Source of the DNA: Adineta ricciae
Taxonomy: Eukaryota; Rotifera; Eurotatoria; Adinetida; Adinetidae
NCBI GenBank assembly: GCA_905250025.1
Contig: CAJNOJ010000396.1
Location: 18,169-82,168 of the forward strand
Reading direction: 5' to 3'
DNA: 64,000 nt
The notes beneath the pieces were generated by a model. The model was not told where the DNA came from, did not search any database, and saw only the letters and a list, made by a program, of their open reading frames with translations. The position numbers were made by a program, and so were the translations under genes. Of this stretch, positions 1-64,000 are shown piece after piece (within the stretch, counting starts at the first letter, position 1; each line of letters begins with the position of its first letter).

Positions 1-339
1 TTTGAGAAACATGATTGGTTGGATTTTCGTTTAGTATCAATTTGCCCACTCGATGAAGAGGATATAATTTATGCGAGAATATTTTCGTCATATCAAATGC
101 ATTGAATGGACACAATTTCGCCTGCTCATCAGTCATTACCTTGGTGATCAAGATAACGTAGTTGTGTGTAATGAATGTAATACTGCCTTACTTGAATGTA
201 AAGTGTCCAACTGGGATAATTCTTTGCAGCAATTGCATCGGATAAATCGGTCTCCGACAAAGTTGGATGTTCGCCTGGCATCAATTTCACTTTTTTAGTA
301 CCTCCACTTCGGATGTACTGATCGCAGTATGACAAGAGT

Positions 340-1411
340 TAGTGATGGGATCGGTTCGATTTGGCATTTTCAAAATTCGGTCCTAGTCGGTCCGGTTCAG
401 AGATAAAGTTTTTCGATTCGATTCGGTTCGGTTTGAATTTAAATTATTCCTAGTGAACCGAACACAATTTTTCTTAGCGTTAATTAATAAGAGCTGCACA
501 GAAATATATAGTCAGAATAAAAAGATGTCGTCCGAAGTAGAAACAGTGAAATTCATCTAATTGGAATGTCTCATAATTAAATTACACACAATATAAAAGT
601 AGAAAATTAACAATATTGTTTTGTGTTTTGTTTACACATATTTAACAGTTGAGATACATGATTGTTGTTATTTTCTATCTACTCCTTTGTAAAGATTTCC
701 CTTAGTGTAAAATTCTGAAAAATTCTAATTGGCTAGATGTCGAATTACTTACTTAGATCAAGTAAATTATATTTATCACAATCGGTAGAGAAAATAAAAA
801 AAGAATTATTTTTCAATGGATCAGTTAGAGTTCCTTATCGCATAGAATTTTATAATCTCCTTCCATATAAGAAGTTCGCGAAGACTTCTAACGTTGTCGA
901 TGTTGCAAAATTTTATAAGGAACTGCTAGTGTGTCCGATGAGTTTATATAATTTCAATGTCTAAATTTTGTGTTCCGTTCAAACTTTTTCCAGGTGATTA
1001 TAAACCTAGTTTGGAACTAGGGGTCTACAAAGTTCAGTTCAAGTTCAGAACCGCTTATTTTCCAACAGTTCAGTTCATTCAAAAGAACTGTTTCAACAGT
1101 TCAGTCCGTCCACAATCAACGATTTTGCAGTTCTAAAGTTCATTTGAGTCGGTTCTCGAACTTGAACTTGTGCACCTCTATTTGGAACTCTTAACAACTG
1201 TTAACCCCTCAGCTTAATTATTTTTAAACTTGGCTATGAAAAAGATACAACTAATTCGTAAAGAAACGTTTAAATAGCTTTTAAAGTATGACTACTTTTG
1301 ACAAGGCTCTTCTAATCGAAGGTTTTGAAGAAAACCTCTAGTATTTGGAGTGTGAATAATATATTTCGGCTCGGTTCGATTTTGCAAAAACATGAACCGA
1401 TCCCATCGCTG
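340..1411. mobile_element. hAT-type MITE, 1,072 bp, inside a catalase intron
   Basis: The left end reads TAGTGATGGGATCGGTTC. The reverse complement of the right end reads CAGCGATGGGATCGGTTC. The ends are flanked by an 8-bp target duplication, ACAAGAGT (332-339) and ACAAGAAT (1,412-1,419), with one mismatch. TIRs starting YAG and 8-bp duplications are typical of hAT elements. The interior has no recognisable transposase; a 75-codon open frame at 737-964 resembles nothing I know, so the element is non-autonomous. Without it the host intron would be about 72 nt. A second element is nested at 1,018-1,180. Confidence 0.8.
1018..1180. mobile_element. Nested 163-bp hAT-type MITE with perfect TSD
   Basis: The ends are imperfect inverted repeats: TAGGGGTCTACAAAGTTC on the left, and TAGAGGTGCACAAGTTC as the reverse complement of the right end. 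The interior is rich in GTTCAGTTC/GAACTGAAC-like motifs and could fold into a long hairpin. It is flanked by a perfect 8-bp duplication TTTGGAAC at 1,010-1,017 and 1,181-1,188. It lies wholly inside the larger MITE, so it is the younger insertion. No coding capacity. Confidence 0.8.
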
Positions 1412-2916
1412 ACAAGAATTATGATCAATGTTTTCAATGCAGAGCAATAGTGTTTCACTCGATAGTTACTCGAAAATGAAATTTGACCCAGACATATTCG
1501 TTCTTACTGTTGATCATTTTGAATATATGTGCACCTTAATCGTTTATAAATCGAAAGCTGTCGGGCACACCACGATCAGAATTAATCATAATGATCTAGA
1601 TCGATGAATGTCGAAAAAAGAGAAGAAATCATAAAAGATAATTATACGTGCTTGATGCACAGTTTCAATATGATTAGCGACGAAATTCCAGTACACATTG
1701 GGATCTTTCATATTTGTTTGTGGATTGCGTTTCAGCGCACGAGCCAATTCGGGAAACTTAAAGTAATCAAATGAAATATATCCGACAAGAACGACAACAA
1801 CAAATTCGTACTAGAATCGGATTTCGAATGAAGAACCCAGGCGAACTGGTAGTAACTAAATCCCAAATACCTGTCATAGATAACATAATGATGGTTTGAT
1901 TTAAATGTATGAAATAGGTATACCTTCATTAGTATACATCTTCGCTGTGAAACCGCGTGCTTCGCGAATTGTGTCAACAGGACCGCTACTATCGGCTAGA
2001 AAGGAAACAGATCGACTTCTGACCCTTCGATCAATAAAACTGATGTCATCTTCTTACGACCGAGTGCTAGATTAAAACGAAATGTCAAATTGACCTACAT
2101 CTTTTCTCGAACAATACAGTTATACGCAATGAACCCTTTGGAATGTACAGCTCGATCAGGAGCATTCTGACGACTCATTTATGTAGATTCGTGTTGAAAA
2201 ATGGATGAAATTCGTCAAATAGTATCTTCCCTGTGTCTGCCAATGTTAAACCAACGAAACAACAGATAATCTAGAATAGATATGAAGGAGAAATATTAGT
2301 TACATTCAATTATTATTGGTGTTCTCCTGAATGTTTCTTGATTAAATACAACTAAGTTGATGTGTATACGCCTATTCATCTGTAGTACTTATAGATTAAT
2401 ACCAATATCGATTTCATTTCATTCCTAATGTACTTACCAATGAGGACCAATGTCTCGTTGAAAGCGATGAATTTGTTAAGGAAATAATTTCATAGTATTT
2501 TATTCAAATTTTTGCTGAAAAACATGTACAAGTGAGGATATCAATCCAGAAGTATAAATATGTAACTGACTTCGAAGAGATATACATAGAATGGGAAGAC
2601 CTTCAATACATGCATTCAGGTATAACAAACACAAATATTGATGTTTATACATTTCATGGACGTCTCAACTATACCATTTATTATCACATGTGTCGCTAAG
2701 AAAGAAACAGAATGTTTATTTCGCGTGGGTAAGACTCAATGGTTCGTAACGATGTTTTTTATTTGAGAATATTTTGGTTATATATCGTTACAACGATGTG
2801 AATTAGTAGAAATGAATTTCTTCCATATGATTAACGATTGTATTATATCATAATCAGAGTATCGAGAAAAGTTTGGTCGGTAAAATAATAAAAGTTTGTT
2901 TGCAGTAGGTATGAAA

Positions 2917-4293
2917 TCAGTTTTCTTTCTTAAGAATACTTTTGATTGGTTCAAAAAATCGCATACTTCGTGGGTCAACCGCCAACACACTGCTGTTCAG
3001 TTGATTGCATATATGAGCAAAGGCTAAATGATACGAAGGAGACGCAAATGCAAGACTACCACCCATACCTAACAACAAAAGATGAAGTATTTCAAATCGG
3101 ATTGCATTATTGTCTCACCTTTATGACCAAATGCATCTTCGCTCAATACATTGAACATATTGTCATACAGTTGAAATCCTCCTCTTGCAAAAGTTGATGC
3201 TAAACCAAACATAATTTGATCGACTTCATTTTCAGGTGTAACATTTTCAGTAGCCAGTGCTAATACTTTCTTGCTTAGAAGACATTTTTTCTTTTGACCG
3301 TTCTCATCAATATCATCGATAAGCGAAGCATAGATTCGCGCCATAGTATGAGCATTCGCAATACCATTAACAGCGGGCAAAGCTGCACGATGTAGTCGAG
3401 GATCATTGAAAAAATAAGCCTCACTATTGGCTGATTGCATAGGGAAAGCACCACTGCACGTAATAGTTCTCGCTACTATCGGTTCCATCGGAGGAAAATT
3501 AGCAGCAGGTATATTACTCTTAAAGAAGAATAAGCAATAAGGTATTTATTGATAATTACTGCTCAACATTCTGATTTTCCTACCTCTTTTTCAAGGAGAG
3601 GAGCGACGCGTGCTTCAACTTGGTCATCAGGTATTCCCACGTAGAATTCAGAATCTAATTCGTCACGAACAAATTGACTATAGGAACGATGCTGTGGATC
3701 GACGCGTTGAATCAATTCACCAACTAAAAATCCAACCGTGTAAGCATGATAACCGTGACCTGATCCAGGCTTCCAGTAAGGTTTCTGAGCAGCTAATAAA
3801 GAAGTCATTTTGTTCCAATCATACACATCAGCTGGCGTAAGATCCTGATCAACGCATGGTATTCCAGCGCGATGAGCAAGAAGATCGCTTACCGGTATAT
3901 CCTTCAATGATATATGCGACAACAAAACCATCATCAATATAGAATACATACTTGCTTCCCATTAGCACCGAATTCGGGCCAATATTGAGCAACAGGTGTC
4001 TGATAATCAAGCCATCCTTTTTCGACGCATAGTGCAACAGCTGCAGCTGCAATTCCTTTGGACGTTGAGAAAACAAGTTGTAGCGTATCAGGTGTGTATG
4101 GTTTTTGCTTGGTTTTTGCGTCTTTCCAGCCACCCGCCAGATTCACAACACATTCCCCTCGATAATAAATACATAAGCTTGCTCCGACATCGAGACCTTC
4201 ATTTAAATTTTGTTCAAAAACTGCACGTATACTCTCCCATCCCGCAGCTACATGGCCAAATACATTGCTGTTATTGTTTGACTCTACGGACAT
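2917..4293 (-). CDS. Serine beta-lactamase-like hydrolase, 4 exons
   Basis: Exons on the minus strand are 4293-3952, 3901-3584, 3518-3119 and 3068-2917, encoding about 403 aa. The three introns are about 50-65 nt, GT-AG, and keep frame. The protein fits the class C beta-lactamase/EstB/LACTB-like family: the STSK nucleophile motif (SxxK) near residue 80, the block DIPVSDLLAHRAGIP, and a C-terminal FGHKGMGGS motif. I do not see a classical YxN. There is no signal peptide, so it is probably a cytosolic esterase or peptidase-like hydrolase; the substrate cannot be told. Start: the first in-frame ATG is at 4,293. An upstream catalase relic lies on the same strand. Confidence 0.85.
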
Positions 4294-7153
4294 TATCAAA
4301 TATTAATATGCGTAATAGCGCACGTTTTCTTCTCACACGTTCTTTTGCGACAAACACAGAGTATAAACGGACAACTTTTTTTTCTCGTTCTCATATTGGG
4401 GGCAACGATACGATACACAATCTTTTTGAAGGATTGTCTTTGACGATGCAGGCAAGACCAAAGCTTGCTCTTTCAATTTTTATCTCAGCTTGATGACTCA
4501 TAAAATGTAATATTCCACTTGATTGGCGTTTTTGTTCACGAACACAGCTATAATGCTAAAGAATTATTTCAATCACACATCGCGTCACTGAAAAGTTAAG
4601 AAATTTTTCGTTTTGCTAATACTTTCAAGAATGATGAATCATTTGACTAATCGCAGAACGAAATAAGAAAGAAAATTTTATATTTCACACTGTATCATAC
4701 CAGCGATGATACCCATCAGCAGTTCAGATATATCCACAGTTTTAGTTGATTCATGTCAGTTTACTAACGTTTAGCGAGTATGAGGGTAAATGGAAAATGC
4801 GAACAACGTTTAATTTTTTCTTCATTGATTATTTTTCCATCTGTGCACCAATTTAGTAAAACGTTCTCTATTAACTTGGTACCGTTTAAATTGCATACTG
4901 TAGCGGAGTCCAAAACACAGTCAGCTCGACTTTTAGTGTTATTTCCACCTTCATAAATGCTTTTTTTCTAAATAATTTTTCAATTCTCCAAAGAAGGTGT
5001 ACATTTAATATATGAATGAACGAAAGACTTCTATTTATTTCCTTCATTCAACTAAGTACTTGCCTTGTATTTTATTCGAATCTCAATCTTGCTAAGATGC
5101 CGTTAAATTTCTATTTAGGCGTCTATAAATACCTTATGTGTTTTGTTTTCTACCCTTATGAACGGTCTTATAGTCTCCCTCAAATGCTCATCTCACATCT
5201 AAATCGACAAAAACAATCAACATGAACATAGAATTATAGAAAGCTCAGCTACTTCCAGAATCTTTTATATATAACAATATACCAGCAAGAGAGAAAATCA
5301 TATTAATCTCGATGAGACAAAACAAACAAAAGGTAATTTTCATCGACATAGTGTACACTAGCGTCTTGGATGTTCTTTTATTAAAAGAATACAAAAAGGC
5401 CGTTAGTACTAAAGTGTGATATAAGATGGAGTTCGACTGGAATAGTTTTATTCGCAAATACCAATCATTTGGAAGGAAAAAAATGAGACACTATTTGATT
5501 TATTATTTAGCAACGAATCTCATCAGCAGATATGCAGAATAGATCCGCGTGCAGTCGTGTGGAAAAAATGTTGCAGAGTGATTACCACCGCCCGGATAAC
5601 TTTTGAAAAATGTTTCACCATCGCGTGATTTGAGACATGACTTTTAGTAAAAGAAAACTTTGGCGACGTAGGGCAAATTTTTATCTGATTGACAGCTTCT
5701 ACATTTCTGCTTATACCATTGTTTTCTATGAAGTAAGGGAATGTGCTGACATTCATGTGTTGTTTTGTTGATCTTTGAAAAAAAAAAGGAAATACGGAGC
5801 TTTAGCTCATATTGTTAACTAATTTACACGGAATAATGAAAGACAATTTCAATTGAGAAACATTTACTTTCACCTTAATTTGTCTTCAAACGATAATTAA
5901 ATACGACAAAATCGTACGTATACCTATCCCAATCAAATATTTCAGTACAAAAAGTATTTTCATGTTGTTTTCTCTCTTTTGTCATTTAGCACAGAAAATA
6001 ATATTTCATTGCTTATTGATGAAATATAATTAATTTCTGAGTCATTAATCAACAAAATATGTTGACATACGCCTTTCGAAAAGTTCGAAGAAATTTTATC
6101 ATCGAACAGATCTTTTTGAAGATTTACTTCCAATATAAATCAATGTGTGATATTTCATTCGTAAAAGACAATTTTATCAGTCATATTTATCTTTGTTCAT
6201 CCAATATCATGAGAAAATATCAAATAAAACAAGCGAATAATCTTCATTTCTTGTTCCATTGTTATTTTCTATCTGACATTATCATTTTACCTCATTTACA
6301 ATAATATATTTTTTATTTTAAAAATTTACATTACAAGACGATAAGAATATTCACAAGTTTTATGTGAAAATCTCAGAATTTAAATGAATAAAATCTGTTC
6401 ATATGTCATGTGAAATGATTTATGATAAGATTCTCTTTTTATACAATTAATTCAAAATGGAATATTTAAATATAAATGTCATTTAATAATTCATCAGAAA
6501 AATCATTATATTTAAACAAACCGTTGATCACAATTCGAAATTAATCTCATCTATCGACAAGTTCATCGCTTTTATATTGATTTCAAATTCAAATCAGATA
6601 AACAAATTCAACATCTTCTTCTCAACTTTACACTGAAAACGTTCTGATCTTATTGGAAAGGTTTCCACTAAATCGAAATTCATCGACTAATCAATTCTAA
6701 GATCTCTTGATGAATATGGAATAACATTTATTTTTACAAATTATTTCAAATCGAATTCATCCTCTTAAGACCATTTTCCAATTTCAATTCTTAACCAAAC
6801 TATTATAACGAAATGAAGTAATCTAAGTTTCAAGTGTTTTCTTTCAAAAAAGATTCAAAGACTAAAAATAATGTTGAAATCGAATTATTCATTAAGCTTC
6901 GTTTCATCTGGCCTAGCAAACACAAGTCTATTTCGAAAGATTAGGTCGAACGTATAAATTTTAAAGTCGACCAATTACAATGAGTGAAAAACTTCTCACA
7001 TCAAGGATTTATTTTATTCATCCTTTCTTCTCTCTTACTGTTCTGCATTTTAACCATTTTTTTAATTCCCATTCGTTTTTTTTCTACAACAAAAGTTTAA
7101 AACAAACTAGTAAAATGTTTTTATTCTTTTTCTTCCGACATTCACATTTCGCG
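4294..7153. other. A+T-rich intergenic stretch, no gene recognised
   Basis: Only short open frames without family resemblance or splice structure. Long A/T runs and a very A+T-rich section at about 5,800-6,900. I see no RNA gene or transposon end here. Confidence 0.5.
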
Positions 7154-8535
7154 ATGGCCACGTCTGCAACTAAAGCACGATATGCAACCTATGCAAAAGG
7201 TAAAGGGACTGTTCAGTGTTATGGATGTTCTCAATCGTTTTGCTTTAATCATCTCACAGATCATCGACAACAACTCAGTCAACAATTCGACCAAATTGAA
7301 ATGACACGAGATCTTCTATCGTCAAACACTAACAGAACACACCGACAACCCACAAAATCATTCACTCATCGATCACATCAACCAATGGGAACAAGACTCG
7401 ATCAATCTCATCAGAAAATTAACAGCAGAAGAAGCAAAACAACACGTACAGATATATACAACTTGTCACTTATCGGAAATGGAAAAGAAATTGAATGAGT
7501 TAACAGAACAACTGAGAGAGAGAGTCGAAATGAAAATGATTTTATGGAAACAGATCTTCTACAATGGAATGAGAAACTGACTCGGATGAATGAAGAGTTA
7601 CTGAAACTACCGAACATCAAAGTGAAACAAAGTTCAACACCATTGATAACAAAGATCAATGTTCAGACATTCTATGGTCAGGGTAAAATAATTCTTCATC
7701 GTTGATGGGTGATTCTCGTACACATCGAGATTCACATTAAATATCATTTTGGTTTTTGTAGGTATGTCAAATATCCCAAATATCAGTGTAAATGTAAACT
7801 GGGTGCAGAATGGTGTCATAGTAGCTGGCGGTCATGCGCAAGGTAATGGACTTAATCAATTAAACTACCCATATGGTATATGTATTGATTCTCAGGAGAC
7901 AATGTATGTGGCTGATTTTGGTAATCATCGTATTGTGGAATGGAAGAAAGGTGCGACGAGTGGTCAAGTAGTTGCTGGTGGCAATAGACAAGGCAGTCGA
8001 GATGATCAGTTGAAGAATCCAATTTGTGTTGTCGTCGATGATGAGACTAATTCGTTGATTATAAGTGATTGAGTTAATAGTAGAATAAAGCGATGGTCTC
8101 GTCACAATGGCACAAGTGGAGAAGTGATCATTTCTGATGTGATATCTGCTGGAATAGGAATGGATGGTGGCGGATATCTCTGTTTCCGACTATGGGAGAC
8201 ATGAAGTTCGACGATGGAAGATTGGTGATCGAAATGGAGAAGTCGTGGCAGGTGGAAATGGACAAGGAAATCGACTTGATCAACTGTATGCACCTTGTGG
8301 TGTGTTTGTGGATAAGGATCATTCTGTATATGTGGTGGACAGTGGTAATCATCGAGTGATGCGATGGTGTGCAGATTCACGAGAAGGAAATGGGATAGTC
8401 GGTGGAAATGGAAAAGGATAAGGAACGAATCAACTGTATCGTCCTCTGAGTTTATCATTTGATGGAGAAAATAGTTTGTATGTGGCTGATTGTTATAATC
8501 GTCGCATCCAGAGGTTCACTATTGACGTGAAATAA
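7154..8535 (+). pseudogene. NHL-repeat protein, broken
   Basis: Exon 1 starts MATSATKARYATYAKGKG with a B-box-like N-terminus, followed by a coiled-coil segment (QFDQIEMTRDL, later EMEKKLNELTEQLRE). After an intron of about 80 nt (near 7,682-7,761) come NHL repeats with the recurring pattern VVAGGNGQGNRLDQL...GVFVD...VYVVDSGNHRVMRW. Damage: a frameshift just after EMTRDL, a second one in the GA-repeat at about 7,520, a TGA replacing Trp after LIISD (about 8,070), another break near 8,160-8,210, and a TAA after GGNGKG (about 8,420). Two B-box Cys positions appear to be Tyr. The intact parents are a large bdelloid family with a beta-propeller C-terminus. Multiple lesions make a relic more likely than sequencing error. 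Confidence 0.8.
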
Positions 8536-9547
8536 TGTTTAGTTTATTTTCTCTTTATTATTGATCGACGAGTTTAAACTGGAAAAGACTTCTTTTTTGT
8601 CACCAGTACGCGTAATTCAAGTGACGAACTTTAATAAATTGTGAATATGTTTTATTATTCATTGCATCGTGTATTCGTACAATGCAAACGAAAGACGAAT
8701 CATCTTCAAAAAAGTGAAACTGGATGAAGAATTTTCAAGATGGTCTTCCTCGTGTGTTAAAATCGAACTTCCCACCCAGGAAATGAGTAACTGCCTAATT
8801 CGACCTATAATATAAACTTAGAATTCGTCATACAATTTCATACGTATCTAAGAATTGATTTAGTTATATATATATATCCCTACACACCCATCTCTTACTA
8901 AATCTATTCCTAAACTTACATAAATAGATATGCATATGTATTTATACTTGAATTGATATGAATCTGTCAAAAGTCCATTTATATAATAAAGGTCGAATTA
9001 GTCAATTCATAAGTGTGAAATATATTTATGGGTATTTGAACATTCTGCTCTATTTGATGAAAAAGACGTTTCTATATCGTGATTATTTCCGACTTTCTAC
9101 ATAGAAAGATGATGGATGACTAACTAAACACAGAAGGAGAAAAAGTGAATGTTCTTAGTCGCTGAAAAGATTTTATTTGGACAATAGGACGATTTACGTG
9201 TACAATATTTGATGAAACCATCGATTCAGAAACATGTACAGTAAACCTAGTTCGATGGGTAGGTTTTTAGATAAATCTGCACAGATCTACTGAGAACATT
9301 CGCTACAGAATGCTCTTGACAGTGTTCTTTGTCATCAATCATCGTCTGTTATATATGAATAAAAAATCTAAAGTCACGCGATCATTCGTTGTTTCTTAGA
9401 TTATAGAAAGGTATATTTAGCATAAAGTTATGACGCCAGTCATTTAAGTCTTTTTCGTAATAAATCATTTTGCATAAAAAGGACTTTCTTGAGTTGATTT
9501 CATAATTTAATCTTTCTTTCTCAATCGACGTGTACCTTAAAATTACA
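8536..9547. other. Intergenic, A+T-rich
   Basis: About 1 kb between the NHL relic and the first two-span membrane gene. A short (TA)n run lies at about 8,864-8,878. No other feature seen. Confidence 0.5.
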
Positions 9548-10873
9548 ATGGATATAACAAATTCCTTAAAGCGTTTTATTCGTCGGCTGCTAATTTCTGT
9601 TAGAGAACTTAATTTATTTTCCACATTCGAAGATGATGATTCCCATGAACTTCGTAATCAAATTCTTGCTACACGTATTTATCTTAGTTTGTTAATCGTT
9701 TCTGTACTAAGTCTTTGTATTTATACATCACTTGTCTCAATTACGGAAACGATCATTATTGACAAACCCACATATAAACAATATCAAAAACTCATCGAAA
9801 ATAATCACAATCCTCAATGTCAATGTAAATACATCTCAATAGTTTATGATCAATTTATTGATTTACAAGCAGTTTTTCATCCTGTCTGTTCATCGGATTT
9901 TGTTAGCGACAAATGGATTTATTTTCTGCATGGTTTAGATGACGAATCGTATAGCAAGACTAAAGATTTTCATCGCAATGCCGTATATTCTTTTGGACTG
10001 CTTCGTTCCTTATGTGAATTGGCTAAAACAACCGTTAACGAAAATGTCCAACAACAACTACCATTGAAATCTTATATCACCTCTCACGTCAAAGGAGTCG
10101 ATGGATTTTTTAAAGAAATTTTCTCATTTCTTGACACCCTTATTCTAACAGAAGAAACAAAGTTAACACAGTTACTGACAATATTCCGTCGTCTTATCAT
10201 TACACAAGAACTCATCTCCACACAATCAACAAATATTCGGTTGTTTGCAGAAACATCGTCCTTGATGCCAGGACAACAGCGAAATCCTACCGTTACAACG
10301 CGGACCTATTATCATAAAAAAGTCGAAACACGCTGTGACTGCAGACGTTCCACATGTGTTGAAGAATATATACTTGAAAGTGTGAAAAATAAAAATATTC
10401 TGTTCATCATTCCAAATTTCTATCAAGGTTGTTTTATTACCGATTCGTTACTTCAATCGAGTCTTACTTATTTCTACAATAAAACATGCATTGAACAACT
10501 ATTATTTCATCTAAACTCTTCATTGATTATTACTCCAATCAATTTAAATTTGTCATCAAAAAAATTATTAAATATTGACGAAACTGTTGACGAACTAATT
10601 AATCATTTGATGGTCTATGAATGGAATAAAAGTATTAGTTTTATGAAATATTATGAATTATGTGAGCCACTTCAATGCATTTACACATATAATCATCGAT
10701 TTGTTATAACTTATGTTATTACCATTCTTTTGGGTCTTCTTGGTGGTTTAGTAACTGTACTTCGAATTTTGGTTCCATTCGTTATACGAATGATTAGAAA
10801 GAAGCGAAAAGACAATGATATACGTAAGTATTGGACCTGTTTAAAAAACATGTTATTGAAAACTGTCGTGTAA
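9548..10873 (+). CDS. Two-span Cys-rich membrane protein, paralogue 1
   Basis: 441 aa from the ATG at 9,548 (context ACAATGG). The open frame extends a few codons upstream but without another ATG. A short cytoplasmic N-terminus ending RELNLF is followed by membrane span 1 (about 41-64), then a large loop of about 320 residues with paired cysteines (CQCKYIS, HPVCSSDFVSDKW, CDCRRSTC, CEPLQC), then span 2 (about 386-412, containing LLGLLGGL) and a basic tail. Two spans and a Cys-rich ectodomain resemble DEG/ENaC or P2X topology, but I see no diagnostic signature, so the function is unknown. First of three tandem same-strand paralogues. Confidence 0.8.
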   Translation: MDITNSLKRFIRRLLISVRELNLFSTFEDDDSHELRNQILATRIYLSLLIVSVLSLCIYTSLVSITETIIIDKPTYKQYQKLIENNHNPQCQCKYISIVYDQFIDLQAVFHPVCSSDFVSDKWIYFLHGLDDESYSKTKDFHRNAVYSFGLLRSLCELAKTTVNENVQQQLPLKSYITSHVKGVDGFFKEIFSFLDTLILTEETKLTQLLTIFRRLIITQELISTQSTNIRLFAETSSLMPGQQRNPTVTTRTYYHKKVETRCDCRRSTCVEEYILESVKNKNILFIIPNFYQGCFITDSLLQSSLTYFYNKTCIEQLLFHLNSSLIITPINLNLSSKKLLNIDETVDELINHLMVYEWNKSISFMKYYELCEPLQCIYTYNHRFVITYVITILLGLLGGLVTVLRILVPFVIRMIRKKRKDNDIRKYWTCLKNMLLKTVV

Positions 10874-11089
10874 AATCGTTATTTTCATAGTAGATTTCGT
10901 GTATCAACATTAGAAAATTTAGATTAATATTTAGTTTCGAAAGCATTCGGAGTTTGTGCTTTGTCCAATGATACGAGACTTGTAACTCAGATTTGGAAGG
11001 AGATGGTTTCGTTATCGAATAACGAAACGATAAAGAAACAGAAAATGAGCAAATTGATGTTTTCCGCTTTTCTTTTTTTCATATCTTAG

Positions 11090-12462
11090 GTATCTCCAAG
11101 CGATTATGGTTGAAGGAGAAAATAAAAAATTTCAATTTGTTCAAATCGATTCCACCTTCAAAAGATTATGAAATCATTTATCCTCAAGTTGTGTCTACAT
11201 ATCTTTATATAATTGTATTTCTTTTATCATTTGTTGTTCTCATCATTTATACATCACTCTTAACACAAACAGTTACTGTCATTGTTCGTTCACCATCGAT
11301 TGAACAATATGAACGATTGAAAGATCAACATTCGGATACTCTTATATGTGAATGTACACAAATTTCGATTGATTTACAAACATTTATTCAGTTATCACCT
11401 GAATATCATCAAATTTGTACGAGTATTTATGTCACAGATGAATGGTATAACTATTTGCGCAGTTTTACTATTTTCAATGGTACATCTGAAGACATAGGTA
11501 TACTTCCCTTTGACTTTCGTGCAACAACTGGCCCGAGTTTCTTTCGTACACTTGAGTTGTTTTGTAAGATTGTGGATGATATTATTCAGAATCATCTCAA
11601 AATATTTAATTCAACTATTTATGTCACAGGAACAGTCGAGGAAAGGTTGAATTTTCTCGAACAACATAATCAAAGTGTTCAGTTATTTAAAAGCACAATT
11701 CAAAATACCTTCTTCTCTTCTTTAGAAATGTTTTTTGATATTTTACATGGCAATACTCTCTTTTCTTGGTCAATGACAAATCATATGATAACTCTCCGGT
11801 CTTTACCATTCTTATCTATTGTAATGGCAACAAGAACTTATGATGAAAATTGTGTATGTGTGTACAGTGGTAAAACCTGCTTTGAGCCAGCACGTATCTT
11901 CCATCTATATTACAACGGTACTAAGATCGATCACGAACGTTGGACCGTTCCATACATTTACAGCGGATGTTACATATTAACAGGTGTCATGGCTTCTGAT
12001 TTACGATGTTTATATCATCCATCATGTCTATCTGAATTAATCAAAAATATCCGACCAACGTACAAAATGAATGCTAGTCTATTAAAAGAACATTCATCAA
12101 CTTCGAAATTTAACTCACGAACACCAATTTTCTTATTGATTCGCGAAGCCATGGTTGAACGATGGAAGGAGAATATTAGTTATGAGCAATACTATGAAAA
12201 ATGTAATCCAAAACGATGTACATATACATATGCACAACGATTTCTTATCGGTTATATAATTTCAACAGTTTTTGGTATTGTTGGTGGATTATCATCGATA
12301 CTGAGATTAATCATACCGAATTTAGTACAATTTGCCAAGAAAATGTTGAAGAAAATAAGAAATGAAGATGATAACAATGATCAGGACGACGAAGAAAATC
12401 CAAGAAGTATGAGTTTTCAATCATCTTCTCTCTACACAGCCATTTCGGTTATAATCTGTTGA
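11090..12462 (+). CDS. Two-span Cys-rich membrane protein, paralogue 2
   Basis: The main exon encodes about 457 aa and begins after a likely splice acceptor (cttag at 11,085-11,089). No in-frame ATG lies at the expected place, so a short upstream first exon, which I could not locate, must supply the start. It matches paralogue 1 in order: NLF before span 1, span 1 (STYLYIIVFLLSFVVLIIYT), a QTVTVIV and CECTQIS segment, CTSIYVTDEW, CVCVYSGKTC, CNPKRCTYTYAQRF, span 2 with GIVGGL, and a longer acidic/Ser-rich tail. The function is unknown; channel-like topology is possible. Confidence 0.75.
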
Positions 12463-12962
12463 ATTCGAGAATAGATTAGAAAAACGATATTTAATAAGTT
12501 AAACGGGAGATAGAAGAACTCTTTTCCACCCAGATGGCTTTGATATATTATGAGCTTAATGACTTTTCGTTCAGGATTATTGTAAATTCATCCTGATGAT
12601 ATTTCCAATCATTTACTGAGAGAAAACTTAACAAAACGCTTGGTTATTGTACTGAAAAATGGCACTTTTTTCTAACGACCGGATATCTTCGTAGAAACGT
12701 TAAAAACACGCATATTTTGTTATATGATAGTTCAAGATTATCTCTGATGATATCAGAAGATAAGAAATGCGAATAATCAATTGCGTTTGACAACTGTTTT
12801 AGTATCACTTTTCCTTCAATGAAACATCTCAACTTTTAAAGAAACATATACATAACAAAATTGAATCGAGGTCTTAATCGTTGTCCGCTGATAGGTTTTC
12901 TATTCGAACTCGAGTGACGCATCTGCTCAAAATTTGATTATGTTGATTTTTTAAATTTGTAG

Positions 12963-14335
12963 ACTTTAACGATCGATTACGCAAATTTTCTTCGAAAATA
13001 ATCATATTTATTAAAACTTTGAATCTTTTTCAACATCCATCTTCAAAAATTCCCCCATCAAGACCAATTTTCGAATATGAAAAGGTTCTTCAATTGAAAT
13101 TACAAATAAGTTCCACACGTCTTTATATATTTCTCTTATTTTTCTCCTTAATTGTGACTTCTATTTATGCTTTTCTACAACGAACAAATGAAAGAAAAAT
13201 CTATTCCATCTCATCTTACATCGAATATGAAAATTTACAAAATAAATTTCCTTCAAATTCATTCTTTTGTCCATGTACAACAGTCGGAAGTGAATATTCG
13301 ACATTTATTTCACTTCGACCAAAAATTATACATCCAGCCTGTACGAATTATCTATTTCGGGCTGCTTGGATAGTTGATTTCGTTAGCTTTGAATTTGCAC
13401 CAATTGAAGAAAATTTACGTATAATTTTGATTTATTATTTGCCATTAGCATCTCAACTTTGTATGCAAAGTCAGACAATCATTCAATATAATGTTAAACA
13501 ATTTCTAAATACAATTTATACAACATCATTTCTGACTAATAGAGAAGAATTTGAAAAATATTTTCATACCCAAATTGAACAATTGAAACAAAGTTTACCC
13601 TCGGAACTTAAACGAATTATGAAAATCAGTAGTATTATCACTTCAGCAAATAGTTTGATGAGTGCAGCAAAAACAAATTATGAATGGATGTTTATGAGTT
13701 CCACGGGAGAACAAATTGGTTTTCCTATGATTGGTGATATTATTCTCATAAGAACAAAAGTAAAATATTATTCAAACCAAAATTATTCATGTAAAATCTT
13801 CTCCCAATCCTTTAAACAACAAATCAATTGGCCAGGTACTACAATTCCTATTCCAGGATTATATCTTAGTTGTTATTTTGCCGATGGTTTACTTCAATCT
13901 ACTTTTCAATGTTTCTATGATATCAATTGTTTAGAATCTTTACAATTCTATACATCATCTATGGCTCCTATTCAGACATGGGTACTGCCAATGCCATCGA
14001 AAACTTCTCTTTATCAAATCAATTCAACAGTACAAGATTTGGTTAATGTTTTGTTCGTTGAAGAATGGTTTAGTCATATAAGTTATGAATTATATTATCA
14101 ACAATGTCAACCAAAACAATGTTATTATACATTTATTCGAAGATCTACAATAAATTACATTATTATAATGGTAATCACTGTTTTGGGTGGTTTACATAAA
14201 GTATTACCGGTAATAATACCCGTATTAATTCGAATTTCTCACAAAATAATAATCAAATTCAAAAAGCGAAGATTTCGTCGACAACCAAGAAAAATCAATC
14301 GAATTAATCCAAGAATTCCATCATTCATTACATAA
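12963..14335 (+). CDS. Two-span Cys-rich membrane protein, paralogue 3
   Basis: The exon opens after a likely acceptor (ttgtag ending 12,962) and encodes about 457 aa. As in paralogue 2 the start codon lies in an unidentified upstream exon. Same architecture: NLF, span 1 (TRLYIFLLFFSLIVTSIYAF), CPCTTVG, HPACTNYLF, CYFADGLLQSTF, CQPKQCYYTFIRR, span 2 (about 40 residues before a strongly basic KKRRFRRQPRK tail). It is the most diverged of the three. The tandem arrangement with 240- to 500-bp spacers points to local duplication. Confidence 0.75.
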
Positions 14336-14984
14336 ATGTGTCATATAATTACATATGCGCTTTTATCGATATTCTTTTGCTTTGATGTGTGCTGAACTTT
14401 CTTTTTAGTCACTTTTTTCTCATATATAACATATATTTATCAAGAAAGGATAAAAATTATGAAACTGATGATTTCGTTTTATTTTAAAGAAGTTTTTACA
14501 CTTTGTCAATACCTTTGCTTTTATGATAATGGTTATAACGATGACGAAGACCATTTAAACAGATCATTTATCTTAAGTCAAAATCAGTTCTCTATTCTTT
14601 CATTTTCAATTTCAACTTATTGTTTCGTTTTTCTTCGGAATTTAATTTCACCAAATAAAATAAATCATTCTTAAATATCATGCTTTTCTGTTATTATAAT
14701 TCTTAATAATGTTATCATACTTACATGAGAAATATTGTTAAAATCGAATTATCCATCCAGTCAATTAAACACAAAAGTCCTTTCATTATCTCATCATACG
14801 TATTATCGACTTTTCTATTTAAAGCAATGAATTCAGCGATAGGAAATTACAATGAATAAAAAGTTTCCAACGTTGAAGATTTATTTTCTTCATTCCTTTT
14901 TTCTCTCTTCCCATTTGGCATCTTAAACATGTTTTTGTTCTCACCCGTTCTTTCTCTCCGCATCAAATGTTTACGCGAGCGATG
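14336..14984. other. Intergenic before the duplicated block
   Basis: A+T-rich with poly-T tracts. A 71-codon open frame at 14,459-14,674 has no coding resemblance. The right end marks the start of homology with 46,043 onward. Confidence 0.45.
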
Positions 14985-16198
14985 GCCTCTACTACGTAGA
15001 GCTAAGACTTTTGCAGATGCATTCAACAGACTGGCTAATGATGCATCAATATCAGTAGCTATTGATCAGTAGTTCAATGAATTTAATCATTAGTTCGTTT
15101 TATACGTTCAACTAAATAACTCTCAGAAATGGGTATAGATGTCATCCGCAAAGCTCGATACGTTGAAGCAGCACATCTTTTTTCTTTATTCATTGACAAT
15201 ATGGAAGAATAAAATCGACCTCTCTATACCATTTCTAATTTATTCGTATCGTTTTCCAGTGCTATGATATTTTTTATAGTTTAGTTACCATTGGTGAACT
15301 CGCTTATTTTACAAATGCCAGTACAAGCACTCTTAGTCACTCCTATTTAATCACAGCCATCATCAGTCAGTATTTCTTTCCTGTTTTCTATCAACTTAAA
15401 TCTCTGCGAACATTTCGTGTTTATTGGATTATTATAGCTCTCACCTGTACCATTAGTTTCCTAACTTTACTACCATCATATTTCATAGGTGACTATATTT
15501 CTGTTTGACACCAAAATTGGAATCATTGATGATTCTAGACACAAATCAATATTTCGATGAAACACATACATATGTGGTATACGTTTCAATATCTATAAGA
15601 TGAATGTCGAATGCTTTTGTATGTGTGACATATGTCATACCTTACAGTGAGATCGCTTTGATATATTTCTATATTATTCGATGAACGCAGTAAACTAATG
15701 TTGCCATTGTTAGTACCACCGGTTCATTGTTAACTGTACCCAGAAACTCTACAAGTATTATTTATTTTCAATAACAACAAAAGCGTGAGAAACATTGTAT
15801 ATAATCGTGTACGAGAACAAGACGGTGAACGAAATTTCTAGTGTGATTTAGAACACAAGTGTAATTACAATTTTTCTTTTGATTACGCAGTCATCGGATT
15901 CTCCTTCTTGCCTTCTCGTATCGACCTTTATATCGTATATTTCTTGCCTTCACTCTCAACTGCTAGTATATTAACGTCGTGATGTTTTTTTGCTTTCACA
16001 ATATTCCTTTTCTATTTGCAAGTTGTTTAAATTCATCAACAGTGTCGTTTTTTCTGTTTCAAAACGTGCTCTTGTTCTCTTTCTTCCTTTTTGTATGTGT
16101 TGAAAGAAGAAAATTCCAACATAGATTATTACTTCTAAATAACAATTGTCGCATCGAACAATATAAAGAGAAGCGTTTTTCGAATTTCCACATTATAA
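14985..16198 (+). other. Upstream region of the PARG gene with coding relics
   Basis: About 1.2 kb before the PARG gene, shared with copy B. It starts with a degenerate reading frame (RAKTFADAFNRLANDASIS, with stops). Around 15,280-15,485 there is an open stretch of membrane-protein character (FFPVFYQLKSLRTFRVYWII and LTCTISFLTLLP) that is broken in copy B. These look like pieces of dead genes; I cannot name the families. A TATAAAG-like element lies at about 16,162, some 37 bp before the start codon. Confidence 0.35.
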
Positions 16199-19100
16199 AT
16201 GTCTCATCCATCCAAAAAAAGTGATTGCTTCATATGCCAATATCCATTGAAATCTGACGAAACTAAAATTACCACCGAATGTGGTCACAGCTATCACCGT
16301 CGTTGCGCTCAAAAATACTATGACGAGAAAGGTCATAGTGCCTGTATGGTGTGTAAGAAGTCGTCAGCTTTAGCCAAGGCGCTTCAAGGACATGTCACTG
16401 CAAGTACTGCTACATCTTCAGCCCGACGTTCTGGTAAACCAATGGATCATGTATGTTTATTCGTTTTGACTTGATTGAGAATAGAATTGTAACGAATGAA
16501 GAATTCCATCTTCAAAACTGAGAAAAACGACCTCATATAAATTTTTCCCTTTATCTCACATTTACAGGAGGAAGAAGCAATATGGTCTTGTGAGTATTGC
16601 ACATTAGAGAATCCGTCATCGGCTGAAAGATGTGAAGCTTGTGGTGCACCACGGCATGTTGTATCTGCAGCTCGTCGTCGGAGAACAACAGCACATCCGA
16701 ATGTTGATGTGAACGATCGAGATTCACAGTCGGATGAAGAGAAGAATGAATATGATCGAGGTCGTGGGGAAAACTGTGCTCCTAAAACAGATCCTGATTC
16801 ACGTTCTACATCTGACAGAAAAGAAAAGCCTACGTCAACGGCATCTGGATCTGACGCTATCGTGTACATCCCAGATCTTCCTACGACTACTGATGATAAC
16901 GATCAATTGGAACAACTGATTCGTCATCGTATTGAAAAAGTGACAAAATTGAAAGTTGGCATGATCAAATGTTATTCAAAACTAGGTGTTGCTATGATAT
17001 ACGTTGACACAGATGAAACAAGAGATCAACTTGTTAACGATATCGTACATATAACTTTAGATCCAGGGGTGGGAAAAGCTACAATTACATTTACTGAAGA
17101 ACTTGAAATAGTGTCATATGTTGTCGCAGAAGTCGCCAATGAAAAGAAGGATATTTTGTTACCAACATCAGAGGAAATTCGTCGTCATTGGAGGAAACTA
17201 TACAAAGGAGAAACGCCATGCTCATGTGAACAGTTGCATATGGAATTTCCGAATATATACAAGGTTACTTCCAGGTCTTTGGATGAATTACTTAAGGTGG
17301 CGAATCATCCAGATTTCAAAATTAATGATATATTCGCTCAAGTCTACGTACGTGCTAATTGTAGTTTCTTCGAACATCTAACTGAATCGATCACAGAGGA
17401 TCAACTGCGTAAAGCGGTGTGCAAAGAAATTAAAATGCCGAACGTATCATCTACAACAGTTTGTGTTCAGTTGAACAAACAAACACACAACGCTTGTGTC
17501 ATCACGACGAGTGAAGCACGCGCTTGGTCTACAATCAACTATCTAACGATTAACGGCACGGTATTTCCGAAGAAAGTTAATTTAATCCGTCGCCTGTGTA
17601 TTTATCCAATCCCTTCATCGTTTAATACTCAAAAGATTTTGAATCACAAAGAATTCAAGGGAAAAGTACTCGATCATAAACAGCAGGGAAACACTCTCAT
17701 TCTCGAACTATCCGATGAAGCACTTTTTACCGAATGCGTCGCGCTTGGAGTTATTCGTATTGGCGATAGCGACCGTTTTCAAATAGGTGCCTATGTTGCA
17801 TCGAGCAAAACAGCTAGCGATGAAATTGACGAAGACACGTGGTATAAGACAGAAATGCCTCAATATAAACCTAACATAATGCAATTCATTTCTGATCCCG
17901 ATCATCAGATTTTCCGATACAAATGGAACCCACAGATATGGTTGAAACAATTTAATCAAACCATTGGTGAAAAGAATGATGAGAGACAAGCACGTGATCG
18001 AAGGCATACACCAAGCGATGTTACACGTCATCGATTACGGGTTACAGCAATGTTAAATACACTTGCAGTTGTGCGAAAGAAGAGCTACATGATACGTGAT
18101 CGAAAGTTTCAATTAAATGTCGATAAAAGCATGAAAACGATTGTTTATGATGAACAATCAATGTTGGAGAAAGGAGGGAAATTACCGATAACAAAACCAC
18201 CTTATCCCGAGACGCGTATTGATGTGGTCAACGAAGACTGTCTGATAGCTTATGAGCGTTTGGTTAAGGAACACTACAGACCACTTCTCCTTAATATGGC
18301 CAATGCTTCAAAACCCGGTGGTGGGTATCGAAAAGGTGATGGCGCACAGGAAGAAAATCTCTTCCGTCGATCCGACTACTTTCGAAGCCTTGACGTTGGC
18401 CTCGACCAATGGTTATCAGAACGAAGTGCCCGTTATCATTGCTCGTCGACTTGCCAACTTGACCGACTGTCCGACGAAGACAAGATGTATCCAATGCACG
18501 AGTACGGAGCGATCTACACCTCAGGCTTGACCGTCTTTCGTCAACCAGAAAACACTGGCTATAGTTTTATGGAAGAACCACTTAAAAACGTGTGTTCTTT
18601 AGCTATGGCTGCTTATTCAGGCCCGAGACTAAATGGAAATATGCTTGCGTCAAAGTTTGCTGTGGGAACACGAAAAAAGATTGAAAATATCTTCGCTATT
18701 GCTTTTCGGCACAAACACGATAGTTTAGTATTATCGGCTCTAGGCTGTGGTGCTTTCAAAAATCCACCAGGCCATGTGGCAGAACTTTTCCGTTCGGTCA
18801 TCGAGCAGTATGCCGGTTTCTTCCGACGAATTACTTTTGCTATTCTGGATGATCACAATAGTGGTCGATTCTTCAATCCGGAGGGTAATTTTCAACCATT
18901 TGTAGCTCTTCTCGATGGAGTGGTCATCACTCCATTGTCACCAATGAGCACGCCACTGACTATATTTGGACCGTATCGATTATTATCCGATGGAGTGACT
19001 ACAAGCGATGTGTGTATCTGCAATAAACTACTGTGCAAATTTGGTGCTACCTGTTTTGAACTTTCTGATCGTACACATGCGAAAGAATACTTTCATCCAC

Positions 19101-22100
19101 CTCGTTGTCCATATGTAGCTACGAAAGGTAAATGCCCCTTGACCGACAATGTTGTTCATATGCATTCATTCGTACATCGAGCTCACTGTCGATACGGTGG
19201 AGAGTGCCGAGAAATCGATGATGAGAAGCATGCTCGCGAATTTGAACACCCTTCCAGCTGTCCAGATGGAGGCAAATGCGGTAGTACAAGTGATGAACAT
19301 TTAAAACAATATCGACATTTACCATTATGTGAAGACGGTTTACAATGTCTCAAATTTAAGAGGCATGATCAAGCTCACTGTGACACATGTCGTCACTGTG
19401 TCTTGAATTGTCCCTTTGGAAGTCATTGTACTTATATTCACAGTAAACAGCATCGAGACAAGTATGCACATCCAGTACCTCCACCATGTCAATTCACTCC
19501 ATTTAGTTGTAAATTATATACTAAATATCTACACTGTGGAGATCGTAAAAACCTCGATGAATATATTCAAAATCATTGTCTCGATTCTGCTCACATCTGC
19601 CCATTGGGTCGTAATTGTCAAGATAAGGATGAACTACATTTAGAAAAAACTATCCATATTCCAAGATATATGTGTCCTGATGATGATAAATGCACTAAAC
19701 TTACCAATGAAGATCATCTTAATACGTATACGCACTCTAAAGTTCCTGATATCCGAGAATTGTGTAAATATGCGGATGGATGCTTTGACCGTCGCAAAGC
19801 AGAGCATGTGACAGAATATCGACATGCAGCTAGATTTGAACATAGTGGTATTTTAAGTTATTTTAATATGAATAACGGAATTAATTTTGTGGAAAATCAA
19901 AAAAATATGATTGAACGTATCATTCAATATGTAAAAGATCAAAAGTGGATTCCATTACCATCGTGGACTGTGCCGGATGATATTCTCAATTGGATACGCA
20001 CTGTTCAACCAGTTCACCGGTGTAATCAAGTTATTTTTGAATCTATTCTTCTTCACGGACACGTAATGAGTCGTGAATATATGTTAAATTTGAAAAAGGC
20101 GAACTTTGTTGCTAATTCCGTTCTACAACACAGTCGAATGAGGTGCGTCCGTGAGCTACAAGAAAAAGTAGTTGCTGAACACGCCAAAATGTATGTTACT
20201 GCTTTAGTTCAACGTTATTTTGCATCAAAAGGGTTCATAGGTGGGAAGATCCCTGATGCTACTGCTGGGCCTCCCGTTCCATCAGCGGATATTCAGGATG
20301 AACTGACATCGTTGGAACGTGATATTGCGAAACAGGAAACATTTTTATCGAATGCACTAAGTAGAAAAGATTTGGAAGCGATACGTATTAAGTCGGATGA
20401 GATTGCTGAAGCATCAATCAATCTTCATACAAACCGTGCAGGTATTGGCTACAGTTCGGATAAACACCTTGGTACCGACAAAACAGTTTTCAGTATTATG
20501 GGACCACACCTAGGACACTATTATGGCGATATATTTGTTGTGTTTAAACGTGATATTCTTCATCATCCCGATGCAAACTTCACCGTTCAAGCAGCGACAT
20601 CTATTGTAAGCGGAAGTGCTTTTGACTTACGACCATGGCTAGGGACTCATCCGGTTACGATCGAGGAACAAATTGAATTCTTTAATAAATGTAAATTGAA
20701 CTGTTCCATTCCGGGCTATGAACATGCAGCTGCACTTGAGTTAATCGCATTCACAAGTCAGCATTTTGGATTAAAGTCAATGAACATCACCCTCGATAAA
20801 ATTCTTGAACGATGGTTCGAAGTTGATTCACATTTAACAATCGAAGGACATTTGCCACAACTAATTCCTCTCAGTTATATCGAACATATCTATATTCCAC
20901 AGAATCTTTACAGTTCACTTAGTGTGACCTCACAAAAGACAATGCGTGCGACTTTTAAAAACTCTTTTACCCTAGTTCCACATGATGGTGTACCCATTCA
21001 ACCACAAAAGCCACATGGTCCAAAACCGCCTACACAACCTCGTGAAGAATTACAAAATTTCGTTGTTGAAAAGTTACTTAAGAGATTCATCGAACGTGCT
21101 CAAAATCCATCATGGACAACTGTTCGAGGCGCTGCGATTACAATGCCATTCACTGATTTTACTGATACTTATCTCTTGCCTCTAACAATTTCGCAAGCAT
21201 ATCAACAATACTTTAATGCTAATCATCATCGGCCAAAAGATGAAGTGTATTATGTTTACTGGCAAGTCGTCGGTGGAGATATGATTTTAACATTGTCCAA
21301 TGAATCAGTTTTGTCGAAAGAGACCAAGTCGAATCTTCGCTGCTTAAGTTGTTATATCGCGGGAAAAGGTCCATCAAGTGACATAACTTATCATGAACAC
21401 TTTTCATATATTAACGATAGTTCTCCATTTCAACATCCTGTTCTGAGAGAACGCGGTAGATTCGCAGCAAAATCTAATCAGTTTTTTGTCGGTTGTAACA
21501 CTGATTATCTAGTGACGTTTTGTCTTGAAGTTCAATTGGCGGATGGAACGGTTACACTTTCACATGCTGGTCCGAATTCTATTTATAATCACGAAAAGAT
21601 TTCCTTTCAATTCGATCAATCTCGATTGGCTCTAGAAGACTTGGAATATATCCATATAAGTTGTGGCTCTCGCGTAGTTCCAGTTCGAAATCTGATTGTT
21701 AGTTTTGAAAAACAACCTCATTTGCATCCGACGTTCGACAAAGATTTCGCTAGGGTTCCTTCGGCAAGCTCAAAGGAACCGACTCAATTCAATATTGTAC
21801 CACAAAAACGAAACAAAACACCCGAGTTAATTCCTTGTCATGATAATGTCAACTGTCTTCTTCAACACTCTAGACGTCGCGGACCAGCTCACAATGCAGT
21901 ATATTCTCATCCGTGTTCGTTTTCCGAGCTTTGCGTTGCGAAAGAAGCACACTTGACACACGAGCCTCGTAATTCACCAATATGCAATCACGACAAGAAG
22001 TGCAAACAAATCAACGACCCATTTCATCGAGCGGAATGCCGTCATACCAATCTACCCGACTTCCTTATTCCATGTCGTTATCAAACTACCTGTTATGATG

Positions 22101-22294
22101 ACTCATTCGAACATCGGATCGAATTTTCGCATGGCGAACAAGTTTATAAGAAGTCTGGTTCTTCTTCTTCAGCGTCGAAAGAACGTAGAGATCATGATGA
22201 CGCGCTAATACCATGTAGATATGGATCAAAATGTAAGGGTATTAACAGTTCTAAGCATTGTCGAGAGTATTCTCATCCCAAGAGCGATAAATAA
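16199..22294 (+). CDS. RING / RanBP2-ZnF / PARG / PBZ-array fusion protein
   Basis: Two exons, 16199-16450 and 16568-22294, with a 117-nt phase-0 intron, encode 1,992 aa. Residues about 11-58 are a RING-H2 finger (CFIC, CGHSYHRRC, CMVC). Residues 90-113 are a RanBP2-type finger (W-x-C-x2-C-x3-N-x6-C-x2-C). About 180-265 may be an RRM-like fold. About 540-800 is a microbial-type poly(ADP-ribose) glycohydrolase domain with GGG at 668-670 and QEE at 678-680, plus GCGAFKNPP. From about 907 to 1,140 and again from 1,841 to 1,988 there are about 14 fingers of the C-x5-C-x6/7-H-x5-H type (for example CRYGSKC), which fit the PAR-binding PBZ pattern. Residues about 1,376-1,830 form conserved regions I do not recognise. 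Inferred role: binding and removing poly(ADP-ribose), perhaps with ubiquitin ligase activity, in the nucleus. It converges on the GPCR gene 61 bp downstream. Confidence 0.85.
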
Positions 22295-22355
22295 TCCGTG
22301 GAAATGACTATATTTTCAATAAATAAGAGACTAATAGTTGATACATGCAAACGAC

Positions 22356-23261
22356 TTATTTGGGTGCGATCGGTGTAACTTGATTAGTTCGAAAGAATAG
22401 ACATTTTTTGAGAACATCTCGAATATCTCGATCGATAAGTAATGAAACAAGTTTCTCAACCATAACTGTAAATGAAACACTTACAATTCCGATCGAATAA
22501 AAGAGTTCCACGTTTGTTAACATATAGAATAACGAAGGTACTGCTCCGAGTACGTAAATACTAAGCAAAATCATTATCTTGCGAAAGACTGTCAAATCGA
22601 GATTCTTTCGTTTTCTTTGATCTAGTACAATTGAGTTCTTATTAGCATGTGAATGTACTCGTTTGTAAATCAAAATGTAAATCACAATAATTAATACGAT
22701 CGGTAGTAAATAATACATTATAATCGTGTAAATAACGTGTAACATAAATCGCTTTGGTACCCAACAAAGAAAACCTTGACGGTAATAAATATCTTTGGTC
22801 ATAATTGCTGGTAATGGGACAAGAAATACAATGATCCAGCCAATGAAAATCAAATAGAAATGCACTCTGAACGAAACTATCCAGCGATATTTAATGGAAA
22901 GAATGGTAAAGAACAATCTCGATATGGCTTGTAAAAGGTATGAATAAATAACAGCAACGATAGATGTGTATCCAAAATAACCCCGCCACCGGCAAGATTC
23001 ATCACTTATGTTCCATTTAACGAATAGCAGATAAATATAATTATTACATTGAACAATACAGTACAAGATTGATGCTATACACGTGTTACAGGTTAACAAG
23101 TGACTGACTGTATGCAGTTGTTTGGTTGAAATAACTAATATTAATATCAAAATAGAGAGAACTATAGCAACGAGTGCAAATACCATTGAGATTGGTGCAA
23201 CAGTATCATAATTTGTAGAACTGCTTGAAAAATTTGTCCCTGTTCCTGTGAGAGAAGTCAT
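22356..23261 (-). CDS. Rhodopsin-like seven-span GPCR (copy A)
   Basis: Single-exon gene, 301 aa, starting at ATG 23,261. A short Ser/Thr-rich N-terminus (NFS glycosylation site) is followed by seven hydrophobic spans. Conserved cysteines sit before span 3 (ESCRWRG) and in loop 2 (GFLCWVP), giving the usual disulfide. The E/DRY site at the end of span 3 reads SRL. Span 7 lacks a clear NPxxY, and the tail is short. This fits the large intronless bdelloid class of peptide- or chemoreceptor-like family A GPCRs; the ligand is unknown. It shares a divergent promoter region of about 715 bp with the CipC gene. Confidence 0.85.
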   Translation of the reverse strand: MTSLTGTGTNFSSSSTNYDTVAPISMVFALVAIVLSILILILVISTKQLHTVSHLLTCNTCIASILYCIVQCNNYIYLLFVKWNISDESCRWRGYFGYTSIVAVIYSYLLQAISRLFFTILSIKYRWIVSFRVHFYLIFIGWIIVFLVPLPAIMTKDIYYRQGFLCWVPKRFMLHVIYTIIMYYLLPIVLIIVIYILIYKRVHSHANKNSIVLDQRKRKNLDLTVFRKIMILLSIYVLGAVPSLFYMLTNVELFYSIGIVSVSFTVMVEKLVSLLIDRDIRDVLKKCLFFRTNQVTPIAPK

Positions 23262-23976
23262 TTTTCACTGAAATCGAACTATGAAGCCGAAGAAGTCAAG
23301 ATAAGTAGGTCATTCAACCAGATCATGACATAGAAATGGCGCAGTTGTAATTTTATTCTTTTGAAAAAAAGTTACATTTCCTTCTATTGGAGAGCAGCGT
23401 GAATGTAAGTTAGATGATAATAACACGTTCACATATTACTCATAAAAAGTCACGTAATTGTTTTATGATGTGGAAGATGCATTGAAGTGCACGCGCAATT
23501 TGGTACTAGCAAGGTCAAATAAATATCCTCGAATATTATTCGTATTTTTTTAATTTCAAACGATTGAGAGTAGTCTGTCATCTCGTTTCATTGAGTCAAA
23601 ACTTGAGTAAATCATTGGGTGGAAGAGTATGGGCGTGTGTACCATTTTGATTTCCATCATCATAAACCTGTATTTGCGTTTGATTCATGATATATGCTGC
23701 TTTCAAAGTTTTCTTTCGTACCCAACATAGGAGAGGAATATATGAAATAAACGATCGTTTTTAATGGCGAACGTTACTCGTGAGGAGAAGACAAAAATAA
23801 CTCTTACATACACACCACCGTTTCTTTTCCTGTTTATTTTTATGCCAAAGTAATGACCTTTCGTTCTTATAAAAGTACATTACGAGAGTAAATAGACTAG
23901 CTGGTAGTGAGGAATATATAAAGCTGCCTATTTTTCTGGCTTTTATTCATTCGTAATCGATACAGCGACTCAAACG
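23262..23976. promoter_or_regulatory. Divergent intergenic region, GPCR (-) and CipC (+)
   Basis: About 715 bp between two divergently transcribed genes, conserved in copy B. A TATA box (TATATAAAG, 23,915-23,923) lies 54 bp upstream of the CipC start codon and is identical in copy B (58,004-58,012). Another TATAAAAG-like element is at about 23,871. Confidence 0.5.
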
Positions 23977-24377
23977 ATGAATCTGAACGATAGCGAGGAA
24001 TCTTACAACAAAGTTTATGCTGGTGAACATCATCACAAAAAACACTGGACACATGAATTAGTCGCTGCAGCTGCTGGTTTCGCTGGTAAACTTTCTCTCT
24101 TTCGATTTTAATTTTTTAAATTATTTTATGTTTAGCAATGAAAGAGTATGAAGATTACTGCCGAAATAATGGTGAGACAATCTCGCATGGTAAAATGAAA
24201 GAATTGCTTGCTGCTTTTGCGGCTGCGGAAGTCGACAAATTAGTCGAGACGAAAGGTCTCGACTTTCTTGATCAAGAAAAACTGAAACACCTCGCTGCTC
24301 ATCAGGCACACGCGTTAGCAAATGAAAAATATGGAGAAGGTCAGGTAGGACCCGGCAGTGGGCAAAATGATTATTAG
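23977..24377 (+). CDS. CipC-like protein (DUF3759), copy A
   Basis: Two exons, 23977-24085 and 24136-24377, with a 50-nt GT-AG intron, encode 116 aa. The sequence fits the CipC/DUF3759 family best known from filamentous fungi: an N-terminal ESYNKVY segment, HKKHWTHELVAAAAGFAAMK, a Gly/His turn (NGETISHGKMKELLAAF), then AAAEVDKLVETKGLDFLD and a charged HQAHALANEKY end. The family was named from an antibiotic-response protein; its biochemical role is unknown. It is cytosolic by sequence, with no signal or span. The strong nearby TATA box suggests inducible high expression. Horizontal transfer from fungi is plausible. It converges on the protease gene 143 bp away. Confidence 0.85.
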
Positions 24378-24520
24378 AACTGAATATTCGAACGAAGAGA
24401 ATTACTTTATTTTATTCAATAAATCTGTATTAAAATCGAATCTTTTCTATCATCTTTCTCTCAAAAATGCGATTCACTGTGATATTTCATAAAGCTGTCA
24501 ATATTTTCAAGTTGGTGCAG

Positions 24521-26356
<1,836 letters not shown>

Positions 26357-38027: not shown

Positions 38028-38378
38028 ATGGGTCCATATGGTTCAAAAGTCTCAAACTATGATACGCAAATTATTTCATACAATTGGTGTGATGCGGCTA
38101 AATTGCTTGAACAGATAACAGCTGTGATCAATGAAAAAGTTCGCAATGGAGTTCATAAACTTGTGAGCATACTTGCTGTTCACAATACAGTTATGCTCAT
38201 TAATATGCTACTGCTTTTACTAATGATTGTTGCTATCGTTATCTGGTGTTTATTTCAGCATTGTCGAACTACAGCTGTAGGGATAAGTGCCGTGGACGAA
38301 CCGCCGGCTTATTCGATCGATACTCCAGCATCTGCTAAAAAGTCTCCAGAGAAAAATAAAGACGGATATAAAGTCTAA
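38028..38378 (+). CDS. One-span membrane protein, last exon, unknown
   Basis: An open frame of 116 codons preceded directly by a good splice acceptor (TTTTGATTTAG), so it may be the last exon of a larger gene. An amphipathic N-terminal part (AAKLLEQITAVINEKVRNG) is followed by a membrane span (about 56-78, rich in Leu/Ile/Val) and a tail with a PPxY motif (EPPAY) and a Lys-rich end. A PPxY site could bind a WW-domain ubiquitin ligase. I recognise no family, and upstream exons could not be identified. Confidence 0.4.
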   Translation: MGPYGSKVSNYDTQIISYNWCDAAKLLEQITAVINEKVRNGVHKLVSILAVHNTVMLINMLLLLLMIVAIVIWCLFQHCRTTAVGISAVDEPPAYSIDTPASAKKSPEKNKDGYKV

Positions 38379-38484
38379 TATCCTCGATGACATCGCGTCA
38401 AATGACATTTTTCTCTTGTTTATGCATGCATTTGAATAGATTCATAGTTAGATTGTAGCTAGATGTACTGAGCATTGTTTCATT

Positions 38485-38631
38485 CCCTCGACTGAAAGGA
38501 GGGTTATGTCGAAAAAAGTGGTCCAAAAATCGAAATTCGCTTGTGAGTATATCTGGCGTAGGGCAAAGATCAAAGGTCAAAAAATCAAGTTTTTGAAAAT
38601 GTTTGAAACTTCATAAAACACGGTTTCGAAG
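38485..38631 (+). repeat. Dispersed repeat, copy 2
   Basis: Second copy of the repeat at 35,708, starting CCCTCGACTGAAAGGAGGGT and ending near CTTCATAAAACACGGTTT. Same orientation. Confidence 0.55.
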
Positions 38632-39080
38632 GACGTTTTGGCACTAAAACTTCGTTGAGAGTGGGAAGGACAGGTAAGGTAGGGTCGATGTTAAGAGTAC
38701 TTTGAGCCTTGAGGTCAACGGTCCATAAGAGAATTTCATTATGAGCGGAGCAAAGATTAAGTAAAAGAAAGTTTTTCATAACTGTAAATGTGCAAAGAAA
38801 TTTATCATACATCGAAACTGAAAGATACGTTCTCAAAATGTAATGTAACTTGTATTTGTGACACCAGGAGAATTTCCTTAGAAACACATGTCCAGATTAC
38901 AATTCTCATTCTTTTGCTTCTATTCCCTTTTCTGAAAGAAAGGGTTATACAGCGTTTAAATGCTGTGTTAAAAAGCTTAAAGTTTGTCTGTCTGTCTATC
39001 CTATCCAATCAGAAATCAGCATTTCTAAAATCAGTGAAATTGATCGATCATTCTTAGAAAATGATTACCCATAGGATAAT

Positions 39081-39340
39081 CTAGGTCGGGGAACTTGAAT
39101 CTGAGGTTATATTTAACTAATTATTAACTATTAATTAACTAGCTGTCAACTAGACATAAACTATTAATATGCAGGGTAACGGTTGACCGAAGGGTAATAG
39201 GGGTCGAGGATCTCGAATCCGAGATTAGTGTTGATTAGTTAATTATTAGTTTTTCATTAACTAGCCACGACTTATTAACATCCATTGTTAGAGTAGACCG
39301 AAGGATTTCTGACGTCGGGAAATTCGAATTTGAGCGTGAA
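39081..39340 (+). repeat. Diverged tandem repeat, unit about 115 bp
   Basis: Three occurrences of GTCGGGGAACTTGAATCTGAG or close variants at 39,085, 39,203 and 39,314 (spacing 118 and 111). Each of the first two is followed by an A+T-rich tract with repeated TTAACTA/TTAATTA, and GACCGAAGG recurs before the second and third units. Confidence 0.6.
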
Positions 39341-39879
39341 TTTCGTCTTATTCTCTGAGCCTGGGCTTGTTCCTTCCTTTTCACAAAGGATATATTTTTC
39401 TTTACCTGTTCTAAAATCTTTTGTAGAAGATGGTGAGCTGAACGCTATTCACGGACGTCATGTGTACAAAGATAGTAGCTCAAGAACTTACACGAACATA
39501 TCTAATGCATTGTACATGATGACGTTTTTAATTGAAGAAATCCGAAAAAGTGATATGAGCTTAGTATCATCTTTGCTTTGTAGGCTACATGCATCATGTC
39601 CTTTCATGGGAATTTCGTAGAAGTAGTTCGCAAAGTCATATACCCGTCGGTGGAATTTCATCTTAGTAACTACAGACGCGTGGACTGTAGAAACAGTATT
39701 CTGAACACATGCAGCGCTATGAAAGATGTTCGTTTCGAAGCAAATCATATAATAAGACTTTCTTATCTAGTTTCTTTGGGTAGTCGAATGAATAGAAGAT
39801 CATGACTGTCGAAGCGACAATAAAAGAAAACCCGATCGTTCAGTTTGGAAGTTGATCAAAGGGGAAAGGAATAACAGAG

Positions 39880-39880
39880 N
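39880..39880. other. Assembly gap (single N)
   Basis: One N inside the last exon of the LDLR-A/EGF gene. The protein loses its family-like end here, so the two sides are probably different contigs. Confidence 0.7.
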
Positions 39881-42800
39881 TACGATTTTGATTTTCGTTT
39901 GATTGACAAATTTCATGATACAAAAATGGATTTATTGCTGATGATTTGTTAATAAGTATTTCTACGAATGGACAATGATTTTCTAAGGATAAATAAACAG
40001 TTGTATTAAGACTTGTTCGATTTGAATCTATATACAAAATAAAATATTTTGATTGGGAAATGAAATTGAAATCATAGATTCTTAAAATGCCAACTGATGG
40101 TATATGATAATGATTGAATTTCAAACTAATCTCATTTGGTAAATGATCGAAAATTTCTTGTTCAGATATAATAAATTCTAAAGTTTTCTGTTCATAATTA
40201 TTAAAAAAGAAAGTTGTAGCCATTATATTACTTTTATTTAAGGTTAAGTTTGATGAAATAATTAATTGTAAAGAAATCTCTCCGTTTGAATATTGACAAT
40301 GATCACCTGTAGAATTTGCATTACATAAACAAGTATATTTCATTAAATTAGATAAATCATTGTTCAGTAAACAAGTTCCTTGATTTAAACATGGATTTAT
40401 TTGACAAATATTGTATTTCAAATGACACGTAGGACCAAATGTTGATGTTGGACAGAAACAGAAAGGTACTCGATATTGATTGATGAAACCATTAAATTTG
40501 ATTTTACAAATCGATTTTGATGAACAATAATTAGTACATTTATCTTCATCATATTCGCAGTATTGACCATAATAACCGCTTTTACATGAACAAATATATC
40601 CCACTTGAGTTGGATTACTAGTTATATAACAGATTCCATTTCGGCCACATGGATTAGAAGAACAGGAAAAATTTCTCGAAGAATTTAAATGTAAAATTTT
40701 TGCTAAACGGAATACCGGAAGAAAATCAAAATGTATAGGATATTGCCAAACTTGTATTAATTCAATTGTTTCATTGAAATATAAATTATAAACTTCAAAT
40801 TGAACATGATAGCGTGGTACACCACTATAATAAAGTTTGTGTAAATCTTTATAACGTCCAGGATAAATGAAATAAATCCCTTGTTTTATATAATTTTCAT
40901 TTGTTTGAGTATTTGGATTAACATAAAATTCATAAAAATCCATTATTCGATAGGTTCTTAAAAACAATACCAGAACTTTAAGAGTTTCAACAGACGGAGA
41001 ATAATTATATTCAGTTAAATTTAAATGTGTTGCAACCGTTATTCGATCACTATGAAATTCACATTGTGATCCATAATAACTTGGTGGACAAAAGCAAACA
41101 GTTTCCTCAGAATAACCTTTAACAGCAAGTCCACGATTACAAATAAATGGAAGGAAATGGTCAAGAGTTATTTCACCAAGGGGAAGTGCTTGACGAATAA
41201 TGTCAAAAGCAGAATTTATTAACCGATTGTTATTTTTGAAATTCATTGTATAAATTATTTGGTTAGAAATTTCCTCTTTCTTCTTATCTTCGAATGGATA
41301 TTTCCATTGTTCTGAAGATAATAAGCGTTGTTGGTCATATTTATGTACTCTGTATAAAAGTCTTGAAACAGAATGAACACATCGATATTCATCTTCACCA
41401 AAAAGACAATAAATTTTTCCATCACATCTTGCATTTTTTATACAAGTATCATTTAAACACATAACGTCATTTTCAGCTTTACAATTACTCATTGTTCCAT
41501 TTTGAAAAGATTGTCTTCTATAAAAACAGATACTATCATATGAAATATCTTTTCCTGGTATCCATTCATAAGGTTTAATACATAAATCCCGATATTCAAC
41601 ACAATCTTTATTCTCTAATTGAAAACGATAACCCAACATATCTTTATTTGGACATTGAATTCGATTTCTTTCATCAAAATTTGCTAAACAATCTTGAATT
41701 CCATCACCAATTTGTGTGAAATTAATACACGGATGATAACTTGTTAAATTAAACGGATCATTAACATTATTTCGAAAACATGGATATTCATTTGTTATGT
41801 CACACAAATTAGAAAATGGAGTATTATCTAATCGATACCGTCTCGAACATTGTTCCTTTGCTTGTAATAAAGTCAATAATTTTGAATTATGTTCTGTGAA
41901 ATTATCAAATGAAAAAATTCTTTCTTCATCAGATCCATCAATACAATCCCATTCACCTAGAAAGAAACACATCATCAAATTCGTTTCTTTAACAGTGGCG
42001 TGATCAGGGATGGACAAGGTATTGCCTATCCGCTCGCGAATTTTTAGTTAAGCCACTTATGAACGAAAATTTTGGAATTTCTCCGAAAATGAAAACATTT
42101 GCCAATAGCGATCGAGTTACACTGAAAAACTATAGAAACAAAAACAATCATATGAATTGATTTACCGTCACAAGTCCAATTTAATTGAATACATTGTCCA
42201 GATAAACACTGATATTCATTTTGACGACAAATCCAATGTTTACATAAATCGGACAATTCGTCATCAGCTGGTATTTGATTAAAAAATGAATCACAGTAAT
42301 ATCGAAAAGGTAAAATTTTTCCAACGTAATCAGAAGTCGGATGAATCATATCAACTTTTGTTTCATTCATATCAGACAATGATGAACTTTGAATATAATT
42401 TCGAATATAATGACACCCAAAATCTGTACGTTTGTCACATACAGGAGTTTCGAAATATTGATGAATACTGCTTTGGTAATATTGATCACGATTATTTGTA
42501 CAAAGACCTATATCTTTCCCTAAAACTGCTGGTAATAAACACGATAATTCAGATGGTGAACATTGTAAACGATGCCGTTGAATTCTCGGACAAGAATTAT
42601 TCATACTTGGTAATTCTTCTAAAGGAGAACAATCAATTATTCCGTCTCGTATTCGATATTTTGATATACATCTTGATCCACATAAAAATGATACTTGATA
42701 AGGATGATTATTAAATGTTTTGGAATTATTCCAACAATTTTTATCATAACTATTTGAATAAATTCTTGTTATATTTTTAAACATTGTTGTGTTACATAGA

Positions 42801-44326
42801 CGAGATTCCGTCCTCCAATATGTATATAATCCAATGGCATGATTTAAAGGTACTACAATTTGATTATTGACTTTGATTTGATAACCAATACATCGGAACT
42901 GTCCAAAGTATACAAGAAAATCAGGTTTTTGATTTGTCCAATCATGTCTTCTATCATATTCCATTGCTACATACGGAGATAAAAGAAAACCTTTGAATGG
43001 ATATTGAATTGTATCAGTTCTATTACATTCTGTGTTGATTTTCTTCCTACATTCTTCCATAGATTGACAGCAATCAGTATCAAGACTATGACTTAATGCA
43101 CATTTAACATAAAAAGAACATTTATCTTTTGAGTATGTTGTATCAAGGCCTGATTTTTTATAAGAAAGTCGAAATGGTAAACAATAACCACCATCAATCG
43201 TCCACCATGACATTGAATCTCTTGTAGCTGATTCACACATATAATTAATATCTCTTAAATTTTGACAAAACGTCGAAAATGTCTGTCGAGTACCTTGATT
43301 TCGATCAGTATCATCTGGAATACATTGACCTTCAACAAAAACAAAAAATTTCTTCTCATAAAAAAAGATAGAAGAAGATATGATATATACCATCACCACA
43401 TGACCAATGATTAAATGGACAAGTATGTTCATCACAAACATAAGAAGCAGAAGAATGACAATTTGAATATAAATCCACAAGAGAATCTGATTCATCTGTC
43501 CAATCCATACAATCATAATCACCATCTAACCAATACTCTTCTGGAATACACATACCATTAGCACATCGATATTCATTATCTTCACATTCATTAAATTCTA
43601 AATATTCGCAGAAATTTTCATCGATTCCTCCTATACACTGTTGTTTACCTAAACAATTCAAATTCATAAGAAATTTAATTCTAACAAAAGAAATATTCGT
43701 TCCATACCATCACAGATGTGTCTCCAATCAAGACACGTTAATTGCGAATCACAACCTATCCTTGTATAACATGGTCGATTATTATGAAGTTGACTACCGA
43801 TATTAATTTTTCTCGTAGGAGGGCGATTATCACGGAAAATCAAATAAAATTGTGTATCAATTGCATAATCAAAAGAAGTGATATTAGGAGAAAAAAATTC
43901 ATATTCACAAAATTTACCAAATGTACTTGGACGTGTACAATTACATAGAAATTTCTCGGCGATATCAAATGATTTATTAAATAAATATTTTGAATAACGA
44001 TCAAGTTGTTCAATACTTGAACTCCATTGTAAAACATCTGATGGAGAAATATTCAAAGATAATAACTCCTCAAATGACTGGAATATGCCATCATTATAAC
44101 AAAATTCATTAAAACTACGATTTAATGGGCCTTCTTCATTCCACTGGATACAATATTTAACACCTTCGCTACTATCATCAGCGAGCCTTTCTGTATAATA
44201 TATACAATCGTGATATAGAATTTTCGGAGCATTCTCTGTATTGTGTAAAATAACATAACAATGACAAAATAGATATAGTAAACTAAACAGTAGATGACAA
44301 AATATTGTTCGGTGCGATCCAAACAT
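39881..44326 (-). CDS. Large secreted/receptor-like LDLR-A and EGF protein, 3' end cut at a gap
   Basis: Four exons on the minus strand, 44326-43708, 43648-43391, 43329-42166 and 41956-39881, with introns of 59, 61 and 209 nt, all GT-AG and in frame, give about 1,370 residues before an N at 39,880. A signal peptide (TIFCHLLFSLLYLFCHC) comes first, then an EGF-like end (CNCTRPSTFGKFCEY). LDLR class A modules follow (CANGMCIPEEYWLDGDYDC, CLSGQCIQLNWTCDGEWDC-type, with acidic DGSDEE ends), as do further EGF modules (CFCPPSYYGSQCE, CSSNPCGRNGIC, CSCKSGYYGQYCE). Bdelloid relatives often end in a seven-span domain, which would lie beyond the gap. The 13 codons after the N are not trustworthy. Confidence 0.8.
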
Positions 44327-45239
44327 GACAAATATCGTGGAAAATGTCGATTGATGTTAACTATAAATATTTTATTGATATTTATACTAGATAAATCCAA
44401 TAATTTAATTAGGTCAGATTAAATCATGACATATATCTATATGTTAAAGAATATCATATTCACAATATTGGAAATCTTTCAAAAGATAGATTTGAGAATA
44501 ATATTTCCATATGTGAAGAGAAAAGAACTGCCTTATCAAATAATTCATATCAAAAAGGAAACAATGGTAAATGAAATAAATCCCAATAGTCATATTGGAT
44601 TTTGACACAAAATTCAACTAATGAACACTACGATAATTTTATTTCGGAAAAGAAATGAGAGTGAGAGTGTTTAGGACTCGAGTAGAGGCGATGCCTATGG
44701 TACCAGTGAACAAGAGGGGTAGTACAGCGTTTCCTGGTGGAACTAAATGTTATTGGTCAGCAACGATATCGAAAAAGATGTGATATTTTTTTCGATATTC
44801 GTTCCTGTAAGATTGCGATGGTAATACAAAGATAAGAAATGTAATCATTGGAGGAATAAACGATATAAAATATTCAAGAATCTCTTGTTGAATAAATGCA
44901 ATTTTTCGTACCGTTTATGATAAACTTTGTTTCAGTCACCATTCTTATCATCAAAAGTCCTATCTACAGATCGATATTCAAACTCGTAAACGCTTTCTTC
45001 ATCTTTTTTTAGAACAGATTCATCAACATCTATTAACCGCTCCAGTTATTGTGTTAGTTGTTATCGAACTATTCTACAGAGTCATTTATATTTTCTTTCA
45101 TCAGAATAAAATGCACTTGGCATTGTCAGCTTCCAGTTACCGTACTGTTCGTGAAATGATAAAATATCCTAGCTAGAGATTCCACGCGTTAGTGGAAGAG
45201 AGGACATAGACGCATCTGATATAACGTCTGATATAAATA
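44327..45239. other. Intergenic with a possible membrane-protein relic
   Basis: Mostly A+T-rich. At about 44,937-45,175 an uninterrupted plus-strand stretch reads RKRFLHLFLEQIHQHLLTAP and VIVLVVIELFYRVIYIFF. This resembles the span 5-6 loop of seven-span proteins that follow EGF/LDLR domains in bdelloids. No start, and no neighbouring exons found. Confidence 0.35.
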
Positions 45240-45920
45240 GTTCTCCAAGAATTTGACCAGCATCGATCGATGTTTTCATGAAATGTCCGAATGCTTTTGC
45301 TACTACTAATAGCTGATGTTATTGTCACACCTTCTCGACAATATCGACTAGTGGAAAATCGGTCTCAACCAAAGGTATTCTTGTAGTAGTCCATGCGTTA
45401 GTCATAGGCTTATAAAATGCGATGAAAGCAAATCTCATTAATGTAACTGCTTTGCCTATTGTAGATAGACTTTCATGGATGGTGATCAAAGTAACGATGA
45501 AGCAAATAAGTCCACATTATCGTTAATCAAAGCTATCAGAAGCTCGTGTGCCACAGCACTCAATGATAAACCGTCGCAAGTGCTATGCTCACATATGATT
45601 ACAATCTCACATGAACCATTGTCATCACTTGAATCCTAAAATTTCATAGAAAAAAAAGATTCTCATTTTATCCGCTTTCGGCAAGTCGTTGTCCTATAGC
45701 GCTCTTCCATGGTATTTTTTGAATATGAAGACGACGTTATAAACAATTTATTGCTGCAGGTAATTCTTCCAAAGAAATATGAGGTTCATGAAAGTGCAAA
45801 ACTTCACCTACACTTTCACATGACTTTGATACTGTTGTGATGATTGCATCATATCATTATAGCCGCTGCACCAAGCATCGTTTGATTTTTGTTAGAGAGT
45901 GAAGAATTGTTTCGTTGGAA
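45240..45920 (-). pseudogene. Condensation-domain-like acyltransferase relic
   Basis: Minus-strand fragments in order: HFHEPHISLEELPAAI, KIPWKSAIGQRLAESG, then SCEIVIICEHSTCDGLSLSA (an HxxxDG acyltransferase motif, EHSTCDG) and AVAHELLIALI, then MTNAWTTTRIPLVETDFPLVDIVEKV. The HxxxDG motif and LSAxAHELL context fit the condensation/alcohol-acetyltransferase-like superfamily (NRPS condensation, PapA type). Several stops and frameshifts separate the pieces. Such genes in bdelloids are candidates for bacterial or fungal origin; that is inference. Confidence 0.5.
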
Positions 45921-47076
45921 CCAGGAAAACATTTTTCTGCCGATGACTAAGATTAGCAGAAAGTGTTTACAGTTATTTACTATCAACAAAAAAAAACAAA
46001 GAAAAGAAAAACAAGATCAATAAAATGTCGCACATGTGGTCTCTGCTTCGTAGAGCTAAGACTTTTGCAGATGCGTTCAACAGACTGGCCAATGATGCAT
46101 CAATATCAGTATAGCTATTGATCAGTAGCTCAATGAATTTAATCATTAGTTCATTTTATACGTTCAACTAAAGAACTCTCAGAAATGGATATAGATGTCA
46201 TTCGCAAAGCTTGATACGTTGAAGCAGCACATCTTTTTTCTTTATTCATTGACAATACGAATGAATAAAATCGACCTCTTTATACCATTTCTAATTTATT
46301 CGTATCGTTTTCCAGTGCTATGATATTTTTTATAGTTTAATTACCATTGGTGAGCTCGCTTATTTTACAAATGCCAGTACAAGCACTCTTATTCAATCAC
46401 AGACATCATCAGTGAGTATTTCTTTTCTGTTCTCTATCAGCGTTAATCTCTACACACATGTCGTGTTCATTGGATCATTACAGCTCTCATATGCGTCATA
46501 CCTTAGTGATATCGCTCTATAATGTTTCTATATTATTCCATGAACGCAGTAAACTAATGTTGCCATTGCTGGTACGAGTGGTTCATCGTTAACTGCACCC
46601 AGAAACTCTAAAAGTATTATTTATTCTCACTAACAGGAAAAGCGTGAGAAACATTGTATATATTCGTGTACGAGAACAAGACGGTGAACGAAATGTTTAG
46701 TGCGAGTTAGAACACAAGCGTAATTACAATTTTTCTTTTGATTGCGCAGTCATCAGATTCTCCTTCTTGCCTTCTTATATCGACCTTTATATCGTTTATG
46801 TCTTTCCTTCACCCTCAGTTGCTGATGGTATATTATAACGTCGTGATGTTTTTTGCTTTTACAATACTCCTTTTCTATTTGCAAGTTCTTTAAATTCATC
46901 AACAGTGTCGTTTTTTTCTGTTTCAAAACGTGCTCTTGTTCTCTTTCTTCCTTTTTGTATGTGCTGAAAGAAGAAAATTCCAACATATTCTATTACTTCT
47001 AAATAACAATATAATCTTTTAACTTCTCGCATCGAACAATATAGAGAGAAGCGTTTTTCGAATTTTCACATTATAA

Positions 47077-50000
47077 ATGTCTCATCCATCTAAAAAAAGT
47101 GATTGCTTCATATGCCAATATCCGTTGAAATCCGACGAGACCAAAATTACCACCGAATGTGGTCACAGCTATCATCGTCGTTGTGCTCAAAAATACTATG
47201 ACGAGAAAGGTCATAGTGCCTGTGTGATGTGTAAGAAGTCATCAGCTTTAGCCAAGGCGCTTCAAGGACATGTCACTACAAGTACTGCTACATCTTCAGC
47301 CCGACGTTCTGGTAAACCAATGGATCATGTATGTTTATTCGTTTTGACTTGATTGAGAATAGAATTGTAACAAATGAAGAATTCCATCTTCAAAACTGAG
47401 AAAAACGNGCACGAGTACGGAGCGATCTACACCTCAGGCTTGACCGTCTTTCGTCAACCAGAAAACACTGGCTATAGTTTTATGGAAGAACCACTTAAAA
47501 ACGTGTGTTCTTTAGCTATGGCTGCTTATTCAGGCCCGAGACTAAATGGAAATATGCTTGCGTCAAAGTTTGCTGTGGGAACACGAAAAAAGATTGAAAA
47601 TATCTTCGCTGTTGCTTTTCAGCACAAACACGATAGTTTAGTATTATCAGCGCTAGGCTGTGGTGCTTTCAAGAATCCACCAGGCCATGTGGCAGAACTT
47701 TTCCGTTCGGTCATCGAGCAGTATGCCGGTTTCTTCCGACGAATTACTTTTGCTATATTGGATGATCACAATAGTGGTCGGTTCTTCAATCCAGAGGGTA
47801 ATTTTCAACCATTTGTAACTCTTCTCGACGGAGTGGTCATCACTCCATTATCACCAATGAACACGCCACTGACTATATTTGGACCGTACCGATTATTGTC
47901 CGACGGGTTGACTACAAGTGACGTGTGTATCTGCAATAAACTACTGTGCACATTTGGTGCTACCTGTTTTGAACTTTCTGATCGTACACATGCGAAAGAA
48001 TACTCTCATCCACCTCGTTGCCCATATGTTGCTACGAAAGGTAAGTGTGACTTCACCGATAATATTGTCCATATGCATTCATTCGTGCATCGAACTCACT
48101 GTCGATACGGTGGAGAATGTCGAGAAATCAACGATGACAAACATACTCACGAATTTGAACATCCGGCTGCTTGTCCACATGGAAGCAAATGTGATGATGC
48201 GAGCGACGAGCATTTAAAACAGTATCGGCATTTACCACTATGTAAAGACGGCTTACAGTGTCTCGAATTTAAGACGCATGAAAAAGTTCACTGTAACACA
48301 TATCGTCACTGCGTTTTCGATTGTCCGTATGGAAGTAATTGTGCCTATATTCACGATAAACAGCACCGAGACAGGTATGTGCATCCAACACCTCCACCAT
48401 GCTCCTTCACTCCATTCAGTTGTAAATTATATACTGTATTTCTGCACTGTGACGATCGGAAAAAGCTCGATGAAGATATTCTACGCCATTGCCTTGATTT
48501 TACTCACATTTGCTCATTGGGTCGTAATTGTCAAGATAAGGATAGACTACACCTGGAAAAAACGATTCACATCCCAAGATATATGTGTCCTGACGGTGAC
48601 AAGTGTACTAAACTTACCAATGAGGATCATCTTAATACATTTACACATCCTGGAATTCCTGATATTAGAGAATTATGTAAATATGCTGATAAATGCTTCC
48701 ACCGTCGCGATGCAGAACATGCGGCTGTGTACCGACATGCAGCAAGATTTGAACATAGTGGTATTTTAAGTTATTTTAATATGAACAGCGGAATTGACTT
48801 TGTAGAAAATCAAAAAAATCTAACTGAGCGCATTATTCAATATGTAAAAGATAACAACTGGACCCCATTACCATCATGGACTGTACCAGATAACATTCTC
48901 AATTGGATACGCACTGTTCAACCTGTACATCGATGTAATCAAGTTATTTTTGAATCTATTCTTCTTCACGGACACGTAATGAGTCGTGAATATATGTTAA
49001 ATTTGAAAAAGCCGAACTTTGTTGCTAATTCCGTTCTACAACACAGTCGAATGAGGTGCGTCCGTGAGCTACAAGAAAAAGTAGTTGCTGAACACGCCAA
49101 AATGTATGTTACTGCTTTAGTTCAGCGTTATGTTACATCAAAGGGTTTCACTGGTGGAAAGATCCCTGATGCTACTGCTGGGCCTCCCGTTCCATCAGCG
49201 GATATTCAGGATGAACTGACATCGTTGGAAAGTGATATTGCGAAACAGGAAACATTTTTATCGAATGCACTAAGTAGAAAAGATTTGGAAGCGATACGTA
49301 TTAAGTCGGATGAGATTGCTGAAGCATCAATCAATCTTCATACAAACCGTGCAGGTATTGGCTACAGTTCGGATAAACACCTTGGTACCGACAAAACAGT
49401 TTTCAGTATTCTTGGACCCCATCTGGGACATTATTATGGAGATATATTTATTGTCTTTAAGCGTGACATTCTTCATCACCCCGATGCCAATTTTACCATT
49501 CAAGCAGCGACATCTATTGCGAGTGGAAGCGCTTTTCAATTACGACCATGGTTAGGTACTCACCCAGCTACGATCCAGGAACAAATTGAATTCTTTAACA
49601 AATGTAAATTGAACTGTTCTATTCCAGGTTACGAATATGCAGCTGCACTTGAATTGATAGCATTCACAAGTCAGCACTTTGCATTAAATTCAATGAACAC
49701 AACCCTCGATAAAATTCTTGAGCGATGGTTCAATGTGGATTCTCATTTGACGATCGAAGGACATTTGCCGCAACTGATCCCATTGAGTTACATCGAACAT
49801 ATCTACATTCCACAAAATCTTTACGATTCACTTAGCGTAACTTCGCAGAAGACAATGCATGCGACCTTTAAAAACTCGTTTACTCTAGTTCCACATGATG
49901 GTATACCTGTTCAACCACAAAATCCACATGGTCCGAAGCCACCAACACAATCTCGTGAAGACTTGCAAAATTTTGTTGTCGAGGAGCTACGTAAGAAATT

Positions 50001-51204
50001 CATCGAACGTGTTCGAAATCCATCATGGACATCTGTCCAAGGCGCCGCGATTACAATGCCATTCACTGATTTTGCTGATACTTATGTCTTACCTCTAACA
50101 ATTTCACAAGCATATCAACAGTATTGTTACGCTAATCATCATCGGCCAAAGGGCAAAGCGTATTATATTTACTGGCAAGTCGTCGGTGGGGATATGATCT
50201 TAACATTGTCGAATAAATCAGTTTTGTCCAAAGAAACCAAGTCGAATCTTCGATGCTTAAGTTGTTATATCGCGGGAAAAGGTCCATCGAGTGATACAAC
50301 TTATCATGAATACTTTTCATATATCAATGGTAGTTCTCCATTTCAACATCCTGTTCTGAGAGAACATGGTAAATTCGCTGCGAAATCTAATCAATTTTTT
50401 GTCGGTTGTAATACCGATTATCTGATGACATTTTGTCTTGAAGTTCAATTCGCAGATGGAACGGTTACACTTTCACATGCTGGTCCGAATTCCATTTATA
50501 ATCATGAAAAGATTTCCTTTCAATCCGATAAAACCCAACTAGACTTAGAAGATTTGGAATACATTCATATAAGTTGCGGTTCCCGCATAGTTCCAGTTCG
50601 AAATTTAATGGTTTGTTTTGAAAAACAACCTGATTTGCATCCGACATTCGACAAAGATTTCAGTAGCATTCCTTCGGCAAGCTCCAAGGAGCCGACTCAC
50701 TTCAATATTGTACCACAAAAACGAAACAAAACAACCGAGTTAATTCCTTGTCACGATAATGTCAACTGTCTTCTTCAACACTCTAGACGTCGCGGACCAG
50801 CTCACAATGCAGTATATTCTCATCCATGTTCGTTCTCCGAACTGTGCGCTGCGAAAGAAGCACACTTGACACACGAGCCTCATAATTCACCAATGTGCAA
50901 ACACGACAAGAAGTGCAAACAGATCAACGACCCATTTCATCGAGCGGAATGCCGTCATGCCAATCTACCGGACTTCCTTATACCATGTCGTCATCAAAAT
51001 ACCTGTTACGATGATTCATTCGAACATCGGACCGAATTTTCGCATGGCGAACAAGTTTATAAGAAGTCTAGTTCTTCTTCGGCGTCAAAAGAACGTAGAG
51101 GTCATGATGACGCGCTAATACCATGTAGATATGGTTCCAAATGTAAGGGTATTAACAGTTCTAAGCATTGCCGAGAGTATTCTCATCTCAAGAGCGATGA
51201 ATAG
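47077..51204 (+). CDS. RING/PARG/PBZ fusion protein, copy B, with internal gap
   Basis: The RING exon 47077-47328 is intact (84 codons, nearly identical to copy A). The following intron runs into an N at 47,407. The frame resumes at 47,409 with HEYGAIYTSG, inside the PARG domain, and continues open to 51,204. Compared with copy A about 1,964 bp are absent: the RanBP2 finger, the RRM-like region and the GGG-x7-QEE catalytic signature. The gap character suggests missing assembly rather than a real deletion. The PBZ-like fingers, the unknown central region and the C-terminal fingers are all present and the Cys/His residues are kept despite many other substitutions, which implies selection on the fingers. 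Confidence 0.75.
47407..47407. other. Assembly gap (single N)
   Basis: Joins intron 1 of the PARG gene (equivalent to about 16,533 in copy A) directly to the PARG domain (about 18,496 in copy A). Confidence 0.8.
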
Positions 51205-51309
51205 TCCGTGGAAATGACTATATTTTCAATAAATAAGAGACTAATAGTTGATACATGCAAACGACTTATTTGGGTGCGATCGGTGTAACTTGATTAGTTC
51301 GAAAGAATA

Positions 51310-51330
51310 NNNNNNNNNNNNNNNNNNNNN
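51310..51330. other. Assembly gap (21 N)
   Basis: Interrupts the 3' end of the GPCR gene. The 55 bp before it (51,255-51,309) recur exactly at 56,430-56,484, where the intact GPCR copy starts. Confidence 0.9.
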
Positions 51331-52060
<730 letters not shown>

Positions 52061-53798
52061 TTTCGATCTGAATAGTATCTTTCTATGAATGCGCTACTAA
52101 GTAGTCGTTCTCTCCATGTATAAATATGTAAGTATGAATCATTGCACTATGATATTTTTTTCAAAACGTCGTCGAGGAAGAACATTTACTCATTCTGTCA
52201 ATGTACTTTTTTTCATGAACCTTGGTGTACTTTTACAAGACGAGTGAAAAAAAAGAGGCTTTTATGTCGAGCTCATTTGTCATCTTTATGATGCGTCATG
52301 GCGAGAGATGGTTCTCGTGATGGAAAGGAAGAATAATGTTGTTTGTTTTTTTCACGATAATACTCTTTTTTTTTTATGAAAGCGGCCATTTTGAAAGTAA
52401 GAGTGCGACAGGAAAAAACGTTGACAATCGAAAATATATAAAAGGTCGAGAAGATCGCGTTGAGTATTTCTAACCAATGGATCAAATCGTAAATCTGTTT
52501 GAGAAATAATGTGTATACTTTTTCGATCGAAATGAAACTTGCCTTATTCGAGAAGCATTTCCATCATATTTTGTTGGCCGACAAGTAAACAATCCGAACA
52601 CATAGAAAGTCATAATAGGATTCCTTTTCTATTCTTCCATAGCACGCTGAATTTCTTCTTGCACACACGACCGATTCAGTTCGATGTGTAACCGAATAGG
52701 CAGGAAAATTATGTTCAAAATAGGCTTTATCAAGAACAAGATTCTCTATAAAGCTATTTCCACATTCGGTCTGTCATAATTACTTTCAACAATCTATACC
52801 TTTTCATGCTTGAATGCGCTAACAACGCGATTTTGAACATCAATGTTTTATTATTTATTGATGATTCAATAGATAAGCAATAATGTAAGTCTTTTTCTTA
52901 TGATAGTTCAGTGATGACATGTTCGAATTCAAATCAATATGGTTTCGTTATTTTTGGTAATAATGGTGTCGGTAAACGTTTCTTAGCGAATATACTTCGG
53001 ATAGAGATGTATTCAAACACTAGTTTTCTGTTCAATCAGTTATACATTGAACTGAATTTCAAGAGATCATTTTTGAAAACTATCGATATGCTGTATCCAA
53101 CATTCCATGTCTAATAGAAACGAATCAAGTATTACAATCTATTAAACTTTCAAAAACAGCTGTTTTTTATTTGTTTATTTAGACTGGTATTGAGGTTCAT
53201 AAATTTGAGATTGATGATGTATTTTCACAACAAACGAGGTCATTAATTGTTTACATATTTAGTCAATAAAATCGTCATGTGCGCGATGTTCCATCGCAAA
53301 GGGGTGAGAGTTATTTTGATATTTATATACAGAGACATCTAACTGAATATTTCACGTTGTGATGAGATCATCGATTTTATCTTTGATTCTTAATACTTGT
53401 TGATCATTGAATGCAACCACAAAGGGTGCAAATGAAATTCTAATGTGTACATTTGGACATAAGTCACTCGAAAAATTATTAACTGTTAACCTTGTTAACT
53501 TCGATGATGTCTCGCTCGTCCTACCTTAGTTAGTTGTCGTAGTAGGCGTCTGCAGGGTAGCCAACTTTGAAACTGAGTTAATTCCATCGGATATCTTCAA
53601 CCATGTAGAAGAGACATCTGTCTGTCTCTCTGCTGTACACGATATTTTCAAGCATATTCAAGAGGCATCATTCCACTGATCTTTTATTCAAATTACAAAA
53701 CAAAAGATATCGTACAAGTCTGGAAAACATTACGAGTATGACTGGGATTACAAGGAATGTCCTGAGAACTCTACAATCTCATAAGTCTTATCATGCTC
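52061..53798. other. Spacer between protease paralogues, with a P-loop relic
   Basis: About 1.7 kb, homologous to 54,585-56,122. It includes TATAAAAGG-like sequence at about 52,436. The plus-strand fragment at about 52,905-53,160 reads YGFVIFGNNGVGKRFLANIL, a P-loop of a GTPase-like protein, followed by a frameshift. No intact gene. Confidence 0.5.
52905..53160 (+). pseudogene. P-loop GTPase-like relic, copy 1
   Basis: GNNGVGKR matches the Walker A pattern GxxGxGK, here with Arg instead of Ser/Thr. After FLANIL the frame shifts; in another frame it resembles copy 2 (SNIPCLIE segment, a switch-like region). It fits AIG1/IRG-style small NTPases loosely. Too short and broken to be functional. 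Confidence 0.4.
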
Positions 53799-54584
53799 TC
53801 AAAAGTACGATCGCAGTACGGCAATTACAACAAAAGTCCACAAAATGTCAGATGCACGAAATACAGTGTTTCCTCCTTGTGTAGCCGTTTTTTGCTCTGT
53901 TGTTGTACTTACAGTTGTATTTAGTCTCGCCGTCATCGTAGTTGTGTTAGTGGTCGCTGTTATATTTACTGTTGTTCTTGACACTGCGCTCATCGTGCTT
54001 GTTATTGTTGTTGTCGTCACCGCTTTGGTCGCAGTTGCAGTAGTCGTCGTACCGGCAGTTGTTGTTGTTGCTGTTCCAAGAAACAGAGATGAATCAACCG
54101 TCGGCGTCCAGTTGTATGAAGCTGATTTTGCAAAACCCACACGATTGTTGTTGATATCAAAGATCGCGTAGTACCAATACAGAAAATAGTCGCCCAAAAN
54201 TGTACCGATGTAGATGGTTCCATAGAAGTATGCCTACACGAGAGATGTGTTGATAAGCGCGAAGCATAAAAAAGAATAAGAAGTTACATCAGCTTCGTTG
54301 ACAAGACTTTCGAAAGCTGAAGACTTGACAACAGCAACTTTGCCGAAGGTTGGTGATATCCTGTTGCATACTGTGACGTTGTTTTGGAAAACAGTACAGT
54401 TTTGAGTTGATGAAGAGCGTGATTGTACACGAGTGATGGGAATTCTGAGAAGAATAGAAAGGAATGAATAGGAATATGTTTCCTAACGAAGAACTCACTT
54501 TAATAGTTGACTAGCACCCATTTCATAGGAGGAAACTATGAGGATAAGTAGTTTAAACATTGCCTTGGTCATGTTGAGACTCAT
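53799..54584 (-). pseudogene. Aspartic protease paralogue with GPI-type tail, middle missing
   Basis: The N-terminal part runs from ATG 54,584 (signal peptide with AMFKLLILIVSSYEMGAS) to an N at 54,200. The C-terminal part (54,199-53,799) starts in the last exon (GDYFLYWYYAIFD, VGFAKSASYNWTP). It has a long Thr-rich stalk and ends in a hydrophobic segment (DILWTFVVIAVLRSYF) typical of a GPI-anchor signal. About 1.1 kb of middle exons, including the second catalytic Asp, is lost at the N. It may be an intact gene that is badly assembled. Confidence 0.6.
54200..54200. other. Assembly gap (single N)
   Basis: Joins the last protease exon to an N-terminal protease exon; in copy A these are about 1.13 kb apart (about 24,862 and 25,995). 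Confidence 0.8.
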
Positions 54585-55439
54585 TTTCTGTCTGAATAGT
54601 ATCTTTCTATGAATGCACTACTAAGAAGTCGTTCTCTTCATGTATATAAATATGTAAGTATGAATCATTGCACGACGATATTTTTTTCAAAACGTCGTCG
54701 AGAAAAAACATTTACTCATTCTTTCGATGTACTTTTCTTCATGAACCTTGGTGTACTTTTACAAGACGAGTGAAAGAAAAGATGTTTTCATGTCGGGCTC
54801 ATTTGTCGTCTTTATGATGCGTCATGGTGAGAGAAGGTTATCGTAATGGAAAGGAAGAATACAGTTGTTTGATTTTTTTCAAGACTACTCTTTTTTTATG
54901 TAATCAGTCGTTTTGAAAATAAGATTGCGGCAGTAAAAAATATTGACAATTGAAACTGTATAAAAGGTCGTGTCGAGTATTTCTAACCAATGGATCAAAT
55001 CGTAAATCTGTCTGAGTTCATAACATATTTGTTCAATTTTTTGTCGGTCTCGATAAAAACAATGTGTATATTTTTTCGATCGAAATGAAACTTGCCTTAT
55101 TCGAGAAGCATTTCGCGACTAGATATTTTGATTACATTTGGTCGACAAGTAAACAATCCGAACACATAGATAAGCATAATAGGATTCCTTTTCTATTCTT
55201 CCATAGCACGTTGAATTTCGTCTTGCACACACGACCGATTCAGTTCGATGTGTAACCGAAAGGGCATGAAAATAATGTTCAAAATAGACTTTATCCAGAA
55301 CAAGATTCTCTAGAAAGCTATTTCCACATTCGGTCTGTCATAATTACTTTCAACAAACTATATCTTTTCATGCTTGAATGCACTAACAACGCGATATTGG
55401 AACATCGATGTTTTATTATTTATCGACGATTCAATGGAT

Positions 55440-55745
55440 AAGCAATGTACGTCTTTTTCTTATGATAGTTCACTGATGGCATGTTCGAATTCAAATCGAT
55501 ATGGTTTAATTATTCTTGGTAATAGTGGCGTCGATAAACGTTTCTTAGCGACTATACTTCTGGATAGAGACGTATTCAAACACTAGTTTTCTGTTCAATC
55601 AATTATACATGGAACTGAATTTGAAGAGATCGTTTTTGAAAACGATCGGTATGCTATATCTAATATTCCATGTCTAATTGAAGTGAATCAAGCATTGCAA
55701 TCTATGAAACTTTCGAAAACCGCTGTTTTTTATCTCTCTACTTAG
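55440..55745 (+). pseudogene. P-loop GTPase-like relic, copy 2
   Basis: Plus strand reads NRYGLIILGNSGVDKRFLAT and ILLDRDVFKH, then a stop. It resumes with TEFEEIVFENDRYAISNIPCL and IEVNQALQSMKLSKTAVFYL. The P-loop Gly-x-Gly-Lys is degraded (GVDK). It corresponds to copy 1 at 52,905 and shows that the protease-plus-spacer unit was duplicated. Confidence 0.45.
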
Positions 55746-56122
55746 ACTGTGGTATTGAGGTTCATACATTTGAGATTGATGATGTATTTTCACAACAACC
55801 GAGGTCATTAATTATTTACATATTTAGTCAATAAAACGCTCGTCCTACTTTAGTTAGTTGTCGTAGTGGGCGCCTGAAGGGGAACCAACTTCGAAACTGA
55901 GTTAATTTCATCGGATATCTTCGACCATGTACAAGAGACATCTGTCTATCTCTCTGCTGTAAACAATATTTTCAAGCATATCCAATAGGCATCATTCTAC
56001 TGATCTTTTATTCAAATTACAAAACAAAAGACACCGTACAAGTCTGCAAAACATTACGAATATGACTGAAATTACAAGGAATGTCCTGAGAACTCTACAA
56101 TCTCATAAATGTCATCATGCTC

Positions 56123-56428
56123 TCAAAAGTACGATCGCAGTATGGCAACTACAACAAAAATCCACAGAATGTCAGATGCACGAAATACACTGTTTCCTCC
56201 TTGTGTAGCCGTTTTTTGCTCTGTTGTTGTTGGTACTGCGCTCATCGGGCTATGCGAGGTTGTTATTGTTGTTGTTGTCGTCACCGCTTTCGTTGCAGTT
56301 GCAGTAGTCGTCGTACCTGCAGTTGTTGCTGTCGCTGTTCCAAGAAATAGAGATGAATCAACCGTCGGCGTCCAGTTGTATGAAGCTGATTTTGCAAAAC
56401 CCACCCGACTGTTTTTGATATCAAAGAC
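56123..56428 (-). pseudogene. Aspartic protease C-terminal fragment with GPI-type tail
   Basis: Starts at the N of 56,429 in the last protease exon (RVGFAKSASYNWTP). A shorter Thr-rich stalk leads to DILWIFVVVAILRSYF, a GPI-type hydrophobic end. A third paralogue in this extra segment. Everything upstream is missing at the gap. Confidence 0.55.
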
Positions 56429-56429
56429 N
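56429..56429. other. Assembly gap (single N)
   Basis: Joins the protease last exon to the 3' end of the GPCR gene, which repeats 51,255-51,309 exactly. Confidence 0.8.
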
Positions 56430-56440
56430 ATGCAAACGAC

Positions 56441-57346
56441 TTATTTGGGTGCGATCGGTGTAACTTGATTAGTTCGAAAGAATAAACATTTTTTAAGAAC
56501 ATCTCGAATATCTCGATCGATAAGTAATGAAAGAAATCTTTCAATCATAACTGTAAACGACACACTTACAATTCCGATCGAATAGAATAGTTCCACGTTT
56601 GTTAACATATAGAATAACGAAGGTACTGCTCCGAGTACGTAAATACTAAGCAAAATCATTATCTTGCGAAAGACTGTCAAATCGAGATTCTTTCGTTTTG
56701 TTTGATCTAGTACAATTGAGTTCTTATTCGCATGTGAATGTACTTGTTTATAAATCAAAATGTAAATTACAATAATTAATACGATTGGTAGTAAATAATA
56801 CATTATAATCGTGTAAATAACGTGTAACATAAATCGCTTTGGTACCCAGCAAAGAAAACCTTGGCGGTAATAAATATCTTTAGTCGTAATTGCTGGTAAT
56901 GGGACAAGAAACACAACGATCCAGCCAATGAAAATCAAATAGAGATGCACTCTGAACGAAACTATCCAGCGATATTTAGTGGAAAGAATGGTAAAAAACA
57001 ATCTTGATATGGCTTGTAAAAGGTATGAATAAATAACAGCAACGATAGATGTGTATCCGAAATAACCTCGCCAGCGGCAAGATTCATCACTCATGTTCCA
57101 TTTAATGAATAGGAGATAAATATAGTTGTTACATTGAACAATACAATACAAGATTGATGCTATACATGTGTTACAGGTTAACAAGTGACTGACTGTATGT
57201 AATTGTTTGGTTGAAATAATTAATGTTAATATTAAAACAGATATGACTATAGCAACAAGTGCAAATGCCATTGAGATTGGTGCAACGGTATCATAATTTG
57301 TAGAACTGGCTGAAAGATTTGTCGCTGTTCTTGTGAGAGATGTCAT
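56441..57346 (-). CDS. Rhodopsin-like seven-span GPCR (copy B)
   Basis: 301 aa, intact and the same length as copy A, with about 20 substitutions concentrated in the N-terminus and span 1 (VISVLILTLIIS). The disulfide Cys residues (ESCRWRG, GFLCWVP) and the SRL at the DRY site are kept, so the atypical motif is ancestral to both copies. Intronless. Divergent from the CipC gene. Confidence 0.85.
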   Translation of the reverse strand: MTSLTRTATNLSASSTNYDTVAPISMAFALVAIVISVLILTLIISTKQLHTVSHLLTCNTCIASILYCIVQCNNYIYLLFIKWNMSDESCRWRGYFGYTSIVAVIYSYLLQAISRLFFTILSTKYRWIVSFRVHLYLIFIGWIVVFLVPLPAITTKDIYYRQGFLCWVPKRFMLHVIYTIIMYYLLPIVLIIVIYILIYKQVHSHANKNSIVLDQTKRKNLDLTVFRKIMILLSIYVLGAVPSLFYMLTNVELFYSIGIVSVSFTVMIERFLSLLIDRDIRDVLKKCLFFRTNQVTPIAPK

Positions 57347-58003
57347 TTCTCATTGAAATCGAACTATGAAGCCGAAGAGGTCGAGATAAGTAAGTCGTTC
57401 AACCACAGATCATGACATAGAAATGGCGCAGATGTAATTTTATTCTTTTGAAAAAAGTTACATTTCCTTCTATTAGAGAGCAGTGTGAATGTAAGTTAAA
57501 TGATAATAACATGTTCACATATTACTCGCAAAAAAGTCACGTAATTATTCCATGATGTGGAAGATGCATTGAAGCGCACGCGGAATGTGATACAATCAAG
57601 GTCCAATAAATATCCTCGAATATTATTCGTACTTTTTTAATTTCAAGCGATTGAGAGTATATAGTCTGTCATCTCGTTTCATTCAGTCAAAACTTGAGTC
57701 AGTCATTGTGGGTGGAAGAGTATGGGCATACGTACCATTTTGATTTCAATCAACATAAACTTATTTGCGCATGATTCATGATATATGTTGCTTTCAATGG
57801 TTTCTTTCGTACCCGATAGGAGAGAAATATGCTAAATAAACGATCGTTTTCCATGGTGAACGCTACTCGTGAAAAGAACGCAAAAAATGACTCCTATACA
57901 CACACCACCGCTTTTTTCCTGTTTATTTTTATGCGAAAGTAATGACCTTTCGTTCTTATAAAAGTACATTACGGGAGTAAATAGTCTAGTTAACATTGAG
58001 GAA

Positions 58004-58012
58004 TATATAAAG
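58004..58012 (+). promoter_or_regulatory. TATA box of CipC copy B
   Basis: TATATAAAG, 54 bp before the start codon at 58,066. Identical sequence and spacing in copy A. Confidence 0.55.
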
Positions 58013-58065
58013 CTGCCTCTTTTCTTGGCTTTTATTCATTCACAATCGATACGACGGCTCAAACG

Positions 58066-58466
58066 ATGAATCTGAACGATAGCGAAGAATCGTACAACAA
58101 AGTTTATGCTGATGAACCCCATCATAAAAAGCATTGGACACATGAATTAGTCGCTGCAGCTGCCGGTTTCGCTGGTAAACTTTCTCTCTTTCGATTTTAA
58201 TTTTTTAAATTATTTTATGTTTAGCAATGAAACAGTATGAAGATTACTGCCTAAACAATGGTGAGACGATCTCGCACGGTAAAATGAAAGAATTGCTAGC
58301 TGCTTTCGCGGCTGCAGAAGTCGACAAATTAGTTGAGACGAAAGGTCTCGACTTTCTTGATCAAGAAAAACTGAAACACCTCGCTGCTCATCAGGCACAC
58401 GCATTAGCAAATGAAAAATATGGAGAAGGTCAGGTAGGACCCGGTAGTGGCCAAAATGATTATTAG
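58066..58466 (+). CDS. CipC-like protein (DUF3759), copy B
   Basis: Exons 58066-58174 and 58225-58466 with a 50-nt intron at the same position as copy A. 116 aa, differing at only a few residues (for example DEPHHKKH for GEHHHKKH, and KQYEDYCLNN). The reading frame, splice sites and TATA box are all conserved, so both copies are probably expressed. Confidence 0.85.
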
Positions 58467-58609
58467 AACTGCATATTCGAACGATCAGAATTATTTTATT
58501 TTATTCAATAAATCTGTATTAAAATCGAATCTTTTCTCTTATCTTTCTCTCAAAAATGCGATTCATTGTGATATTTCATAAAGCTGTCAATATTTTCGAG
58601 TTGGTGCAG

Positions 58610-60443
<1,834 letters not shown>

Positions 60444-61350
60444 TTTATTGCCTTTAGATCCTTTTTATTTGATTGTTTATGATCTTCAATAATATACCAC
60501 TAAGAAGAGAAATATACTTTTTTATATATGAAAAAATGACTGATCAAAGAAAGATGTTTGGTTTCTTGGGCGTTGACTAAAAGGAAATCATCCATGACAT
60601 TTTGCATACTTACTCATTCTGTCAATGCACTTTTTCAGGTGAACTTCGATGTTATTTTTCTATGCTATTTGTACAAGAATGCGTTATTTTTATGTAAATT
60701 AGCTTATTCACGTGGTTGGTGGTGAGTCATTGTGAATCGGTGTATGTCGTGAAACAGAATAGAGAGAGAACACTTTGTGACGAATTGAAAAGAAAAATAC
60801 GGACATGTTGCTTTTCTTGTGAAGAGAATAAAATGAAATAGGTGCGGTGTCTTTCTTCATGGAAGTACTTATATTATCGAAAGTTACACTCTTCTTTCGG
60901 ACAGAAAATATCGAATTAGCCATAAGCGTCAAGAACGATTTGTTTCATATTCTAAAGTCCATCTTAATTAACTGTTGCAGAATTCTATTCCGCTAGAACC
61001 ATCATGAGAAGAGTATATGTCGCTGACTGTTAAATAAGTGTCTTGAATAGTGATAAATTATCAATTGGGAACGACAAAGTCAATCAAAAGATAATTTTTA
61101 GTTAAATATCAAAAATTTCTTACATTATACATAGAAGTAAATCAGAGCACCTAATTCGAATGTTCTTCCGTCATAGAATAACTCAATTCTGCTCGAAGAT
61201 TCTTATTAAACAACCATTATTAGGTAAGCATATCTCTTGCTTTTATACTTTGTGTAGTTTCTTTAGTTTGGATTTCGTATGAACCAACAACTTTTGTTGT
61301 CGTTAAATGTTCATAAAGCTGATTTACATAGTTTTTATAATTTCTCTCAT

Positions 61351-63108
61351 TTATTTCTTAGCACAAAAAGAATACTTATATATTCTGTCGCAATTTCCCC
61401 AGTCCATGAATCCACATGGAACCACGGTAGCATAGGAACCTGTTCGCAAAATGTACTCCGGTGGACATGATCCTCTCCCTGGATAATAACCATCACAGGT
61501 AATTTCCGAGACAATCGACCAATAAGAACTGGAAATCTTCCAATCTGTGTATTCCATCACTTGCATCCCACATATTGTGCCAGATAAATCATCGGTACTT
61601 GCGTTAGTTTTATAACAGAATGTTGTCGGTGTCTGCTGATGACGTTGATAACCGACGGGGCATGCATCTGAATAGGGATTACGACCGTTGCATAAAACTG
61701 TTAAATTTCCTGCTCGATAACCACAAACAGTACCGACAAGACTTGGTTGTTGATCAGTTGTGACCTTACTGCAATGGTACCATTGATTACCTTGCCAGCC
61801 TGCAGGACAACCGGAAGTCAGACCTGCATCACCACAGGCAAGACTTGTATTGGTACCACACAATGTGCCACTAAGTACTAACGGTTTTGGTTTTTCTTCG
61901 ACTTTCTTTGAACAGTCAAGACCTGACCATCCGTTCTGACACTGGCATTCACCGAATTGAAAGTAACCCGTGTCCTGACAGCTGCCATGACTGGAACAAT
62001 TGTTTCCGTAGCAGTATATAGGTGTATCGATGTAATTATTCACTGCTTGTTCGATCATCTTCGCTTTGACACCAATATTCGCATCAGTTGGAAAACGACT
62101 TTCTGCCTGTGTGAGAATATCGAAGATGTATTTAATTGTAAATTTAATGATCACCGGATTACTCTGCACAGTCTTCGCCCAATCTTCTATTTTACTAATG
62201 GATGGATCGCCGCCTACCATTGTCGTGTAGCTCTTTGAAACAGAATTCATGAACATTGCATGTGTGACATTGTCTTGGTTTCCACTCGGTTTCAAACCGA
62301 AAGAAACGGCAAATTGTAGATCTGCTTCGTGACTCTTTTTAATTCCTTTCTCTTCCAGAGCACTTGCGTTTGACGAATGGATGATTATGCTTTGCTGCGC
62401 GATTCCACCTAACACAAGTGTAGTAACATACGAATAGCCAAAATATCCAAAGATGTAATCATAAATATACTTCTCCACTATTTCATTGTAATCGCAGCAA
62501 GGCAAATTTTCGATAACATATCGAAAATCATCAGATAGATTCATGCGAGGTTCAAACATCGATAGTTTCGCATGTGATATTTTCAGTGTTGTATAGAGAA
62601 CTTCAGAATTTTCTTGATAGATTTGGTCGACAATAAATCGCGTTTCTTTCGAGTATTTATAGCTAGCCGAATACCATTGATATTTAGCACCACCACTGAT
62701 TTCGAATCCGTTTTCTGTTACTTGTTTGAGACGCTCGAGCTTATCAATCACTTGTGTATCGGTGGTTCGTTCACTTCCCGGCAAACATTGCATGGTGACA
62801 CCTTCGGGAATCAGTTTAGAAGTACAACCACCTGCTGAACTCTGAACATAATTGAGTTTGAATATCGGACTGCGGAAACCATCGACTTGACAACTTGCAG
62901 TGTAGCACACCGGACTACCATGTAATGGATCGTAACCAATACCGATATTGTTACTATTTTCCAGTGTTTCCATACGTGCTGATGCTAGCGGACGATGAGT
63001 TTTCAAATATTCGCCAACGCGTAGATAAGCTTCAAGATATTTGTTGGTGAAAAAGTCCTCCATACAGATCGCAAGTGAAATCAGTTGAATGAATATGATA
63101 ATTTTCAT
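61351..63108 (-). CDS. Secreted MACPF domain protein with EGF module (copy B)
   Basis: Same length and architecture as copy A: signal peptide MKIIIFIQLISLAICMED, the MACPF signature FGYFGYSYVTTLVLGG, an EGF-like module and three Cys-rich C-terminal repeats. Fewer than 20 substitutions by eye (for example AESRFPTD for AEGRFPND). All Cys residues are kept and no frame is broken. An upstream in-frame ATG lies at 63,144. Confidence 0.85.
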   Translation of the reverse strand: MKIIIFIQLISLAICMEDFFTNKYLEAYLRVGEYLKTHRPLASARMETLENSNNIGIGYDPLHGSPVCYTASCQVDGFRSPIFKLNYVQSSAGGCTSKLIPEGVTMQCLPGSERTTDTQVIDKLERLKQVTENGFEISGGAKYQWYSASYKYSKETRFIVDQIYQENSEVLYTTLKISHAKLSMFEPRMNLSDDFRYVIENLPCCDYNEIVEKYIYDYIFGYFGYSYVTTLVLGGIAQQSIIIHSSNASALEEKGIKKSHEADLQFAVSFGLKPSGNQDNVTHAMFMNSVSKSYTTMVGGDPSISKIEDWAKTVQSNPVIIKFTIKYIFDILTQAESRFPTDANIGVKAKMIEQAVNNYIDTPIYCYGNNCSSHGSCQDTGYFQFGECQCQNGWSGLDCSKKVEEKPKPLVLSGTLCGTNTSLACGDAGLTSGCPAGWQGNQWYHCSKVTTDQQPSLVGTVCGYRAGNLTVLCNGRNPYSDACPVGYQRHQQTPTTFCYKTNASTDDLSGTICGMQVMEYTDWKISSSYWSIVSEITCDGYYPGRGSCPPEYILRTGSYATVVPCGFMDWGNCDRIYKYSFCAKK

Positions 63109-63489
63109 TTTCTCCTGATATAATTGAAACGTAGAATGCAACATAACCAGTAAAATCGTTATTCATTTTGAATAATATCTGATATTTCAGCAGATGTGAA
63201 GCTTCTCATATGAATAACTATGAAGAATATTTTATTTTGTAGAGTAAAAGTTTATTTCGCGATATTTTTCGCTTTCAAGGCCGTTTGAGGATATAATCAT
63301 GATAATATTTTCGTTCGATTTACTTGTTTGTTTGTTTTGCTTTCTTCATTCTTTACTAAGTGGATAAACCGCGTAATCGAAATGCCTTTTCTCTTCCTTT
63401 CTCTCTTCATATTTTCGTCACACACTGTCGCTTACTCCGTGCTTCTCTTGTAATACAGTATTATCATATACTTTTATCTCCGCATCAAC

Positions 63490-63757
63490 ATGGATTGTTG
63501 TTCACAAGGCAGTAAGTGCGAAGTTTCGACTGAAATTCTCATTTCGCTTTTCTTCTGAAGATTTTCAACCTTCATATGATCCATTACCTGACAATATCGA
63601 ATTCTTTTTCGCTGGCGGCGTTCCTGCACCGACAAGTGGAATTTACCAGCTGACAGAAGCTCCACCCGGCGGTTTATCAAGTTTAGGACCACGAGTGGAT
63701 CCACAAATATTGAACGTTGGGAATCCGAAACCAAAAACAAATTCATCTCTAAACTAA
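63490..63757 (+). CDS. Small Pro/Gly-rich protein, unknown (copy B)
   Basis: Exons 63490-63511 and 63561-63757, with a 49-nt intron as in copy A, encode 72 aa. Differences from copy A are confined to the C-terminal end (PKTNSSLN for PKANSSPN). Conservation of the two-exon structure supports a real gene. No known domain. Confidence 0.6.
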
Positions 63758-63800
63758 ATTTTCTTTCAAATAAATTGATTGATTGATTCAAAAATAAATT

Positions 63801-64000
63801 TTATTCGGGTAATTTATGTATTGTTCGGACATCATCTGACAAGATTAATGTTTCTAAAAGACTTTTAATTCGTTGCAATTCACGATCTTTCGAACTTGCA
63901 GCATAGGAAGCGATAGGAATTGCATTCCCATAATTTTCTCGGTACGTTGAAGGAGAATCATCGAGTATCAACGTATTGCGTCGGTTATAACTGTTTGTTT
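63801..64000 (-). CDS. FCP1/SCP-like HAD phosphatase (copy B), cut by window edge
   Basis: The C-terminal 66 codons match the copy A gene (TLILDDSPSTYRENYGNAIP, YAASSKDRELQRIKSLLETL). The N-terminal part with the DxDGT motif lies beyond the window. Confidence 0.8.
   Translation of the reverse strand, partial: TNSYNRRNTLILDDSPSTYRENYGNAIPIASYAASSKDRELQRIKSLLETLILSDDVRTIHKLPE

Follow-up and report, generated by a model that had tools for sequence, protein, structure and literature searches.

A candidate PAR eraser with a RING-H2 head and PBZ-like finger arrays predicted in the bdelloid rotifer Adineta ricciae

Does one gene of the bdelloid rotifer Adineta ricciae encode a single chain in which a poly(ADP-ribose) (PAR) eraser, PAR-reading zinc fingers and a ubiquitin ligase head are combined? 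An earlier note on a 64,000-nucleotide stretch of DNA (hereafter the window) had proposed such a fusion at positions 16199-22294, and the observation of one fusion gene is borne out by the profile matches, the exact coordinates, the intact catalytic loop and the finger count. The limits of the gene are exact, since an in-frame TAA directly precedes the ATG and a stop codon ends the interval, and the two exons (Table 1) give a predicted product of 1992 amino acids. From the N- to the C-terminus this product carries a RING-H2 finger, an NZF or RanBP2-type finger, possibly an RRM, a PARG of microbial type and a tandem of ten C2H2 fingers; some 670 amino acids with no assigned domain then separate these from five further fingers.

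Table 1. Positions in the window of the features of the fusion gene (copy 1) and of its second copy (copy 2)
Feature	Positions	Strand	Basis
Exon 1: start codon and RING-H2 finger (residues 9-54)	16199..16450	+	PF13639, PDB matches, dN/dS against copy 2
Intron, 117 nt, GTATGT...TTTACAG, phase 0	16451..16567	+	Canonical splice sites; donor and first 79 nt also in copy 2
Exon 2: residues 85-1992 and stop	16568..22294	+	Single open frame
NZF / RanBP2-type zinc finger (residues 90-113)	16583..16654	+	PF00641, weak PDB matches
Possible RRM-like domain (residues about 178-250)	16847..17065	+	Low-confidence model, Foldseek
Microbial-type PARG macrodomain (residues 579-848); catalytic loop GGG...QEE at 18317-18355	18050..18859	+	PF10021, TIGR02452, PDB, alignment
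Finger array 1: ten C2H2 fingers (residues 907-1170), finger 7 irregular	19034..19825	+	
Region without assigned domain, residues 1176-1560, strongly constrained	19841..20995	+	dN/dS 0.112
Region without assigned domain, residues 1575-1815	21038..21760	+	dN/dS 0.193
Finger array 2: five C2H2 fingers (residues 1841-1987), finger 12 irregular	21836..22276	+	
AATAAA, possible polyadenylation signal	22318..22323	+	
Copy 2: RING exon, then the same splice donor	47077..47328	+	81/84 residues identical
Single N (assembly gap); the part of copy 2 for residues 85-727 is missing	47408..47408	.	
Copy 2: residues 728-1992 (copy 1 numbering)	47410..51201	+	Open frame, 88.7% identical (tblastn)

The microbial PARG that had been recognized by its signature was confirmed by profile searches with PF10021 (4.2e-21, 76.3 bits against a cut-off of 23.5) and TIGR02452 (1.7e-27, 96.6 bits against a cut-off of 50), and PDB matches included 3sig (1.2e-14) and 5zdg-type chains (2e-13). 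The GGG-x7-QEE loop is intact, with GGG at residues 668-670 and QEE at residues 678-680, and the GGG...QEE and GCG-x-F positions are conserved with five phage PARGs and in the PDB-search alignments to solved bacterial PARGs. Bacterial-type PARGs are described as varying at the signature and as having a speculative function in a passage that follows the mention of seven such proteins of Naegleria (Perina 2014, PMC4245714); unlike the variation described there, the signature motif of the rotifer protein is complete. PARG relatives are common among bacteria and large phages, and the peptide patterns of the rotifer PARG by themselves confirmed none among viral and bacterial contigs.

The RING-H2 finger was recovered by its profile (PF13639, 5.4e-9, 36.6 bits against a cut-off of 27.3), the C3H2C3 ligands can be read from the sequence, and the best PDB matches are the RINGs of RNF38 and EL5 (about 4e-4). 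Among the positions relevant to E2 binding, there is an Ile between C1 and C2, a Lys follows C8, and Tyr and Met take the place of the usual Trp and Pro. The RanBP2-type finger proposed earlier matched PF00641 (E 1.9e-5), but its 24.2 bits fall under the curated cut-off of 27, and its weak PDB matches are led by TRABID, TAB2 and NPL4 (E 0.039-0.047).

A second copy of the gene, which the earlier note had not noticed, lies at 47077-51201 and is interrupted by an assembly gap. It keeps the intron donor, and 78 of the first 79 intron nucleotides are identical. Because the flank and the intron are also near-identical between the copies, similarity alone is not proof of constraint; omega between the copies is 0.18 overall (1348 codons), and the RING exon has a dN/dS of 0.099 (Fisher p 4e-4). 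Finger array 1 is the fastest-changing part (79% amino acid identity, dS 0.49, dN/dS 0.24). In copy 2 the 13 regular fingers retain every zinc ligand (52/52), whereas 185 of the 227 remaining residues in the fingers are kept (p 8e-5).

That one gene encodes both RING and PARG is supported by canonical phase-0 splice sites, by the repetition of the RING exon and its donor in copy 2 with a synonymous excess, and by the NZF, which needs an upstream coding exon because no in-frame ATG was found before it in exon 2. On the splice and frame evidence, RING and PARG as two genes was rejected. The link is predicted from the sequence, and under intron retention the exon 1 frame would continue for 24 nt, TGA included; even so, the requirement of the NZF for a preceding coding exon, the canonical splice sites and the repetition of this exon with its donor in copy 2 make it very unlikely that the PARG protein is made without RING, whose exon would then serve another gene or act as an alternative first exon. 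Domains of different genes wrongly joined in the assembly would be a further source of error, as the scaffold has N gaps, one of which cuts copy 2. However, there is no N in 16199-22294, exon 2 is a single frame of 1908 codons, and the same order from residue 728 to residue 1992 is found again in copy 2, so that a chimaera is hardly credible.

The count of about 14 fingers was a fair one, as inspection gives 13 regular CCHH fingers and two irregular ones. The strict pattern C-x5-C-x6/7-H-x5-H yields ten motifs, against none (1977 shuffles) or one (23 shuffles) in 2000 shuffles, and a looser pattern with an x5-9 spacer yields 11 fingers. The zinc scaffold is that of PBZ fingers, and the exon-2 protein scored whole matches PF10283 (PBZ) over seven stretches (3.9e-13, 49.5 bits). 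The description of these as many PAR-reader fingers is weakened when they are taken one by one: scored singly, 8 of the 15 give a PF10283 match with an E no higher than 10, and three exceed the cut-off of 22.7 bits. The best single finger scores 26.6 bits, where two APLF control fingers reach 50.0 and 58.6. The PAR contacts of the APLF PBZ are given as Y381, Y386 and R387 in a legend of PMC6264785. An APLF-type PAR-contacting Arg at C2+2 occurs in none of the 15 fingers, nor does the full Tyr/Tyr/Arg triad; Tyr or Phe stands at both tyrosine positions in three of 15, with one such tyrosine of finger 14 being His in copy 2, and Tyr or Phe at C1+2 is kept in 7 of the 13 regular fingers. A CCCH fold was considered and not adopted, because one candidate ligand of finger 6, Cys1025, is lost in copy 2 (Tyr); finger 6 scored 20.1 bits against the PF00642 cut-off of 20.5, compared with 19.5 bits for PBZ, also below its cut-off, and fingers 2 and 15 gave weaker CCCH matches (E 0.05-0.16), so that single fingers may still be of this type. 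By their residues, the fingers are degenerate PBZs for which PAR reading is only predicted.

Outside these domains, an RRM-like fold is suggested, at model level only, for residues about 178-250. The alignment-free AlphaFold2 model has the order beta-alpha-beta-beta-alpha-beta, with a pLDDT of 61-72 at residues 188-237, lower values at the ends and 35.6 for the whole model; the top Foldseek rows are mostly RRMs, with antibody chains too (best E 0.016, none at 0.001), and no Pfam RRM match was obtained for the segment. Scans of residues 180-500 and 490-660 gave no significant domain ahead of PARG. The constrained residues 1176-1560 had no significant Pfam match (best 0.27), residues 1320-1545 no PDB match, and the structure model of the region is poor; residues 1575-1815 had no Pfam match and a best PDB E of 0.7. 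Peptide patterns of the central region confirmed no relative in viral contigs, and a query with the central and C-terminal region, for which there is no positive control, found none when run against plasmids or against 150 genomes from a single phylum. Looking for PBZ in one phage record gave no match, a result that carries no weight, as the control search was equally empty in 14 genomes. The tRNA scan yielded no tRNA, and PHROGs and PADLOC yielded no matches.

A DarT-like ADP-ribosyltransferase at residues 1320-1549, an idea prompted by a DarT-like pattern, was set aside, as the profile comparison did not support it. The hints were a short GIGYS-like match and an E-x7-P-x6-I pattern common to DarT, noted by eye. 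Against 26 DarT sequences, two of them identical, hhalign gave a probability of 2.8% over 36 columns with a score of 21.2; the reversed sequence and eight other segments scored 10.9-15.3. A score this high came from only one of 200 column shuffles, a result that is post hoc because the idea arose after sequence inspection. It is highly improbable that one chain writes, reads and erases ADP-ribose and transfers ubiquitin, with residues 1176-1560 as a much diverged ADP-ribosyltransferase.

Overall, we give about an even chance to the proposal that this single bdelloid gene, with two copies in the window, encodes an ADP-ribose-pathway protein in which PAR erasure would be coupled to ubiquitin transfer. 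The PARG domain would hydrolyse PAR produced by the large bdelloid PARP set, and the finger arrays would tether the protein to PAR, chromatin or nucleic acid via many weak contacts. The RING would recruit an E2 and the NZF would hold ubiquitin. This would allow ubiquitination of neighbours at the ADP-ribosylated site during erasure of the mark, and would also limit the stay of the protein there. PBZ is described mainly from proteins of the DNA-damage response, where it is frequently accompanied by domains familiar from PARPs, including BRCT, RRM and RING (Perina 2014, PMC4245714). Moreover, 17 A. vaga PARP genes are reported as over-expressed 2.5 h after irradiation (PMC10809525), and the protein is a candidate PAR eraser for bdelloids. 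The link to the rebuilding of broken genomes drawn in the earlier note is an inference. Points that count against the proposal are the PBZ arginine missing from all 15 fingers, the low single-finger PBZ scores, the NZF score under the Pfam cut-off, the Trp and Pro lacking in the RING, the poor quality of both structure models and the speculative function ascribed to bacterial-type PARGs in Perina 2014.

Two other readings of the function have to be weighed against this proposal. The fingers may no longer read PAR, being PBZ-descended zinc scaffolds or nucleic-acid binders, and the eraser with its ubiquitin-ligase head would then be brought to the site by something else. The missing arginine, the few paired aromatics (one pair lost in copy 2), the low scores against the APLF controls and the near tie of CCCH and PBZ in finger 6 argue for it. 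The significant whole-protein PBZ match, the C1+2 aromatic retained in 7 of 13 regular fingers, the avidity for PAR that many weak sites may provide and the failure in copy 2 of a CCCH reading of finger 6 through Cys1025 argue against it, and we regard it as a real possibility of somewhat less than even weight. It is unlikely that the protein, instead of being a DNA-repair factor, acts through ADP-ribose and ubiquitin in immunity or antiviral defence, in functional analogy to the DTX3L-PARP9 pair. The combination of RING, RRM-like domain and macrodomain resembles the DTX3L-PARP9 system, array 1 evolves fastest, and PARG relatives abound in bacteria and large phages. However, none of the tested segments exceeds an omega of 0.24, which gives no hint of an arms race on this scale, and PBZ points to DNA-damage proteins in the source cited above (PMC4245714).

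The known systems close to the proposed eraser with a ubiquitin-transfer head include a bdelloid one. The fusion of PARG to PBZ fingers, held earlier to be novel, is not new, because an A. vaga PARG with several PBZ repeats is already in print (Perina 2014, PMC4245714, citing Slade 2011). That protein, which likewise joins PBZ repeats to a PARG in a bdelloid, is possibly an orthologue or family member of the A. ricciae protein; the passages of Perina 2014 that describe it name PBZ repeats only, and RING, RanBP2-type finger and RRM go unmentioned there. Our search found no published description of a RING and NZF head on a PAR eraser. Bacterial and phage PARGs (TIGR02452 / PF10021; TcPARG, DrPARG) share the catalytic macrodomain with its GGG...QEE and GCG-x-F loops. 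They differ in build, as the 165 prokaryotic and phage loci have a median ORF of 283.5 amino acids (160 complete), no RING pattern and one isolated match to the finger pattern.

The tandem PBZ fingers of APLF (PDB 2kqb, 2kuo) share the C-x5-C...H-x5-H scaffold but have the Tyr-Tyr-Arg contacts, which are never found all three together in the 15 fingers of the A. ricciae protein; the 13 regular fingers, with ligands kept and PAR contacts mostly gone, offer a natural series for testing which residues PBZs need. In DTX3L-PARP9, a ubiquitin ligase is coupled to ADP-ribose macrodomains, although the system consists of two proteins and its macrodomains are readers, not PARG. CHFR, with one PBZ, and RNF146, which reads PAR via WWE, unite PAR reading with a RING-type ubiquitin ligase in the same polypeptide, as predicted for the A. 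ricciae protein, and are not known to have a PAR-hydrolysing domain, unlike the candidate eraser of the rotifer. ADP-ribose and ubiquitin signals are known to be coupled by PAR readers that go on to ubiquitinate, such as CHFR and RNF146; if the head of the A. ricciae protein is an active ligase, ubiquitination would be tied to erasure of the mark and not to its reading, in a single-chain system suited to testing timing.

Copy 1, the complete version of the gene, encodes a predicted protein of 1992 residues. The earlier note had observed PARG, RING and finger motifs in a single chain; this observation was correct and its gene coordinates (16199-22294) were exact. Inspection of the sequence found no in-frame methionine in exon 2 from the upstream stop to the NZF, and translation of the NZF therefore needs a coding exon upstream, a place that the RING exon fits, being in frame with exon 2. 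The G+C content of the window is 35.68%, close to the 35.6% that excerpts of PMC5916493 give for Adineta ricciae, with 30.8% for A. vaga; A. ricciae is the likely source.

Coordinates of the gene, its second copy and neighboring features
Feature	Position	Strand	Remarks
Three successive frames	9506-14332		455-479 aa, alike by eye
Duplicated block	14983-29941 and 46037-64000	same orientation	GPCR, aspartyl-protease fragment and MACPF genes; short N gaps
Copy 1, exon 1	16199-16450	+	start ATG; in-frame TAA immediately 5' of it
Copy 1, intron	16451-16567	+	117 nt; canonical ends GTATGT and TTTACAG; phase 0
Copy 1, exon 2	up to 22294 (end of stop)	+	joined in phase 0
AATAAA	22318	+	3' of stop codon
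DUF3759 frame	24120-24374		85 codons
MACPF/perforin-domain protein	27296-29104 and 61354-63162	-	two similar copies; domain scan on first copy
Copy 2, RING exon	47077-47328	+	followed by same splice donor as copy 1
Copy 2, one N	47408		replaces stretch for residues 85-727
Copy 2, residues 728-1992	47410-51201	+	open frame

The RING-H2 finger matches the Pfam profile PF13639 (E 5.4e-9), and RNF38 and EL5 are its closest solved structures in the PDB comparison, while the RanBP2-type finger matches PF00641 under the curated cut-off (E 1.9e-5), with the NZFs of TRABID, TAB2 and NPL4 on top of its weak PDB matches. Residues about 178-250 show an RRM-like order of elements in an alignment-free model; RRMs dominate the top Foldseek rows, intermixed with antibody chains (best E 0.016, none at 0.001), and Pfam gave no RRM match for this stretch. 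No significant match was obtained for the central (residues 1176-1560) or the C-terminal (1575-1815) region, the lowest E-values being 0.27 in Pfam and 0.7 in the PDB.

The PARG domain matches PF10021 (4.2e-21) and TIGR02452 (1.7e-27), as well as PDB entries labeled PAR glycohydrolase, namely 3sig (1.2e-14) and the 5zd chains (2e-13), which we take to be TcPARG and DrPARG, respectively. The GGG, QEE and GCG-x-F positions are kept in the alignment with five phage relatives. Further relatives were gathered by an alignment-guided scan of bacterial and viral sequences, with no eukaryotic collection in the comparison; we retained the 80 best of at least 575 confirmed bacterial stretches and the 80 best of 105 viral stretches. 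Identity in the best segment of the retained bacterial relatives is 26-43%, and the top-ranked names among the matches listed are Planctomycetaceae, Bacteroidales, Prevotella, Paludibacteraceae and Spirochaetales. Among the 165 loci (160 retained plus the five phage), ORFs had a median length of 283.5 aa and 160 were complete; the catalytic-loop pattern occurs in 147, the RING pattern in none and the finger pattern in one (a single match), and thus the multi-domain build was not seen in the sampled bacteria and phages. At an E-value cut-off of 0.01, 18 phage records out of 50,697 contained the family itself, which was also confirmed in 105 viral-contig stretches; its carriers include very large phages, among them Lak phages and Bacillus phage G (gp114).

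The region at ~15-30 kb has a colinear duplicate at 46-64 kb, with 90-93% DNA identity in the main blocks. The pair is explained either by segmental duplication in tandem or by scaffolding that joined two homologous haplotypes. Excerpts of PMC5916493 describe two A. ricciae scaffolds bearing homologous blocks in tandem, and report a mean Ks of 0.135 for homologues and 1.267 for ohnologues; the dS between our two copies (0.305) exceeds the former, yet is far closer to it than to the latter. Patchy gene conversion is suggested, since dS differs between parts of the gene (0.08 to 0.49; 18497-22291 against 47410-51201), the 105 nt 3' of the stop are identical and an intron stretch is identical at 78/79 positions. 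Therefore, identity by itself does not indicate constraint, and the weight falls on the synonymous comparison. Over 1348 codons (Nei-Gojobori), dN is 0.055 and omega 0.18, with values of 0.099 for the RING exon (8 synonymous and 3 non-synonymous changes; Fisher p 4e-4), 0.238 for array 1, 0.112 for the central region, 0.193 for the C-terminal region and 0.229 for array 2. The two copies agree in all 52 zinc ligands of the 13 regular fingers, against 185/227 of the other finger residues (p 8e-5).

Besides, the frame matching PF12585 (DUF3759; 4.3e-23) is a candidate for horizontal transfer, because we take this family to be mainly fungal. The three successive frames, with hydrophobic stretches near each end and cysteines in between, have no Pfam match at 0.001 and possibly form a lineage-specific family in tandem.

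Strict C-x5-C-x6/7-H-x5-H motifs number ten in copy 1, where each of 2000 shuffles yielded 0 or 1, and inspection gives 13 regular CCHH and two irregular fingers, ten in array 1 (residues 907-1170) and five in array 2 (1841-1987). Scored one by one, eight of the 15 have a PF10283 match, with E-values between 5.6e-6 and 0.017, and three reach its cut-off, while two APLF fingers, scored in the same way, obtained 58.6 and 50.0 bits; finger 6 scores about equally as CCCH and as PBZ. According to excerpts of PMC6264785, the APLF fingers contact adenine through two tyrosines and phosphate through an arginine. In copy 1, Tyr or Phe occupies the first tyrosine position in 7/13 regular fingers and the second in 3/13, and the arginine is found in 0/15. 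Thus, the fingers are PBZ-like in scaffold but poor PBZs, and their role in PAR reading is putative, which weakens the "many PAR-reader fingers" proposed earlier.

The sequence itself shows the gene structure, the domain matches, the kept loop and zinc ligands and the excess of synonymous change. We place middling confidence in a PAR eraser with a ubiquitin-ligase head that is docked through its finger arrays: the PARG domain would hydrolyze PAR, the arrays may dock the protein multivalently, the RING-NZF head may transfer ubiquitin and the three activities would be coupled. That the fingers no longer read PAR is held more tentatively, and it differs from the eraser and ligase reading just in the role of the fingers.

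Excerpts of Perina et al. (2014, PMC4245714), citing Slade 2011, mention an A. vaga PARG that carries several PBZ repeats. They describe bacterial-type PARGs as present in most supergroups of eukaryotes, yet far less common than the canonical type, and RING and RRM as frequent companions of PBZ; rotifers are listed among eukaryotes with bacterial-type PARG in part of the DrPARG paper (PMC6445106). Bdelloid PBZ proteins or PARP induction are treated in portions of PMC6264785, PMC10665377, PMC10809525 and PMC12220480, in each of which "glycohydrolase" occurs 0 times and none of which was listed among papers on PARG in bdelloids, and in excerpts of PMC3482391 A. vaga is mentioned for another domain only. 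No RING-PARG fusion appeared among the listed titles and abstract beginnings of searches that covered a minority of subscription journals and in several cases ranked the best 20 of 28 to 1,620 papers. Overall, the main novelty argument of the earlier note was half right: the RING-NZF head on the eraser is the part that we did not find described, whereas an eraser with PBZ-type fingers is already known from a bdelloid, as excerpts of Perina et al. (2014, PMC4245714) indicate.
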